Positions 1-64,000 of a stretch of DNA of 64,000 nucleotides are shown here, piece by piece. The stretch's first letter is position 1. Each line of letters begins with the position of its first letter. Source of the stretch: Methylococcales bacterium. Its GTDB lineage: Bacteria > Pseudomonadota > Gammaproteobacteria > Methylococcales > Methylomonadaceae. The notes under the pieces were generated by a model. It did not search any database. It had not been told where the DNA came from and worked only from the letters and a program-made list of their open reading frames with translations. A program made the position numbers and the translations under genes. Where the stretch lies: contig JAPLRS010000044.1 in the NCBI GenBank assembly GCA_026399015.1, positions 1-64,000 on the forward strand, read 5' to 3'.

Positions 1-19
1 ATTCATTCTGGAGTATTCA

Positions 20-1942
20 ATGGCTAAGATAATTGGCATAGATTTAGGAACAACCAACTCATGTGTGGCAGTATTAGAAAACGGCGTTGCAAAAGTAATT
101 GAAAACAGTGAAGGCGCTCGTACAACCCCTTCTATCATTGCATTTAGTAGTGATGATGAAGTATTAGTAGGCCAATCAGCAAAACGCCAAGCGGTTACTA
201 ATCCTAAAAACACACTTTTCGCTATTAAACGTTTAATCGGTCGTCGTTTTAAAGATGACGCAGTACAAAAAGACATCAAAATGGTACCTTACAACATCGT
301 TGAAGCAGAAAACGGTGATGCATGGGTAGAAGTCCATGGTAAAAAAATGGCATCACCTGAAATTTCAGCCCGTATCTTAATGAAGTTAAAAAAAGATGCT
401 GAAGCGTATTTAGGTGAAACCGTCACAGAAGCTGTTATCACGGTTCCTGCTTATTTTAACGATTCACAACGTCAAGCGACTAAAGACGCTGGCCGTATTG
501 CAGGCTTAGAAGTTAAACGTATCATCAACGAGCCAACTGCATCAGCATTAGCTTTTGGTATGGATAAACCGAAAGGCGATACTAAAATTGCCGTGTATGA
601 CTTAGGTGGCGGTACTTTTGATATCTCTATTATCGAAATTGCTGAAATTGATGGTGAGCATCAATTTGAAGTATTATCAACCAACGGTGACACCTTCTTA
701 GGTGGTGAAGATTTCGATTCAAGAATTATTGAATTCCTTGCAGCTGAATTTAAAAAAGAAAGTGGCGTAGACGTACACAATGATCCATTAGCATTACAAC
801 GTTTGAAAGAAGCGGCAGAAAAAGCAAAAATTGAATTGTCTTCAAGCCAACAAACTGACGTTAACTTACCTTACATTACTGCTGATGCAACAGGCCCTAA
901 ACATTTAAACGTTAAATTAACCCGTGCAAAATTAGAGTCTTTAGTAGAAGAATTAATTAACCGCACAAAAGGCCCTTGTGAAATGGCACTTAAAGATGCG
1001 GGTGTTAAAGCGTCAGAAATTAACGACGTTATTTTGGTAGGTGGTCAAACACGTATGCCAAAAGTTCAAGAGATGGTTAAAGACATCTTTGGTCAAGAGC
1101 CTCGTAAAGACGTTAACCCAGATGAAGCGGTTGCCTTAGGTGCTGCGATTCAAGCGGGTGTATTAGCGGGTGACGTTAAAGACGTCTTATTATTAGACGT
1201 TATTCCATTGTCTCTAGGTATCGAAACAATGGGCGGCATTATGACTAAGTTAATTGAAAAAAATACCACTATCCCAACCAATGCAGCACAAGTATTCTCC
1301 ACTGCAGAAGATAACCAAACGGCAGTAACTATTCATGTACTACAAGGTGAACGCGAAAAAGCTGCAGCAAATAAATCATTAGGTCGATTTGATTTAGCAG
1401 ACATCCCACCTGCTTCTCGTGGTGTGCCACAAATTGAAGTGTCCTTTGACATCGATGCAAACGGTATCTTAAACGTATCGGCTAAAGATAAAGCCACAGG
1501 TAAAAAACAATCGATCGTTATTAAAGCCTCAAGTGGTTTATCTGATGAAGAAGTTGATCGTATGATTAAAGATGCTGAAGCGCATGCGGATGAAGATCGT
1601 AAATTAACTGAATTAGTTCATGCACGTAACCATGCAGAAGGCATGATTAACGCAACTGAAAAATCACTTAAAGAATTTGCTGATCAAGTAGATGCAGACG
1701 AAAAAGCGGGTATTGAAAGTGGTCTTGAAGCCTTAAAAGAAGCGGTTAAAGGCGACGACAAAGACGACATCGAAGCTAAAACAACCGCGCTAACTGAATT
1801 AGCAGGCAAACTAGCTGAACGTGCTTACGCTCAAAAAGCAGGCGCAGAAGGCGGTGAAGCGCATCAAGCAGAAGGTGCATCTTCTGCACATGCAGATGAT
1901 AATGTTGTTGATGCTGAGTTTGAAGAAGTTAAAAAAGACTAA
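20..1942 (+). CDS. dnaK: Molecular chaperone DnaK (Hsp70)
   Basis: ATP-dependent cytosolic chaperone that works with DnaJ and GrpE in protein folding. The 640 residues are full length: the N-terminal ATPase domain opens with [11 protein letters not shown], has the phosphate-binding DLGGGTFD near residue 195 and VGGQTRMP near 340. The substrate-binding domain and helical lid follow, ending in an EEV-type tail (EEVKKD). TGGAG 8-9 bases before the ATG is a good ribosome site. A hairpin follows the gene and dnaJ comes next on the same strand. A grpE gene, if adjacent, would lie outside the window. Confidence 0.98.
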
Positions 1943-1993
1943 TTCAATCGATGCAAGCTTTCTGATTGAGTGTAAACATCAATCTTAGTAAAT

Positions 1994-2032
1994 AAGCAGG
2001 TTAGGGCTTTAATAGTTGCCCTAACCTGCTTT
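1994..2032 (+). terminator. Hairpin terminator after dnaK
   Basis: A 14-bp perfect stem (arm AAGCAGGTTAGGGC and its complement) with a 10-base loop starts about 50 bases after the dnaK stop. Only a short T tract follows, so termination may be partial and allow some read-through to dnaJ. Confidence 0.6.
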
Positions 2033-2122
2033 CTACATTAAGCTTCAATGAAACAGATTTTATAGCAAATTACCGCGCTTTTTTAGCTAGCGGTTTCTCA
2101 TAACCTCGCAGCAATGCTTAAT

Positions 2123-2142
2123 CTCCTGACAACACTCAGGAG
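2123..2142 (+). promoter_or_regulatory. Hairpin sequestering the dnaJ ribosome-binding site
   Basis: The arms CTCCTGA (2123-2129) and TCAGGAG (2136-2142) form a perfect 7-bp stem with a 6-base loop. The 3' arm contains the dnaJ Shine-Dalgarno AGGAG, 11 bases before the ATG at 2154, so the site is fully paired when the hairpin forms. A second imperfect hairpin (ACCGC at 2072-2076 with GCGGT at 2090-2094) lies upstream. In a heat-shock gene this layout suggests an RNA thermometer; that role is inference. Confidence 0.5.
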
Positions 2143-2153
2143 CGGATTGAAAC

Positions 2154-3293
2154 ATGGCAACAAAAGAAGATTTTTACAAACTGCTTAACATTGATAAAAA
2201 TGCCAGCGATGCGGAGATCAAAAAAAGCTACCGTAGCTTGGCGATGAAATATCATCCTGATAGAAACGCAGACAATCCTGAAGCGGCTGAAGTCAAGTTT
2301 AAACAAATTAAAGAAGCCTACGAAGTTTTATCAGACCCCAAAAAACGTTCTGCTTATGATCAATTTGGTCATGCTGGCATAGATCCCTCCATGGGTGGTC
2401 GCCCAGGTGGGTTTGGTGGAGCCGATGGTTTTAGTGATGTATTCGGTGATGTATTTGGCGACATCTTTGGCGGTGGCAGACAACAACGCAGCACCTCTCA
2501 GCGTGGTTCAGATTTACGCTACAACCTTGATTTAACTTTAGAAGAAGCCGTTGCTGGCACAGAAACCAAAATTCGCATTCCTGTACTCGTCAGTTGTAAA
2601 GCTTGTACTGGCACAGGTGCAAAAAAAGGCTCAGAACCGGTTATCTGTACAACCTGTCATGGCCATGGCCAAGTGCGTATGCAACAGGGCTTTTTCTCAG
2701 TTCAACAATCTTGCCCGACTTGTCGTGGCACCGGCAAACAAATTAAAGACCCTTGTAACTCCTGTCATGGTGACGGCCGCGTCCAAGAAACTAAGACCCT
2801 CTCTGCTAAAATTCCTGCGGGGGTTGATACTGGCGATAGAATTCGTTTAAGTGGCGAAGGAGAAGCCGGTGAACGTGGTGGCCCATCGGGTGATCTTTAT
2901 ATTGAAGTTCGCGTAAAAAATCATGCTATTTTTACTCGAGATGGCGCTAATTTGTATTGTGAAGTACCCATCAGCTTTACGACCGCTTGCTTAGGTGATG
3001 CAATTCAGGTTCCAACCTTGAATGGCGAAGTGAAACTCACTATTCCACCCGAAACCCAAACTGGCAAATCTTTTAGATTACGTGGCAAAGGAGTTAAACA
3101 AGTCCGTGGCGGTGCCATTGGCGATTTAATCTGTAAAGTAAAAATTGAAACCCCCGTGCAACTCACTAAAGATCAAAAAGCCTTAATTGAAAAACTAGGT
3201 GAATCTTTGTCGAGCGGCGGAAAACACCACAGCCCTCAAGAACATTCTTGGGTTGATGGCGTAAAAAACTTTTTCAATAATTTAACGAGTTAA
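2154..3293 (+). CDS. dnaJ: Co-chaperone DnaJ (Hsp40)
   Basis: Stimulates the DnaK ATPase and delivers substrates. All domains of a type I DnaJ are visible in 379 residues: a J domain with HPD in KYHPDRN near residue 35, a glycine/phenylalanine-rich linker at about 75-110, and four CxxCxGxG-type zinc repeats at about 145-210 (for example CKACTGTG and CPTCRGTG). C-terminal substrate-binding domains follow. dapB begins four bases after the stop, so the two genes are probably one transcript. Initiation may be limited by the upstream hairpin. Confidence 0.98.
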
Positions 3294-4100
<807 letters not shown>

Positions 4101-4135
4101 AAAGTAGAATCACCACACATCAAGCAGAAACCGCT

Positions 4136-4173
4136 AAAAGCCTCGTAGGATCATTATCCTACGAGGCTTTTTT
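4136..4173 (+). terminator. Intrinsic terminator after dapB
   Basis: A perfect 16-bp stem (AAAAGCCTCGTAGGAT pairing with its complement across a 4-base CATT loop) runs into a T tract. It ends the dnaJ-dapB unit. Apart from the small gene at 4364, the rest of the gap to 4635 shows only AT-rich sequence. Confidence 0.9.
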
Positions 4174-4363
4174 ATGCCAAAAATAAAGCCCACCGTCTCT
4201 AATCAATCTATCTTATGGACGTAACTCAACAGTCTTTACTTTCAAAAATCAGATATACATATGAAAATCCATCATTAAATGTTCTAAAAAATCACTGTTA
4301 TAGTGCACTCCACAAATAAAAACTGAAATTACTTTAAATCAGTAAAAGCTGTAGAGGTACAGG

Positions 4364-4534
4364 ATGACTTTGAACTCAAATAATACTAAACAAACACAAG
4401 TTAAAATTGAAGTTATTAATCACATAACATCAATATTACAGGGAATCCGTTTTGGATCATTAGAGATAATTATTCATGATGGAAAAATTGTTCAGATTGA
4501 GCGAAAAGAAAAAATTCGCTTCGATGCCAAATAA
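4364..4534 (+). CDS. Small YezD-like (DUF2292) protein
   Basis: A 56-residue open frame with ATG preceded by GAGG about 8 bases upstream. The core IEVINHITSILQGIRFGSLE followed by IIIHDGKIVQIERKEK resembles the YezD/DUF2292 family: a short helix followed by two strands and a basic end. Members of this family often sit beside sulfate or organosulfur uptake genes, and here the next genes are an outer-membrane porin and a sulfate-binding protein. The molecular function is unknown to me. It is too small for most gene callers but has a good ribosome site, a clean start and a credible family match. Confidence 0.75.
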   Translation: MTLNSNNTKQTQVKIEVINHITSILQGIRFGSLEIIIHDGKIVQIERKEKIRFDAK

Positions 4535-4634
4535 TTAATTTTGCTTCACTCTACCCCAAAAAAGGTGAGTCAAACTTAAAAATAAAAAGCGGGCTTACCG
4601 GACAACCGATAATTTAAGTAAAAGAGCACACAAC

Positions 4635-6434
4635 ATGAATCAATTACAAAAAACCGCATTAGCAATTGCCATCAATTTTACAATATTAGGCGTTTCAAAC
4701 GCAAAAGGGGCAGATACTGCTGCTTTAGAAAAGCGTATCCAAGAACTTGAAAATCGTTTAGCAAAAATGGATCAACTTGAACGTCGATTAGAACAACTTG
4801 ATAAAGCAACCGCTTTAACAAATAAAGCGATTAGCGACCCCATACCGGTGGCGACAGCACCCAATTCCATTTCGTCTACAGAAATAGATAAACTTAATCG
4901 TAAAGTAAATACCTTACAGCGAAAATTAGAAGTTCAGGATGAAGTGACAACTGGCGCCTTTAGTAAAATACCTAATTTTGAAGCAGGAGCAGAGGGCTTT
5001 AAAGTTACTTCTACGGATAAAAGACATCAATTACGCATAGGTGGGGCAGTACAAACTGACTACAAGGCCTTTATAGATAACGCGTGGAATTCAGGAAATG
5101 GTTCAGGATTCGCTTCCAATATACCAACATCTCCACTACCTGCTGGTCCAGACTCGATTTCACTTAGACAAGCTCGTATGACATTAGACGGTTATGTGTT
5201 TAATGATTTGTATTTCAAAATCATGACGGATTTTGCACAGACTAATAGTACGGCAAACCTATTACCTGATGCATACTTAGACTATAACTATTTTTCTGCT
5301 GCAAGTTTATTAGTCGGTAAATTTAAACCCTCAATAAGTCTTGAACGTCTACAAGGTGATGTCGACACCGCTTTCTTAGAACGAGGATTTCCAACTAACT
5401 TAGCACCGAACCGAGATGCAGGAATTCAGTTACATGGGGCATTTGGTATGCCTGGCTATAAAACAGAAAGAGCTGCAGGACCTATTGATGTGAAGAATGC
5501 CTTCACTTATCAAGTAGGGATAACAGATGGTACAGGTGACTCAGGTAATGCAACTGGTAACGGCACACCGACTAATAGTAATGCGTTAAATTCTAATGCA
5601 ACTACTTATAACCCAATAACTGGAAAATATTCGACAACAAACACATCCTCTTCTTTTGCTAACGATAAAGAATTTGATGGCCGTATCTTTGCTCAACCAT
5701 TTCAACATTCAGGATATTCATGGTTAGAGGGTTTTGGTTTTGGACTTGCTGGCTCTTATTCAAACCCTAACCATCAATTAATTAATGCACAGAAATCTCT
5801 AATTGGCCAATCTACGATTGTTGATTATACCCAAACCTCTGCAAACACCAATGTTAGCATACCAGCAAGTAGCAAAGGTTCTGCATACACTGCTAAAAGC
5901 ATCATCACTGCAGATGGAAACTCATACCGCATTTACCCGCAAGCTTTTTGGTTTAATGGGCCTTTTGGCCTTATGGGTGAATATGTTGAATCGACTCAAA
6001 CACTCAACGCTAGTGCTTTAGGCAAAGTTGGTAATAACATTTCACAAACTAATAAAGCCTCTCAAGTTCAAATTTCTTATGTAATAACGGGCGAAGACAA
6101 TACCTTTAATGGTGTAAGGCCCATGAATAATTTCGACCCCGTAAAAGGCACTTGGGGCGCATTACAAATAGCGGGCCGCTGGAGCGAATTAAGTGTCGAT
6201 AACGACACATTCATAATGCTTGATCCTACAAAATCAGTAAACAAAGCCACAGCCTTCACAATTGGGGCTAACTGGTTTTTAAACAAAAATGCGCTGATTA
6301 GATTAGATTACGAAGATGTCTCTTTCACCGGTGGTGCAGGCACAGCATCAGGCTCAGGTGCTTCGACTAAATACCATGTCACCAACCGACCATCTGAGCA
6401 AATTTTTGCTACTCGTTTCCAATTAGCATTTTAA
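4635..6434 (+). CDS. OprP/DcaP-type outer-membrane porin, probably for sulfate
   Basis: A 599-residue secreted beta-barrel. It has a signal peptide ending near residue 26, then a coiled-coil segment at about 28-118 (ALEKRIQELENRLAKMDQLERRLEQL and a second stretch). The barrel matches the phosphate-selective porin O/P family (FKVTSTDKRHQLRIGGAVQTD onward) and ends in an aromatic FQLAF. The coiled coil plus barrel recalls DcaP of Acinetobacter, where the coiled coil aids trimerisation. The sulfate-binding protein starts 21 bases later, so sulfate or another sulfur oxyanion is the likely substrate; this is inferred from context only. Confidence 0.85.
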   Translation: MNQLQKTALAIAINFTILGVSNAKGADTAALEKRIQELENRLAKMDQLERRLEQLDKATALTNKAISDPIPVATAPNSISSTEIDKLNRKVNTLQRKLEVQDEVTTGAFSKIPNFEAGAEGFKVTSTDKRHQLRIGGAVQTDYKAFIDNAWNSGNGSGFASNIPTSPLPAGPDSISLRQARMTLDGYVFNDLYFKIMTDFAQTNSTANLLPDAYLDYNYFSAASLLVGKFKPSISLERLQGDVDTAFLERGFPTNLAPNRDAGIQLHGAFGMPGYKTERAAGPIDVKNAFTYQVGITDGTGDSGNATGNGTPTNSNALNSNATTYNPITGKYSTTNTSSSFANDKEFDGRIFAQPFQHSGYSWLEGFGFGLAGSYSNPNHQLINAQKSLIGQSTIVDYTQTSANTNVSIPASSKGSAYTAKSIITADGNSYRIYPQAFWFNGPFGLMGEYVESTQTLNASALGKVGNNISQTNKASQVQISYVITGEDNTFNGVRPMNNFDPVKGTWGALQIAGRWSELSVDNDTFIMLDPTKSVNKATAFTIGANWFLNKNALIRLDYEDVSFTGGAGTASGSGASTKYHVTNRPSEQIFATRFQLAF

Positions 6435-6455
6435 TTACCAACCTAGGAGTTTTAT

Positions 6456-7466
6456 ATGAAAAAAAACCTTTTTAAACTCATCTTTGCTTCGGCATTATCA
6501 CTTTCTGTGACTACGCCAATTCAAGCTAAAGAAGTTAATCTTTTAAATGTATCTTACGATCCAACGCGAGAACTTTATAAAGAATACAATCCTGTCTTTG
6601 CTAAATATTGGAAAGCTAAATCTGGTGATGATGTAACAGTCAATCAATCACATGGTGGCGGTGGAAAACAAGCCAGAGCTGTATTAGAAGGCCTAGAAGC
6701 AGATGTAGTGACCTTAGCAATTGCTTATGATGTTGACCAACTGTATCAAAAACGTAAATTAATTCCAGAAAACTGGCAAACATTACTACCCAATAATAGT
6801 TGCCCCTATACTTCAACTATTGTATTCATTGTTCGTAAAGGTAATCCTTTAGGTATTAAAGATTGGAATGATATCGTTAAACCTAATGTTAGTATCGTTA
6901 CTCCTAACCCTAAAACATCAGGCGGGGCTCGCTGGAACTTTTTAGCCGCTTGGGGTTATGCGCTTAAACACAATAACAATGACGAAGCTGCAGCCAAAAA
7001 CTTCGTAACTCAACTATATAAAAATGCAGCAGTACTTGATACAGGTGCCCGTGGCTCAACAACTAGTTTTGTAGAACGTGAAATTGGTGATGTTTTAATC
7101 ACATGGGAAAATGAAGCATACATGGTACTTGATGAATTTGGTAAAGATAAGTATGAAATAGTAACGCCATCTTTAAGTGTGCTAACAGAACCCCCTGTTA
7201 CTGTTGTCGAAGATATTGCGCGCAAGCATGGCACGACTGAAGTGGCGACTGAATACCTTAAATACCTATACAGCAAAGAGGGTCAAGAAATAATAGGCAA
7301 AAACTATTACCGTCCCACTGATCCTGAAATTGCCGCTAAATACGCAAAACAATTTAAACCTTTAGAGTTATTTAAAATTGATTTATTCGGTGGCTGGAAT
7401 GTTGCACAAAACAAATTCTTTGCCGATGAAGGTGTATTTGATCAAATATACGCTGCCGGCAAATAA
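6456..7466 (+). CDS. sbp: Periplasmic sulfate-binding protein
   Basis: Substrate-binding component of the sulfate/thiosulfate ABC importer. The 336 residues have a signal peptide cleaved after about residue 24 (IQAKEV) and the family's ligand-loop signatures NQSHGGGGKQARAVLEGLEADVV and NPKTSGGARWNFLAAWG. A GGAG ribosome site is present. It shares a transcript with the upstream porin and is separated from cysT-cysW-cysA by a terminator and a 550-base gap. The permease genes therefore have separate transcriptional control. Sbp versus CysP cannot be decided from the sequence alone. Confidence 0.95.
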   Translation: MKKNLFKLIFASALSLSVTTPIQAKEVNLLNVSYDPTRELYKEYNPVFAKYWKAKSGDDVTVNQSHGGGGKQARAVLEGLEADVVTLAIAYDVDQLYQKRKLIPENWQTLLPNNSCPYTSTIVFIVRKGNPLGIKDWNDIVKPNVSIVTPNPKTSGGARWNFLAAWGYALKHNNNDEAAAKNFVTQLYKNAAVLDTGARGSTTSFVEREIGDVLITWENEAYMVLDEFGKDKYEIVTPSLSVLTEPPVTVVEDIARKHGTTEVATEYLKYLYSKEGQEIIGKNYYRPTDPEIAAKYAKQFKPLELFKIDLFGGWNVAQNKFFADEGVFDQIYAAGK

Positions 7467-7490
7467 GCAATAAACCAGAGGCAATAACAC

Positions 7491-7524
7491 AAAAAGGGTA
7501 ACCCCTTTAGGTTCACCCTTTTTT
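7491..7524 (+). terminator. Intrinsic terminator after the sulfate-binding protein gene
   Basis: AAAAAGGGT with an AACC extension pairs with GGTT and ACCCTTTTT, followed by Ts. It ends the porin-sbp unit 25 bases after the stop codon. Confidence 0.85.
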
Positions 7525-7600
7525 ATGCTCTCACAATACGTGAGAAAGCGGTAGCAGTCCCTCCCAGAAGCAACATCTTATCCCGTTAAGCTTTGACTCA

Positions 7601-7852
7601 GCTTTTCAAGGCTTTAAAAACCCTTACCTAAACTTCAACTCTCTTTAACAAGGAGAATTAAACCTTTAGCAAGGTGAGTTATATCCTTACCAAGATCAAT
7701 TAAAGCTTTAGCAACCCTTGCTATACCTATAAAAAATATTATCCACTATTTGAAAATAATAATTAAAAATTTAACTTACCTTTTGAAAGCCTTGGCAAGT
7801 TCTGTTAAAACTTTATCTCTCATTTTTCAACCTTTATCATTGCTTACTGGTG
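7601..7852. repeat. Degenerate 21-bp periodic repeat array ahead of cysT
   Basis: About twelve units in a strict 21-base register (starts at 7601, 7622, 7643, 7664, 7685, 7706, 7727, 7748, 7769, 7790, 7811, 7832). The clearest units begin CTTTAACAAGG, CTTTAGCAAGG, CCTTACCAAG, CTTTAGCAAC and CCTTGGCAAG, and several end in TTAAA. The middle units (7727-7789) are eroded but the phase is kept on both sides. All frames are interrupted by stops. Twenty-one bases is two helical turns, so repeated sites would face the same way; binding by a regulator is inference. The stretch 7525-7600 shows nothing else. Confidence 0.6.
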
Positions 7853-7888
7853 CATTTAAATCATCGCTGCAAAAAGTATCATTTATTT

Positions 7889-7902
7889 AGATATTAATAT
7901 CT
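7889..7902. promoter_or_regulatory. Perfect palindrome upstream of cysT
   Basis: AGATATTAATATCT is a perfect 14-bp palindrome 118 bases before the cysT start. Its A/T-rich dyad could be a regulator site (for instance for the CysB-like protein of this operon) or chance in AT-rich DNA. The rest of 7853-8019 is AT-rich with no other clear signal. Confidence 0.3.
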
Positions 7903-8019
7903 GAAATTGTCGTTTCATTATCATAAGAAATCTAATTAAACTTTATAAAAAGAATTAAATATCATTATTTTCGCTAAGTAATTCCACAGCGCGAATAAAG
8001 CATACAAAAAGGATAGATA

Positions 8020-8847
8020 ATGTCACAAAAGACCGTCATGCCAGGATTCCGACCTTCGATAAGCTTTACCCTACTCTATTTGAGTTTAATCGTTTTAATA
8101 CCCCTAAGCACATTGGTTTTTGAAAGCTTAAAACTTAATTGGGACGATTACATCCAAATCATTACCAGCAAACGCATATTATCTTCATTTCAAGTTAGCT
8201 TCACAGCAGCACTTGTTGCTGCTACCGTAGCTACCATTTTTGGCTTTATTACTGCATGGGTATTAGTAAGATATTCTTTTTTTGGTAAAAATATATTTCA
8301 CGCCCTTATTGATTTGCCCTTTGCTTTACCTACAGCGGTTGCAGGTATTGTTTTAGCCACGCTATTCCAACCAAGTGGTTTGTTGGGTAAATTTTTATTA
8401 AGCACTTTTGGTATTCAAGTTGCATTTAAACCTTTAGGTATTGCCATCGCCCTAATTTTTATTAGCATCCCTTTTGTAGTTCGGACAGTCGAACCCGTAC
8501 TTTTGGAATTTGAAACCAGTATGGAAGAAGCTGGCTCAAGCTTAGGCGCAACTCGCTGGCAAGTATTTACAAAAATCGTGTTTCCTAATATTTTTCCGGC
8601 TTTACTTACAGGGTTTGCTCTCTCTTTTGCTCGTGGCGTTGGGGAATATGGTTCTGTTATCTTCATAGCCGGCAACATCCCTTATGTTTCTGAAATCGTT
8701 CCGCTATTAATCGTTATTAAGTTAGAACAATTTGACATTCCTGGAGCGACAGCTATCGCACTGACTATGCTAGTCATCTCTTTTTTATTGTTACTCGTCA
8801 TAAACTTACTACAGCATTGGGCTCGCAAACGCTCTGGACAACTATAA
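8020..8847 (+). CDS. cysT: Sulfate/thiosulfate ABC transporter permease CysT (CysU)
   Basis: Inner-membrane permease subunit that pairs with CysW. It has 275 residues with six predicted membrane segments and the ATPase-coupling EAA loop at about 168-187 ([23 protein letters not shown]). AAGGA nine bases upstream supports the ATG. cysW follows after 16 bases, then cysA and a CysB-like regulator, so this is the first gene of a four-gene operon. The downstream order and family motifs separate it from molybdate permeases. Confidence 0.95.
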
Positions 8848-8863
8848 TAAAAGGATATTTTTC

Positions 8864-9727
8864 ATGAGCTCACATATTCAACAAATTAAAAATGCAAGTA
8901 TCGTTAATAAATCCAGTACAACTCAAGACCCTCTATGGGTTAGATGGCTACTTATTACTATATCTATCGCTTTCATTAGTTTATTTATTTGCATCCCACT
9001 AGGACTGGTTATTTTTCAGGCCTTCTCTAAAGGAATAACTGCCTACTTCACAGCTTTAGCACAGCCAGACACCTTAGCTGCTATAAAGCTTACCCTAACT
9101 GTTGCTTTAGTGACGGTTCCTCTAAATACTCTTTTTGGTGTAGCAGCGGCTTGGACAATTACTCGTTTTGATTTTCCCGGAAAAAGTTTATTAACAACGT
9201 TAATCGACCTCCCCTTTTCAGTCTCTCCGGTTATTTCTGGTTTGATATTTGTTTTACTATTTGGTGCGCAAGGCTGGTTTGGTGAATGGTTAATGGCACA
9301 TGATATAAAAATAATATTTGCTGCTCCGGGAATTATATTAGCCACGATCTTTATTACTTTTCCATTTGTCGCAAGACAATTGATTCCATTAATGCAAGAG
9401 ATGGGGCATCAAGAAGAAGAGGCCGCACTATCATTAGGCGCCAGTGGTTGGAGAACTTTTTTCTCAGTGACATTACCCAATATTAAATGGGCATTACTCT
9501 ATGGCGTTCTACTTTGCAATGCCCGAGCCATGGGAGAGTTTGGCGCAGTATCAGTGGTTTCTGGACATATTAGAGGCATGACAAACACCCTACCTCTACA
9601 TGTCGAAGTTAGTTATAACGATTACGATGTTATTGGAGCTTTTGCGAGTGCATCTATTCTAGCTGGCTTGGCCATTGTCACTCTGATATTAAAAACATTC
9701 CTTGAATGGAAGCAAGCAACTAGATAG
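8864..9727 (+). CDS. cysW: Sulfate/thiosulfate ABC transporter permease CysW
   Basis: Second permease subunit of the sulfate importer, 287 residues with about six membrane segments. An N-terminal cytosolic segment of about 35 residues precedes the first helix. The EAA coupling motif is [23 protein letters not shown] at about 184-206. AAGGA lies 11 bases before the ATG. A 101-base gap separates it from cysA; I see no terminator in it, so co-transcription is likely. Confidence 0.95.
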
Positions 9728-9828
9728 TACTTAGCCCTTTAACAGCAATAACCAACTATTAAAAATACCTAAACATTCGTCAACAAAGCCCAACGCTTTA
9801 AGACTATTAAAACATTTGAGATTTTACT

Positions 9829-10872
9829 ATGAGTATTTTACTTTCTGATATCAGTAAGAATTTTGGCAGTTTTGCTGCTCTACATAATATCAACTTAGAG
9901 GTGCCTGAAGGTGAATTGGTCGCCTTATTAGGCCCTTCTGGTTGCGGAAAAACCACCTTATTAAGAATCATTGCCGGCTTAGAACATACCGACAAAGGTA
10001 GCGTTATTATTAATGGTGAAAATAAAACCAGTCAAAATGTGAGTCAACGCGGCATTGGTTTTGTTTTTCAACATTACGCTTTATTTCGTCACATGACAGT
10101 ATTTGAAAATGTGGCTTTTGGCTTAAGGGTAAAACCTCGGCATAGCAGACCTAGCAATGAAGTGATTAAGAAAAAAGTGCATGCTCTATTAGATTTAGTA
10201 CAATTAGACTGGTTACATGATAGATATCCAGACCAATTATCAGGAGGTCAGCGCCAACGTATCGCATTGGCCCGCGCCTTGGCTGTAGAACCTTCTGTAT
10301 TATTACTTGATGAACCTTTTGGGGCACTAGATGCCAGCGTTAGAAAAGACTTACGCTTATGGCTAAGAAACCTACATCATGATCTTAACGTGACCAGCAT
10401 TTTTGTAACGCACGATCAAGAAGAGGCCATGGAAGTCGCGAGTCAAGTGGTCGTGCTTAATCATGGGCATATTGAACAACAAGGCTCACCTAGTGAAATT
10501 TACGATAACCCCACTAATGCTTTTGTCTCACGCTTTATTGGCCAAACCAACGTATTCGATTTGGATGAGCATGATAATGAGTGGTTAAGAAATGTGGGTA
10601 TTATTAACACCAACAGTACTGGAAGAATTGCTCACGTACGTCCGCATGATATTCTGATTGAAAAATCTGAAAGTCACCAAGACGCAACCGCGACCTTGAA
10701 AGACTGGCAACACCTAGGGGCTCTTATTCGGCTTGAATTAGTAAAGAATGATCCGCATCATTCAAGTAAGCCCCTCTTTGCTGAAATGCCTAAAGAACAA
10801 TTTAAAACTTTGGCCCTTAGAATTGGCGATGTCGTCAAATTAAAGATTCGCCATGCACACTGGTTTCATTAA
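9829..10872 (+). CDS. cysA: Sulfate/thiosulfate import ATPase CysA
   Basis: ATPase that powers sulfate import through CysT-CysW. In 347 residues: Walker [10 protein letters not shown] at about 35-43, Q-loop in [12 protein letters not shown] signature LSGGQRQR at about 136-143, Walker [12 protein letters not shown] and the switch histidine in [11 protein letters not shown]-terminal regulatory region of about 110 residues follows. The CysB-like regulator starts four bases after the stop. Confidence 0.96.
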
Positions 10873-10875
10873 ATT

Positions 10876-11775
10876 ATGAACTTAAGTCAAATTGAATTAT
10901 TACGAGTTTTACAAGAAACCAATTTAAACTTATCTAAAGCGGCTGAAAAAATGCACATTGTGCAATCAGCTGTGAGTCGACAATTACAGTTATTTGAAGC
11001 AGAATTGGGGTCACCCTTATTTGAACGCCAAGGCAAAAAATTGGTTGGAATGACTTCCTTAGGCCTAAGTATTATGGACGAAGTTGCTACTATCAACAGA
11101 GCTAAAGCGAATATACAACATATCGCCTCAGATTTTTTAGACAGTAATAAAGGCACCTTGCATATTGCAACAACGCATACGCAAGCGAAATACTTCCTAC
11201 CTAAACCAATTGCACGCTTTAGAGAAAAGTATCCTGGAGTTAATATCTACATGGTGCAAGCTTCGCCTGAGCAACTTATTGATCAACTGCATAATCGAAA
11301 GGCTGATGTCGCTATTTGTACAGAACGCGTGGATTTAGTACCTGATTTAATACTTGAGACTTGTTATAGATGGTATCACTCCATCGTAGTGCCCCATGAG
11401 CACCCATTGGCAGAAGGCCTTATTACTTTAGAGCGGATTTCGCAATACCCTATTTTAACCTACAGCTTTGGTTATACCGGTCGGTCAAATATCGAAAACG
11501 CCTTTAACCAAGCCAATTTAGAATTGGATATTATTTTAGCCGCATCAGATACAGATGTGATTAAAACCTATGTACGATTAGGATTGGGAGTTGGCTTAAT
11601 TGCGGGGATGGCATATGATCCGATCGTTGATAAAGACTTAGTAGCAAGAGATTTATCGCATTTAATTTCTAGCTCAAGCACTAAGATTGCTTATTTAAAA
11701 CACAATTATTTACCTCAATACAGCAAACATTTTATTGAAGAATTATTAATAGCGGGCAAAGAAAATAGTTATTAA
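10876..11775 (+). CDS. CysB-like LysR-family regulator of sulfur assimilation
   Basis: A LysR-type activator of 299 residues. The N-terminal winged helix-turn-helix contains LSKAAEKMHIVQSAVSRQLQLFE (about 18-40), and the C-terminal effector domain starts near residue 90 (GTLHIATTHTQAKYFLP), a sequence typical of CysB/Cbl. CysB proteins sense O-acetylserine or N-acetylserine and activate sulfate-assimilation genes. It is the last gene of the cysTWA operon, so it is probably autoregulated. It is shorter than E. coli CysB (324), so CysB versus Cbl is undecided. Confidence 0.9.
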   Translation: MNLSQIELLRVLQETNLNLSKAAEKMHIVQSAVSRQLQLFEAELGSPLFERQGKKLVGMTSLGLSIMDEVATINRAKANIQHIASDFLDSNKGTLHIATTHTQAKYFLPKPIARFREKYPGVNIYMVQASPEQLIDQLHNRKADVAICTERVDLVPDLILETCYRWYHSIVVPHEHPLAEGLITLERISQYPILTYSFGYTGRSNIENAFNQANLELDIILAASDTDVIKTYVRLGLGVGLIAGMAYDPIVDKDLVARDLSHLISSSSTKIAYLKHNYLPQYSKHFIEELLIAGKENSY

Positions 11776-11822
11776 AATTAACTTGATCAAGAAGTAGATC
11801 AAATTATCTCAAATTTAATAAC

Positions 11823-12920
11823 TTATTTTTTTGCCGAATTCGGTAACAAGCCATAAAGGCCTAATTTATGCCGAAGTACATTTCTACTGATATCCAATAG
11901 TTTTGCTGTTTGCACCTGATTTTCTTCGCAAAAACTAAAAGCTGTTCTGACAATTGTTTCTTCTAGAATATCAAACAACTTTGGTGGTGCTTGCTCACAT
12001 AACTTCTCTAAAGCGGACTCTAAAGAAGATGTAGATACAGAGTTTGCTGATTCAACATGTCTAACGCCTGATAATTTAAAATCTTCAGGTCGTAAGCGAT
12101 TACCAGGACAAACTAACAAGGCCCGATGAATCGCGTTTTCAAGTTCACGGATATTACCAGGCCAATCATAATTTAATAAAGCTAACTCGGTGGAGGGGGA
12201 TAATTTAATTTCAGTGTAACCTAAGCGCTCGCTATATATTTTTAAGAAATGTCTAGCCAATGGCATAATGTCGCCAGGACGCTCTCTTAAAGGCGCTAAA
12301 TGCAATGTCGCTACATTAAATCGATAATATAAATCGGCTCTAAAATGCGATGCAGCAACCGCTTCTTCTAAATTAACATTTGTAGCCGCAATAATTCTGA
12401 CATCAACAGGTACTGATGTTCTAGAACCTACTTTAACTACCTCCCGCTCTTGCAAGACCCGCAATAATTTAGCTTGCATACCTATGGGTAAATCACCCAC
12501 TTCATCCAAAAATAAGCTACCCTTGTTCGCCGTTTCAAACCAGCCCGCTTTAGTATTGACAGCACCCGTAAAAGCGCCTTTCTCATGCCCAAACAATTCA
12601 CTTTCAATCAAATTTTCGCTTAATGCCGCGCAATTTAGAGCGCCAAAGGTATTTTTATTGCGTTTACTTAAGGCATGCACATGCCTAGCGACTAATTCTT
12701 TCCCCGTACCCGTTTCACCAATAATTAATACAGTTGCGTCACTAGGCGCAATGCGTTCAATTTGTTCTAACAATCGTCTTGAGACCGGATCCTCAAATAC
12801 CAATGCGGTTGCACGCACTGATAAAGACAGTGATCTTGACTCAAGCTCATCAAAGGCCAACAATGTAGAAGCGTTATCAATAACGCCGTCACCGTAATTG
12901 CTGCCGATATATGTTTCCAT
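11823..12920 (-). CDS. Sigma54-dependent transcriptional activator without a sensor domain
   Basis: An enhancer-binding protein of 365 residues. Only about 45 residues precede the AAA+ domain, so no receiver, GAF or PAS domain is present. Walker A GETGTGKE is near 67-74, the sigma54-contacting GAFTGA loop near 115, and Walker B SLFLDEVGDLP follows. A Fis-type helix-turn-helix (AKLLDISRNVLRHKLGLYG) ends the protein. It lies downstream of tpsB in the same direction with a 142-base gap. Activity is probably set by its level or a partner protein, as in PspF. The two sigma54 promoters at 20256 and 33956 are the obvious candidate targets. Confidence 0.92.
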   Translation of the reverse strand: METYIGSNYGDGVIDNASTLLAFDELESRSLSLSVRATALVFEDPVSRRLLEQIERIAPSDATVLIIGETGTGKELVARHVHALSKRNKNTFGALNCAALSENLIESELFGHEKGAFTGAVNTKAGWFETANKGSLFLDEVGDLPIGMQAKLLRVLQEREVVKVGSRTSVPVDVRIIAATNVNLEEAVAASHFRADLYYRFNVATLHLAPLRERPGDIMPLARHFLKIYSERLGYTEIKLSPSTELALLNYDWPGNIRELENAIHRALLVCPGNRLRPEDFKLSGVRHVESANSVSTSSLESALEKLCEQAPPKLFDILEETIVRTAFSFCEENQVQTAKLLDISRNVLRHKLGLYGLLPNSAKK

Positions 12921-13062
12921 AATATTTTCTCTTGTGTGCTATAAAATAACTGAGCTAAAATTTGCAGATCAATCTTTTAAAAAGTTATTTTATATCAATT
13001 ACTTATGACAATAAAACGTTATTATTAGATGTGATTATCTAACTATAACATATAGCATTAAA

Positions 13063-14712
13063 TCAGAACTCATAAGCAACCCTAAAATCAACACGTTGCT
13101 GACCTATATCAATCGTACTTTGCTTATGCATAGGATACGACCAATCAAACTCGCCCGTAAAATGTTTAAGCAATAACATACGAAGACCCACACCAGTTGA
13201 CGCTAACTGGGATGAACCAGGAGTCGGGGCAATAGGTTGATAGGTCCAAATATTAGCCCAATCCACAAAGCTAAAAACGCGCAGATTTTGCACACTTTCT
13301 AGTTCTTTACTCACTAATTTAGGTGAATAAAACTCTAGGGATAAATTAACGCCGTTATCGCCCAATAATTGAGTTTGATGGTAACCCCGCACACTTAACG
13401 GACCACCCGCAGAAAACTGTTCATTACTCACCAACATTGAAGAACTCACTTGAGTATCGGCACGCGCGTGCAATCGAAAATCTTTTGGCAGGCTTTGTTG
13501 ATGTTTTAAACTAGACGTTAAATACACAAAATCTGGAGTTGCAGGACAGGCGCCATTATATTTTTTATTTTCTGAACAATGACTATCATTCGCTGGCCCC
13601 GTTCTTTTTTTACCAAACTCATCTTCGTTATTACCAACCCCAGAAAATGAATAATGCGCAGCGATATTGATATTGGTTAAGCGCCCTTCACCACGCCAAG
13701 AACCATCATAGCCCGTCATAAAAGATAAATAACTGATGGACGAGTTGTTAGTGCCCTTAGAACCACTCTGATTAACGCCCTGGCCAAAATCTTTATAATC
13801 TAAGCCACCACTCAAACTCTGAATATAAGTATCTGTGCTTGGTAAAGGTTTAACTAAGCGCGCACCGTAAATATTACCTGCTCCCACAACAGACATATCA
13901 CCGACATTAACGCCCAATTGTGTATTAGAACTAATACCAATACCATACATAGCTAACTTAGTATCCCACCAACCAGTTGGTAACACATAAGTCCCTGACC
14001 ACACTTCAACTTCATCATTATTTTGAGGGGAAGTTTGATACTGTAAAGAGGCACTGTGAAATTTTTGCCATAAATTATCGTAACGCACTGAAGCTATCAC
14101 CCGAGAATAAGAGGTGCTTTCTGAGTTACGGCTATTCATTTCTAAACTGCCATGCAACGGTAATTCATCTTTAACGCGTAACTCCACTTCCATTTTACCG
14201 GGTGTTGATCCCGCCCTAAAAATAGGCGTGACATTACGATCCGCTGATTGCTGAGATAAGGTATTCACTTGTTCTTGAACTTTTGGCATATCAGGTACTT
14301 TACCTTCTGCCAAAGCGGGTACACTTTCACGAATTTTATCTAACTCATGGTATTTAGAACCTGTCACCCGCACAGTCTCAATGGCACCTTCTAGCACGGC
14401 TAAGCGCACTTGTTCGGCATTAACATCTTGCTCTGGAATTGAAACAACGACAGTTGGATAGCCTTTATTTCTGTAAACTTCTTCTAAAGCGGCTCGCGCT
14501 TTTTCTACATCATCTACAGTTTTATTAGGTCCCAAATAGGGATAAACCGCTCTCTCTAAAGACTCGTCATCCAATAAAGTATTACCGTCTATTTGAAAGT
14601 CATAGATATTAAAATCTGGTTTCTTTTCAGACTCATTGGGAGCGGGTTCAGCCGCATTAACAAGGGTACTGGACACTAATAGCGCGAGTGCCACAACATA
14701 TCTCACCTGCAT
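13063..14712 (-). CDS. Two-partner secretion outer-membrane transporter TpsB (ShlB/FhaC/HMW1B family)
   Basis: Omp85-superfamily transporter that secretes a TpsA exoprotein. In 549 residues: signal peptide to about residue 20 (VNAAEP), a POTRA domain (FNIYDFQIDGNTLLDDESLERAVYPYLG), a second POTRA with VRLAVLEGAIETVRVTGS, then a 16-strand barrel. The conserved VRGY of the L6 loop is in GGPLSVRGYHQTQLLG, and the protein ends RVAYEF. Two cysteines in CSENKKYNGAC probably close a loop of the barrel. It is the last gene of the minus-strand run and overlaps the coiled-coil gene (TAATG). Its TpsA partner lies six genes upstream, an unusual separation. Confidence 0.93.
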   Translation of the reverse strand: MQVRYVVALALLVSSTLVNAAEPAPNESEKKPDFNIYDFQIDGNTLLDDESLERAVYPYLGPNKTVDDVEKARAALEEVYRNKGYPTVVVSIPEQDVNAEQVRLAVLEGAIETVRVTGSKYHELDKIRESVPALAEGKVPDMPKVQEQVNTLSQQSADRNVTPIFRAGSTPGKMEVELRVKDELPLHGSLEMNSRNSESTSYSRVIASVRYDNLWQKFHSASLQYQTSPQNNDEVEVWSGTYVLPTGWWDTKLAMYGIGISSNTQLGVNVGDMSVVGAGNIYGARLVKPLPSTDTYIQSLSGGLDYKDFGQGVNQSGSKGTNNSSISYLSFMTGYDGSWRGEGRLTNINIAAHYSFSGVGNNEDEFGKKRTGPANDSHCSENKKYNGACPATPDFVYLTSSLKHQQSLPKDFRLHARADTQVSSSMLVSNEQFSAGGPLSVRGYHQTQLLGDNGVNLSLEFYSPKLVSKELESVQNLRVFSFVDWANIWTYQPIAPTPGSSQLASTGVGLRMLLLKHFTGEFDWSYPMHKQSTIDIGQQRVDFRVAYEF

Positions 14713-15452
14713 TATTTGCTTTCCTTACCAGACGCTGCTTGGGAATCTTGTAAAGCCTTATCAACTTCAGCATCTGGCACTTCATTAGCTTCAAAGGGGC
14801 TAACTTTAAGCTGCTGTAATTTATATTTATACTCTTCGGTAACCGTCTGAGTCGCTACTTTACCAATACCTGTTAGTGGTTCTAGTTCTGCAATTTGTTG
14901 CCATAGGCCTTTTTCTTTATATTGCGTTAACACTTCGCTATAAGCCGTTTGCAAATCTTTATTGCGGGTATTGCACTGTGTAATCCATTGCTCACGCTCT
15001 TTAATGGCCTGCACTAATAACTGATTATCTGCATAAATAGCATTGGCTTTACCCACTACATCTCGATGTTTCTCTTGTAAAGCCTGCTCACGCTGACGTT
15101 GCTGACTTAATTGAGACTCTAAATTCGTTTTTACAGACTCTAAACCCGTTTTGTACTTTTCTACTTCAGATTCTAAGGGCTGCAACCTCTTTACAGTCGC
15201 CTCTAAGCCAGCTAATTTAGCTTCCAAAGCCGTTTTATCAGACACTAAAGTTGCTTTTTCTGCTTCTAATGCGATTTTTTCTTGGGATAACTGCCGAATC
15301 ATACCTTGGGCTTTTTTAACCGCAGCTGAGCCATCTGAGGTTTTAGGCTCAGCCCACGCATTTGAGCTGAGAATTAAAGAACTGCCAATTAAAAACAAAG
15401 CACTGATGAGCAAGTTATCGGATATTTTTAATTTAAACATATCCTGCCCCAT
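14712..15452 (-). CDS. Secreted coiled-coil protein of unknown function
   Basis: A 246-residue protein with an N-terminal signal peptide (LLISALFLIGSSLILSSNAWA). A nearly continuous coiled coil runs over about residues 45-155, rich in Leu, Glu, Lys and Gln heptads, followed by a short tail (VDKALQDSQAASGKESK). I do not recognise a family. Both ends overlap neighbours as TAATG, so translation is coupled to the porin and to tpsB. A periplasmic adaptor or spacer between the TonB complex and the outer membrane would fit, but this is speculation. An alternative start is Met5. Confidence 0.75.
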   Translation of the reverse strand: MGQDMFKLKISDNLLISALFLIGSSLILSSNAWAEPKTSDGSAAVKKAQGMIRQLSQEKIALEAEKATLVSDKTALEAKLAGLEATVKRLQPLESEVEKYKTGLESVKTNLESQLSQQRQREQALQEKHRDVVGKANAIYADNQLLVQAIKEREQWITQCNTRNKDLQTAYSEVLTQYKEKGLWQQIAELEPLTGIGKVATQTVTEEYKYKLQQLKVSPFEANEVPDAEVDKALQDSQAASGKESK

Positions 15453-17257
15453 TAGAATCTAGCATTTAAATCGACATTAATCGTGTCAATTTTATACTTA
15501 GGACCATTGATCGAATCAGTACTAAACCAACGCAAATTTAACCAAGTATTACGCGTCACCCCATATTGCGTTCCTAACACCCAGCCTTTTGCATCCGTAC
15601 CACCTTGATGGAAAATTGAATCGGTAAACGCATCTAGCACCGCATCACGCTCAATGTATCGATAAGCCAAATTAACATTCCAATCACCAAAGCGTCTAAG
15701 TTCTGGTCTACCCACATCAATACGACCTTGATATGCGTCAGTTCTTGGTGCTATATCTTTGTGGAACTCTCTTAAAATTTGTTGCTGACTGAACCCTAAG
15801 TTCTTTGCGTAATCCGCTGTCAACATAATATGGGTAATATCAGAAGCCGCGTAGTCAAAAATAGCGGTAGCATTAAAGATTTTAAAACCAGAAGCTAAAC
15901 CAAATAGACAACCTTGAGAATCTGTACAATCACTTGCAGCCCCATTTCTTTCATCAGTGATTGCCACCATCGAGTTGCCTTTTTGAATGAACTGCGGTGC
16001 TGTCCAATCGTATTGGTGTCCTGCTCCTGTGACAGGTGTACGACGCGCATTTACATTTTGGAACTCATAGTAAGAGGTTGCAATGTTAAAACGAGAATCA
16101 TCAAACACTAACCAATCTGCACCAATCTGTCCGGCATACAACCATTTATCAACAGTAGATGAGGTAATGTCTTGAATGGGGAAAACACCCAATGTTAAAA
16201 ACGCACTATCAGGCGTTTGCTGACCTTGGTTTATACCATTACGCGCAGTTGGATTTGGAGTTTTATAAGCTTTAACTTTGGCATTATTTTGACTAAAGGG
16301 TAATCTAAAACTACCCGCAATACCTTCAAAACTTAAGTCGGGATCAAAAACCACATCCGTAGATAAGAAAGGATTAATGGTTCTACCCGCATATAAAGTA
16401 AACCAGTCCGTGCCTTTACCATCAACAAAATTATATTGCAAAAAGGCTCTATCAATGGCAAATTGATACGATTGCCCAGTATTACCCAAGGTTTGGTCAT
16501 TAGAAACAGGGTTGTAAGTATTACTAGTAGCAAACCGAACCCCCGCTTTTAAGCCATCGGCTAACTTGGCTTCAAATCCTAAACGAAAACGCTCTCTGAT
16601 TCTTAGTCGGTCTCTTTGATTATTGATATATTGTTTATTGGGGTCATTAATTTTATCGAAACCACCCGCATTATTAATTGCCAAATAATCTGGGGTCGTA
16701 CCTAATACACCTGGGTAATACACAGGATTATCATTTCCATACAACTCATCCGCAAACCGAATTCTCATATCAAAAGTCGGATTAATTGCCGCAACCCATT
16801 CAGGTAAAGCGGCAGGAATACCCCAGCCTTCTTTTTTAGCATCTTTTTTTACATCATTGACTACTTCGGCTTTTAATTCGGCGCGCACTTCATCACGAAT
16901 TTCTTTTTTTACAAACTCTGGCACATAAGTAACATGCTTTGATTTACTAACACCTTGAGTATTAGTATTTGCTGGATTAGCTTGTTGAACATCAACCACC
17001 TCTGCTGGAGATAGTGCCTTATTTTTATAAGTTTGAACGGGTGCATCTGCTTCTGCTGTCGCCGCCTCTTGCTCTGCTGCTGCCACTAAGCCCGTACCTT
17101 CTTGTTTATTAATAACACCCCGTTGGACTAATAAATCAACCAAATTAACAAAAGTAGATTTTTTAACCTTTAAAATCGCGTCAGGCTGTTCAGCATAAAC
17201 GGGGGTAACTAAAGTACCGGCTAAAATAGCGAGTAAGGTTTTCTTTGCAGTATTCAT
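15452..17257 (-). CDS. Putative outer-membrane porin (Porin_5-like)
   Basis: A 601-residue secreted barrel. The signal peptide ends at VYA near residue 22. A soluble region follows (about 25-145), including a possible helical segment with alternating charge (EVRAELKAEVVNDVKKDAKKE). The barrel begins at FDMRIRFADELYGN and carries RDRLRIRERFRLGFEAKLADGLKAGVRFATSN, typical of the family annotated as putative porin (PF16930). It ends in the aromatic VDLNARF. It lies between tonB and the coiled-coil gene, so it is a candidate outer-membrane partner of this TonB system. The substrate is unknown. Confidence 0.8.
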   Translation of the reverse strand: MNTAKKTLLAILAGTLVTPVYAEQPDAILKVKKSTFVNLVDLLVQRGVINKQEGTGLVAAAEQEAATAEADAPVQTYKNKALSPAEVVDVQQANPANTNTQGVSKSKHVTYVPEFVKKEIRDEVRAELKAEVVNDVKKDAKKEGWGIPAALPEWVAAINPTFDMRIRFADELYGNDNPVYYPGVLGTTPDYLAINNAGGFDKINDPNKQYINNQRDRLRIRERFRLGFEAKLADGLKAGVRFATSNTYNPVSNDQTLGNTGQSYQFAIDRAFLQYNFVDGKGTDWFTLYAGRTINPFLSTDVVFDPDLSFEGIAGSFRLPFSQNNAKVKAYKTPNPTARNGINQGQQTPDSAFLTLGVFPIQDITSSTVDKWLYAGQIGADWLVFDDSRFNIATSYYEFQNVNARRTPVTGAGHQYDWTAPQFIQKGNSMVAITDERNGAASDCTDSQGCLFGLASGFKIFNATAIFDYAASDITHIMLTADYAKNLGFSQQQILREFHKDIAPRTDAYQGRIDVGRPELRRFGDWNVNLAYRYIERDAVLDAFTDSIFHQGGTDAKGWVLGTQYGVTRNTWLNLRWFSTDSINGPKYKIDTINVDLNARF

Positions 17258-17286
17258 GTTTTATATCTATTTAAATTAAATAATTT

Positions 17287-17982
17287 TTACTTGTTTAAGA
17301 GTAACTCACACTTAATACGAACCTTAGCAGGTTGATGCATGGATTCGGGAGGAGCTTTACCAAGACTAGAATGTACTTTTAATAAAGCCGCTCGTATTGT
17401 TTGATCAACTTCTGTTTGCCCGCTACCTGAAGTTAACTCAGTACGATTAATACTACCCTCTGGACTTACCCATACACTTACAACAACTGAACAGCCCGAC
17501 TTGGCTGATGAGATTGCGGGCAAGTCTTCCAAAGCAGATTGCAAATCATCTTGTAAATGATTAATAATTTGGCCGCCATACCAAATAACAGCGTTACCGC
17601 CACCACCACCTAAAATAGACCGACCACCCTTACGCGCTGCTAAGCCAAAACCATCTGCACCCGCGGCGCCATCCGCATCCAAGCCCAACTCTTCTGCGGG
17701 TGGCTCATTTGATTCTTCTGGCGTTGGCTCTGGTTCTGGCTCCGGCTCAGGTTCTTCGATTTTTTCTTCTTTAACCTCAGGCTCCGGTGGCTTTACTTCC
17801 GGTGGTGGCGGAGGTGGTGGCGGTGGCTGAATCATGGTAATTTGTTGCGCCACTTTTTTTGCATGCGGTGGCTTAGGAAACAAATCTTTTAAAACAATAA
17901 TACCCACTACAATCAATAAAACCGATCCCACGCCCAACAAAACCGGCAAACGACGTAACCACGCAAATTTCTTTTCTTCCAT
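17287..17982 (-). CDS. TonB-family energy transducer
   Basis: A 231-residue protein that would transmit proton-motive force from ExbB-ExbD to an outer-membrane partner. It has one membrane helix at about 14-33 (LLGVGSVLLIVVGIIVL) and a proline-rich periplasmic spacer: nine consecutive prolines, then PEP/EPEP repeats. A C-terminal TonB/TolA-like domain at about 150-231 includes VVVSVWVSPEGSINRTELTSGSG. Two C-terminal cysteines (SGCSVV and IKCELL) may form a disulfide. No TonB-dependent receptor gene is nearby; the partners in the operon are a porin and TpsB. Confidence 0.88.
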   Translation of the reverse strand: MEEKKFAWLRRLPVLLGVGSVLLIVVGIIVLKDLFPKPPHAKKVAQQITMIQPPPPPPPPPEVKPPEPEVKEEKIEEPEPEPEPEPTPEESNEPPAEELGLDADGAAGADGFGLAARKGGRSILGGGGGNAVIWYGGQIINHLQDDLQSALEDLPAISSAKSGCSVVVSVWVSPEGSINRTELTSGSGQTEVDQTIRAALLKVHSSLGKAPPESMHQPAKVRIKCELLLNK

Positions 17983-17997
17983 CGTAATAACTAGCCG

Positions 17998-18402
17998 CTA
18001 CTTCACTAATTTTTGCGTCACTAAACCCAATTGAGTTATTTGCAAACGCGTCACCACATCCAATACCTCTATCACTTTTTGATATTGCACACTTGCATCC
18101 GCTTTAACAACCACTGGCAAATCAGGCACTGCCGCTTTAAATTGTGCCAAGCGGGTTTCCAGTTCTTGCACTGAAACAGGATAGGTATCTAAATAGATAG
18201 TGCCGTCTGGTGTTATAGATATTGCTTTTGTTTTAGGTTTAGATAACGAAGGTGTGCTACTCGCCTTGGGTAAATTAACAGTAATGCCTTGCACAGTAGC
18301 CGTTGTCATAATGATAAAAATTAACAACAATACATAAGCCACATCCAGCATGGGCGTAATGTTAATGTCGTCGTATACCTTCTCTTCTGATTCAACTTTC
18401 AT
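17998..18402 (-). CDS. exbD: ExbD/TolR-family proton-channel subunit
   Basis: A 134-residue single-pass inner-membrane protein. The membrane helix after INITPMLDVAYVLLLIFIIM holds the essential aspartate (LDV, about residue 20). The periplasmic domain runs from about residue 45 and has the family's SITPDGTIYLD and VVVKADASVQYQKVIEVLD patterns. It starts eight bases after the ExbB-fusion gene and is followed by tonB after 15 bases, so the three make one energy-transducing complex. Confidence 0.93.
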   Translation of the reverse strand: MKVESEEKVYDDINITPMLDVAYVLLLIFIIMTTATVQGITVNLPKASSTPSLSKPKTKAISITPDGTIYLDTYPVSVQELETRLAQFKAAVPDLPVVVKADASVQYQKVIEVLDVVTRLQITQLGLVTQKLVK

Positions 18403-18410
18403 GGTTTAAC

Positions 18411-20189
18411 TCACTTTTTTTGCTGTTGGGCGGCACGCATTGACAATAAGGCTAAAAACTCATCTGCAAAAATACGCATACTGGCAGTAATATCCTTAAT
18501 TTGAGTTAATAAGTAGTTATAAGCAAACAAGGCTGGAATCGCTACCGCTAAGCCCGCTACAGTTGCTAACAAGGCCGCCGCAATTCCTGGCGCAATAGAG
18601 TTAATATTTACATCGCCTGATGCAGCAATGGCCGCGAAGGTAATCATTACCCCTACTACCGTGCCCAACAATCCTAAAAATGGCCCACCCGCAATCGCAA
18701 TCGTTAACAACACCATATTTTTATTAAGACGCTGACTCTCAGTTACAATTTGAGAATCAAGTTTGACGTGTAAATAATTCCAAGCTTCTGAAGTGACTGT
18801 TTGGTTAACATCGCCCTGTAGCTGTTTAAGCTCATGGATGGCGGTGTGATACAAATGATAAAGTGAAGAACTCTGAAAATGATCATGCTTTCCTACTAAA
18901 GCGGATACCCAATCGATATCTGACTCATCTTGTTCTTCATCTGAATCTAAATCACCTAAATGCTTAGGATCTAACTGACGATATTTTTCTAAGAAGGCTT
19001 TATTATCTTTAGTGACTCTATTGATAATTATAGTTTTAGTAATCATTACCCAAATAGCCACCACTAACATAATGAGTGTTAAACCAATAACCACCCAACC
19101 ATCAACAGTTACGTTTTGGACAATAACCATGAAATGACCTGCACCAGCATCACCATTTGACTCATCTTCGCCAAAATTAAGCACCGAAAAATCTGGGCTT
19201 TGGCTACGGAAACTTAACTTAACCCAATCCGCACTTCTAGCAGTTGTAGCGATTTGTACTTCATCTAATAAACCGATGTAATTATTACCCAATGCAATGC
19301 TAGGATTAACAGAACTTAAACTAACAGGCGCGGTCGCGGCAATTGCACCATTAAGATAAACATCCAACTTATCCGCTTTAGCAACCACTACCAATTGTTG
19401 CCATTGGCCTTGTGTAACATTAATAGGCGCCGTATCTACTGAGCCACTTGCACCTACCCAATGCGCTACTAATGAAGTGCCTTGCAAATCTATACTTAAA
19501 CCGTTTGCGCCTTCTTTAGCCGTAAAAATTTGTGCATTGGCTTGTGGTTGATCAAATTTAAACCAAGTAGAAAAAGTCCAACCTTTATCAGCAGCTATAG
19601 CTAATTGCGGTAACGGGTTAACACTAATTGCACCCGTGCCACTAAATTTTGCCGCAGCACCTATCCAGCCTGCAGGCTCAATTTGCGCTTTAGAATCTGA
19701 CGCATTGCTCGCGTAAGCGGTCGCATCTTGAGGTAACGCTTCACCGTCTTTAAAGTGATATACCAAACTTTGGGGCGTATCATAAAGGCTCTTAGCATCT
19801 GAGCCATCAGGCGCATTTTGATTACCGTAATACAACCAAAATTTATCATCGGCAACACCGCCACGCACTTGAGGCAAGCGCACCCAAACTAAGCCAATTT
19901 CACTTAAGGTATCTACCGCTTCAATTTCATAATTAAGAGGCGTTTTGTCATCTTTTAAAAAGCGAACATCACGACCTTGCTCAGCTAATTCTGAAAAGAA
20001 GCCAAAATTACCCGCATGCAAGCGAATTAAAATAGGAACATCAGCCACAGTTTCTTGAATATCTGCACCCGTAGCAGTGGCATCCACACTGACCTGACGA
20101 CGTGAACTCCAGTCCTCATTCCACCAAGCTAAAGTAATAACAGGAAACAACAACGCTATAAGACCAAATGTAATGCTTCTTTTATTCAT
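18411..20189 (-). CDS. DUF2341-LamG-ExbB fusion (MotA/TolQ/ExbB proton channel)
   Basis: A 592-residue inner-membrane protein much longer than ExbB (about 240). It has a signal peptide (residues 1-21), a DUF2341 domain (about 25-125, with ADVPILIRL and FWLYYGN), and a concanavalin-like LamG domain (about 140-335, with GWTFSTWFKFD and LDEVQIATTARSADWVKLSFRS). A membrane helix follows at about 353-378, then the ExbB/TolQ channel domain (about 425-585, with GPFLGLLGTVVGVMITF and a final hydrophobic pair of helices). The periplasmic N-terminal half may bind a glycan or protein. First gene after the sigma54 promoter at 20256. The domain order is seen; the binding role is inference. Confidence 0.88.
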   Translation of the reverse strand: MNKRSITFGLIALLFPVITLAWWNEDWSSRRQVSVDATATGADIQETVADVPILIRLHAGNFGFFSELAEQGRDVRFLKDDKTPLNYEIEAVDTLSEIGLVWVRLPQVRGGVADDKFWLYYGNQNAPDGSDAKSLYDTPQSLVYHFKDGEALPQDATAYASNASDSKAQIEPAGWIGAAAKFSGTGAISVNPLPQLAIAADKGWTFSTWFKFDQPQANAQIFTAKEGANGLSIDLQGTSLVAHWVGASGSVDTAPINVTQGQWQQLVVVAKADKLDVYLNGAIAATAPVSLSSVNPSIALGNNYIGLLDEVQIATTARSADWVKLSFRSQSPDFSVLNFGEDESNGDAGAGHFMVIVQNVTVDGWVVIGLTLIMLVVAIWVMITKTIIINRVTKDNKAFLEKYRQLDPKHLGDLDSDEEQDESDIDWVSALVGKHDHFQSSSLYHLYHTAIHELKQLQGDVNQTVTSEAWNYLHVKLDSQIVTESQRLNKNMVLLTIAIAGGPFLGLLGTVVGVMITFAAIAASGDVNINSIAPGIAAALLATVAGLAVAIPALFAYNYLLTQIKDITASMRIFADEFLALLSMRAAQQQKK

Positions 20190-20255
20190 CGTTTAAATTT
20201 TTAATCAAGGAAAAGTAAGTGCTTGTGAATGATTTCAGACACATAAAGCACTTTT

Positions 20256-20271
20256 AGCAAATTACATGCCA
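20256..20271 (-). promoter_or_regulatory. Sigma54 promoter for the exbB-exbD-tonB-porin-tpsB operon
   Basis: Reading the minus strand, TGGCATGTAATTTGCT matches the -24/-12 consensus TGGCAY-N5-TTGCW at every fixed position. Transcription would start near 20245, giving a leader of about 56 bases before the ExbB-fusion start codon at 20189. A palindromic enhancer site lies 100 bp upstream. Confidence 0.8.
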
Positions 20272-20330
20272 AAAATAAACTTTTTATTAATCAATGTATT
20301 AAAAGAAACGCAATAGAACTATTTGCTGGA

Positions 20331-20353
20331 ATATCAACAGTTACTGTTGATAT
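20331..20353. promoter_or_regulatory. Perfect inverted repeat beside the sigma54 enhancer site
   Basis: Ten-base arms ATATCAACAG and CTGTTGATAT flank a 3-base TTA centre. It uses the same TGTTGA/TCAACA half-site as the enhancer 3 bases further upstream, so it may be a second activator site with the half-sites in opposite order. It could also form an RNA hairpin in transcripts coming from tpsA. Confidence 0.5.
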
Positions 20354-20355
20354 AG

Positions 20356-20371
20356 TGTTGATATAACAACA
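20356..20371. promoter_or_regulatory. Candidate enhancer (UAS) for the sigma54 activator
   Basis: TGTTGATATAACAACA is a 16-bp imperfect palindrome of the form TGT-N10-ACA. It agrees at 14 of 16 positions with the site at 34056 and sits at the same 100-bp offset from its sigma54 promoter. It is therefore the best candidate site for the activator at 11823. Confidence 0.65.
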
Positions 20372-20396
20372 GGCCAGCAACTGAGTTGCCAGCCTG
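20370..20396 (-). terminator. Hairpin after tpsA
   Basis: A 12-bp stem with two G-T pairs and a 3-base loop begins about 70 bases after the tpsA stop on the minus strand. The following tract (TTGTTATATC) is only partly T-rich, so it may be a weak terminator or a 3'-end stabiliser. It separates tpsA from the sigma54-driven operon. Confidence 0.45.
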
Positions 20397-20464
20397 CTCA
20401 TATGGAAAATCTACAAAATAAAGTAAATTAATTTATAAAACTAACTGCACTTGAAACAATATAA

Positions 20465-23400
20465 CTAAGCACCGCAGCCGTTTTTACCTTCTTTAACATC
20501 ATTCACGCTGCAATCACCAAAGCCAACGATATCAGCACTAATGATACTTACCTTTTTCTTAGAGATGCCATCTGAACCGTTATTGGTTTTATTATCGTCA
20601 TCTGCAGATTGCGTTGCATTTTTGGTTGCACTCGCCGCTGCACTATTAGCACCCGCCAAACTTACTGGCGCAGAAACTGTCGTAGGCACACCCACCGTAC
20701 CGCCAGATGAACTAATGTTAGAGGCTCCAATAACAGCAGTTGCCGCAATGGTGACATGCCCACCACTAATACCCGCCTCACCCGCATCAACTACTCCATT
20801 TGGCGCGGCCAAAGTGACATCACCACCACCGATTGCTTGGATACCACTACCGGAAAAAATAGGCGGAAATATAGTTTTTATATTTCCATTTGCATCTATC
20901 GTAGTCACCGGCTTAGGTGCAGAGATTGCTGATTTTGCCCCTTTACCCGCATCAATATTACCCAAAGTTGACCAGGCAGCAATATCTCCACCGCCCATGG
21001 TAAACAAGCGCGACTGATTAACATTAACATCACCAGAAGTTAAAACGTTAATATCACCTGTTTGTTGAACCACGATACCCAACTGGTCAGCACCTTTACT
21101 TACGCCACCTTGAGTGCCCGCCAAACCTACATCTATTTTTCCACCCGGGACCACGATATTTAAATCACCGCCGGCTATAGTTTTAAGCTGACTGAATACC
21201 AAACTTAAATCGCCAGCATAAACTTTATCAGTTGGAAACAAGGCATGTATTGCATCTGTGCCGCGTTTATAAAGTTTAGCTCTTTGATTCTCTGGAACTA
21301 CAGCGGCGGCAGATGCAGATGCTTTAAGTTCCTTAAACAGAACAGTAAATATTACTGAGAGATGCTGCCCTTGTTGTTCTTCTGTTAAATCAGCTAAATC
21401 TTTCAATTCAGTCGCATAATCTGCTTGATACTTTTTAATAAATCCTAAGTAATCCGGCTTATTGCTCAACCCTGGAATGACTTCTATAGTTGCACCCGTT
21501 TGAACTAAAGCTTGATTTAAAAAATTACCAATAGTTTGTATACCATCAGAACCCCCTAAATTTATATCTTTACCCGCCAACACCTCTAACTGACCTGGTC
21601 CTGCTAATTTAAAATACTGCGCACTTGCGGTCTTCGTCACTATTTTGCCATCACCATCAATATTCGTTTCAAAGCTAATATTTCGACCTGCACTTACAGT
21701 AGTGACATCATTAACAGATAAGTTTTGAGCCAAAATACTAAGATTTGAAATATCTTTACCCGCCTTAAACACTGAAGCTTGAGGCAGGTAAAAAGTAGCT
21801 AAAAAATCAGATGGAAATGCAATATTGCCATTCTTTGCAACCATTAGCGGTACAGTCACATCATCTTTATGAACGGGGACAAGTGCGTGTAACTTAGCAG
21901 AAACAGCTGACGCAGGATTTAATAATTCTCTGGCTAAATATTCCGTACCTGAGCCATTTATTTCAGTTACGGGAGTTTTAATATTAGGCAACAACTTTGG
22001 ATCCGTATCAGACATATTGACATATAAACGATTATTTCCTGAATTTATATTGGAGCCGATATTACCGTTTGCCAATAAGGTTAAATCACCTATTGCGGAT
22101 GGAAATAATGTCATAGCGTTATCAACACGAATATCCCCTGATAATGCCGTTGCATTTAAAGACCCAGGATAAACCTGATATTCAAATTTATTAGCCGTAG
22201 AAATTGGCATTTTTTTAAGTGCTTTTATCTCATTAAAGTCATTTACCAAAACGACATTTCCTGCAGTAGCCGTTATATTGACCCCACTTTCTGGACCGTA
22301 AGTAAAAAATTGTGAATCAAATTGTGAACCTTTATCTGGCAAGACATTTTGGTTTGTTATGGTTGGATTCATCACCGAAGCGATATTAACGTCTTGGCGC
22401 GCTTGCAGGTTAAACTTAGCATCGCCCATTTCTAATAAGGCGCCTGCCGATAAACTCGAATTTGGGATAGAACTTTTAGAAATACTACCACCAGCTTCTA
22501 AAATACCCGTTCCTTGAGCCACATAATACTCTCCACCAACAATATCTTTACCAGCCTTAACTTTTAAATCCCCTCCACCATTAATCACCGAGCTATTTGT
22601 AGCCCATTGATCTTGACCATTATTTGAATCTCTTACACTAAAGCTACCAAAGGGTTTTCCAGTAGTAGGTAACATAACGGATAGATCTTGCACATTACCA
22701 CCAGCGTTGACTTGCACATTACCACCGCCCAATGCCCCCACATTTTGATTAAAATATCTAATTTTAGATAAGTTACCATTAGCAAAAGTTAAACCGGATT
22801 GATTAACATCACCGCTGACATCAATTCCCCAAGCTGTCGGACGATTATCTGTTCGACCTTCATTCCAAAAACCTGCACGCACCAACCAATCACCTATTTG
22901 CTGACCTGTTTGAATGCCACTTATATTACCTTTTGCACTCAGGTTAATATCACCACCTTGCGTTGGATATTCTGCAAACAAATAATTAACACTTAATTGC
23001 GACTCATCAAAATAACCATAACGCAGCAACTTATTAAGCTCAGTCGTATTTAAACGATTGAGATAATTTAAATCTGTTTCACCTGTGATTCGAGCTGATA
23101 TACCCGGAATTGCCCCAGCTAATAGTTGCGCTCTTGTATAATTGCTTGGCGTACCTATTGTATAAACAGCTGCTGCAGCATCAGTTTGATTTACATCTTT
23201 TTTAAAATTTATATCAGCGCCTGCTGTCAGATTAATTGCCCCTGTACCCGTCCTGACCATTACTTGAGTCTTATCAAGACCGTAAGATGGATATAAATTA
23301 ATATTCTTACCAGCAACAAGCTTATAACTCCACGACTGACCTGGCTGTAAAGCATCATGATAGACAGCACCCAACTCATTAGTGCTTGGATCAACGATGT

Positions 23401-26400
23401 CTTGTCCTGGTATAGGTGTATTGGCAAAGGCATCAGTTAATGAGGCCTTAACATCAATATTTTCAGTTGCTCTGAAGGTCAAAAATCCAGGCAAAGAATT
23501 AAAACCTGCAGAGTCGGCATAACGCCAAGTTGAATTCCATGCAGAATGATCTGTTGCGGATAGCCCATTGACGTAGTCCTGATCAATAAACCAACTGCCA
23601 TCCATAAAGTCCCATTTATCTTGTAAAACAAGATTAGTTGAGCTCCTTACTTCAATGCCAGGCAATAGTGTTATTGTACTATCTGATAACCCGGTCAAAT
23701 TAGGTCTTGACGCCATAAATTGGGTGGTCTGATTTTGCCATTGAATTATATCTGTTGATTTAACATTAACTTGATCAGCTGGTGTAACAATGCGCACAGC
23801 TTCTAGATTAGAATTTAAACTATCAGCACCCATAATTTTAGCGTTAATAGTTGAAACGGCTATAGTCTTTAAATTATCATCTCTGCCTGTGCGTAAATGT
23901 ACAGAACCACTAGTGCCATTTAAGCCAGAAGAAACATCTATTTGCCCACCCGTTGCTGATAAATCCAGCACACCGGTACCTGAATCATCTCTATGCACAG
24001 TATCCAGTAAAACACTGCCCCCAGATTTACCCTTACCCGTTGACGTAGAGACTAGACTGCCCGGCGCACCCAATGCAATTCCATTTCTTCCATAGATTGC
24101 TATTTGGCCTGCCACACTACCAGAAGCATCAATCTGGCCATTAATAGTTACTGAACCCTGATCAACATTAAGTTCAAAATTATGCGCCTTAACAATATCA
24201 TTTTGAGCGACCACAACATTACCACTACGTTGTTCTACAATAACTTTCTCCGATAAACCGGCGTTTGATAACTTTGTATTAAAATCAGAAAAACCTTTAT
24301 CACTCAAACTATTAACATCGACTTGGATTTGACCCAACTTTACTGCATCACTAGCCAAACTGGCACTTTTAGCATTAATATCACCAGACCACTCAAACGT
24401 CCCTTTATTTGCTTGAATACTTAAATCACCAGAATTACTGACTTGATGCTCTTGATATTGGGCGCCTAATAAATTAATTTTTGCTCCAGCGTTAAAATTA
24501 ATATTCGCATTTTTTGAGCTTAATAACAAAGAACCGGCTTGTGACGCGCGTATAGTATTTTCAAAAGTAACGACCTGACCTGATAAATCAATATTGGTAT
24601 TTTTTCCTAAGTTAATATCACCATCATTAGCAGTTAAGCCTAAATACCCTGAAGGCAGATCAAAAACAGCATCACTATTTAACTTATCAGCTTGTAAATA
24701 CCAACTAACCCCTAAACCTTTAACCACATTTTCGGGATTTTTAAAGGAAGAGAGTACATCTAACTTAAATCCTGTTGCATTAATGCTCGTAGTTGCACCA
24801 TTAGCACCACTAAAATAACCGGCATCTAAAGTTACATCACTAACTATAGTCAAATTGCCCGGATTAACAATTGAACTATTTCCCGTTCCTTGCGCGAGAA
24901 CCTGCCCAACACCTTGAATACCATCCTTAGCAACAAAAGACACCTGCTTAAATCCCTTAATTGCATACTCACCAGTACCTAATTGGATGTTTTTCGCATC
25001 AAATTTTAATGTTCCAGTACCCTGACCTGAATGTTGTGTAGTTGCACCTTGATTCTGAATTTTAAGCAGATTTGTTGCTGTTATTGTTGATAACGAACTT
25101 GCAGGCAAGACCTTAGGATCATCAAAGCCATTTATATTTGCCGCATTAATAGTCACTTGTTTACTATTAAAATTAACAGAACCATAAATATCTAAATCAT
25201 GGGCACTATTAAGTCTTAAATCATCTAAATTAAAACTCGTGTTTTTTAATACTAAACCAGGCGTTTTATCAGGGACGACTCCGAGACTAATGCGACTTGA
25301 ATTTAAAGATAAAGATCCCTGAGTCATATCAATAACCCCATCAAAAACAGTATTCTGACTTGAATCCACTAAAAGAGACCCATCTGCTTTTAATCTTGCC
25401 CCAGACTCAACCGTGAGCACACCACCCTTATTTGTGATGGATTTATCACGAAATACATCAACTTGACCCGCATTAGAAACCCTTAAAATTGCAGAATCGC
25501 TATTGCCAAGCTTATTGCTCACTAACAAAGCTTCAGGATTCTTGCCATTAGTGCCTGTACTTTCTAACGTTGCGGCATTTGATACGGTCACATCAGAAAT
25601 AGCTGCTAAAATAATTTCTTGACCGTTAAGATGTACATTTTGATCAATCTTGACTTTATCAGATAGCACATTAATACGCTGCCCATTAAGTTCCTTACTT
25701 CGCTTCCCACCCAATAACAAACTTGGTGCATTTAATTTATTTAAATCACTTGATAATATACCAACTGTACCCGCTGTTATGCCCGTTAAATCGGTACCAG
25801 GGACTACCTCTAATTGATCAGCACTGATATCAACTTGCCCACCTAACCCTTTGCTACCGTATGGAGTCGCTAATAACTCAGCGTTCAACGCCAAACTATT
25901 CTTTGTAGTTAATAAGAGGGCCCCAGCGTCTTGTGGCAATTGTGGAACAGTATTATTTGCAGCAAGGGCTTTATCGTGAAAGAATTGATTTGCGAAATAG
26001 TCTTTATATTCTGAACGTGCTCTAGCGATAACTCCAGGTTCAACAATAAAACCTTGTGTTCTTGAGGAAGCTATATTTGTACCAGATACTCCATAATAGC
26101 CTGGTACAATCGACGAATCGGCAAGGTTTTTTACTGTTTGAAATTGATCCTGGGTATCCGCCTTTGGAGTGACTAAATAAGCACCAGGCAATAAAGCATA
26201 ATGTGCAGGCAATAAAGTATACCAACCAGCGCTTAATCCCGAGCCGGAGCCTAAATAAACACTTTGACCATTTTTTAATCCTGCAGTGGCTGACTCCAAT
26301 GGATCATAAGGCGTTAAGGCACTATTAAACGCAGGTAAAACAGCAAATTTTTGAGATCCAGATGCTACAGTTGGATCTAAAACATCATTACTACCACCCG

Positions 26401-29400
26401 CACCAGTAATAAACTCATAAGCATAAAGGTCACCACCACCCGATAGATCAATTGTTGACCCAGATTGCAAATGAATGTCTGAGCCTTTTAATTGTAAATG
26501 TTTTTCAGGAGGTGACACTTCAACTAAATTAGTGTTCCCGGTATTATCTAAAGGATAAAGCCATGTAGTCCCGCCTGACACACGCCCAAATGGCACTATT
26601 GCGCCACTAGCTGTTACTGAAGTTACACTACCCGAACTTAATTGCAAAACTTTGTCTGCGTTTAAATTTAATTCACCAAAAGGTACTTTAAGCGTTCCCT
26701 CTTGAATAATATTTGGGGCATTAAGCGTTAACCGTCCACCTGCTGAAAGCACCGGAGTGGAAATACCTGGGCTATTATGAATAGCAATCGACTCGTTACC
26801 ACTTCCTGATACATTAATCTTAAAATCTGTCAATGTTGCAGGATAAACTTGCTGGGCAGTAATATCCAAATCACCTGCTACATTAAATTGGCCTAAGTCT
26901 GTTTTTTTACTTACATTAAGCAAACCACGCAACCGTATATCAGTTGTACTTTTTAAATTCACCTTCGCAAATCCATTTGTGGCTAAGCCACCTATTAAAT
27001 CTATCGCATTAGCTTTTACAGTCAGCTCACTAGTACCGCTGGTTGCATCAGGTGCTAAAAACTTATTAAACTGACTAAGACTTGATCCCAAAATTGCATA
27101 AGCAGTACTTAAATTGATACTCCCACCAACTGACTCAATACTAGGAGTATCTAATACAATTTGATGTCCTGTGGTGACATCCCCTTTAAATAAAACAGCA
27201 CTGGTATACTGATTATTAATATTTACAACGTCCGTTTTTAAGCTTAAAGAATCAAATCCACCGTCATTAAGCACAGAACTTTTTAAGAATACTTTTCCAC
27301 TAAAATCCTTTGTTGATAATGCTGCACCTTGCTGTAAATTCTCCGGCACAACATTAGCTTCATCTGATAGAACTTCAATCTTAAAAGTTTCAGATGGATT
27401 AATATCATCCGGAAATAAAGGTGAATACTTAAAGTCTGCAAGATTAGGTTTTTGACGCAAATTTCGATCCAAACTCACGTTTAAGACACCACCTGCAGAT
27501 GAACCTCCTATTGAATTAGCTTTTAAGTTGCCATCTACTAACATCCCCTCACCAGAAGTTAAATTAATGACCCCACCATCTGAGTATATCTTTCGATCTC
27601 CTGGTTTATCTCCCTTTATTGACGGTTCTAAAAAAGTTAATGTCTCAACGTTACCAGATACATCAATTAATGACCCCGAACGGCTAATAATATAGCCTCT
27701 ATTTGCATTTAAGGATACTATGCCGCCGGCTAAAACATCACCCGTTTTAATGCCATTTACATTCAATTGTTTCTTGAAATGACCTTGCGCAAATAACTGA
27801 CTATCTGCACCCAACCAAATACCCTGAGAGGCTAAATAACCAGCAGGAGCTGTTGGTGCTTTAATGTTTATATTGATATTCCCTGCAGGCGCGTTAATAA
27901 TGCCATCAACAAAAACTGAAGTATCTGAATTTAAAGTGATAGTTGATTGAGTGTCAGCCAAGATACTTGTTCCATGCCCTATCCGTAAAGCCTCAGCTGT
28001 TTTTTGGCCGGCGGATTCAATATATGAAAGAGCCAAATTTGTTGGATGACGCAAAAAATCAGGTAATTGGACTGGTTTACTTACCTCAGACAGATGACTT
28101 CCTGTGGTTTTATTAAGTGCAATTTCTGATAACTGCCGATTAACTTGAATTGGCCTAAGGGTAACATTGTCGGCGACGGTTAAACCATAAAAATTTGCTG
28201 TAACGTTATAACTAGAAAAACCACCACGTTGAAAAAAACCAGGCCCTAACACTAAAGGTGATAACTTACTTTCAGGATGTAAAACAAAGGATTTATCTGT
28301 GCCTATTAATACCTCATTAGTATTAATAGATAACTGACCACCTTGCTCAATGCCCCAAGCACTTAAATCACCATTTATATTTAAACTACCCGGCTTAGTA
28401 ATTGGATCACTACTTACCGTCGCAAGAGATATAGAACCACCCTCACCTGCAACTACATGAGCGGCACTTGACCATGCCCCTCCGCTTGCTTCAATACGAC
28501 TTCCCTTTTCTAAAATTAAATCCCCTTGCTCCGCAACCAGCTTGACACTTCCACCTTGTATGTTAATTGTGCTTAATTTTTTATTTAAAGTCGCATCTAA
28601 ACGGTCATTAACCCACACACCACTTACATCAATTACTGCTGTAGCCCCTAAATTTATTGCACTTGGCTTTACAATGCCGTCTAAATGTAGTTCCTGTAAA
28701 TTAACTGATCCTGATGGCGCAATAATTTTTCCTTGCACATTAAAATCTTCCGCCGACCAATTTAAACCGCCTAAAGCAGGAAAATTTAATGACGCATTTT
28801 TATTAACTGCAACAGAACCACTGGTATTAATATTTAATTGACTTAATCCAGAGTTATTTAATAACTGATCGTTCAGTTGTAGAGGAACAGCAACATCACT
28901 TCCCGAAATTTTTCTAGATATAGGATCATCTGGACTTAAAGAAGTAAATATAGCATCTTTATCAAAAACAATATCTTGACCGCTGTAAACACCAGAGTCA
29001 TTCAAATTAATTGTAAAAGAACTGCCTTCAGGTCTATTGTTTACCTCCCTCTGCAATTCACCGGTGATTGTCTTGGCTTTTAAACTACCATCTAAGACTG
29101 CTTCATATGAGGAAACAGTAACTTGACCTCCTGCCTTACCTTCTAAGTAACCTGGGTCATAATGCGTTGAGGTTATAATCTTATCGTAATGGCGATTAGG
29201 ATCTGCATGTGCTATATCAAACAATTGGCCACTAGAGCCTAGTTGCGTAGACTCTATATTGCCCGCCTGATAGGCCACGGACCCACCAGAAAAATCCAAA
29301 ACACTACCCGCTTGCGTAATCACATCGCCACTAGAATTTAGATCTATACTTCCCGCAATGGTACTTCTTTCATCAATATTTCTGGCAATTCTATCGACAG

Positions 29401-30910
29401 CACCTTTTACATCAGCAATGGGAATGGTTGCAGTTAATAAAGCACCTGTACTTGAATAATTTAAAGTAGTTTCTCTTAGATCAACAGCGACTTTCTGACC
29501 GTATAAAACCCCATCTCTTTGTAATGGTGAATCGCGCAATTCATTTTTACGAAGTTCAACCTCTAAGATGTTTCTATCTACTGGAATAGCGACATTTTTT
29601 AATCCTGAAACATCAACTTTACTACCCGCTTCTAAATATATACGCGCCGTATGCTTGCCGGCAATATCATCCACCGCATTAATAGAAACATTTCCTGAAT
29701 GGGTTTTTACATTAGATCCATTTTTTAAAACAATCTTATGACCACTTAATTCAATTTTTGATTCTGCCTGAACTTGGGCGTCTATAGCTTTGGCTGTTTT
29801 ATCACTATCTAATTCAACGCTGGTTAAACTATCATTAAACAACCTTACTGTGGCACTACTACCATCCAAACGTTGAGTAGATTTAGCGCGTAACGCCCCC
29901 CCCGTTTGAGCAGGCACTAAAATACCCTCTCTAGCTAATAAGCGTACGGAACCATTTAATTGCAAAGAAGTTGATGCGGATACAGTGCCGTGCTGGTTAA
30001 CGGCAAAGCCTAGTAAACTGGCATTGCCACGCTCAGCAATAACTTTACCTAAGTTATTAACATCACCACCCGTACCTACTTCGACTAATAAACCCCTAAT
30101 ATCGGAACCGGGCCCCGTTTCTTGTAAATAAACTTTATCTTTTGAAGCGGCCAAAATAGTTTGACCATCTGGGGTGTTAATTTCCCCTGCATTAGTAATA
30201 ACAGGAGCCGCTAAAATTACTCGGCCTCCAGGTGTGCTTGTGTTAATTTTTGCACCATTTTCGATAAAGATTTCTATCTTAATGGGTTTATTTTCACTAT
30301 CTTTTAATACTTTTCCGTCTGCACCTTTAAGATATAACTCACCGTTACCTTTTAATGCGGCTGCTTTATTTAAATAATCATCAGTAAGTTTATTAGTATC
30401 AAAGACTTTAGTGATACCTAATTGTAAATTTTCATTACTTATACCTAAAGTACTTGCGACTAAGGAATTAACATTAACTTGAGAGTCTTTACCAAATAAA
30501 AAACCATTTTGGTTAATCAAATAAACCTGACCACCGGCTGTTAAGGACCCTAAAATTTTACTGGCGTCGGCCTGATGTATATTATTCAGCGCGATCTGAT
30601 TAGGATTTTGGTCAAAATTTACATGATAGCCTTTGTCAATATTAAAATTATCCCAATCCAAAGTTACCTTATCTACACCGTGATGTTTTTGATCTATGGT
30701 CATTAATGTGCCTTGATCATTTTTAGTAACTGGTGCACTCGTTAAATTTGCTGGTGCGGTACTTAAATTAGGTAAATGCACATTAACTTCTGCAGATGAC
30801 GTCCCTGAGCCAACTATAAAACTAGTGGCTATCAAAAACCGAATAGCTAGCACCAAAGGCTTTTGTTTACTAACCGGTAATTCTGACATTAAAGAATAAT
30901 GAGTGATCAT
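20465..30910 (-). CDS. Giant filamentous-haemagglutinin-type exoprotein (TpsA)
   Basis: A secreted or surface beta-helix protein of 3481 residues. A signal peptide ends near residue 40 (TSSAEV). The TPS secretion domain follows, with NPNQIALNNI at 102-111 and NQNGFLFG at 133-140. Next come thousands of residues of Asn/Gly/Ser-rich beta-helical repeat, then a DUF3739-like end (TIAGGDLNIVVPGGKIDVGLAG, VNQSRLFTMGGGDIAAWST). On reading the whole sequence I found only two cysteines, at 3467 and 3479, in the C-terminal CSVNDVKEGKNGC. In HMW1 a terminal disulfide loop anchors the protein to its TpsB. No ribosome site is obvious; Met8 is an alternative start. Adhesion or biofilm role is inferred from the family. 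Confidence 0.9.
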   Translation of the reverse strand: MITHYSLMSELPVSKQKPLVLAIRFLIATSFIVGSGTSSAEVNVHLPNLSTAPANLTSAPVTKNDQGTLMTIDQKHHGVDKVTLDWDNFNIDKGYHVNFDQNPNQIALNNIHQADASKILGSLTAGGQVYLINQNGFLFGKDSQVNVNSLVASTLGISNENLQLGITKVFDTNKLTDDYLNKAAALKGNGELYLKGADGKVLKDSENKPIKIEIFIENGAKINTSTPGGRVILAAPVITNAGEINTPDGQTILAASKDKVYLQETGPGSDIRGLLVEVGTGGDVNNLGKVIAERGNASLLGFAVNQHGTVSASTSLQLNGSVRLLAREGILVPAQTGGALRAKSTQRLDGSSATVRLFNDSLTSVELDSDKTAKAIDAQVQAESKIELSGHKIVLKNGSNVKTHSGNVSINAVDDIAGKHTARIYLEAGSKVDVSGLKNVAIPVDRNILEVELRKNELRDSPLQRDGVLYGQKVAVDLRETTLNYSSTGALLTATIPIADVKGAVDRIARNIDERSTIAGSIDLNSSGDVITQAGSVLDFSGGSVAYQAGNIESTQLGSSGQLFDIAHADPNRHYDKIITSTHYDPGYLEGKAGGQVTVSSYEAVLDGSLKAKTITGELQREVNNRPEGSSFTINLNDSGVYSGQDIVFDKDAIFTSLSPDDPISRKISGSDVAVPLQLNDQLLNNSGLSQLNINTSGSVAVNKNASLNFPALGGLNWSAEDFNVQGKIIAPSGSVNLQELHLDGIVKPSAINLGATAVIDVSGVWVNDRLDATLNKKLSTINIQGGSVKLVAEQGDLILEKGSRIEASGGAWSSAAHVVAGEGGSISLATVSSDPITKPGSLNINGDLSAWGIEQGGQLSINTNEVLIGTDKSFVLHPESKLSPLVLGPGFFQRGGFSSYNVTANFYGLTVADNVTLRPIQVNRQLSEIALNKTTGSHLSEVSKPVQLPDFLRHPTNLALSYIESAGQKTAEALRIGHGTSILADTQSTITLNSDTSVFVDGIINAPAGNININIKAPTAPAGYLASQGIWLGADSQLFAQGHFKKQLNVNGIKTGDVLAGGIVSLNANRGYIISRSGSLIDVSGNVETLTFLEPSIKGDKPGDRKIYSDGGVINLTSGEGMLVDGNLKANSIGGSSAGGVLNVSLDRNLRQKPNLADFKYSPLFPDDINPSETFKIEVLSDEANVVPENLQQGAALSTKDFSGKVFLKSSVLNDGGFDSLSLKTDVVNINNQYTSAVLFKGDVTTGHQIVLDTPSIESVGGSINLSTAYAILGSSLSQFNKFLAPDATSGTSELTVKANAIDLIGGLATNGFAKVNLKSTTDIRLRGLLNVSKKTDLGQFNVAGDLDITAQQVYPATLTDFKINVSGSGNESIAIHNSPGISTPVLSAGGRLTLNAPNIIQEGTLKVPFGELNLNADKVLQLSSGSVTSVTASGAIVPFGRVSGGTTWLYPLDNTGNTNLVEVSPPEKHLQLKGSDIHLQSGSTIDLSGGGDLYAYEFITGAGGSNDVLDPTVASGSQKFAVLPAFNSALTPYDPLESATAGLKNGQSVYLGSGSGLSAGWYTLLPAHYALLPGAYLVTPKADTQDQFQTVKNLADSSIVPGYYGVSGTNIASSRTQGFIVEPGVIARARSEYKDYFANQFFHDKALAANNTVPQLPQDAGALLLTTKNSLALNAELLATPYGSKGLGGQVDISADQLEVVPGTDLTGITAGTVGILSSDLNKLNAPSLLLGGKRSKELNGQRINVLSDKVKIDQNVHLNGQEIILAAISDVTVSNAATLESTGTNGKNPEALLVSNKLGNSDSAILRVSNAGQVDVFRDKSITNKGGVLTVESGARLKADGSLLVDSSQNTVFDGVIDMTQGSLSLNSSRISLGVVPDKTPGLVLKNTSFNLDDLRLNSAHDLDIYGSVNFNSKQVTINAANINGFDDPKVLPASSLSTITATNLLKIQNQGATTQHSGQGTGTLKFDAKNIQLGTGEYAIKGFKQVSFVAKDGIQGVGQVLAQGTGNSSIVNPGNLTIVSDVTLDAGYFSGANGATTSINATGFKLDVLSSFKNPENVVKGLGVSWYLQADKLNSDAVFDLPSGYLGLTANDGDINLGKNTNIDLSGQVVTFENTIRASQAGSLLLSSKNANINFNAGAKINLLGAQYQEHQVSNSGDLSIQANKGTFEWSGDINAKSASLASDAVKLGQIQVDVNSLSDKGFSDFNTKLSNAGLSEKVIVEQRSGNVVVAQNDIVKAHNFELNVDQGSVTINGQIDASGSVAGQIAIYGRNGIALGAPGSLVSTSTGKGKSGGSVLLDTVHRDDSGTGVLDLSATGGQIDVSSGLNGTSGSVHLRTGRDDNLKTIAVSTINAKIMGADSLNSNLEAVRIVTPADQVNVKSTDIIQWQNQTTQFMASRPNLTGLSDSTITLLPGIEVRSSTNLVLQDKWDFMDGSWFIDQDYVNGLSATDHSAWNSTWRYADSAGFNSLPGFLTFRATENIDVKASLTDAFANTPIPGQDIVDPSTNELGAVYHDALQPGQSWSYKLVAGKNINLYPSYGLDKTQVMVRTGTGAINLTAGADINFKKDVNQTDAAAAVYTIGTPSNYTRAQLLAGAIPGISARITGETDLNYLNRLNTTELNKLLRYGYFDESQLSVNYLFAEYPTQGGDINLSAKGNISGIQTGQQIGDWLVRAGFWNEGRTDNRPTAWGIDVSGDVNQSGLTFANGNLSKIRYFNQNVGALGGGNVQVNAGGNVQDLSVMLPTTGKPFGSFSVRDSNNGQDQWATNSSVINGGGDLKVKAGKDIVGGEYYVAQGTGILEAGGSISKSSIPNSSLSAGALLEMGDAKFNLQARQDVNIASVMNPTITNQNVLPDKGSQFDSQFFTYGPESGVNITATAGNVVLVNDFNEIKALKKMPISTANKFEYQVYPGSLNATALSGDIRVDNAMTLFPSAIGDLTLLANGNIGSNINSGNNRLYVNMSDTDPKLLPNIKTPVTEINGSGTEYLARELLNPASAVSAKLHALVPVHKDDVTVPLMVAKNGNIAFPSDFLATFYLPQASVFKAGKDISNLSILAQNLSVNDVTTVSAGRNISFETNIDGDGKIVTKTASAQYFKLAGPGQLEVLAGKDINLGGSDGIQTIGNFLNQALVQTGATIEVIPGLSNKPDYLGFIKKYQADYATELKDLADLTEEQQGQHLSVIFTVLFKELKASASAAAVVPENQRAKLYKRGTDAIHALFPTDKVYAGDLSLVFSQLKTIAGGDLNIVVPGGKIDVGLAGTQGGVSKGADQLGIVVQQTGDINVLTSGDVNVNQSRLFTMGGGDIAAWSTLGNIDAGKGAKSAISAPKPVTTIDANGNIKTIFPPIFSGSGIQAIGGGDVTLAAPNGVVDAGEAGISGGHVTIAATAVIGASNISSSGGTVGVPTTVSAPVSLAGANSAAASATKNATQSADDDNKTNNGSDGISKKKVSIISADIVGFGDCSVNDVKEGKNGCGA

Positions 30911-30935
30911 AAATATATCTAATAAAGTTAACTAA

Positions 30936-30956
30936 ACCGATTTGTTCGGTATTATA
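30936..30956 (-). promoter_or_regulatory. Candidate tpsA promoter with overlapping palindrome
   Basis: On the minus strand a perfect TATAAT (30956-30951) is followed at once by ACCGAACAAATCGGT (30950-30936), a 5-bp-arm palindrome where transcription would start. The -35 region is poor (ATAACT). This suggests a regulated sigma70 promoter with an operator for tpsA, which has no sigma54 motif. Apart from this and the two terminators, 30911-31248 holds nothing I can name. Confidence 0.35.
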
Positions 30957-31030
30957 AAAAAGCCTAAAACTTAAGTTATAAATAAACATTTCATTTCAAA
31001 TGCGTATTTATAACCCAAATCGACAGAAAC

Positions 31031-31057
31031 AAAAAAGCCTCGATGTAACTCGAAGCC
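31031..31057 (-). terminator. Second (distal) terminator after the PstS-like gene
   Basis: On the minus strand GCTTCGA and TCGAGGC pair (one G-T) around a 6-base loop and run into six Ts. It lies about 55 bases beyond the first terminator and isolates tpsA from read-through. Confidence 0.75.
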
Positions 31058-31081
31058 TAATATTTTACAGATACACCAAAT

Positions 31082-31117
31082 AAAAATGCCTCTGAATAAA
31101 TAACTTACTCAGAGACA
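31082..31117 (-). terminator. First terminator after the PstS-like gene
   Basis: On the minus strand TGTCTCTGA and TCAGAGGCA form a 9-bp stem (one G-T) with a 13-base loop, followed by TTTTTATTT. It begins about 130 bases after the stop at 31249. Confidence 0.75.
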
Positions 31118-31248
31118 TCTTTGATTCCTTATCCTATTTGTCTACTCCATATCCCTTTAGACATTCCATTATAAAATCCATCTTCAGTCAATCTATTGAC
31201 CTTCAGGGAAAGTATTCCCAGTTATCGTTATTGCAACGACCACAATAA

Positions 31249-32988
31249 TTATTTCAACTCAATAGTTGAAGTTGTTGTAGCGCCATTTTTATAAATTTGA
31301 GGAACCAAACCTAAATGAGTTGAAGTACCATTAAAATGCGTTAAACTAACAATTGGTTTTGCAACTGCATCAAAAGGAATGTTTGTTGTATCAACATTAT
31401 CCGTTCTAGATGTTGCAAAAACGCCAGATTGACCATATGGTTGAACTAACGCTGTATTTACATCGTTAGCCACTGCAGAATGACGGAATGCATCACCTAA
31501 CGCTTGTAATAAAGTGGTTTTATCAGTTCCGATAGATGGCTGAATTAAAACTTCACCTTCTGCCCAGTAAGGATAATTACCTGAAGCGACATTCTCAATA
31601 GTACCTGTATAACCATCAATACGAACATAACGCCAGTTTTGTGATGGTGCAACACCCGCAGCAGCACCGTTTCTGTCACCACTGTGTATTGCGAAGCCCC
31701 ACAACTTACCAGTTGCACTATAGTTAAGCGTACTTACGTTAGTACCCGCTTGCCAATCTTTTAATAAATTATCAGTAGCTGATGCTCCACCGGGCGATGT
31801 TACATATGGCTCCGCTGTTGCTTTAGTTAAAGTAGGAGTATCAGTAGCTGGCGGAACACTGTTTGGTGTAAAAGGATAACCCAACAGTTTTGCATAACCT
31901 ACGGCCCCAATTGCAGCACCACTATTACGACGACCCACGCCTACAGTAAATTTAGTTGGCGCTAAAGCCGTAAACCCTAAACCATTAGGTGTAGAACCAA
32001 GTGTTGCAGTATTAGCTGTTGCTACTTGTGCCAAAGAGTACACATTATTACCCGCATTAACTCTATCGACAAACTTAACATTAGCCCAATTTGTTACCTT
32101 ACCAGTTAATAAGTCAGCTAAAAAATTACGACTTAAAGAAGGGATATATTTAGGATCTGTATATTCGCCTAATTTTGTTGTTTCAGCATCTGCTGGCAAA
32201 CTACCTGATCTTGCTTGAGCAATTTGCAAGGCTTTATATAAGTCTAAAGTTACACCCACACCATAAACTAAACCACCTGTAGCGACACGAGTCGCTGCTA
32301 AATTACCAATTTTATAAGTAGTTGGCCATGGTGTTGTAGTTGCATTTGTACTAATTTCTTTTACTGGCGCAGGATAATTTTGAGTATTTGGTTGTAATAA
32401 AGCTTCTGCATCCACACCAATAAATCCTCCATCAGAGGGCACTGAAGTAAAATAACTGGATGCATTCGCCAAAGGTGTAGCAATGCTAACCGCAGTTTTA
32501 TATTTGTTAGCTACATTACCAGTGCCACCACTTGCCGTACCATTTGTAAGCCAATCAGTTGAGGCGCTTAAAAATATATCTAAATGATCTATTGCGATAT
32601 TTCCTGCTAATGGCACTACACCATAACCAGCCGCACCCAATGAACGCTTCTCTAAATATATTTTTGCACCCGCTAGACCTGTTGGTAGAGCTGGGATACC
32701 AGCTGTAGCGTCAGCAGTACTTCTTCCGATAAAGTAATAACCAGCAAATTGCCCACCAATAGTACCCGCTTTATCATCTTCGAATATATCTAAAGTACCG
32801 GGCTCCGCTAATACCTTTAGTACTGCTGATTGATAAGCTTTATCTTGCGCAGCTCCACCAGATGTAAATATTTTAAAATCAGGCGTGCTGTTTCCAGTGG
32901 TCCAAGGTGTAATAGCTTGTGCACTTTGAACACCCGCTAATAAAGATACAGCGACTGCTAAAACTTTTAATTGCTTTGTATGTTTCAT
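31249..32988 (-). CDS. PstS-like secreted protein of unknown function
   Basis: A 579-residue protein with a clear signal peptide (MKHTKQLKVLAVAVSLLAGVQSAQA). The body resembles periplasmic phosphate-binding proteins in places: FKIFTSGGAAQDKAYQSAV near the start, and LADLLTGKVTNWANVKF in the middle, recalling the PstS pattern around its ligand site. It has no PEP-CTERM or lipobox. It follows the PEP-CTERM gene after 58 bases with an AGGA ribosome site and shares its sigma54 promoter. Whether it binds phosphate, or is a surface or secreted protein with that fold, cannot be told here. Confidence 0.6.
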   Translation of the reverse strand: MKHTKQLKVLAVAVSLLAGVQSAQAITPWTTGNSTPDFKIFTSGGAAQDKAYQSAVLKVLAEPGTLDIFEDDKAGTIGGQFAGYYFIGRSTADATAGIPALPTGLAGAKIYLEKRSLGAAGYGVVPLAGNIAIDHLDIFLSASTDWLTNGTASGGTGNVANKYKTAVSIATPLANASSYFTSVPSDGGFIGVDAEALLQPNTQNYPAPVKEISTNATTTPWPTTYKIGNLAATRVATGGLVYGVGVTLDLYKALQIAQARSGSLPADAETTKLGEYTDPKYIPSLSRNFLADLLTGKVTNWANVKFVDRVNAGNNVYSLAQVATANTATLGSTPNGLGFTALAPTKFTVGVGRRNSGAAIGAVGYAKLLGYPFTPNSVPPATDTPTLTKATAEPYVTSPGGASATDNLLKDWQAGTNVSTLNYSATGKLWGFAIHSGDRNGAAAGVAPSQNWRYVRIDGYTGTIENVASGNYPYWAEGEVLIQPSIGTDKTTLLQALGDAFRHSAVANDVNTALVQPYGQSGVFATSRTDNVDTTNIPFDAVAKPIVSLTHFNGTSTHLGLVPQIYKNGATTTSTIELK

Positions 32989-33046
32989 TGTAAAATTCCT
33001 ATGTATTTAATAATAGAAGAAAATCCTTCTTACATTTATTTATAAA

Positions 33047-33898
33047 TTAAGCCAGCAACGCAGTGCGTCTGCGATTTAAACCTAACAAGCCCACTAAACC
33101 AGATAAAAATAACCAAACTACGCCAGGCAATGGAACTGCCGCAACGCTTGCTGAAGTAAATGTCAAAACATTACCCGAACTCAAACTAAATGTTCCTAAT
33201 TTAGTAAATACATTATTACCCGCATCAAGAGTTGGATTTGTTACCCCCCAGAAATCTGCAGAGGCTGCACCAGTAAAATTTTGTCCACCGCCTAAAGTAC
33301 CTAGATCCGAATAGTTAGTATCATAATAAGAAGTACCACTAATTGGAGCAATTGAAGCTACAGCGGCGCCATTAGCTGAATCAGGCGCATTTAAACCATT
33401 AATCCAAGTGGCAACTTTACCCGCAGATGGATCTGCGGCCTGTTGGATAATAGTATAATTAGCCTGAGTTAAAGTAGATGTATTGTGTACAGTAGTTTGC
33501 ACACCCCAATTAGCTGTATCAGTAAATGGAGCTAAAGATCCAGACCTATCCACGTTAGTGCCCGCATCACCATCAACCTGATAACTTCCAGCTACCGACC
33601 ATTTAAAACTTGCTGTATCAGCTGAAAAAGGCGTAAAAGTAGCGCCACCTAAAGATGACAAATCCCAAGTTAAAATCCCATTAGCACCCTGAGTTCCATT
33701 TTGGAAGGACGCATAATTAAGGCCAGCATGACCAACAGCTAAGTCTAATACAAATGTATTTTGATTTACGCTATCACTAATTTGAAATGAAACCGATGAA
33801 GGTGAGCCTAATGTATTTCCATCTACCCATGCCGCAGATGCGCCACCAGCCATTAAAGCCAGTGTCACTGCTGCGACTATTTTTGTAGTTTTTTTCAT
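33047..33898 (-). CDS. PEP-CTERM sorting-domain protein
   Basis: A 283-residue exported protein. It has a signal peptide (MKKTTKIVAAVTLALMAGGASA), a Ser/Thr/Asn-rich body predicted to be mostly beta, and a C-terminal sorting signal with VPLPGVVWLF, a hydrophobic helix and the basic tail LNRRR. In such proteins exosortase removes the helix and the product is released or attached to extracellular polysaccharide. No exosortase gene is in the window. GAGG nine bases upstream supports the start. It is the first gene after the sigma54 promoter at 33956; in other PEP-CTERM bacteria these genes are also sigma54-controlled (PrsK/PrsR). Confidence 0.88.
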   Translation of the reverse strand: MKKTTKIVAAVTLALMAGGASAAWVDGNTLGSPSSVSFQISDSVNQNTFVLDLAVGHAGLNYASFQNGTQGANGILTWDLSSLGGATFTPFSADTASFKWSVAGSYQVDGDAGTNVDRSGSLAPFTDTANWGVQTTVHNTSTLTQANYTIIQQAADPSAGKVATWINGLNAPDSANGAAVASIAPISGTSYYDTNYSDLGTLGGGQNFTGAASADFWGVTNPTLDAGNNVFTKLGTFSLSSGNVLTFTSASVAAVPLPGVVWLFLSGLVGLLGLNRRRTALLA

Positions 33899-33955
33899 AT
33901 TTGTGCCTCAAATAAAATAAAAAAAGATTTATAGTTGTATTGCTATTAAATATAT

Positions 33956-33971
33956 AGCAAACACAATGCCA
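33956..33971 (-). promoter_or_regulatory. Sigma54 promoter for the PEP-CTERM/PstS-like operon
   Basis: The minus strand reads TGGCATTGTGTTTGCT, fitting TGGCAY-N5-TTGCW. Transcription would start near 33945, about 47 bases before the start codon at 33898. An enhancer-like palindrome lies exactly 100 bp upstream. Confidence 0.8.
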
Positions 33972-34055
33972 ACTTTTAAGCATATGTTATTTAAGGTTTT
34001 TTATATTACAAACCAATTGTAACTGCTGATTCACAAACACGATATGCTTGTTAGG

Positions 34056-34071
34056 TGTTGAAATATCAACA
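34056..34071. promoter_or_regulatory. Candidate enhancer (UAS) for the sigma54 activator
   Basis: TGTTGAAATATCAACA is a 16-bp palindrome (arms TGTTGA/TCAACA, form TGT-N10-ACA). It differs from the site at 20356 only at positions 7 and 11. Its 100-bp offset from the sigma54 promoter is identical to that of the other site. The gap 33899-34268 otherwise holds the promoter and a terminator only. Confidence 0.65.
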
Positions 34072-34221
34072 GGTGTAATACAGTTCACACAATTGTCTTA
34101 AAATTTACATAATAAGAAATCACTTTAAATTAATTACCAAGTAATTCGCGTATTTTAATCTCTTTAATTCAGTAGATAAGGAGAGGAGCTTAATGTTGAT
34201 TCTTTAAAAAACCTAGACAAT

Positions 34222-34257
34222 AAAAAACCCTGCCTCACCTTAACAGTGAAACAGGGC
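34222..34257 (-). terminator. Terminator of the encapsulin/cysteine desulfurase operon
   Basis: On the minus strand CCCTG and CAGGG arms, extended by CAC/GTG pairs, are followed by six Ts. It starts 12 bases after the desulfurase stop codon. Confidence 0.75.
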
Positions 34258-34268
34258 TTATTTATGCT

Positions 34269-36320
34269 TTATACAGTGTAACCACTTTTAATGCGTCTTA
34301 CCGTATCCACTAAGAGATCAACCTCTGCATGGGTATTGTAAAAAGCTAAAGAGGGTCTAACCGTCGTTTCCAAGCCAAAGCGACGTAAGATAGGTTGAGC
34401 ACAATGATGGCCTGTACGAACCGCAATACCGACCTTATTCAGTTGTACACCAATCTCTTGGTTGCTGTGTCCGTCTAATACAAACGATAAAACGCTCGTT
34501 TTTTCTGGTGCAGTACCAATCAATCTTAAGCCTGAGATACTTCTTAAAGCACCCATCGCATACACTAATAACTCATGCTCATAACGCGCAATATTATCGA
34601 TACCGACTTTAGATACATACTCTAAGGCGGCACCTAAACCGACCGCATCAGCAATATTACCGGTACCCGCCTCAAAACGTGCTGGCGCAGGTTGATAAAC
34701 AATCTTTTCGAAGGTGACATCTTCGATCATATTGCCACCACCTTGCCAAGGTTGCGTAGACTCTAGTAAATCTGCTTTGCCATATAAGGCACCAATACCG
34801 GTAGGGCCAAATATTTTGTGACCCGAGAATACAAACCAATCACAATCTAAAGCTTGTACATCTGCACGTAAATGCGAAACTGATTGCGCACCGTCTAATA
34901 AGACCCGTGCACCCACGCGATGTGCCATTTCGATCATTTCTTTTGCAGGAGTCACGGTACCTAGGGCATTAGACACTTGTGTAAAAGACACCAATTTAGT
35001 TTTAGACGACAGTAGTTTTTGATACTCATCTAATAACACTTGGCCATGATCATCCACGGGCGCCACTTTTAATACCGCACCTCTTGCATCACACAATTGT
35101 TTCCAAGGCACGATATTAGCGTGATGCTCTAGCCAGGTAATGACTATCTCATCCCCTTCTCTAATATTTTGATAACCCCAACTTTTCGCGACTAAGTTAA
35201 TCGCTTCCGTGGTGCCTCTAGCAAATACAATTTCTGAAGGTGATGACGCATTCACAAACTTAGCCACAATATCACGCGCATTTTCGTAAGCATCCGTTGA
35301 TCTTGCGGCTAACTCATGCGCCGCACGGTGAATATTAGAGTTCTCGTGTTCATAAAAATACGAGATTCTATCAATCACCGATTGTGGCTTTTGAGTGGTA
35401 GCGGCATTATCAAACCACACTAAAGGGTGTCCGTTGACACGCTCTTTAAGAATGGGGAAGTCACGACGAATCGCATGCACATCAAACGCAGGATGCGCAG
35501 AACTGATAGGCGCCGTTTGAGGGTTATATTCGCCTGTTTTTAATTCATCAAGAAAATAAAACGTGGGTTTTTCCTCAAGCGTTACTGGCGCTTTTTCTGT
35601 GACAGCAAACAGGTCTTTGATTTGAGCTTCACCGGGTAAACCATAAGCTTCAGGTGTTAATCCGGCAATTAAGGCGGGATTAAATCCATTCAAATCTGTC
35701 GGTATTGCACTAGGTGACGTAAAAGACGGCTGCTCAATTTTTTTATCGGCAAACAGTTTTTGCAACTCCGTTTCAAAAGATTGAGGTGGGCTGTTTAACT
35801 TAGACGCTTCTGATAATTCAGCAGGTACAACCGGATTATGGGTATCAACACCAGGAGGCGCACTAGGATGGCTACCGGCCGGTCTACGTGACACTAATAA
35901 TTGTTGTAACTGTGCTTCATCAGGTAAGCCAAAGTCACTGGGCAAAATACCTGACAACGTTGATTTATCAAAGTTTGCCAGACTGTGTTCAGTAGACGGC
36001 GCCCCGCCTAAAACAGGGCTGGTATCTAGCGCATGAGGCACATCTTTATATGAATTTTCTGGCTTAGCAAAAAACTTTTGCAACTCCACATCACCCGGCA
36101 AATCAAACGATTGTTGCCCTAATTGAGTAGGCAAACTTGATTGATTAAATCCTGGCAAAGGTGAACTTACCGTGCTGGGTATCTCATTCGGTAATTCTGC
36201 CTTAGCAAGACCTAAACGAGAGCCGTCACAAGGCAACGCCGTAAACAACTCATTTGCCATTTTTGTTAACTGCCCAATATCTGGCAGAGAAGTAGGGGGC
36301 TCAAAGTTACTTGTAGTCAT
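34269..36320 (-). CDS. Cysteine desulfurase, family 2A encapsulin cargo
   Basis: A SufS-type PLP enzyme that removes sulfur from cysteine as a persulfide or sulfane sulfur. The catalytic domain starts near residue 278, with PLP lysine in VFSGHKIFGP and active-site cysteine in RTGHHCAQP. The first ~275 residues are a low-complexity, Pro/Ser-rich extension with a recurring short helical motif: LPGDVELQKFF (~74), LPDEAQLQQLL (~132), SFETELQKLF (~181), LPGEAQIKDLF (~228), plus LPDIGQLTKMANELF (~12). Such extensions load the enzyme into family 2A shells. I chose the ATG at 36320, overlapping the shell gene by 14 bases; a frame-open start at 36365 would add 15 residues. Confidence 0.95.
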   Translation of the reverse strand: MTTSNFEPPTSLPDIGQLTKMANELFTALPCDGSRLGLAKAELPNEIPSTVSSPLPGFNQSSLPTQLGQQSFDLPGDVELQKFFAKPENSYKDVPHALDTSPVLGGAPSTEHSLANFDKSTLSGILPSDFGLPDEAQLQQLLVSRRPAGSHPSAPPGVDTHNPVVPAELSEASKLNSPPQSFETELQKLFADKKIEQPSFTSPSAIPTDLNGFNPALIAGLTPEAYGLPGEAQIKDLFAVTEKAPVTLEEKPTFYFLDELKTGEYNPQTAPISSAHPAFDVHAIRRDFPILKERVNGHPLVWFDNAATTQKPQSVIDRISYFYEHENSNIHRAAHELAARSTDAYENARDIVAKFVNASSPSEIVFARGTTEAINLVAKSWGYQNIREGDEIVITWLEHHANIVPWKQLCDARGAVLKVAPVDDHGQVLLDEYQKLLSSKTKLVSFTQVSNALGTVTPAKEMIEMAHRVGARVLLDGAQSVSHLRADVQALDCDWFVFSGHKIFGPTGIGALYGKADLLESTQPWQGGGNMIEDVTFEKIVYQPAPARFEAGTGNIADAVGLGAALEYVSKVGIDNIARYEHELLVYAMGALRSISGLRLIGTAPEKTSVLSFVLDGHSNQEIGVQLNKVGIAVRTGHHCAQPILRRFGLETTVRPSLAFYNTHAEVDLLVDTVRRIKSGYTV

Positions 36321-37224
36321 GATATCTGCCCACTTCGACATTCTCGAGCACACCGAGTGCATCATCTGTCAATACTGCGATAGAGCAATATAGTGAGATT
36401 AAATAAGAGGCAATCGCTTTATGATTGATACCCATAAAACGCACAGAAAGTCCCATGCTTAATTCACCCGTCAAGTTAGGTTGATATAGACCAACAACAC
36501 CTTGACGGCTTTCGCCTGTACGTAATAATAAGATGCTACTTTTACCATTAACCACCTTTACTTTATCAGATGGAATAATCGGTAAACCGCGCCATGTTAA
36601 GAATTGTGAGCCAAACAAAGTCACGATAGCAGGTGGTACGCCACGACGAGTACATTCACGACCAAAAGCCGCAATAGTTTGCGGATGAGCTAAGAAAAAT
36701 GCAGGCTCTTTCCATACGCGTGAAATTAATTCATCCATATCATCAGGTGTTGGTGCACCGTTACGTGGTTGAATTCTAAAACCGGGCGCTACATTATTTA
36801 ACAAACCGTATTCAGCATTGTTAATTAATTCACTTTCTTGACGCTCTTTAATCGTTTCAATCGTTAAACGTAATTGTTCGTGGATTTGGTTATGTGGGCT
36901 GCTGTATAAATCAGAGATACGTGTATGTACGTCTAATACTGTATTAACGGCGTTTAACCGGTATTCACGGCCCCATTCTTCGTAGTCTACGAAAGTTTGA
37001 GGTAATTCTTTTTCATCAAGACTTGAACAATCGACTAAAAGTCCTGATTCATTTTTCACTTTATTAACACGGTAAATACCGGCTTCAAGTGGTTTCCATT
37101 GTAATAAATGCACTAACCATCGTGGCGTGATGGTTGATAACATTGGGACGGTTTTGGTGGCATTAGCTAAGGTACGCGCGGCTACATCACCTAATGCGGT
37201 ATTGCCTTCATGGATATCTGACAT
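36307..37224 (-). CDS. Family 2A encapsulin shell protein (SrpI-like)
   Basis: An HK97-fold protein that self-assembles into a protein nanocompartment. The 305 residues match the length and motifs of the SrpI class: an N-terminal arm (TAARTLA-like VAARTLANATKT, then MLSTITPRWLVHLLQWKPLEAGIYRVNKV), the E-loop/P-domain region around QESELINNAEYGLLNNVAPGFRIQPRNGAPTPDD, and FLAHPQTIAAFGRECTRRGVPPAIV. The overlapping next gene is the desulfurase cargo, the known partner of this family. Known members hold the desulfurase and are linked to sulfur storage; I infer the same role here. AGGA seven bases upstream supports the start. Confidence 0.94.
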   Translation of the reverse strand: MSDIHEGNTALGDVAARTLANATKTVPMLSTITPRWLVHLLQWKPLEAGIYRVNKVKNESGLLVDCSSLDEKELPQTFVDYEEWGREYRLNAVNTVLDVHTRISDLYSSPHNQIHEQLRLTIETIKERQESELINNAEYGLLNNVAPGFRIQPRNGAPTPDDMDELISRVWKEPAFFLAHPQTIAAFGRECTRRGVPPAIVTLFGSQFLTWRGLPIIPSDKVKVVNGKSSILLLRTGESRQGVVGLYQPNLTGELSMGLSVRFMGINHKAIASYLISLYCSIAVLTDDALGVLENVEVGRYHDYK

Positions 37225-37266
37225 CGTTAGTTCCTATATTTATTATAATTTATGAGTTGGTTTTTA

Positions 37267-37335
37267 TTCCAATCTCCAGCTTGGAATTGTGCTTTGGAAG
37301 ATAAAACCTTCCGATAGTTGGAACCTGGAGCTTCC
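37267..37335. repeat. Imperfect palindromic element between serine acetyltransferase and encapsulin genes
   Basis: Nested complementary arms CTCCAG (37274-37279)/CTGGAG (37325-37330), GGAAG (37296-37300)/CTTCC (37308-37312) and TTCCAA/TTGGAA make a hairpin-prone 69-base unit in a 143-base gap. The composition (GGAAGCTCCAG-type arms) is that of REP-like dispersed elements. I found no second copy in this window. In the transcript it could stabilise or uncouple the two halves of the operon. Confidence 0.5.
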
Positions 37336-37367
37336 ATTAATACATTGACACACTAAAACACTAAACT

Positions 37368-38306
37368 TTAGATCCCCGCACCTTCATGAAACAACTCGCT
37401 TCTTACATGTGCTTGGGTGATATTACTATTGGGCGAAACACTGTGTGTTAACCAAACATTACCCCCGACTGTAGTTCCTTTACCTATAGTAATGCGCCCT
37501 AAAATAGTTGCGCCTGCATAAATGACAACATCATCTTCAACGATAGGGTGTCTGGCATTACCTTTTACCAACATGCCATTACCGTCTTTTTCAAAACGTT
37601 TAGCGCCTAAAGTTACGGCTTGATATATTCGCACGCGTTTACCAATAATCGCCGTTTCACCAATTACCACACCAGTACCGTGATCAATAAAAAAGCTTTC
37701 GTCAATCTGCGCGCCCGGATGAATATCAATGCCAGTTGCAGAATGGGCGATCTCAGAAATAATACGCGCTACTAAAGGTGCACCTAACTGATATAACACA
37801 TGTGCCAAACGATGATGAATAATGGCCGTTATACCTGGATAACAAACCAACACCTCATCTGGACTTCGTGCTGCAGGGTCGCCTTCAAAGGCGGCTTGAA
37901 TATCAGTATCAAGCAGTTTTCTTATAGTCGGTAACTGGACTGCAAATTGGCGGGCAATATTAATGGCTTGTTCGTGATCACCATCATCCACGCCTTGCAA
38001 GCCTGCTATAAACTGCAACTCACGACTTATTTGCTTATACAACTTACGCAATAAATTTTCTAAAGTATGCCCAACAAAGTAATCAATACCTTCATCATTT
38101 AGATCAGGCAAGCCCAAACGGTTTGGAAATAACACGCCACCTAAACCATCTAATATCAATTGTAATTCTCTACGAGAAGGTAATTTTGGCGGCCTGTTTA
38201 GTAAACTTCTGGTTTCTAATGAATGCAACCTTAAATCACGCAATTCCCCAACGATGTTATCAATGCCCCAGTCGTAAAAACCGTTTTCAGGGTAATAAAA
38301 ACTCAT
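37368..38306 (-). CDS. epsC: Serine O-acetyltransferase (CysE/EpsC)
   Basis: Acetylates serine with acetyl-CoA to O-acetylserine, the carbon precursor of cysteine. The 312 residues have an N-terminal helical domain and a C-terminal left-handed beta-helix of hexapeptide repeats ([31 protein letters not shown]) with the catalytic His/Asp pair. The protein ends in isoleucine (FHEGAGI); in known cysteine synthase complexes the terminal Ile enters the CysK active site. The start overlaps the cysK stop as ATGA, so the two are translationally coupled. The EpsC-type extended N-terminus makes it longer than E. coli CysE (273). Confidence 0.93.
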
Positions 38307-39280
38307 GCAGCAAATCCACTCGCGTCAAATATTCCTTCAAATAAAGGCGAGCTTAAATAACGCTCTCCAGAATCGGGCAGTATTACTACGATAGTTTTAC
38401 CCACATTCTCAGGGCGTTTAGCCACTCTACTCGCAGCAGCAACTGCCGCACCGCATGAAATACCAGCTAAGATACCTTCGTCTTTAGCCAATCTACGCGC
38501 ATAAGCAATCGCTTCTTCATTACTCACTTGCTGAACTTCATCGATTAAGGAGAGATCAAGATTCCCTGGAATAAAGCCCGCACCAATACCTTGAATCTTA
38601 TGAGGGCCTGGCTGTAAAGGCTCACCCGCACGATATTGACTAATAACCGGACTAGCTGATGGCTCAACAGCAACAGAAGTGATGGCTTTACCTCTGGTTT
38701 CTTTAATATATCTTGATACACCCGTAATGGTGCCTCCTGTTCCTACACCAGAGACTAAGATATCAATTTCTCCATCTGTATCGTCCCAAATTTCAGGACC
38801 CGTCGTTGCTTCATGAATAGCAGGGTTCGCAGGATTTTTAAACTGCTGTAGTAACACGTAACGGTCTGGATCCGATGCAGCAATTTCTTCAGCTTTTGCG
38901 ATAGCCCCACTCATGCCTTTTGCGCCTTCGGTTAAAACCAATTTTGCACCATAAGCAATCAACAATTTGCGGCGTTCAAGACTCATGGTCTCCGGCATAG
39001 TTAAGGTTAGAGGTATACCTTTTGCGGCCGCAACAAACGCTAAAGCAATCCCGGTATTTCCACTAGTTGGTTCAACTAATTCTTTACCCAGCCCAAGCAA
39101 ACCGCGTTTTTCAGCATCCCAAATCAAGGCTGCACCAATACGGCATTTAACCGAATACGCCGGATTACGACCTTCGATTTTAGCTAATACAGTAGCACCT
39201 GCACCGTCCGTAATGCGATTAAGACGAACTAAAGGTGTGTTACCTATAGAGTGTGAATTATCTGTGTACCAATTTGCCAT
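38303..39280 (-). CDS. cysK: Cysteine synthase (O-acetylserine sulfhydrylase)
   Basis: PLP enzyme that makes cysteine from O-acetylserine and sulfide. In 325 residues: the PLP lysine in [11 protein letters not shown] (about residue 45), the substrate loop [11 protein letters not shown], the phosphate-binding GTGGTITG and C-terminal [10 protein letters not shown]. It is the first gene of cysK-epsC-encapsulin-desulfurase. A sigma70-like promoter and a terminator hairpin lie within 150 bases upstream, so expression may be attenuated. CysK rather than CysM is favoured by length and the neighbouring serine acetyltransferase. Confidence 0.95.
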
Positions 39281-39331
39281 AATAAATTACCTGTGGGTTG
39301 TGCTAAGTTGATCGGTGGCGAAATTTTGGCC

Positions 39332-39369
39332 AAAAAAAAGCCAGCGGCCCTGATGGACTCGCTGGCTTC
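39332..39369 (-). terminator. Leader terminator (attenuator or small-RNA end) upstream of cysK
   Basis: On the minus strand AAGCCAGCG and CGCTGGCTT form a 9-bp stem with a 13-base loop, followed by eight Ts in total. It lies about 50 bases before the cysK start and after a good promoter, so it can end a ~64-base transcript. An alternative pairing of GGAC (39378-39375) with GTCC (39358-39355) would break the 5' arm of the terminator. Confidence 0.7.
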
Positions 39370-39401
39370 CGGTGGTCCGGTCAGCTTGCATAATTAAGTT
39401 T

Positions 39402-39430
39402 AAAATACTCTACACGTTATTTTTTGTCAA
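39402..39430 (-). promoter_or_regulatory. Sigma70-type promoter for the cysK leader
   Basis: Minus strand: TTGACA (39430-39425), 17-base spacer, TATTTT (39407-39402). Transcription would start near 39395, just upstream of the hairpin terminator. An ATG at 39391 opens a 34-codon frame that ends six bases before cysK, but no ribosome site precedes it. Confidence 0.65.
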
Positions 39431-39545
39431 ACGTGAGGCAAGATAAAATAGTAAGTTAATGAATTTATCTTGCTTTGAGCAGAATAATGTAATCGGAATG
39501 GTTTAAAAAATGATATTTTTAGGCTCATATATCTTATATATCGAT

Positions 39546-41012
39546 TTAAAACTCAAAGTGTACTCGACCTCCATAGATGTCAACAGGACCCCGATCTGCG
39601 TTATAAGCTGGATTAGCTAAGTGTTGATAATCTAAAGACAACCAAGTCGATTTAAATACATGACATTGGTAATAAAGGTCAACCACTTGTTCAGGATGAT
39701 AGTTAATCTTACCGTCGCCAATAAAACCATCTATTCCACCCATATTTAAATAAGCAACATGCTCTTTTGAAAGCCAACTAGCCGCATAACCTAGTCCTAA
39801 AGAGTCTTTCGCTCTACCCCAACGCAAACCTTTTAGTGCCGCACCAAAAGAAATGGACTGATCAGACGAAGTGTAAGAATATACTTCTGTTTTACCATCT
39901 GAAATCATGCCTCTAAAAAATAGCCCCAAATCTTCGGTGACTTTTTGTTCCATATTAATACCGATACCCATCTTGATATTAGGCTTTCTGGCCCAACACA
40001 AATCAGGCGCGGTGGCATTGAGTGAATCATAATTAAAACTATTACAGGTGGTAGCATTCTTTGTTAGGTCAGTTTTAAATGCCGTCATAGCATCCATCCA
40101 ACTCCCCATATTTTCACGATTTCTATAGGCTAATAATCGCACAACTCCAGGTTGCCCAAATAAACTATGTTGATGTTCTAACTCTATTTGATCACCATAA
40201 AAATTTAACAGATCAAAGTTGACTGGTAAGTCATTTGGATCCATGGGTCCAGCAATACGTGCAAACCTAAAAGCCCAGTTATCTAAATATAACTCACCGG
40301 CAAAACCAGTAGTATACCCTCTAGCATCCGCAGCAAAGTCATAAGCCGCGTTAGTCATAAAGGCCATATTAAAAAACTGTTGACGGAGGTTGGCAGCATA
40401 GGTATTTTTATCAAAGATATCCAAAATACTAAAGTTACCACCGGTAAATACAAAGCGTCGACTCGTAGTTGTTCCACCCAATTGCATAGCACCAGATTGC
40501 ATTTGAATAGGAGCACCTCCCAACTCAATGGTTTGTCTGTAAAGTGCTCTAGGTAAATACCAAGTAGCATTTTCAGAACCATTTTTTTGTAACTCAAAAT
40601 TATAAATTGAACCACCCACACCTTTTAAACCAGAAAGAGGTAACTCAGAAATCATTTCTGGTGCCACATAAAACTCACCGCCTTGCCAGGCTTTAAGTCC
40701 TAAGTAAGCCGTATAAGTAGCTGTAAAACTTCGCTCTGTATTAGGTGTTAAAGAATTAGGCGTACCGTTTAAGTTGGTATATGCGGCAGGAAAAGCATCT
40801 TTAACCTGGGTAATATAAGTGGCTTGTGAATAGATATTCCAGCGCTCATCTTTAAGGTCATGCAGATTATGATCTGATAAAGTATTCATCACAGAATACT
40901 CCTCGTAATCATTACTCTCGAAATCGTTCAGACCAGCAGCATGCGTTTGTAGCGTTGTAATACTAAAAAGACTAAAGACCGTAACTAATAAGATTATTTT
41001 TGGGGCGAACAT
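39546..41012 (-). CDS. OprB-family carbohydrate-type outer-membrane porin
   Basis: A 488-residue secreted barrel. The signal peptide ends at THA (about residue 25). The body has the OprB pattern: an early ERWNIYSQATYITQ strand, AWQGGEFYVAPE, GGTTTSRRFVFTGGNFSILDIFD, and a C-terminal LSLDYQHLANPAYNADRGPV with final VHFEF. OprB porins usually take sugars or organic solutes. Substrate unknown; the position between YeeE/YedE genes and the cysteine operon makes a sulfur compound conceivable, but this is only context. Confidence 0.85.
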   Translation of the reverse strand: MFAPKIILLVTVFSLFSITTLQTHAAGLNDFESNDYEEYSVMNTLSDHNLHDLKDERWNIYSQATYITQVKDAFPAAYTNLNGTPNSLTPNTERSFTATYTAYLGLKAWQGGEFYVAPEMISELPLSGLKGVGGSIYNFELQKNGSENATWYLPRALYRQTIELGGAPIQMQSGAMQLGGTTTSRRFVFTGGNFSILDIFDKNTYAANLRQQFFNMAFMTNAAYDFAADARGYTTGFAGELYLDNWAFRFARIAGPMDPNDLPVNFDLLNFYGDQIELEHQHSLFGQPGVVRLLAYRNRENMGSWMDAMTAFKTDLTKNATTCNSFNYDSLNATAPDLCWARKPNIKMGIGINMEQKVTEDLGLFFRGMISDGKTEVYSYTSSDQSISFGAALKGLRWGRAKDSLGLGYAASWLSKEHVAYLNMGGIDGFIGDGKINYHPEQVVDLYYQCHVFKSTWLSLDYQHLANPAYNADRGPVDIYGGRVHFEF

Positions 41013-41214
41013 AAGTGAGTATATTTTGAAATCTAATGATCATAATTCATACACTTAATGAACAGACCTAAAGCATAGTTTTAAAGTTGTTATATCGACA
41101 ATACTGCATGCTATTATCTTAATCAATTATGACAAAAACATTAAAAAAACTTAAACGACGCGCGAATGTTCAAGCTAAATTCTCCAATGTTTTAACACAA
41201 TAAAAACTAAAATT

Positions 41215-41655
41215 TTACTTGGAATGATGTATAAATTTAAATGCTATAAAACCAAGCAGCATGGAACTTACAAAAATAAAACTACCCATTAAACCGGATG
41301 TTAAACTGACCAAAGCTGGTCCTGGACATAACCCTGACAATCCCCATCCAATTCCAAAAACTGCTGAGCCAATAATTAATTTGGCATCAATTTTAGCCTT
41401 TACAGGACTTAAATTTACTACTGTTTCTACATTATTTTCAGCAATTCTTTTAATAAAAAACTGTGTCATGCTTAAGGTAACCAAAGCACCTGCCATCACA
41501 AACGCTAAAGACGGATCCCAATCACCTAGAACATCTAAAAAACCTAAAACTTTTGCTGGATTTGTCATTTGAGCGACAATCAAACCTAAACCAAATAACA
41601 GCCCACTCAAAAAAGCCGTAAAAATCAAAAATGCAGATGATTTTTTAAATGACAT
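41215..41655 (-). CDS. YeeE/YedE-type membrane protein, second half (PmpB-like)
   Basis: A 146-residue inner-membrane protein with four to five helices. The motif [15 protein letters not shown] (about residues 105-119) carries the conserved cysteine of the YeeE/YedE sulfur-transport family. It overlaps the preceding gene by 11 bases, and together the two halves equal one full-length YeeE. Related proteins take up thiosulfate or other sulfur species through a chain of cysteines. A role in supplying sulfur to the nearby cysteine genes is inferred. Confidence 0.85.
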
Positions 41656-42061
41656 GGCGCACCCAATAAACGGTGATACCAGCGGTAACCATAAAACAAG
41701 CAGTAGCTACCATTGATCGCGGTGATAATCGAGCTAATCCACAAATTCCGTGGCCACTGGTACAACCATTACCTAAACGAGTCCCATAGCCCACTAATAA
41801 ACCCGATATAGCCAATAAACTATAAGAAGCATCAAGTTTTATGTGAATAAACCCACCCATTAAATACCAGAGTGAAGCACTCATAATTAAACCAATCAAA
41901 AAAGCTAACCGCCAAAGACTATCATATTGCCACGGCTTAAATAAACCAGCAACAATACCAGATATGCCGGCAACTCGATGATTAAAATAAAATAATATTG
42001 TCGCAGCTAGTCCAATAAGAACACCACCGCATAGAGAAGATAGAACTGTTAAATAAGTCAT
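41645..42061 (-). CDS. YeeE/YedE-type membrane protein, first half (PmpA-like)
   Basis: Partner of the downstream half-transporter, 138 residues with about four helices. The family signature [20 protein letters not shown] (about residues 96-115) holds two conserved cysteines. The frame stays open to 42208, but the region upstream is 6S RNA, so I place the start at the ATG at 42061 ([13 protein letters not shown]). No good Shine-Dalgarno precedes it. Inner-membrane uptake of a sulfur species such as thiosulfate is the family expectation. Confidence 0.85.
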
Positions 42062-42103
42062 ATTGGAGGGAAATAATTTGAACGACGACCGAAGATTATT
42101 TAA

Positions 42104-42287
42104 GTGTATCCCCGCAGGCGCCGTTATGTGCCTTCGTCCTTGAACCGGAGGTTCAAGTGGAGGCGTAACCGATAAATAAGGCTTCCTGCATAAAGCAGGC
42201 ATGCACACCAGTAACGGATTTCGCCCCCGGGGTTAATACAGGTTCAGGAAACACCCAGCACACTCTCGAACGTCGCAGGAGATACAG
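42104..42287 (-). ncRNA. ssrS: 6S RNA
   Basis: A ~184-base RNA just downstream of zapA, where ssrS lies in gammaproteobacteria. The ends pair (GTATCTCC near 42285 with GGGGATAC near 42105). The characteristic 3'-side hairpin CTTGAACCTCCGGTTCAAGG is present, as is a large central bulge between the arms. 6S RNA mimics an open promoter and binds sigma70 RNA polymerase in stationary phase. E. coli has fau after ssrS; here YeeE/YedE genes follow. Ends are approximate. Confidence 0.92.
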
Positions 42288-42306
42288 CCGGCTATTCTAG
42301 CTGTGT

Positions 42307-42606
42307 TTATGAATTTTCTAAAACGTTTTCTATTTTTTGATTTAATTTTGCCAAACATTCACTTAATCTATTATTGAGTAAATCATTTTGAGCTTTTATT
42401 GTCTGTAGCTCATGCGCTAAATTTAATGCCGCCATAACAGCTATTCTATCTGGCGCGGCAATCTTGCCAGAATCACGCATTTTCCGCATTTGTACATCTA
42501 ACTGCTGCGCAGAGTGAATCAAATCATCTTGCTCTTCTTCTTCACACACAATTTTATATTCTTTACCCATAATAAGTAACGTAACAGGCTGTACTTTTTT
42601 ATTCAT
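42307..42606 (-). CDS. zapA: Cell-division protein ZapA
   Basis: Cross-links FtsZ protofilaments at the Z-ring. The 99 residues show the ZapA pattern: a short N-terminal globular part (VTLLIMGKEYKIVC), DLIHSAQQLDVQMRKMRDSGKIAAPDRIAVMAALNLAHEL, then a C-terminal coiled coil. It overlaps the upstream small gene (TAATG) and is followed 19 bases later by 6S RNA, as in E. coli. Confidence 0.95.
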   Translation of the reverse strand: MNKKVQPVTLLIMGKEYKIVCEEEEQDDLIHSAQQLDVQMRKMRDSGKIAAPDRIAVMAALNLAHELQTIKAQNDLLNNRLSECLAKLNQKIENVLENS

Positions 42607-42824
42607 TAGCTATTCTCCAGCGCTTTTAATCGGGTAATCATCGCGTCTAATCTTGCTTTTGCAAGCTCTACTTTACCGAGCAATTCAAGATTCTCCTTTT
42701 CTAACATTTCTTGTTTAATCTTCAGAGCAATATTGTCATTTTTAATATCTAGATATCGCCCAACCAGCTTATCTAAGTTGTATTCAAAATCTTCCAGCTC
42801 TATAGGCAAATAAATTTCAGTCAT
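42606..42824 (-). CDS. Small coiled-coil protein encoded with ZapA (TIGR02449-like)
   Basis: A 72-residue, mostly helical protein (LVGRYLDIKNDNIALKIKQEMLEKENLELLGKVELAKARLDAM), resembling small proteins found directly upstream of zapA in many gammaproteobacteria. By its heptads it probably dimerises; a division role like ZapB is suggested by linkage only. I use the ATG at 42824; a GTG at 42833 would add three residues. Confidence 0.8.
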   Translation of the reverse strand: MTEIYLPIELEDFEYNLDKLVGRYLDIKNDNIALKIKQEMLEKENLELLGKVELAKARLDAMITRLKALENS

Positions 42825-42989
42825 AGTGGCCACAATAATTGTTATAGGTAATTAGGTATTTTTGTGTGTAATGATAAACTACTACCATTAACATCTATTT
42901 AACTTAATAAAAAGTAAACAAATATTAACCAATTTTATGATCAATGGTAGCATAAGCGTCATTTTTATTTTAGTGATAGTGTAATTATT

Positions 42990-43511
42990 ATGGCTTATAA
43001 CGCGTGTAACGCAATAATTTTAGAAATTGACCCAGAACTTTCAGCAGCTGAAGCTCATGGCATGGCCACAGGTTTATTATGCATTAACGAACACGCCGAA
43101 AGTGATGTGTGGATTTCTGAAATTAAAGCAAACAGCCCTACTACAGTCGAAAATGATGAGTCTATTTTGGTACGCTTATTTAACGAAACTCAAAAACTAT
43201 TAATTAACGACGAATTTGAGTTTGATCTTTTTTTACCGGATGATGACCAAGAATTAAGCCTACAAACTGAGGCATTAAAAAACTGGTGCAGAGGCTTTCT
43301 ATATAGTATGGGCTCTGTTAATACGACAACATCTTTCTCAAAAGATGCTATAGAAATTCTAAGAGATATTGCTGAGTTTACTAAATTAGATACAGAAGTC
43401 GCGGGTGAAGAAGATGAAGAAGCTTTTATGGAAATTACCGAATATTTAAGATCAGCGGTATTATTATTAAAAGCAGAATTAATGCATAACAATGAAGCAA
43501 TAAATCCTTAA
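42990..43511 (+). CDS. ygfB: YgfB/UPF0149 family protein
   Basis: A 173-residue acidic cytosolic protein. The family pattern is visible: LSAAEAHGMATGLLCIN near the start and LKNWCRGFLYSMG in the middle, then an acidic stretch (EDEEAF) and YLRSAVLLLKAEL. Function is poorly known; in other species YgfB sits ahead of pepP and ubiH, as here. It is divergent from the zapA unit. Confidence 0.9.
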   Translation: MAYNACNAIILEIDPELSAAEAHGMATGLLCINEHAESDVWISEIKANSPTTVENDESILVRLFNETQKLLINDEFEFDLFLPDDDQELSLQTEALKNWCRGFLYSMGSVNTTTSFSKDAIEILRDIAEFTKLDTEVAGEEDEEAFMEITEYLRSAVLLLKAELMHNNEAINP

Positions 43512-43524
43512 CGGTGCAGATAAT

Positions 43525-44835
43525 ATGAAACAAAGTGAATTTAAAAAACGCCGTAAACACTTAATAAATCGTATTGGAGTAGGCAATATCGCTTTAATTA
43601 GCAGCGCCTCAATGCGTACACGCAATAGAGATGTCGATTACCCTTTTAGACAAGACAGCGATTTTTTTTATTTAACCGGATTTAATGAACCTGATGCTTT
43701 AGCTGTTTTTATCCCAGGTCGAGAGCAAGGTGAATATATTTTATTTTGCCGAGAATTTGATGAAAAAAAAGCCCTATGGGAAGGTGCTCACGCCGGCCTT
43801 GAAGGCGCAACAAAACATTTTGAAGCGGATGATGCATTTCCCATTGATGATCTAGATGACATATTACCGGGTCTACTAGAGAATAAAATGAAAGTTTTTT
43901 ATCCTATGGGACGTAATCGAGAGCTTGATGCGAATTTACTTGAATGGATAAATCATATCCGAAATCAATCAAGATCAGGTGTAATTGCGCCAACTGAACT
44001 TATTTCTATAGATGTCATTGTGCATGAAATGCGTCTCTTTAAAAGTACGACTGAACTTAAGTTAATGCGTCAAGCGGCTGAAGTATCGGCAAACGGCCAC
44101 GTTAAAGCCATGCAAGCCTGTAAACCGGGCTTATATGAATATCAAGTAGAAGCCGAGCTTATTTACCACTTTAATCAAAATGGTTTACGCAATGTAGCTT
44201 ACCCTTCTATTGTTGCAACAGGCAAAAATGCTTGCACACTGCATTACACTGAAAACAACGCTAAACTCAAAGACGGAGATTTATTACTCATTGATGCTGG
44301 TGCAGAGTGTGATCATTATGCAGCTGATATTACCCGCACATTTCCAGTTTCTGGTCGTTTTACAGAGCCCCAAAAACAGCTATACCAACTTGTCTTGAAT
44401 GCACAATTAGCAGCCTTAGAACAAATCAAACCCGGACTTTTATGGAATCAAGCCCATGATGCTTCTGTAGAAGTGTTAACTAAAGGTTTAGTCGAATTAG
44501 GTCTTTTGAAAGGCAAGATTAATAAACTGATCAAAGATGAAAAATACAAACAATTTTACATGCACCGTATAGGGCACTGGTTAGGCATGGATGTACATGA
44601 TGTGGGGGATTATAAAATCAATCAAGAGTGGCGTATTTTAGAACCTGGCATGGTTTTAACCGTTGAACCGGGCTTATATATCCCAGCTAACTGTAAAACA
44701 GTGGAAGCGAAGTGGCGCGGCATCGGCATAAGAATAGAAGATGATATTTTAGTTACCGCTACTGGCCATGAAGTTTTAACTGCAGGCGTACCTAAATCTA
44801 TTCAAGAAATTGAAGCATTAATGCAAGGCCAATAA
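43525..44835 (+). CDS. pepP: Xaa-Pro aminopeptidase P
   Basis: Metallopeptidase that removes an N-terminal residue before proline. In 436 residues: an N-terminal aminopeptidase-P domain (FKKRRKHLINRIG, DSDFFYLTGFNEPDA) and the pita-bread catalytic domain with metal ligands in LIDAGAEC, ADITRTFPVSG, HRIGHWLGMDVHDVG and VEPGLYI. It starts 13 bases after ygfB, and ubiH begins at the next base after its stop. Confidence 0.95.
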   Translation: MKQSEFKKRRKHLINRIGVGNIALISSASMRTRNRDVDYPFRQDSDFFYLTGFNEPDALAVFIPGREQGEYILFCREFDEKKALWEGAHAGLEGATKHFEADDAFPIDDLDDILPGLLENKMKVFYPMGRNRELDANLLEWINHIRNQSRSGVIAPTELISIDVIVHEMRLFKSTTELKLMRQAAEVSANGHVKAMQACKPGLYEYQVEAELIYHFNQNGLRNVAYPSIVATGKNACTLHYTENNAKLKDGDLLLIDAGAECDHYAADITRTFPVSGRFTEPQKQLYQLVLNAQLAALEQIKPGLLWNQAHDASVEVLTKGLVELGLLKGKINKLIKDEKYKQFYMHRIGHWLGMDVHDVGDYKINQEWRILEPGMVLTVEPGLYIPANCKTVEAKWRGIGIRIEDDILVTATGHEVLTAGVPKSIQEIEALMQGQ

Positions 44836-46053
44836 ATGCAACAGGATTATGATTTACTTATTGTAGGTGGTGGTTTAGCGGGTAACTGTCTAGCCTTAAA
44901 ACTCGCTAATAGTGGTTTAAGAATAGCGATTATTGAAGCCAATACTCGAGCACAATTGCAAACAGCTCCTTCTGGAGACAGGGCGCTTGCATTAGCCGCA
45001 GGGACAGCGCTAATGCTCGAGACATTTAATGCCTGGCAAGGCATTAGTCATGTAGCTACGTATATCAAACATATTCATATATCAGATCGCGGACATTTTG
45101 GTAAAACTCGTTTATCCGCTGAAAAAGAAAAAATTGCGGCATTAGGTTATGTGATTACCGCACGCGAACTTGAGAACCACATTAGTCGTTTAGTCGATGA
45201 AGCCTCTATCGAAGTTATTTCACCCGCTAGAGTTGTCGGCTTAATGTCCGGAGATAAGCAAATTCATGTTACTTTAAAACAAGGTAATGAGAACTTAAAT
45301 CTATCCGCAAAGTTATTAGTCGGAGCTGATGGTGGATACTCTTCAGTCAGACAATTACTGGATATTCCACAACAATCTGTAGATTATGGTCAAACTGCGA
45401 TAGTCACAACTGTTAATTTGTCACTATCACATCAAAATACGGCTTTTGAGCGTTTCACTTCTTCTGGCCCACTCGCCTTATTACCACTAACAAAAAACCA
45501 AAGTGCTGTCGTTTGGACAAGATCAACTGAAGATGCAGAAGCCTTAATGCTAGGCAATGAAGCTGACTTTTTGGCTGAGCTGCAAGCATGTTTTGGTTTT
45601 AAACTAGGCGCATTTAGTTTAGCGGCACCAAGAAGAGCATTTCCACTTTCATTAATTCGTGCTGAAAAGATGTTAGCTGAGCGAGCAGTTATTATTGGTA
45701 ATGCTGTTCATCAATTACATCCCGTTGCCGGACAAGGTTTTAATTTAGGTTTACGGGATGTGGTAAGTTTGGCCGATAAATTAATCGAGCAACATCAACT
45801 TAACGCAGATATTGGTGCTAAAGAGTTTCTTAATTCTTACGCCAACTCCAGAAACAAAGACCACGATAAAACCATAAACTTTACCGATACTGTCGTCAAA
45901 GTCTTTTCTAATGAGTGGTTAGCAATGGCACTTATCAGAAATATTGGCCTTACTTTACTAGATCATATACCTAGTGTAAAACATCTTCTGACTCGTCACG
46001 CGATGGGCTTAGCTGAAATAAATGCAGGACCTTTAAAAAACACAGAAGATTAA
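44836..46053 (+). CDS. ubiH: Ubiquinone-biosynthesis flavin hydroxylase UbiH
   Basis: FAD-dependent monooxygenase of ubiquinone synthesis (2-octaprenyl-6-methoxyphenol hydroxylase family). The 405 residues have the N-terminal dinucleotide fold DLLIVGGGLAGNCLALKLA, the middle LVGADGGYSSVR and the FAD-ribityl motif VIIGNAVHQLHPVAGQGFNLGLRD. It directly abuts pepP, matching the conserved ygfB-pepP-ubiH order. The paralogue ubiI is not seen after it. Confidence 0.92.
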   Translation: MQQDYDLLIVGGGLAGNCLALKLANSGLRIAIIEANTRAQLQTAPSGDRALALAAGTALMLETFNAWQGISHVATYIKHIHISDRGHFGKTRLSAEKEKIAALGYVITARELENHISRLVDEASIEVISPARVVGLMSGDKQIHVTLKQGNENLNLSAKLLVGADGGYSSVRQLLDIPQQSVDYGQTAIVTTVNLSLSHQNTAFERFTSSGPLALLPLTKNQSAVVWTRSTEDAEALMLGNEADFLAELQACFGFKLGAFSLAAPRRAFPLSLIRAEKMLAERAVIIGNAVHQLHPVAGQGFNLGLRDVVSLADKLIEQHQLNADIGAKEFLNSYANSRNKDHDKTINFTDTVVKVFSNEWLAMALIRNIGLTLLDHIPSVKHLLTRHAMGLAEINAGPLKNTED

Positions 46054-46169
46054 ACTGAATATCTGTAGAGAAGATTATTTGTTAAATATTCCCCCCTACA
46101 AATAAACTCAATCATCTTAATAGAGCTTATTTCTCAATCAGAATAGTGCATGACCAAGAGTTTGGCGCA

Positions 46170-46508
46170 CTATTTTGCTTTGTTAACTTTACTAGGCTCT
46201 ACTACTACTTTTGGATCTACTACAATAGCCGCAGGCTCTGATTTAGATGTAGGCATATCCGTTAACAAAATATCCTTTTTATTTTTATCTAAGGTCTTTT
46301 GACCAATACCTTTTACTTTAGTCAAATCTTCGATAACCAAAAAGGCGCCATTATCTGTTCGAAATTTAACAATAGCTTCCGCTTTTTTAATACCAATACC
46401 ACTCAAAGCATCTGCAATAGTCTTTGAGTCAGCCGTATTAATATTAACGGGAGTTGCTAATAAATTTGTGGAAAATAAAAACAAGAACATTAAAATTAAT
46501 TTTTTCAT
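46170..46508 (-). CDS. ComEA-like helix-hairpin-helix protein
   Basis: A 112-residue exported protein. After a signal peptide (MKKLILMFLFLFSTNLLA) it has two helix-hairpin-helix motifs: NINTADSKTIADALSGIGIKKAEAIVKFR and LTKVKGIGQKTLDKNK. This matches ComEA-type periplasmic DNA-binding proteins used in DNA uptake; a low-complexity Val/Pro/Ser tail follows. No other competence gene is nearby. I chose the ATG at 46508 because AGGA lies seven bases upstream; an in-frame GTG at 46526 is less likely. Confidence 0.85.
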   Translation of the reverse strand: MKKLILMFLFLFSTNLLATPVNINTADSKTIADALSGIGIKKAEAIVKFRTDNGAFLVIEDLTKVKGIGQKTLDKNKKDILLTDMPTSKSEPAAIVVDPKVVVEPSKVNKAK

Positions 46509-46715
46509 GATTTTTCCTAGATACACAAGAAGCTAACAAAAGGATTTTTATTAACTCTGAGCAGATGCCCAGTAACTGAGTCTAGTAAAGAATTCTGAAA
46601 ATTCAATTTTATTTTAACTAATTCTGACAAAATACTCGCTTAAAATACATAATTTATTGATTAATAAAGGATTAATAATTTATGATAATTAATAGAATCT
46701 CAAATTAAGTAATTA

Positions 46716-47690
46716 TCACGGGGCATCCGCAATAATGATTGCCCGTTTAGGTGCGGGCAATCCCTCATAAGTAAGCGAGAGATCCTCTGGGTCAAGAAAA
46801 TCTTTAAGCGATTGAAACTGCATCCAGTCGGTACTGCGTTGCTCTTCAATAGTCGTCGTGGTTATGTCAACAACTCTAATATTTTTAAATCCACACCGAA
46901 TCATCCAACTAACCAAAGTATCGCAAGACGGTAAAAACCAAACATTACGCATTTTTGCATAACGATCCTCAGGAACTAGAACCTCCCCCAAACCACCATC
47001 TATCACCAAAGTTTCTAAAACTAACTCACCACCTGGACGCAAAGCATCTCTTAACTCATACAAATGATCCATAGGTGATCTGCGATGATAAAGAACACCC
47101 ATAGAAAATACCGTGTCAAAAGCCTTTAATCCGTAAGGCATATCCTCAATTCCCAATGGCAATACATAAATAGGAGCTTCGCCGTATAACTTTCTAAGGA
47201 ACTGAAATTGCATAACATTAAGTAACATAGGATCAATACCAACAACCATTTTTGCACCTGCGCCTAACATACGCCAGCAATGATAGCCATTTCCACACCC
47301 CACATCCAAAACCAATCGATGTTCAAGAGGTGCAATATACTGAGTTAACCTATCCCACTTCCAATCAGAGCGCCATTCAGTATTTATATGAATACCAAAT
47401 AGCTCATAAGGTCCTTTACGCCAGGGATGGAGTATTTTAAGTTGATTTTCCAATTCACTTCGATCTGCTTCAGACAATTCATCTGTTAGACCAATTTGCA
47501 TCGCTGAACGCGTTAAAGATTTGTGCGATGTGGGTAACTGAGCAATGTTTTCAATGACGGCTTGCCACGCAGACAAAGTTCCATGTTTTGTGACATCAAA
47601 CGCATCCGACAATTGCTTGGGTAAAATACTTACCCAAGCATCTGCCTTAACGTCCGTTAGAGCATTGTATAAGGGGGAATAGTCAATCAT
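46716..47690 (-). CDS. cmoB: tRNA U34 carboxymethyltransferase
   Basis: Transfers a carboxymethyl group from carboxy-SAM to 5-hydroxyuridine at tRNA position 34. The 324 residues have the family N-terminus (WVSILPKQLSDAF), WRKGPYELFGIHINTEWRSDWKWDR, and the SAM-binding VLDVGCGNGYHCWRMLG, then FSMGVLYHRRSPMDHL. cmoA is not adjacent. The length equals E. coli CmoB. Confidence 0.96.
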   Translation of the reverse strand: MIDYSPLYNALTDVKADAWVSILPKQLSDAFDVTKHGTLSAWQAVIENIAQLPTSHKSLTRSAMQIGLTDELSEADRSELENQLKILHPWRKGPYELFGIHINTEWRSDWKWDRLTQYIAPLEHRLVLDVGCGNGYHCWRMLGAGAKMVVGIDPMLLNVMQFQFLRKLYGEAPIYVLPLGIEDMPYGLKAFDTVFSMGVLYHRRSPMDHLYELRDALRPGGELVLETLVIDGGLGEVLVPEDRYAKMRNVWFLPSCDTLVSWMIRCGFKNIRVVDITTTTIEEQRSTDWMQFQSLKDFLDPEDLSLTYEGLPAPKRAIIIADAP

Positions 47691-47727
47691 TAAGAGAACG
47701 ATTGATCGAATAGAGACAAACCAACTA

Positions 47728-48363
47728 TTACGAGTTTTTTGCTGCTAATGCTTCGGCATTTTTCTTAGCGAGTCCATCAATCACGATTGCTAAAGAACCT
47801 TTAGCCTCAACTTCACTAGTAAAAGTAGTACGATAATTGGTAACCAAGCTGACACCCTCAATCATAATGTCATAAGCTTTCCAAGATCCATCCGCAAGTA
47901 ACATACGATAATCCACTGCAACAGGTTTAAGGCCTGGTTGTAAAACTTCCGTTTTTACCACCACTTTACTCGTATCAGCACCTGCTTCAACAGGCAAATA
48001 TCGAATTGACCAGTCTTTAAACTCTACAAAGGCTCTAGAATAAGTGCGAACTAATAAAGTTTGGAACTCATGTTTAAAACGCTCACGCTCTTGGGGCGTT
48101 GCTGATTTCCATAGTTTACCCAACACCAAAGATGAAATTTTCTCAAAATCAACACTTGGCAAAATTGCTTCATTCACAAACTGATTAACTTTAGAGAAAT
48201 TCTTAATGAAAGTCTTATCCTGCATCTTTTGTTGTAACTTTGCAGAAGCTGTCTCAATGGCTTGTTGCGGTGGTGATAATTCAGTCGCATTAGCTTGGCT
48301 TAGCGACATTAAAATCATCAATAATGAGAAAAAACCAAACAATATGTTACGCCTAACGTTCAT
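47728..48363 (-). CDS. MlaC-like periplasmic phospholipid-binding protein
   Basis: A 211-residue exported protein of the Ttg2D/MlaC family. The signal peptide ends near ANA (residue 26). The core shows FEKISSLVLGKLWKSATPQERERFKHEFQTLLVRTYSRAF and a C-terminal WKAYDIMIEGVSLVTNYRTTF, both typical. MlaC shuttles lipid between outer and inner membranes, but the other mla genes are absent here, so this may be a stand-alone paralogue. It lies 37 bases upstream of cmoB. Confidence 0.85.
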   Translation of the reverse strand: MNVRRNILFGFFSLLMILMSLSQANATELSPPQQAIETASAKLQQKMQDKTFIKNFSKVNQFVNEAILPSVDFEKISSLVLGKLWKSATPQERERFKHEFQTLLVRTYSRAFVEFKDWSIRYLPVEAGADTSKVVVKTEVLQPGLKPVAVDYRMLLADGSWKAYDIMIEGVSLVTNYRTTFTSEVEAKGSLAIVIDGLAKKNAEALAAKNS

Positions 48364-48489
48364 GAAACCCTCTAAAATTAAACTAATGGCAACTTGCCAT
48401 ATTTTACAAAATTTACTCCATCAATCCTTGATACAATAAAACAATTAAAAAATAGTAATCAATGCTGTCGCACTGATTTTCTAAACTAA

Positions 48490-50336
<1,847 letters not shown>

Positions 50337-50344
50337 CTGAAGCA

Positions 50345-50881
50345 TTAGGGAATACTTGCCAAATACTCATCTTTCAAGTGCACATAATGCTCAGCCGAAT
50401 AGGACAAAAATTCTTTTTCGGCTGCAGTTAAAGCACGTACTTGTTTTGCTGGAGAGCCAACATATAAATAGCCACTTTCTAAGCGTTTACCAGGAGACAC
50501 TAATGCACCCGCGCCAAGCATGACATAATCCTCCAAAACAGCTCCATCCATAATAATGGCCCCAATACCTATTAAGCAGTAATCACCCACTTTACAACCA
50601 TGAACAACTGCTTTATGTCCAATTGTGACACCTTTACCAATATTTAAAGGATGAGCATGCTCAGAAAAACGTCCAGCATGAGAAACATGCAACACTGCAC
50701 CGTCTTGAACATTTGTATCTGCACCTACTTTGATTGATGAGACATCTCCTCTAATAACAGCCGTTGGCCACACCGACACATTATCAGCTAGTGAGACATC
50801 ACCTATCACAACAGCACTTTCATCTATATAAACAAATTGCCCTATAATAGGTTTTTTATCATTAAATAATCTAATTGACAC
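50345..50881 (-). CDS. Gamma carbonic anhydrase-like hexapeptide protein
   Basis: A 178-residue left-handed beta-helix protein of the YrdA/PaaY type, made of hexapeptide repeats from about residue 15 to 140 (VIGDVSLADNVSVWPTAVIRGD). Zinc-type histidines are in VLHVSHAG and VTIGHKAVVHGC, and YVGSPAKQVR precedes the C-terminal helix. Carbonic anhydrase activity is known for some relatives but not all. Confidence 0.88.
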   Translation of the reverse strand: MSIRLFNDKKPIIGQFVYIDESAVVIGDVSLADNVSVWPTAVIRGDVSSIKVGADTNVQDGAVLHVSHAGRFSEHAHPLNIGKGVTIGHKAVVHGCKVGDYCLIGIGAIIMDGAVLEDYVMLGAGALVSPGKRLESGYLYVGSPAKQVRALTAAEKEFLSYSAEHYVHLKDEYLASIP

Positions 50882-51002
50882 GTTTCACTCCTAAATTTAT
50901 GACCGCCAGAACTACCCATCAAGTTCCATATTTTTAGCATTATACAATGAGCCAAGCAAGCCTTTACAATCTTACAATTTATCGAATTATTAAGGACATT
51001 TG

Positions 51003-51704
51003 ATGACTTTAATAAAAGAAGATGACTTTACAGCTAAAATAATCCGCTCTCCCAAAAGAAAGACCGTTTCTATTAAAATCAGCAAAGGTCAGGTCTTTAT
51101 TAATGCCCCCACATTTTTAAGCCACGAAACACTTGAAGCAATTATTGCTAGAAAACGAGACTGGATTAAAGCAAAACTTACTATACAAGAAAAATTTTTC
51201 GCGATTAAACCGAAAAAATTTATTAATAATGAAACATTCTCATATTTAGGTGAGACCTACACATTAACAATTTCTGTGGGTAATAAAACTAATCTCCAAA
51301 TTAATAACCAAGAATTAATTGCAACAGTACAAGCGCATCATTTACACGACAGCATGCTTATAGAAAAACTAATAATTCGATGGTATCGTAAACAAGCAGA
51401 AATAGTTTTAAAAGAGAAAACGACTTCCTACGCTCTATTGATTGGGGTTAACCCCACATCAATAAAAATTAGAACATTCAAAGCACGATGGGGAAGTTGT
51501 AGCGTCAATGGGGACATTCAATATAACTGGAAAATTATTATGGCACCTGAGGCCATTATAAATTATTTAGTTATTCATGAATTGTGTCATATTCACCACC
51601 ATAATCATTCACCTATATATTGGCAGACTGTCGCAAAATATTGTCTGCATTACAAAGAACATGGGAGATGGCTAAAACAAAATGGTGCTTATTTAGAGAT
51701 TTGA
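51003..51704 (+). CDS. YgjP-like zinc metallopeptidase domain protein
   Basis: A 233-residue protein of the YgjP/DUF45 family. N-terminal half: KIIRSPKRKTVSIKISKGQVFINAP. The C-terminal half has FKARWGSCSVNGDIQYNWKIIMAP and the zinc site VIHELCHIHHHNHSP (HExxH form HELCH). The substrate is unknown. Start ATG at 51003 with AAGGA six bases upstream; a TTG one codon earlier is less likely. Confidence 0.88.
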   Translation: MTLIKEDDFTAKIIRSPKRKTVSIKISKGQVFINAPTFLSHETLEAIIARKRDWIKAKLTIQEKFFAIKPKKFINNETFSYLGETYTLTISVGNKTNLQINNQELIATVQAHHLHDSMLIEKLIIRWYRKQAEIVLKEKTTSYALLIGVNPTSIKIRTFKARWGSCSVNGDIQYNWKIIMAPEAIINYLVIHELCHIHHHNHSPIYWQTVAKYCLHYKEHGRWLKQNGAYLEI

Positions 51705-51705
51705 T

Positions 51706-51741
51706 AAAGCCTTTAAACAGAATTCCTATTTAAAGGCTTTT
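51706..51741. terminator. Terminator between convergent genes
   Basis: AAAGCCTTTAAA pairs perfectly with TTTAAAGGCTTT (12 bp, 12-base loop), followed by TAATAAAA. It can serve the YgjP-like gene and, less strongly, the convergent YcxB-like gene. Confidence 0.7.
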
Positions 51742-51751
51742 AATAAAATGA

Positions 51752-52282
51752 TTAAGCGAACCGATCAATCATTTTTTCCGCTTGTTCAGCAAACTTCTCA
51801 AGATCTCCCTGCTTTACTTTATCGACAGGAATAACCAGAGCAGTATCTAAATTAATATAGATATACACATAACGCTTGGCGTATTCAACTCTGACTAAGT
51901 CAGCCCATGGCATTTTATTTTTGCCACTTGGAGAAGTCTCAAACAGAAAATTGGGATTTGCCGGATCAATAGATAATGAGTAGGCCCCAAACATATTTAG
52001 CTTTTCTTTAGGCGTATAACTACTTAATAATTTATGCTGCCATCGAGAAAGTATCGTCTTAGGAATAAACAATGCCCATAACAAGGCTATAACAACGATA
52101 TAGACCGATGTATTGAGGTCTTGATAATAAAAATAATAAAAAGCGCTAATAAACACGAGAACAGCAGGCACAATTAAACGATTTTTGCGCATATCATTTT
52201 GATATTCTTCTGTTTTCATATAACGCTCAGCATTAAAATGAATTAAATCCTCTTCACCAAACTCATACTCTACTTCAAACAT
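51752..52282 (-). CDS. YcxB-like membrane protein
   Basis: A 176-residue protein with two adjacent membrane helices at about 35-52 and 57-72 (LIVPAVLVFISAFYYF, YIVVIALLWALFIPK). A C-terminal PH-like domain ends IYINLDTALVIPVDKVKQGDLEKFAEQ, the YcxB signature. Function unknown. It lies 31 bases downstream of ndh in the same direction. Confidence 0.8.
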   Translation of the reverse strand: MFEVEYEFGEEDLIHFNAERYMKTEEYQNDMRKNRLIVPAVLVFISAFYYFYYQDLNTSVYIVVIALLWALFIPKTILSRWQHKLLSSYTPKEKLNMFGAYSLSIDPANPNFLFETSPSGKNKMPWADLVRVEYAKRYVYIYINLDTALVIPVDKVKQGDLEKFAEQAEKMIDRFA

Positions 52283-52313
52283 AATCTTATTCTTCTTCTT
52301 TTAATTTAAAATT

Positions 52314-53624
52314 TTAGTGCATTTTTATTTTAGTATAAACACTACGCCTAAAGGCATTAGACAAGGTCAACATAGCCGTCCTAAAATAGCCATGAATCGC
52401 TACTTGGTGCATCTTATAAAGTGATAAATAAACCACCTTAGCAATAAACCCACCAATACTAACGGTACCCATCAGATTACCCATCAAGTTACCTACGGTT
52501 GTATATTTACCTAAAGAAACTAACGAACCATAATCATAATAAACAAATTCAACTAAAGCACGACCTTTTAGTCTATTTACAATAGATTTATGCAAAGTTG
52601 ATGCTTGCTGATGCGCTGCTTGAGCTCTAGGCGGCACATTATTAGTTCGTCCTGTCCATGCACATGCGGCACAATCACCCATGGCAAAAATATTTTCATC
52701 GCTAGTTTTTAATGTGCTATCTACAACCAACTGATTAATTGCATTTGTTTCTAAACCATCAAGATTTTTCATCCAATCAGGTGCCTTAATACCAGCCGCC
52801 CAAACCTTTAAATCCGCCTCGATAAACTCACCATCATGAGTAGTTATACCTCCTTTTGTGACTTCGACCACACGCCGCCCCATTTTTAACACCACGCCCA
52901 AACGAGCAAGTTGTTGTTGGGTAGCCGCAGCCAATTTAATCGGCAAAGCAGGTAATAGCTGTGTAGCAGCCTCTATAATCGTTAATTTAACGGTACTTTC
53001 TTCATTTAAACCATATATAGATAATACATTTGTCACTTCATGTAACTGTGCAGCTAGTTCAACACCTGTTGCCCCCGCCCCTACAATAGCAATGGACAAA
53101 GGCTTAACTGTCTCTGGATCTTTACCAATGTAACTTTTTAAATAAGATTCAAACAATTGTTTCTGAAACTTAAAAGCTTGAGAAGTTGTATCCAAAAATA
53201 AACAATGTTCTGCGACACCTTTAATACCAAAAGTATTACTCACACTACCCACAGACATTACTAATGTATCGTAAGTAAACGTTCTTCCCGGTATTAACTC
53301 TTCACCACTATCACTTAGAGTTGGGCTCACTACAATTTCTTTTTTATTTCTATCTAAACCCACCATTCGGCCTAATCTAAAAAAGAAATGATTCCTATGA
53401 CCTTGCGGCAAATACTCGACCTGCTCTGACTCATCAAGCGTACCCGCAGCTACCTCATGTAATAATGGCTTCCAAATGTGCGTACTGGTTGCATCAATTA
53501 ATGTGACCTCTGCCAAACCTGACTTACCTAACTGCCCACCTAGACTTGTCGCCAACTCTAGTCCAGCCGCACCACCACCTACAATTACTATCTTATGTTT
53601 TGCATTGTTATTATCGTTAGTCAT
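52314..53624 (-). CDS. ndh: Type II NADH:quinone oxidoreductase
   Basis: Single-subunit, non-proton-pumping NADH dehydrogenase at the inner membrane. The 436 residues have FAD motif IVIVGGGAAGLELATSLG, NADH motif LSIAIVGAGATGVELAAQLHE, the second FAD site NIFAMGDCAAC, and a hydrophobic amphipathic C-terminal region (SLYKMHQVAIHGYFRTAML) for membrane binding. Confidence 0.94.
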   Translation of the reverse strand: MTNDNNNAKHKIVIVGGGAAGLELATSLGGQLGKSGLAEVTLIDATSTHIWKPLLHEVAAGTLDESEQVEYLPQGHRNHFFFRLGRMVGLDRNKKEIVVSPTLSDSGEELIPGRTFTYDTLVMSVGSVSNTFGIKGVAEHCLFLDTTSQAFKFQKQLFESYLKSYIGKDPETVKPLSIAIVGAGATGVELAAQLHEVTNVLSIYGLNEESTVKLTIIEAATQLLPALPIKLAAATQQQLARLGVVLKMGRRVVEVTKGGITTHDGEFIEADLKVWAAGIKAPDWMKNLDGLETNAINQLVVDSTLKTSDENIFAMGDCAACAWTGRTNNVPPRAQAAHQQASTLHKSIVNRLKGRALVEFVYYDYGSLVSLGKYTTVGNLMGNLMGTVSIGGFIAKVVYLSLYKMHQVAIHGYFRTAMLTLSNAFRRSVYTKIKMH

Positions 53625-53730
53625 TATGCTAGCCTCACTCCAAACAAATCAGGGCATACTATAACACCATATGAGACGTATTTCTTAAGACCAAAATTGA
53701 ACTACTAGCTACATTCTATAAATTTTGGTT

Positions 53731-53760
53731 AAAAAAAAGCCCGTTATAAAACGGGCTTTT
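53731..53760. terminator. Terminator after ompA
   Basis: AAAAGCCCGTT pairs with AACGGGCTTTT across a short loop, with A and T tracts on both sides. It works for the minus-strand ompA and could also stop plus-strand transcription. Confidence 0.85.
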
Positions 53761-53800
53761 CTCATTATCTGTGTAAAATTAATTAAACAATCAACACAAA

Positions 53801-54874
53801 TTATTTAGCCAAAGGCTTTTGTGCTTGACCGTTTACTTCTAATTGTACTCTACGATTATTAGCTCGACCGGCTTCAGTATCGTTGCTATCGATTGGATGA
53901 GTCCAACCATAACCACGTGTTGTTAAGTTAGGTGATTTTGTACCATCAACTAAATATTTTTTAACAGCAGCAGCACGACGTTCAGACAATTGCATATTAT
54001 GTTTTAAACCGCCAGTTTTACTTGTGTGTCCTTGCACTTCAATAACTAATTCAGGATGCTCTTTAATACGTTTTGCAACATTATCAAGATTTGGAAAATA
54101 TTGTGGTTTAATAATATCTTTATCATTATCAAATTTCACATCAACAATCCAACAACCAGCTATACTCACTTTAACACCCGCTAAAGTATCAGGACATTGG
54201 TCATTACAATCATTTACACCATCATGATCTGAATCAAGCGTTGAACAATCAGGAGCAGCAACTACAACAGGTTTAGGTGCAGGAGCAACTACTGGAGCAA
54301 CCGCCTGAACTACAGCTTTAGGTTTTTCACCTAAAGGCACCACGAAACCAAGATTAACAACCATGTCATTAAACTCAGTAGGACCAGTTTGAAGATGGTT
54401 ATCAAAATTATTATTGTAACGATAACGCACATCACTACGCACTAAAAAGTTATCTGCTACTTCATAAGTAAGACCTGCACCCGCTTCACCAATAAAGCCA
54501 GCCGCACTATCTCTATCGTGAGTTGTGTTCATTCCACCTAAACCCACTACGGTATAAGGAGAGAAAGCACCACGAGAAATAAAATATTGAACATCAACAG
54601 TACCACCGGTCATATCCCATCTACCTGTACCGTTTGTAGCATTTAAACCTTGATAGAAACCTTTCAATTCGACATTGAAATGTTCATTAAGCATTTTACC
54701 GACACCCATACCAGCACCCCAACCTGTGTCAGTACCACGATCACCTGCAGGTTGAACAAAAGTGCCGAAAGGTGCGACATACCATCTTTTATCAACTAAA
54801 TCATCAGCTTGCGCTACAGAAATAGCATTAACACTTGACATGGCTACGACAGCCATTAAAAACTTTCTAATCAT
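53801..54874 (-). CDS. OmpA-family outer-membrane protein
   Basis: A 357-residue protein linking outer membrane and peptidoglycan. The signal peptide ends near AQA (residue 23). An eight-strand barrel covers about 28-185. A Pro/Ala/Val linker leads to a thrombospondin-3-like calcium motif (DSDHDGVNDCNDQCPDT), and the C-terminal OmpA domain has VIEVQGHTSKTGGLKHNMQLSERRA and TRGYGWTHPIDSNDTEAGRANNRRV. The gene has its own terminator, and TAGGAGA lies 6-7 bases upstream of the start. Confidence 0.93.
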   Translation of the reverse strand: MIRKFLMAVVAMSSVNAISVAQADDLVDKRWYVAPFGTFVQPAGDRGTDTGWGAGMGVGKMLNEHFNVELKGFYQGLNATNGTGRWDMTGGTVDVQYFISRGAFSPYTVVGLGGMNTTHDRDSAAGFIGEAGAGLTYEVADNFLVRSDVRYRYNNNFDNHLQTGPTEFNDMVVNLGFVVPLGEKPKAVVQAVAPVVAPAPKPVVVAAPDCSTLDSDHDGVNDCNDQCPDTLAGVKVSIAGCWIVDVKFDNDKDIIKPQYFPNLDNVAKRIKEHPELVIEVQGHTSKTGGLKHNMQLSERRAAAVKKYLVDGTKSPNLTTRGYGWTHPIDSNDTEAGRANNRRVQLEVNGQAQKPLAK

Positions 54875-55095
54875 ATTAATCTCCTAGATTTAACTTCATA
54901 TAACGCATTAAACCACCGCAAAAGAACTTAACTTCGTAGCTTAATTACAACAACTTTGTATATTATGACACACATTTATGACAATACTAACATCTAAGCT
55001 GATATTTCAAATTATCTTTAGAAATAAGATCACTTAGCTTTTAAGTGCAAGCTCGTTATAATGCCCTATCAATCATCACAATATTTGGAAAAAAC

Positions 55096-55458
55096 ATGCT
55101 AAAACTAATACACCTAGGCTTTATTTTAATCTCCTTAGGCAGCTTTATTGGACGCGTTATCTTGTCAGAAATAAATCCTGTAGCACTAGATCATAAAATG
55201 ATCAAAATTGCCCCACATATCATTAACTTCATTTTAATTATTAGTGGAGTTAGCTTAGTTTTTCAGGGTAATTGGTTAAGCATGGATTTTGGTTGGATTA
55301 TTGCAAAACTGCTTGTCTTATTTGTTTATATCGGTCTTGGCATTATGACTTTACGCTTAAACGGTCAAAACAAATGGTTAGCTTTTAGTGGCGCAATGCT
55401 CTGTTTAGCCTATATTGGCGTTGTTGCTGTTACTAAAGACGCGTTCTTCTTTTTATAA
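55096..55458 (+). CDS. SirB2-like integral membrane protein
   Basis: A 120-residue protein with four predicted helices, matching the SirB/SirB2 family in length and layout (MLKLIHLGFILISLGSFIGRVIL, KIAPHIINFILIISGVSLV). The role is not well known. I use the ATG at 55096; a GTG at 55045 would add 17 polar residues with no family match. Confidence 0.8.
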   Translation: MLKLIHLGFILISLGSFIGRVILSEINPVALDHKMIKIAPHIINFILIISGVSLVFQGNWLSMDFGWIIAKLLVLFVYIGLGIMTLRLNGQNKWLAFSGAMLCLAYIGVVAVTKDAFFFL

Positions 55459-55475
55459 AAAGCACCACTCTCAAA

Positions 55476-56306
55476 CTACAAATAGAAATCTACTGCTCTC
55501 ACTTTTGACTCCATCCATCTCAATATCTGCTTCGAGTTGGTTGGAGTCATATCATCAATGAATAGCAACTTTTGATCAGTTAAAACATCCCATTTTTCAA
55601 TAAAAGCTTTTAATTGATTTGATTCATTAACAGTAAAGTGATATTTCTCTAATAACTGTTTCATTAAAAAAAAATTAGGACCTACTTTTTTTAACTCGAC
55701 TTGCCTAATAGCTAAGTTTGACAAGACTACAAAAATCTCCGTATGTTGCGCCACCCATTCAATCACTTGTTTAGATTGAACATTATCAATTGTTGAGTAT
55801 TGATTATCCGAAACGACCTTTAAACAAAAAATAAACTCACTTGATACAAAGCGAATTGCGGATTCATAAAAAGCAGAAGCCTCCATGTCACACAAAGCAA
55901 CTGAATCATACTCAAGCACTGGCGTGGAAACTGTTTGAATACTTGCCGTTGCACAAGGCAAAGAAAATATAGAAGACGGATAATAATGACGTCCACTTTC
56001 AAAATCGGTAATTTTTGTCATTAACAACAAATCACCTAAATTAAAATACTGATGCCCCGCAACACCAAAATTAACTAATAGTGCTGGATTAACAGCACAA
56101 AATAATGCTTGAGTATAACCAACGGCAGCGGCCATTGCACTCTTGCCTAATCCTGTTACAGTGAGACAAATGTCTTTATTCAAATACACGGCAAAAGGTT
56201 GAACCGTGATCTGTTTCTTTAACTTAAAATATTCAACTATATGCTTGGCCTCACAAGGCAAAGCCACATAAATAAAAAGTGTGTGTGTATATGAGTTAAT
56301 CATCAT
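55476..56306 (-). CDS. Nucleoside-phosphorylase-like protein (MTA/SAH nucleosidase fold)
   Basis: A 276-residue protein of the phosphorylase/nucleosidase superfamily. N-terminal VALPCEAKHIVEYF, then CLTVTGLGKSAMAAAVGY and LVNFGVAGHQYFNLGDLLL. ALCDMEASAFYESA has the catalytic-type Asp and the Met-Glu that bind ribose in nucleosidases. The last ~70 residues, past the usual fold, are of unknown role. It may act on purine nucleosides, or be an HpnG-like enzyme of hopanoid synthesis; this cannot be decided here. Confidence 0.75.
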   Translation of the reverse strand: MMINSYTHTLFIYVALPCEAKHIVEYFKLKKQITVQPFAVYLNKDICLTVTGLGKSAMAAAVGYTQALFCAVNPALLVNFGVAGHQYFNLGDLLLMTKITDFESGRHYYPSSIFSLPCATASIQTVSTPVLEYDSVALCDMEASAFYESAIRFVSSEFIFCLKVVSDNQYSTIDNVQSKQVIEWVAQHTEIFVVLSNLAIRQVELKKVGPNFFLMKQLLEKYHFTVNESNQLKAFIEKWDVLTDQKLLFIDDMTPTNSKQILRWMESKVRAVDFYL

Positions 56307-56385
56307 CTTGAAATATAGCGGGCTTTAAGAGAATTAGGTAAACTGATTACGAACAATGTCTAACAAAATTTAAAGGGTCGCCAAT

Positions 56386-56898
56386 ATGTTTATGACTACA
56401 TTACCCATTATTTTTACTTTTACCCACCTGTTTTCAATCGTTGAAGCAGGTATTTTTTTGATGGCTATTTTACTCTTAGTCTATTTCTATACACCGGGAG
56501 TTAATAAAAACTGGAGAAAACAACCCGACATAAGCATGTATGAGGCCTTACGTTCAGCCTGGCTAGGCAAAGCCTTATTATGGCACGCATTTTGGCCTTT
56601 TTTTATTTTAGTCAACAGTGTTTTTTTCTATATAGACTATCGAATTGAAAATGACACCTACACCATAGCTAGTTGGAAAACTGCACACGGCATGCTATTA
56701 CTCCCCTTAGTATGGTGGATAAATTCAGTTTGGCATTGCTCTCAACACACCCGCCACAAAATATATAGCGTACTCGCCAGAACAGCAACGATTTATCTAA
56801 TCTTAGATTACATTTTACGCTTTCTTATCAGCACTCAATTTCCAAATACACTCTTTGACTGTAAACTATTGGTCATTCAATATGGCGATTGCTTCTAA
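56386..56898 (+). CDS. Membrane protein of unknown function
   Basis: A 170-residue protein with about four hydrophobic helices (FTHLFSIVEAGIFLMAILLLVYFY, ALLWHAFWPFFILVNSVFFY, GMLLLPLVWWINSVWHC and one near 140). Many Trp, His and aromatic residues lie at helix ends; the pattern HAFW plus CSQHTRHK could hold a metal. I do not recognise a family. AAAGGG nine bases upstream of the ATG supports it as a real gene. Confidence 0.65.
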   Translation: MFMTTLPIIFTFTHLFSIVEAGIFLMAILLLVYFYTPGVNKNWRKQPDISMYEALRSAWLGKALLWHAFWPFFILVNSVFFYIDYRIENDTYTIASWKTAHGMLLLPLVWWINSVWHCSQHTRHKIYSVLARTATIYLILDYILRFLISTQFPNTLFDCKLLVIQYGDCF

Positions 56899-56930
56899 AT
56901 TGAAATGACTCAAAATTTTGTCGATTTAAC

Positions 56931-57374
56931 CTAATCTGCTTTTAAGCGCACCGCCAACACATCACAATTCGCATGGTGAAGAACCCCGTTAGCTGTTGAT
57001 CCCAATAATAATGCTAAACCATGTCGCCCATGCGAACCAACCACAATCAAATCCACTTCATTTTCATCAGCAATTCGAACTATCTCCGCTTTAGGACTAC
57101 CCATTTCCAACCAGACACAATTAGCGGGTATTTGATGTGTGTTTGCTAATACAGCTAACCTCTTCTTAGAACTATCCATTAACTCTGCGGTTAAATCCAT
57201 ATTAAAGGCTAAGTCTGCTCCATAACCCGGATCAAATGTTGGCAAATTATCCACTACATGCAAAATACTGAGTTTAGCATCATATATCGTCGCTAATGCT
57301 TTAGCTTTATTAATGATATCTTCACATTGCTCATAAAAATCAACCGCAACCAACAAATGTTTATAAGTACTCAT
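56931..57374 (-). CDS. Universal stress protein UspA family
   Basis: A 147-residue single-domain Usp. The fold opens YKHLLVAVDFYEQCEDIINKA and has the ATP-binding G-2x-G-9x-G-type motif in VVGSHGRHGLALLLGSTANGVLHHANCDVLAVR. E. coli UspA-like proteins respond to starvation and stress. It stands alone between a membrane-protein gene and the ABC-F gene. Confidence 0.92.
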   Translation of the reverse strand: MSTYKHLLVAVDFYEQCEDIINKAKALATIYDAKLSILHVVDNLPTFDPGYGADLAFNMDLTAELMDSSKKRLAVLANTHQIPANCVWLEMGSPKAEIVRIADENEVDLIVVGSHGRHGLALLLGSTANGVLHHANCDVLAVRLKAD

Positions 57375-57439
57375 GACCTTCCCTTAAGTTAATATTAACG
57401 AACGCAAAACATTATCTTTATTTAATCTATTAAGGCAAT

Positions 57440-59326
57440 CTACTGGGCATTTTCAATCGCTTCTTCTGCTAGCATCCATGCTGTCTCTGCCTCTTCTAAA
57501 GACTTATCAATTTGCACTTTTCTTTCTAAAATTTGTTTTAATTGAGCCTTTGATTCCTCAGCATAAAGTTCAGGATCAGCCAACTGTTGCTCTAATTGAC
57601 GCTGTTCATTATGAAATTTTTCTACGGCTAATTCAGCTTTCCTAAGTGCATCATACAAAGGCTTATTTCTTTGCCTACGCTCAGCATCCAATTTTCGTTG
57701 ATCCTTTCGTGATACAGCAGAAACAGCGTCTACATCTCCGGCTTTATCATCAATTTTTTTCTGCTCGTTCAACCATACTCGATAATCATCTAAATCACCA
57801 TCAAAGGGTTGTACCTTACCATCGGCTACTAACAATAACTGATCCGTAACAGAGCGCAACATATGCCTATCATGAGAAACCACCACAATAGCACCTTGAT
57901 AATCCTGAAGAGCTACACTTAAAGCATGACGCATTTCTAAATCAAGATGATTTGTTGGTTCATCCAACAATAATAAATTTGGATTTTGATAAACTAATAA
58001 AGCCAATACAAGGCGCGCCTTCTCACCTCCCGAAAAAGGTCTTACTGGCTCTAAAACTTTGTCACCCTGAAAATCAAACCCTCCTAAAAAATTACGCAAA
58101 TCTTTTTCAGTTGCCTGCTTATCAAGCTTTTGTAAATGCCACAAAGGTGTTTCATCAAGCTGTAACTGCTCTAATTGATGCTGAGCAAAATAGCCTATTT
58201 TTAAAGCCTCCGCCTCATAACGCTCACCTGACAAAGGCAACATGTCACCCGCCAACACCTTAATTAAACTCGACTTACCAGCGCCATTTGGTCCTAACAA
58301 GCCAATACGATCACCGGGAGAAATGGTGAGTCCAGCACTTTTAAGCACACATTTTGAGCCATAACCAATATCCGTTTTATCCAAAGAGAGCAAAGGATTT
58401 GGCATTTTCTCAGGTTTAGCGAAACTAAAATCAAACGGCGAATCAACATGCGCCATAGAAATCAATTCCATTCGTTCCAATGCTTTAATTCGACTCTGAG
58501 CCTGCCTTGCTTTTGTTGCCTGAGCTTTGAACCTATCCACAAAACTTTGGATATGAGCTATTTCACGCTGTTGTTTTAAAAAGGCTGACTGCTGTTGAGC
58601 TAATTTTTCAGCTCGCATACGCTCGAATGCTGAATAATTACCCGTGTAAATTTCAGCCTTACCCTGCTCAATATGCACAATATGATCAGTAATAGTATCC
58701 AGAAAATCCCTATCATGAGATATCAACATTAATGTACCCGGATATTTACACAACCAATCTTGTAACCAAATAACAGCGTCTAAATCTAAATGGTTAGTTG
58801 GTTCATCAAGTAATAACACATCAGACCGACACATCAATGCTTGCGCCAAATTCAAGCGCATTCTCCAGCCACCTGAAAAAGATCCTACTATATTTTGTTC
58901 TTGATCCGCACTAAAGCCCAAGCCATTCATTAAGCGCGATGCTCTAGCCTGCGCAGTATAACCACCAATCACATCTAAAGTAGCATGAAGCTCAGCTTGC
59001 TTTACACCATCATTATCTTGTTCTGCTTGCTTTAAGCGATCCTGGAGACGCCGATACTCCTGATCACCATCAATAACATAATCAATAGCCGAACAAGGTA
59101 CGGCAGGTGTTTCTTGAGCCACATGTGCAATCTCTAGATTTGGAGGCATAGAAAAATCACCTTCATCTAAATGTAATTCATTTTTAACAAGTGCAAAAAG
59201 ACTGGACTTACCCGCACCGTTGGCACCAGTAAAACCCACCTTTTGACCTTTGTGAATAGTAAAAGAGGAGTTAGAAAACAGCACACGAACGCCACGGCGT
59301 AAGGCAATATTTTTAAAGTTTAGCAT
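57440..59326 (-). CDS. ABC-F family ATPase (YheS-type)
   Basis: Soluble tandem ABC ATPase of the translation-factor class. In 628 residues there are two ATP domains: Walker A GANGAGKSS (near 36) and GPNGAGKSS (near 348), two signatures (SFSGGWRMRL, PFSGGEKARL), Walker B LLLDEPTNHLDL in both, and an inter-domain helical linker (RFKAQATKARQAQSRIKALERME). A coiled-coil C-terminal tail follows. The N-terminus (FKNIALRRGVRVLFSNSSF) resembles YheS rather than Uup. It probably acts on the ribosome. Confidence 0.9.
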   Translation of the reverse strand: MLNFKNIALRRGVRVLFSNSSFTIHKGQKVGFTGANGAGKSSLFALVKNELHLDEGDFSMPPNLEIAHVAQETPAVPCSAIDYVIDGDQEYRRLQDRLKQAEQDNDGVKQAELHATLDVIGGYTAQARASRLMNGLGFSADQEQNIVGSFSGGWRMRLNLAQALMCRSDVLLLDEPTNHLDLDAVIWLQDWLCKYPGTLMLISHDRDFLDTITDHIVHIEQGKAEIYTGNYSAFERMRAEKLAQQQSAFLKQQREIAHIQSFVDRFKAQATKARQAQSRIKALERMELISMAHVDSPFDFSFAKPEKMPNPLLSLDKTDIGYGSKCVLKSAGLTISPGDRIGLLGPNGAGKSSLIKVLAGDMLPLSGERYEAEALKIGYFAQHQLEQLQLDETPLWHLQKLDKQATEKDLRNFLGGFDFQGDKVLEPVRPFSGGEKARLVLALLVYQNPNLLLLDEPTNHLDLEMRHALSVALQDYQGAIVVVSHDRHMLRSVTDQLLLVADGKVQPFDGDLDDYRVWLNEQKKIDDKAGDVDAVSAVSRKDQRKLDAERRQRNKPLYDALRKAELAVEKFHNEQRQLEQQLADPELYAEESKAQLKQILERKVQIDKSLEEAETAWMLAEEAIENAQ

Positions 59327-59434
59327 TAAGACTCAAAATAAAATGGATGGTATCTAAAGTATGAAAGTATTTCATACTTATTTCAACTTAAGCGATTTTT
59401 GATAGTGGTTAAACTATATACCACTTAAATAATT

Positions 59435-59459
59435 GCGCCCGACTATAAAAGTCGGACGC
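59435..59459 (-). terminator. Terminator after the small lipoprotein gene
   Basis: On the minus strand GCG plus CCGACT pair with AGTCGG plus CGC (one internal mismatch) around a 5-base loop, followed by AATTATTT. It starts 10 bases after the stop codon. Confidence 0.55.
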
Positions 59460-59468
59460 TAAGATCAA

Positions 59469-59708
59469 TTAATTAGGTGTAGGTACTGGAACTACTGCGG
59501 GAGCATCTTGCGTTGCCGGCTCACTAGGAACTGGAGTTGCTTCTGGTGCACTAGTCACTGCTGGCGCTTCAACTACAGCAGGCGCTACTGTTTCAGCAAC
59601 CGCTGTTTCTGATGTTTTAACTTCAGTACCTTGTTCTGCAGGTTTATCACAACCTGTTAATAAAGCTAGAGCAAATAATCCTGTAGTTACTATTATTTTT
59701 ATTTTCAT
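59469..59708 (-). CDS. Small Ala/Pro/Val-rich lipoprotein
   Basis: A 79-residue exported protein with a lipobox LLTGC at about residues 15-19, so a lipid-anchored mature form of about 60 residues. The rest is low-complexity (AETVAPAVVEAPAVTSAPEATPVPSE), probably an unstructured spacer. No family recognised. I use the ATG at 59708, preceded by GGAG, over an in-frame ATG at 59726. Confidence 0.7.
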   Translation of the reverse strand: MKIKIIVTTGLFALALLTGCDKPAEQGTEVKTSETAVAETVAPAVVEAPAVTSAPEATPVPSEPATQDAPAVVPVPTPN

Positions 59709-59820
59709 TATTTTTATTCTCCGCATAATTAATGTATTAGGCCTTCTTTACCTTACACCACAAGGTAAACCTTATGCTAACACAGTTAATGCTCAATTCT
59801 TCAACAATCTTAAATGCTTA

Positions 59821-60990
59821 TTAATGACGAGTTTCTTGAAAATAAACATATAAACCATTAAAAATGGCCTTCGCCATTTTTGTCTGAAATGCTTGGCTTA
59901 GTAAATTTTGTTCTTCTGATGGGTTTGAAATGAACGCAGTTTCAACGAGTATTGACGGGATATCTGGAGATTTTAAGACCATAAACCCTGCTTTTTGCAC
60001 TGTATCTTTATGTAATGGTGAAACATTAGCAAAGCTTTTTAAAATATGATTAGCCACATTAACGCTTTCTTCACGGGTATCCTTTTGAGTTAAATCAAAC
60101 AAAGTCGACGCTAAATCATCCTCTTTATCCTGAAGATTAACACCAACCATATCGGAAGCATTTTCTGAATCAGCTAACCAACGAGCAGCTTCACTTGAGG
60201 CCCCATTAGTAGATAACGTATAAACCGACGCGCCCTTTATCAAAGTATCTTGAAAAGCATCCGCATGAATCGATACAAATACATCAGCTTTTGCGGCTCG
60301 GGCGATATTCATCCGCTCTCTTAATCCAACATAATAATCGCCAGTTCGCACCATAACCGCACGCATTCCCTGCTGTGAGTTAATCAATGCTTCCAATTTT
60401 TTGGATATTTGAAAAGTAACTAATTTTTCTTCCGTTCCCTGAACGCCCTTTGCTCCTGGATCATTACCACCATGGCCTGAATCAATTGCAATAATAATTG
60501 GCTTGCTGGCTATTTCTTTTGTCTTAATATTTTTAGACTTTGTATCAGCACTTGCTACAACTGAATCGTGCTGAGAAACCGTACTCGAAGCCTTTGAATT
60601 TAGTTCAATCACTAAATGATCAGGGGTAATATTCGAAATCAAAGAAAATTTCTTAGCATTGACAGGTATTTTTAAATCTACTAAAACTCTCAAATCGGTT
60701 TCATTTGTATTTAAAGTAGTCACTCGCCCAAACAAGGACTGCTTTGCTGGCGGATTTACTAAAGGCCGAGATAACTCTGCATTTATGATATCAATCACCA
60801 ATCTAGCGGGATTTTCCATTACAAAAACACGATATTTCGTTGACCCAGTCACATCGAAAATCAACTTATTTTGACTCTCAGTCGTTACAAACGCTAAAGA
60901 ACTAACGCCAATCTGTTTTTGTGCCTTAATTGACCAAGATACCAACAGGAATATCAAAAAGCAGAATATTTTTCCGTATACTCTTATCAT
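59821..60990 (-). CDS. amiC: N-acetylmuramoyl-L-alanine amidase (AmiC/AmiB family)
   Basis: Periplasmic zinc amidase that splits septal peptidoglycan. In 389 residues: signal peptide (LIFLLVSWSIKAQ), an AMIN domain at about 30-130 (septum targeting), then amidase_3 with zinc ligands and catalytic residues in IIIAIDSGHGGNDPGAKG, VFVSIHADAF and ILVETAFISNPSEE. The position after nnr-tsaE matches the amiB locus of E. coli. Confidence 0.93.
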   Translation of the reverse strand: MIRVYGKIFCFLIFLLVSWSIKAQKQIGVSSLAFVTTESQNKLIFDVTGSTKYRVFVMENPARLVIDIINAELSRPLVNPPAKQSLFGRVTTLNTNETDLRVLVDLKIPVNAKKFSLISNITPDHLVIELNSKASSTVSQHDSVVASADTKSKNIKTKEIASKPIIIAIDSGHGGNDPGAKGVQGTEEKLVTFQISKKLEALINSQQGMRAVMVRTGDYYVGLRERMNIARAAKADVFVSIHADAFQDTLIKGASVYTLSTNGASSEAARWLADSENASDMVGVNLQDKEDDLASTLFDLTQKDTREESVNVANHILKSFANVSPLHKDTVQKAGFMVLKSPDIPSILVETAFISNPSEEQNLLSQAFQTKMAKAIFNGLYVYFQETRH

Positions 60991-61079
60991 AACACTCTAA
61001 AAAACGATGGATTTACTGACATTATATCTAAATGTATTTGCTTTACCTACGACCTATCTTTTTGGAATAACTAAATTCG

Positions 61080-61487
61080 TTATAACAAAATGACTTCTCG
61101 TCCGTCACCTTTAACCACTATAGTAATCACCTTATCAGGTCTAGGCAAAAAACCTCCCCCCTTATCCGGCCATTCAATAAAGCAGACCGCTTGCTGATCA
61201 AAATAATCTCTTATCCCTATCCACTCTAATTCTTCTGGATCAACAACTCGATATAAATCAAAATGAAAGACTTTTAAATCACCTATTGAGTATTCCTCAA
61301 CAATATTATATGTAGGGCTTTTAACAACTCCCTCATATCCAGCAGCCCTTAAAAACCCACGCACTAAAGTTGTTTTACCTACACCCAAATCACCTTGCAA
61401 GAAAATAATAGATTTTTCTAATATCTTTTCAAATAAATCAGCGCCCAATTTCTCAGTTTGCGTAGTATTTTCTAAATAAATCTGCAT
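61080..61487 (-). CDS. tsaE: tRNA t6A biosynthesis ATPase TsaE
   Basis: ATPase needed for threonylcarbamoyl-adenosine at tRNA position 37. The 135 residues have P-loop QGDLGVGKTTLVRGFLR, SPTYNIVEEYSIGDLKVFHFDLYRV and CFIEWPDKGGGFLP. The ATG at 61487 overlaps the nnr stop (TGATG); a TTG one codon upstream is possible. Confidence 0.95.
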   Translation of the reverse strand: MQIYLENTTQTEKLGADLFEKILEKSIIFLQGDLGVGKTTLVRGFLRAAGYEGVVKSPTYNIVEEYSIGDLKVFHFDLYRVVDPEELEWIGIRDYFDQQAVCFIEWPDKGGGFLPRPDKVITIVVKGDGREVILL

Positions 61488-62953
61488 CAAAAATTATTAA
61501 TCCACTGTTTAATATAAGGCATCAAATCACTTGCCAGAAGACCGCGCTCACCGTCAACTTGTATAGCTAAATCAGCCGCATACCCATGACCATAAACACC
61601 ATGCTGCGCAGCATCTAACAAGGATTCACCTTGAGCAAGCAATCCTGCAATAACACCCGCCAACACATCACCCATACCTCCCGAGGCCATTCCAGGATTT
61701 CCTGTCGAGGAAACGATACATTCATGATCTGAAGCAATTAAAGTACCCGCACCTTTAAGAACTATAACGCCATCATACTTAGATTGAAGTGCCGATATGG
61801 CTGAAAATCTATCTTGCTGAATTTCTAAGGTCTTACAACTTAATAAGCGAGCGGCCTCGCCTGGGTGGGGAGTTAAAATCCAATTTGTATGACTTCTAGA
61901 CGCTTTCGCCAAAAGATTTAAACCATCAGCATCAATAACTAAAGGTTTATGACTCATTAAAACGGTATCAAATAATTCTTGCGCCCAAGCACTTTGCCCC
62001 AAACCAGGCCCAATAACCACCACCGTTGCTTTATTAATCAACACAGCCAAGTCTTGGGCGCATGCAACACCATGACACATTAACTCAGGTCGATTTATAT
62101 TCAAAAAATCTGCATGAATCTGATTAGTTGCTATAGTCACCAAACCAGCACCCATTCGCAATGCAGCTTCACCTGCCAACTTAACAGCCCCCGAATAACC
62201 GACATCACCGCCTATAATTAACACATGGCCATAAGTCCCTTTGTGAGTACAACGATTTCTAGACGGCCATAATTTTTTATACACCCGAGTAGCAGAACTC
62301 TCTACTCCCTTAAAAACGAGATCCGGTAACATCAATGAACTGTAGATAAGCTCCCCACAATACTCTGCGGCTTGACCGGTAAAAAGACCCTGCTTCAACG
62401 CAATAAAAGTAATCGTCGTATCAGCTTTTACAGCACACCCCATAACAGCACCAGTATCCGCATTTAAACCTGATGGACTATCAATAGAAATAACAGGGGA
62501 TAATGAAAGATTAATCTTATTAATAGCCTGCTCAAATACACCATTCACAGAGCGATTTAAACCGGTACCCAATAAAGCATCAACGATAATTTCATCATCA
62601 ATGGCTTGATTTTCAAAAGGAACAATAACACCATGTTGATTTTGATAGTGTTGACAGGCTGTAAACGCATCACCAGCTAAGCGATCGGGATTAACCAAAC
62701 TATAAACTGTTACCCTTAAATTCGCCTGTAAAGCAAGACTAGCAACTATATAGCCATCACCAGCATTATTACCGGCGCCACAAAATATGGTGATAGATTT
62801 AATATTTGGCCATTGCAGCCGAATATTTTTATAAACTTCCACACCCGCTAATCGCATTAACTCAAAGCTAGCAATACCAAAGTCCTCTATAGCTCGTCGC
62901 TCAAATTCTCTAACTTGAGCGACTTTGTAAAGCTTATGAGGAAGAGAATCCAT
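61487..62953 (-). CDS. nnr: Bifunctional NAD(P)H-hydrate epimerase/dehydratase
   Basis: Repairs damaged NAD(P)HX. The 488 residues hold an N-terminal YjeF epimerase domain (FCGAGNNAGDGYIVASLALQ, VDALLGTGLNR) to about 215. The C-terminal carbohydrate-kinase-like dehydratase has YGHVLIIGGDVGYSGAVKLAGEAALR, WILTPHPGEAARLL and STGNPGMASGGMGDVLAG. It is translationally coupled to tsaE and lies 20 bases after purM. Confidence 0.95.
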   Translation of the reverse strand: MDSLPHKLYKVAQVREFERRAIEDFGIASFELMRLAGVEVYKNIRLQWPNIKSITIFCGAGNNAGDGYIVASLALQANLRVTVYSLVNPDRLAGDAFTACQHYQNQHGVIVPFENQAIDDEIIVDALLGTGLNRSVNGVFEQAINKINLSLSPVISIDSPSGLNADTGAVMGCAVKADTTITFIALKQGLFTGQAAEYCGELIYSSLMLPDLVFKGVESSATRVYKKLWPSRNRCTHKGTYGHVLIIGGDVGYSGAVKLAGEAALRMGAGLVTIATNQIHADFLNINRPELMCHGVACAQDLAVLINKATVVVIGPGLGQSAWAQELFDTVLMSHKPLVIDADGLNLLAKASRSHTNWILTPHPGEAARLLSCKTLEIQQDRFSAISALQSKYDGVIVLKGAGTLIASDHECIVSSTGNPGMASGGMGDVLAGVIAGLLAQGESLLDAAQHGVYGHGYAADLAIQVDGERGLLASDLMPYIKQWINNF

Positions 62954-62973
62954 TAAAGTCTAGCTCTAAAAAA

Positions 62974-64000
62974 CTAAATGTAATTAACCTCAGGCTTGCC
63001 TTTAGATGCTACTAATTCACCAATAACGAAAGCCGTTTCACCTGATTTTTTTAAACTATCAAGAGTTGCTTGCTCATTTTCTGGGGCAACACAAACAATC
63101 ATACCTATACCACAATTGAAAGTGATCAACATATCAGCCAATGACACATTACCTTGCTCTTTTAACCACACAAAAATTTCAGGCAAGTCCCAAGCAGATA
63201 GCTCAATATTTGCCTGAATATCATTAGGTAACACACGAGGTAAATTCTCAGTTAACCCACCCCCGGTTATGTGCGCAAAAGCATGTACAGGCACTTTTTC
63301 TAATAAAGCTAATAGCGATTTAACATAAATACGAGTTGGCTCTAATAAAGCTAGCCCTAGGGTTTTATCACCAAATGAGTCATCCAGTGAAGTACCGCTG
63401 TGAGAAATAATTTTTCTAATTAACGAATAACCATTTGAATGCGGCCCAGATGAAGCGATACCAATTAGCTTATCTCCTACACTAACCTGAGCGCCATCGA
63501 GTACCTTACTTTTTTCTACGATACCCACACAAAAACCAGCCAAATCGTATTCACCATCAGGGTACATACCTGGCATTTCTGCTGTCTCACCACCAACTAA
63601 TGCAGCACCAGCTAATTCACACCCTTGACCAATACCTTTTATAACCGAAGCTGCAGTATCTACGTCGAGCTTACCGGTTGCAAAATAATCTAAGAAAAAT
63701 AAAGGCTCAGCGCCCTGAACAATAATGTCATTAACACACATAGCTACAAGATCGATACCCACTGAGTCATGAATACCGAGATCAATTGCTAACTTAAGCT
63801 TAGTACCCACACCATCAGTACCAGACACTAAAATTGGATTCTGATAACGATCTAAAGGTAACTCGAACATCGAGCCAAAACCACCTAACCCAGCCATAAC
63901 ACCTGCTGTACGAGTTTTAGCCGCTATTGGCTTAATTCGCTCTACTAATGCATTTCCTGCAGCAATATCAACTCCTGCACTTTTATAATTTAAGCTTTCT
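62974..64000 (-). CDS. purM: Phosphoribosylformylglycinamidine cyclo-ligase, 5' end cut by the window
   Basis: Makes aminoimidazole ribotide in purine synthesis. The frame runs to the window edge; the upstream residues read [25 protein letters not shown], the usual PurM N-terminus, so only the first few residues are missing. Visible motifs: [47 protein letters not shown] and [16 protein letters not shown]. An internal Met at 63897 is not the true start. It is the first of purM-nnr-tsaE. Confidence 0.95.

Follow-up and report, generated by a model that had tools for sequence, protein, structure and literature searches.

The window analyzed here is the whole 64,000-nucleotide stretch, from a bacterium, possibly of the genus Methylobacter, assigned to the order Methylococcales on the basis of a match to the AMO/pmoA family (found in 16 of 21 genomes in all, this one included). 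Two gene units on the minus strand, one headed by an ExbB gene and the other by a PEP-CTERM-like gene, flank a long gene for a TpsA exoprotein:

13063..14712, minus strand: TpsB, with POTRA_2 and ShlB domains (Pfam)
14712..15452, minus strand: probable coiled-coil protein (weak matches below cut-off only), at the place that PA0697 takes in the cluster of P. aeruginosa, going by the gene order in PMC7035377
15452..17257, minus strand: putative porin, Porin_5 (Pfam)
17287..17982, minus strand: TonB (Pfam)
17998..18402, minus strand: ExbD (Pfam)
18411..20189, minus strand: ExbB fused to a DUF2341 and a LamG-like domain (Pfam)
20465..30910, minus strand: TpsA exoprotein of 3481 aa, with a TPS domain and DUF3739
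31035..31122, minus strand: two terminator-like stems, between the gene for the 579-aa protein and TpsA
31249..32988, minus strand: probably exported protein of 579 aa, with 0 Cys and no internal Met
33047..33898, minus strand: PEP-CTERM-like probable exosortase substrate, with a VPLPGVVWLF...RRR tail (identified by reading) and a weak XDP1 match below cut-off
34225..34259, minus strand: terminator-like stem with T run, separating promoter 2 from the encapsulin cargo gene

The earlier note had described the 579-aa protein as PstS-like, which we could not confirm: Pfam and NCBIfam gave no match, a PDB search with a 5-sequence profile gave none either, and a single-sequence fold was useless (pLDDT 30.5).

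Each unit is preceded by a sigma54 promoter and, further upstream, by two copies of a palindromic site, here called A and B:

20256..20271, minus strand: sigma54 -24/-12 promoter 1 (ExbB operon), TGGCATGTAATTTGCT, exact consensus, with GG and GC kept in 5/5 species aligned
20324..20339, minus strand: enhancer site B of promoter 1, TGTTGATATTCCAGCA, weaker, 32 bp from A
20356..20371, minus strand: enhancer site A of promoter 1, TGTTGTTATATCAACA as read on the minus strand, 100 bp upstream of the sigma54 box
33956..33971, minus strand: sigma54 -24/-12 promoter 2 (PEP-CTERM unit), TGGCATTGTGTTTGCT, exact consensus, with GG and GC kept in 4/4 species aligned
34024..34039, minus strand: enhancer site B of promoter 2, TGTTTGTGAATCAGCA, weaker, 32 bp from A
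34056..34071, minus strand: enhancer site A of promoter 2, TGTTGATATTTCAACA, 100 bp before the sigma54 box

The two promoters are the only exact matches to TGGCAYN5TTGCW in the window. Both site-A palindromes fit TGTTGAWATAWCAACA with 0 mismatches and are identical to each other at 14/16 positions. At either promoter, sites A and B form a tandem pair at -100/-68 relative to the start of the -24 box. When up to three mismatches were allowed, the palindrome was matched 16 times in the window (both strands were counted, and palindromes therefore appear twice), compared with a mean of 4.65 in shuffled sequence, and none of 100 shuffles reached 16. The two minus-strand sigma54 promoters and the common enhancer at a fixed 100-bp offset that the earlier note had proposed are thus confirmed in coordinates, consensus, and identity, and the observation is stronger than first noted. 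The earlier note had overlooked the weaker site B, 32 bp closer to each promoter, as well as the surrounding sulfur genes and the low sulfur content of the proteins.

The units lie in an island of sulfur genes that also encodes a candidate activator:

6456..11775, plus strand: sulfate ABC transporter (Sbp, CysT, CysW, and CysA) and a CysB-like LysR regulator
11823..12920, minus strand: SfnR-type sigma54 activator of 365 aa, with an AAA+ domain from residue 41 and no sensor domain found (Pfam, NCBIfam, and tree)
34269..39280, minus strand: CysK, CysE, a type 2A encapsulin shell, and its cysteine-desulfurase cargo

The encapsulin shell and the cargo score above their NCBIfam cut-offs (525.7 versus 380 and 893.1 versus 800, respectively). 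The CysB-like gene beside the activator is below the model cut-offs (319.2 versus 402 and 318.9 versus 436 bits). Within the window, the box is absent at the encapsulin and sulfate-transporter operons.

The activator carries the AAA+ sigma54 domain (PF00158, 7.7e-70), and its translation contains the GAFTGA loop. N-terminal to this region, Pfam detected no sensor domain; the only domains found were of the AAA+ and lid types, from residue 41. The C terminus has a conserved NQVQTA-LLDISRNVLRHKL-like tail, but Pfam at 1e-3 returned no helix-turn-helix, and the Fis type given in the earlier note is not confirmed. In a phylogenetic tree, the protein falls within a clade (support 100/99) of proteins encoded beside msuE/ssuD, sfnG/sfnB, or ssu genes. 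When the msu-linked protein of P. aeruginosa was searched against the window's own genome, this activator was the best match (2.3e-127; next 2.5e-71). The P. aeruginosa msuE promoter carries the same TGTTG-N6-CAACA pair, at -99/-68. The suggestion that the sensor-less activator of the island is the likely partner of the sites gains from two findings: homologous promoters turn up in activator-encoding genomes, and a promoter next to a gene of the SfnR type carries the same pair.

A scan of this and related genomes shows that the palindrome and its spacing are conserved at orthologous genes. In the window's own genome (an assembly of 2.70 Mb, 86% complete), the composite pattern TGTTGN6CAACA-N72-98-TGGCAN6TTGC matches promoters 1 and 2 only, and the reversed pattern has 0 matches. 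The genome contains 13 exact TGGCAYN5TTGCW sites; the palindrome is absent near -100 from the other 11 (L005-L015), two of which have a one-mismatch relative of it nearby, at distances of 69 and 150. Across the order Methylococcales, 15 of 311 genomes contain the strict composite, and the reversed control gave 0. In alignments that include the window genome, the motif columns were invariant at 25/29 positions versus 25/86 of the other columns for the ExbB promoter (five species) and at 26/29 versus 30/86 for the PEP-CTERM promoter (four species). Of 32 strong site pairs (window plus loci L113-L145, both strands counted), 28 have A and B exactly 32 bp apart; some of the loci retrieved have weaker or more distant pairs (-177 to -191). 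A class-wide sample of 369 genomes yielded the strict composite in two, the window's own genome and G463. The latter match, at a pilin-like gene (by reading) and with a second site 21 bp away rather than 32, is probably due to chance. A scan of named genomes gave at least 80 loci, and none of those listed is named as Methylococcales.

The encoded proteins are low in sulfur. Nine proteins, those of the two units and TpsA, together contain 51 Cys and Met among 6687 residues (0.76%), compared with 2.8% for background ORFs. Low Cys and Met is partly a common trait of exported proteins; among background ORFs with a signal-peptide-like start, 3/18 are under 1%, with a mean of 2.6%. For ExbB, the copies of the regulon group have 0.9-1.9% Cys and Met, compared with 2.2-3.2% for their paralogs. 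One genome (G025) has both a box-bearing copy and a paralog, which allows a paired comparison of how proteins made when an element is in short supply come to contain less of it.

With a probability of roughly 0.8, we propose that the SfnR-subfamily activator of this methanotroph responds to sulfur limitation by turning on, through the A/B pair, a surface machine of two-partner-secretion, TonB, and PEP-CTERM components. Sites A and B would serve the activator encoded at 11823-12920 as its tandem upstream activating sequence. Because SfnR-type proteins have no sensor, their own synthesis probably serves as the signal, and a CysB-type regulator would switch that synthesis on when sulfate is exhausted. 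The activator would then bind A and B, which at 32 bp (about three helical turns) would lie on the same face of the DNA, and remodel the sigma54 polymerase. One target would be the ExbB-ExbD-TonB-porin-coil-TpsB operon; the other would comprise the PEP-CTERM protein and the sulfur-free 579-aa protein, possibly with read-through into TpsA. The products may form a secretion/uptake machine at the cell surface, cheap in sulfur and serving sulfur capture, while the neighboring sulfate transporter, CysK/CysE, and encapsulin would take up and store sulfur. Several observations weigh against this proposal: 88 of the 101 activator-carrying genomes of the order lack the strict composite, two of the 15 composite-bearing genomes (G096 and G240) lack the activator at E 1e-95, the encapsulin and sulfate-transporter operons of the window are unboxed, Pfam returned no helix-turn-helix in the activator, and low Cys and Met is in part a general trait of exported proteins.

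An alternative that we regard as unlikely is that the boxes are real sigma54 enhancers whose true input is another sigma54 activator or some further signal (phosphate, for example), the linkage to sulfur genes being a passenger. The genome encodes nine sigma54-activator homologs, the window activator included, and another of these could therefore bind A/B; furthermore, the similar P. aeruginosa cluster is phosphate-controlled according to PMC7035377, and one relative has an ExbB-ExbD-TonB set about 10 kb or less from alkaline phosphatases. Pho boxes at the paralog clusters are weak matches only. Against this alternative, the activator (at E 1e-95) is encoded in 13 of the 15 composite-bearing genomes (the exceptions being G096 and G240), versus 101 of 311 overall. 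The box at msuE, the lower sulfur content of the box-linked ExbB group relative to its paralogs, and the linkage of the activator, TPS, and encapsulin genes, which is kept in another family (G057 and G060), also argue for the SfnR-type activator.

Less probable still is control by PrsR, the response regulator that works with sigma54 in PEP-CTERM/exosortase systems; the ExbB operon would then belong to a PEP-CTERM/EPS regulon. In favor of this reading, one box stands before a PEP-CTERM-like gene, and PMC9850573 reports a PEP-CTERM promoter that depends on RpoN and has a predicted enhancer. No protein in the 86% complete genome, however, exceeds the PrsR cut-off (best 372.8 versus 502.6 bits), and the window activator scores 324.5 against the PEP_resp_reg cut-off of 502.6. 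The boxes of relatives also precede ExbB, TpsB, CysK, TOBE, and luciferase-like genes, and both the msuE box and the 11 unboxed sigma54 sites speak against PrsR. The NifA-class enhancer named in the earlier note can be set aside as highly improbable. The palindrome satisfies TGT-N10-ACA only in that TGTTG-N6-CAACA is one particular instance of that form. The activator scores 328.3 bits versus a NifA cut-off of 528.85, Pfam finds no N-terminal domain in it, and it belongs to the SfnR-type clade and has a neighborhood rich in sulfur genes.

If this reading is correct, SfnR-type control would cover not only organosulfur enzymes but also a secretion/TonB surface machine and, in the relative G008, a CysK-CysE-encapsulin gene run whose CysK gene has a box upstream. 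The A/B pair is a precise, testable site. More speculatively, and with somewhat less than even odds, the methanotrophs of the order may use a dedicated SfnR subfamily to run a counterpart, devoted to sulfur, of the TPS/TonB machine known from phosphate starvation, with exported proteins that evolved to be nearly or wholly sulfur-free (several exceed 500 residues with 0 Cys and no internal Met). The machine would supply uptake and encapsulin storage with sulfur, from sulfate esters for instance, and a promoter swap would thus have rewired one surface machine between nutrients. A nutrient role is thereby suggested for a little-characterized machine; its set of genes is found again in P. aeruginosa, methanotrophs, and annotated Klebsiella plasmids of comparable gene order. 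Our literature search found no paper joining SfnR with encapsulin, two-partner secretion, PEP-CTERM, or Methylobacter.

Under sulfate starvation, SfnR of Pseudomonas reportedly activates sfn genes in a sigma54-dependent manner and is itself regulated by CysB. The window activator resembles it in being sensor-less, in belonging to the same clade, and in the pair found near -100/-68 at P. aeruginosa msuE. It differs in forming its own subclade and in its putative methanotroph targets, which are surface and secretion genes (and the CysK-encapsulin run of G008) rather than organosulfur monooxygenases; the boxed units of the window, those of ExbB and PEP-CTERM, include no genes for such monooxygenases.

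The shell and cargo, both above their family cut-offs, resemble SrpI, a type 2A encapsulin paired with a cysteine desulfurase, which according to PMC8049743 is induced by sulfate starvation in Synechococcus. Compared with the system described there, the window encapsulin adjoins an SfnR-type regulon, and the G008 box precedes the encapsulin gene run.

The closest parallel for the surface genes is the P. aeruginosa cluster pdtA-phdA-pdtB-exbB2-exbD2-tonB4-PA0696-PA0697, which is under PhoB/sigmaVreI control in phosphate starvation according to PMC7035377 and PMC5422565. The window shares TpsA, TpsB, ExbB, ExbD, TonB, the porin, and the next small protein with it, a likeness judged by gene set. 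Unlike the pdt cluster, the window operon ends with TpsB, lies in a sulfur island, and has a sigma54 promoter equipped with an SfnR-type box; its proteins are low in Cys and Met.

The two exact matches to the sigma54 pattern TGGCAYN5TTGCW in the window each have a palindrome of the TGTTG-N6-CAACA type, without mismatch to its pattern, starting 100 bp away, as the earlier note had described.

20256-20271, minus strand: sigma54 site of promoter 1 (ExbB operon)
20356-20371: palindrome (site A) of promoter 1
33956-33971, minus strand: sigma54 site of promoter 2 (PEP-CTERM unit, with PEP-CTERM and a 579-aa protein)
34056-34071: palindrome (site A) of promoter 2
11823-12920, minus strand: 365-aa sigma54 activator of the same island

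Within its own genome (2.70 Mb searched, 47 contigs, 86% complete), the composite of palindrome, spacer, and sigma54 box occurs only at these promoters, and the reversed composite does not occur. Thirteen exact sigma54 sites are found there; a palindrome near −100 is absent at the other 11, two of which carry a relative with one mismatch at other positions (69 and 150). A strong hairpin without a T run, GGCTGGCAACTCAGTTGCTGGCC (minus strand, 20374-20396), lies after TpsA and immediately upstream of site A of promoter 1, and was not seen in the aligned promoters of three related genomes (G008, G025, and G004).

Read on the transcribed strand, both promoters also contain a weaker copy of the site (site B), 32 bp closer to the sigma54 box (TGTTGATATTCCAGCA, TGTTTGTGAATCAGCA). 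Scored with a weight matrix derived from these and related sites, the promoters reach 42.4 and 41.1; the training set includes the scored sites, so these values are descriptive. Their own reverse-strand readings aside, the next score in the window is 8.3, at a position overlapping promoter 1's site B; the highest score at an independent place is 5.3. The spacing is exactly 32 bp in 28 of 32 strong site pairs from the window and related loci L113–L145 (pairs 18–59 bp apart, both strands counted). Since 32 bp is approximately three helical turns, both dimers would sit on one face.

The earlier note had likened the palindrome to a NifA-class enhancer; this identity was not borne out, and we reassign the site to the SfnR type. 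The decisive comparison is the region upstream of Pseudomonas aeruginosa msuE, which has TGGTACGGCCCTTGCT with TGTTGCCCGGGCAACA at −99 and TGTTGCGTGGCTGACA at −68. In the activator, Pfam detects only the AAA+ sigma54 domain and its lid. Seven plasmid neighborhoods were examined among 40 listed matches (from 2,484 records in all), five being annotated at the match and two lacking annotation. Activator homologs adjoin msuE–ssuD–acyl-CoA dehydrogenase in P. aeruginosa, sfnG/msuE/sfnB and sfnG/msuE in two Burkholderia, ssu genes in Sphingobium, and sfnG in Methylocystis. In a 42-row tree, the activator and these msu/sfn/ssu-adjacent proteins form a clade (support 100/99) apart from other activators, with the activator in a seven-row methanotroph subclade (support 96/95). 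Several genomes of the order, including G057, G060, and G019, have two or three SfnR-type copies. G060 has one in each part of the clade, and the second G019 copy (59% identical) falls outside the methanotroph subclade, the first (85% identical) having been left out of the tree. Close to this second copy lies a luciferase-like monooxygenase gene with a pair of sites, spaced 31 bp, at −98; its longest ORF starts 15 bp before the box, which implies a later start.

Conservation was assessed by aligning ExbB promoters from five species (G000, the window genome, and G022, G008, G025, and G004) and PEP-CTERM promoters from four (the same without G025). Leaving out the near-identical G022, invariant columns make up 25/29 within the motifs versus 25/86 between them for ExbB (p = 7e-8), and 26/29 versus 30/86 for PEP-CTERM (p = 2e-7). 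An additional half site, ATCARCAG, is kept between sites A and B in the aligned ExbB promoters. Across 311 genomes of the order, the strict composite matches at 19 places in 15 genomes, and the reversed pattern at none. A scripted check of 16 places (15 outside G000 and G022, plus one in G463) found a second site 32 bp away (within 1 bp, at most two mismatches) in 13, the exceptions being in G096, G251, and G463. Downstream lie TpsB at four places, ExbB–DUF2341 at two, a relative of the 579-aa protein at one, TOBE proteins at four, and at one each a luciferase-like monooxygenase, a TetR-like gene, and a pilin-like gene (the last in G463). The remaining two places, in G001 at the end of a contig and one of the two in G253, have no clear gene. 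Pfam was used to check the G138 TpsB, G240 TOBE, and G096 luciferase genes, and tblastn for the relative of the 579-aa protein; all others were identified by reading the translation. In other genera (L242 1660-3054; G246, G251, G253), the box precedes a 66–73-aa TOBE (molbindin-like) protein and an approximately 390-aa protein, the latter without a Pfam match in the one pair checked.

Further boxed genes occur within the genus. At C108 of G008 they encode an RTX protein, CysK, and, from a divergent gene using common sites, an ATP-grasp protein. The RTX-repeat protein (L137 8246-9829, 527 aa) has no Cys and no internal Met, and one site pair (L137 15349-15530) is common to two divergent sigma54-like promoters, of the CysK run and of the circularly permuted ATP-grasp gene. 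A boxed promoter in G003 has a relative of the 579-aa protein downstream. Boxed genes in G017 (L125 4310-5044) and G032 (L131 1892-2536) are TetR/CecR-type by Pfam and TetR-like by reading only, respectively; a later start is implied for the former because its longest ORF begins at the box.

Under relaxed criteria (pair score of at least 17, spacing 31–33, sigma54-like box at 95–105), the window has two promoters, the 21 genus loci (331 kb) have 10, spread over seven of them, and six loci of another family have one. One more lies at the second G019 copy, and the 12 named SfnR-type loci have three, in two of them. None was found in 400 kb of own-genome background, where any distance from 46 to 230 yields one, or in the surroundings (1.17 Mb) of 75 more distant sigma54 activators; the tree placed 19 of these activators outside the SfnR-type clade. 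The excess in genus loci is enrichment by association and not an unbiased genome scan, because these loci were picked for holding activator, ExbB, or PEP-CTERM relatives or a pattern match (L131, L140). At L120, L122, L128, L130, L132, L134, and L141, weaker 32-bp site pairs lie about −177 to −191, not −100, from a sigma54-like box, in genomes that carry the activator; a second promoter architecture is possible.

With an E-value cut-off of 1e-95, the activator is found in 101 of the 311 genomes (18 of 35 in the genus); it is encoded in 13 of the 15 strict-composite genomes (p = 1.4e-5, ignoring shared ancestry). Against this, 88 of the 101 activator genomes have no strict composite match.

The island reads, from the left, Porin_O_P-type porin, Sbp, CysT, CysW, CysA, CysB-like regulator, and activator; then the ExbB-to-TpsB operon (read leftwards), TpsA, the 579-aa protein, and PEP-CTERM; and then the cysteine-desulfurase cargo, type 2A encapsulin shell, CysE, CysK, OprB-type porin, and sulfur-transport-like proteins. 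Two terminator-like stems separate the 579-aa gene from TpsA, and another with a T run (34259-34225) lies between promoter 2 and the encapsulin genes. In G057 and G060, of another family, the activator again adjoins TpsB, porin, CysK, CysE, and encapsulin shell and cargo. In G008, a box lies 211 bp before CysK of the CysK–CysE–shell–cargo run; in the window, this run has none.

Protein composition is a line of evidence that involves no motif. The two units and TpsA together encode nine proteins with 51 Cys and Met in 6687 residues (0.76%, start Met excluded), compared with 2.8% in 270 mechanical ORFs of at least 150 aa from 400 kb of the own genome; no mean as low occurred among 20,001 random nine-ORF sets. 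The 579-aa protein has neither residue; four relatives, read from partial sequences, contain no Met, three of them no Cys, and the fourth a single Cys. Low values can occur in exported proteins anyway: among signal-peptide-like background ORFs, 3 of 18 are under 1% (mean 2.6%). Paralogs are the better control. In the regulon group, six ExbB copies (some truncated at contig ends) have 0.92–1.87%, and the 11 copies of the other cluster, about 42% identical, have 2.2–3.2%, without overlap; TpsA has 0.5–0.7% (four, one partial) versus 1.2% in one paralog. The G060 porin of the regulon group, at 2.2%, is no lower than the paralog (2.25%). Island Sbp and CysE are also low (0.60% and 0.64%); YeeE, DUF6691, and OprB are not. 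A paralogous TpsA/ExbB/ExbD/TonB/porin cluster in G025 (L145 6050-19935) has a higher sulfur content.

We conclude that the element at both promoters is a real, conserved regulatory element, at which the SfnR-type activator would bind and induce a new set of putative targets. By gene set, the ExbB operon with TpsA corresponds to the pdt cluster of P. aeruginosa and also to clusters carried by plasmids of Methylosinus and Klebsiella; Methylomagnum has two alkaline phosphatase genes close to an ExbB–ExbD–TonB set. The pdt cluster is under phosphate-starvation control, according to two reports (PMC7035377, PMC5422565), whereas the set in the window would answer to a sulfur-type activator.
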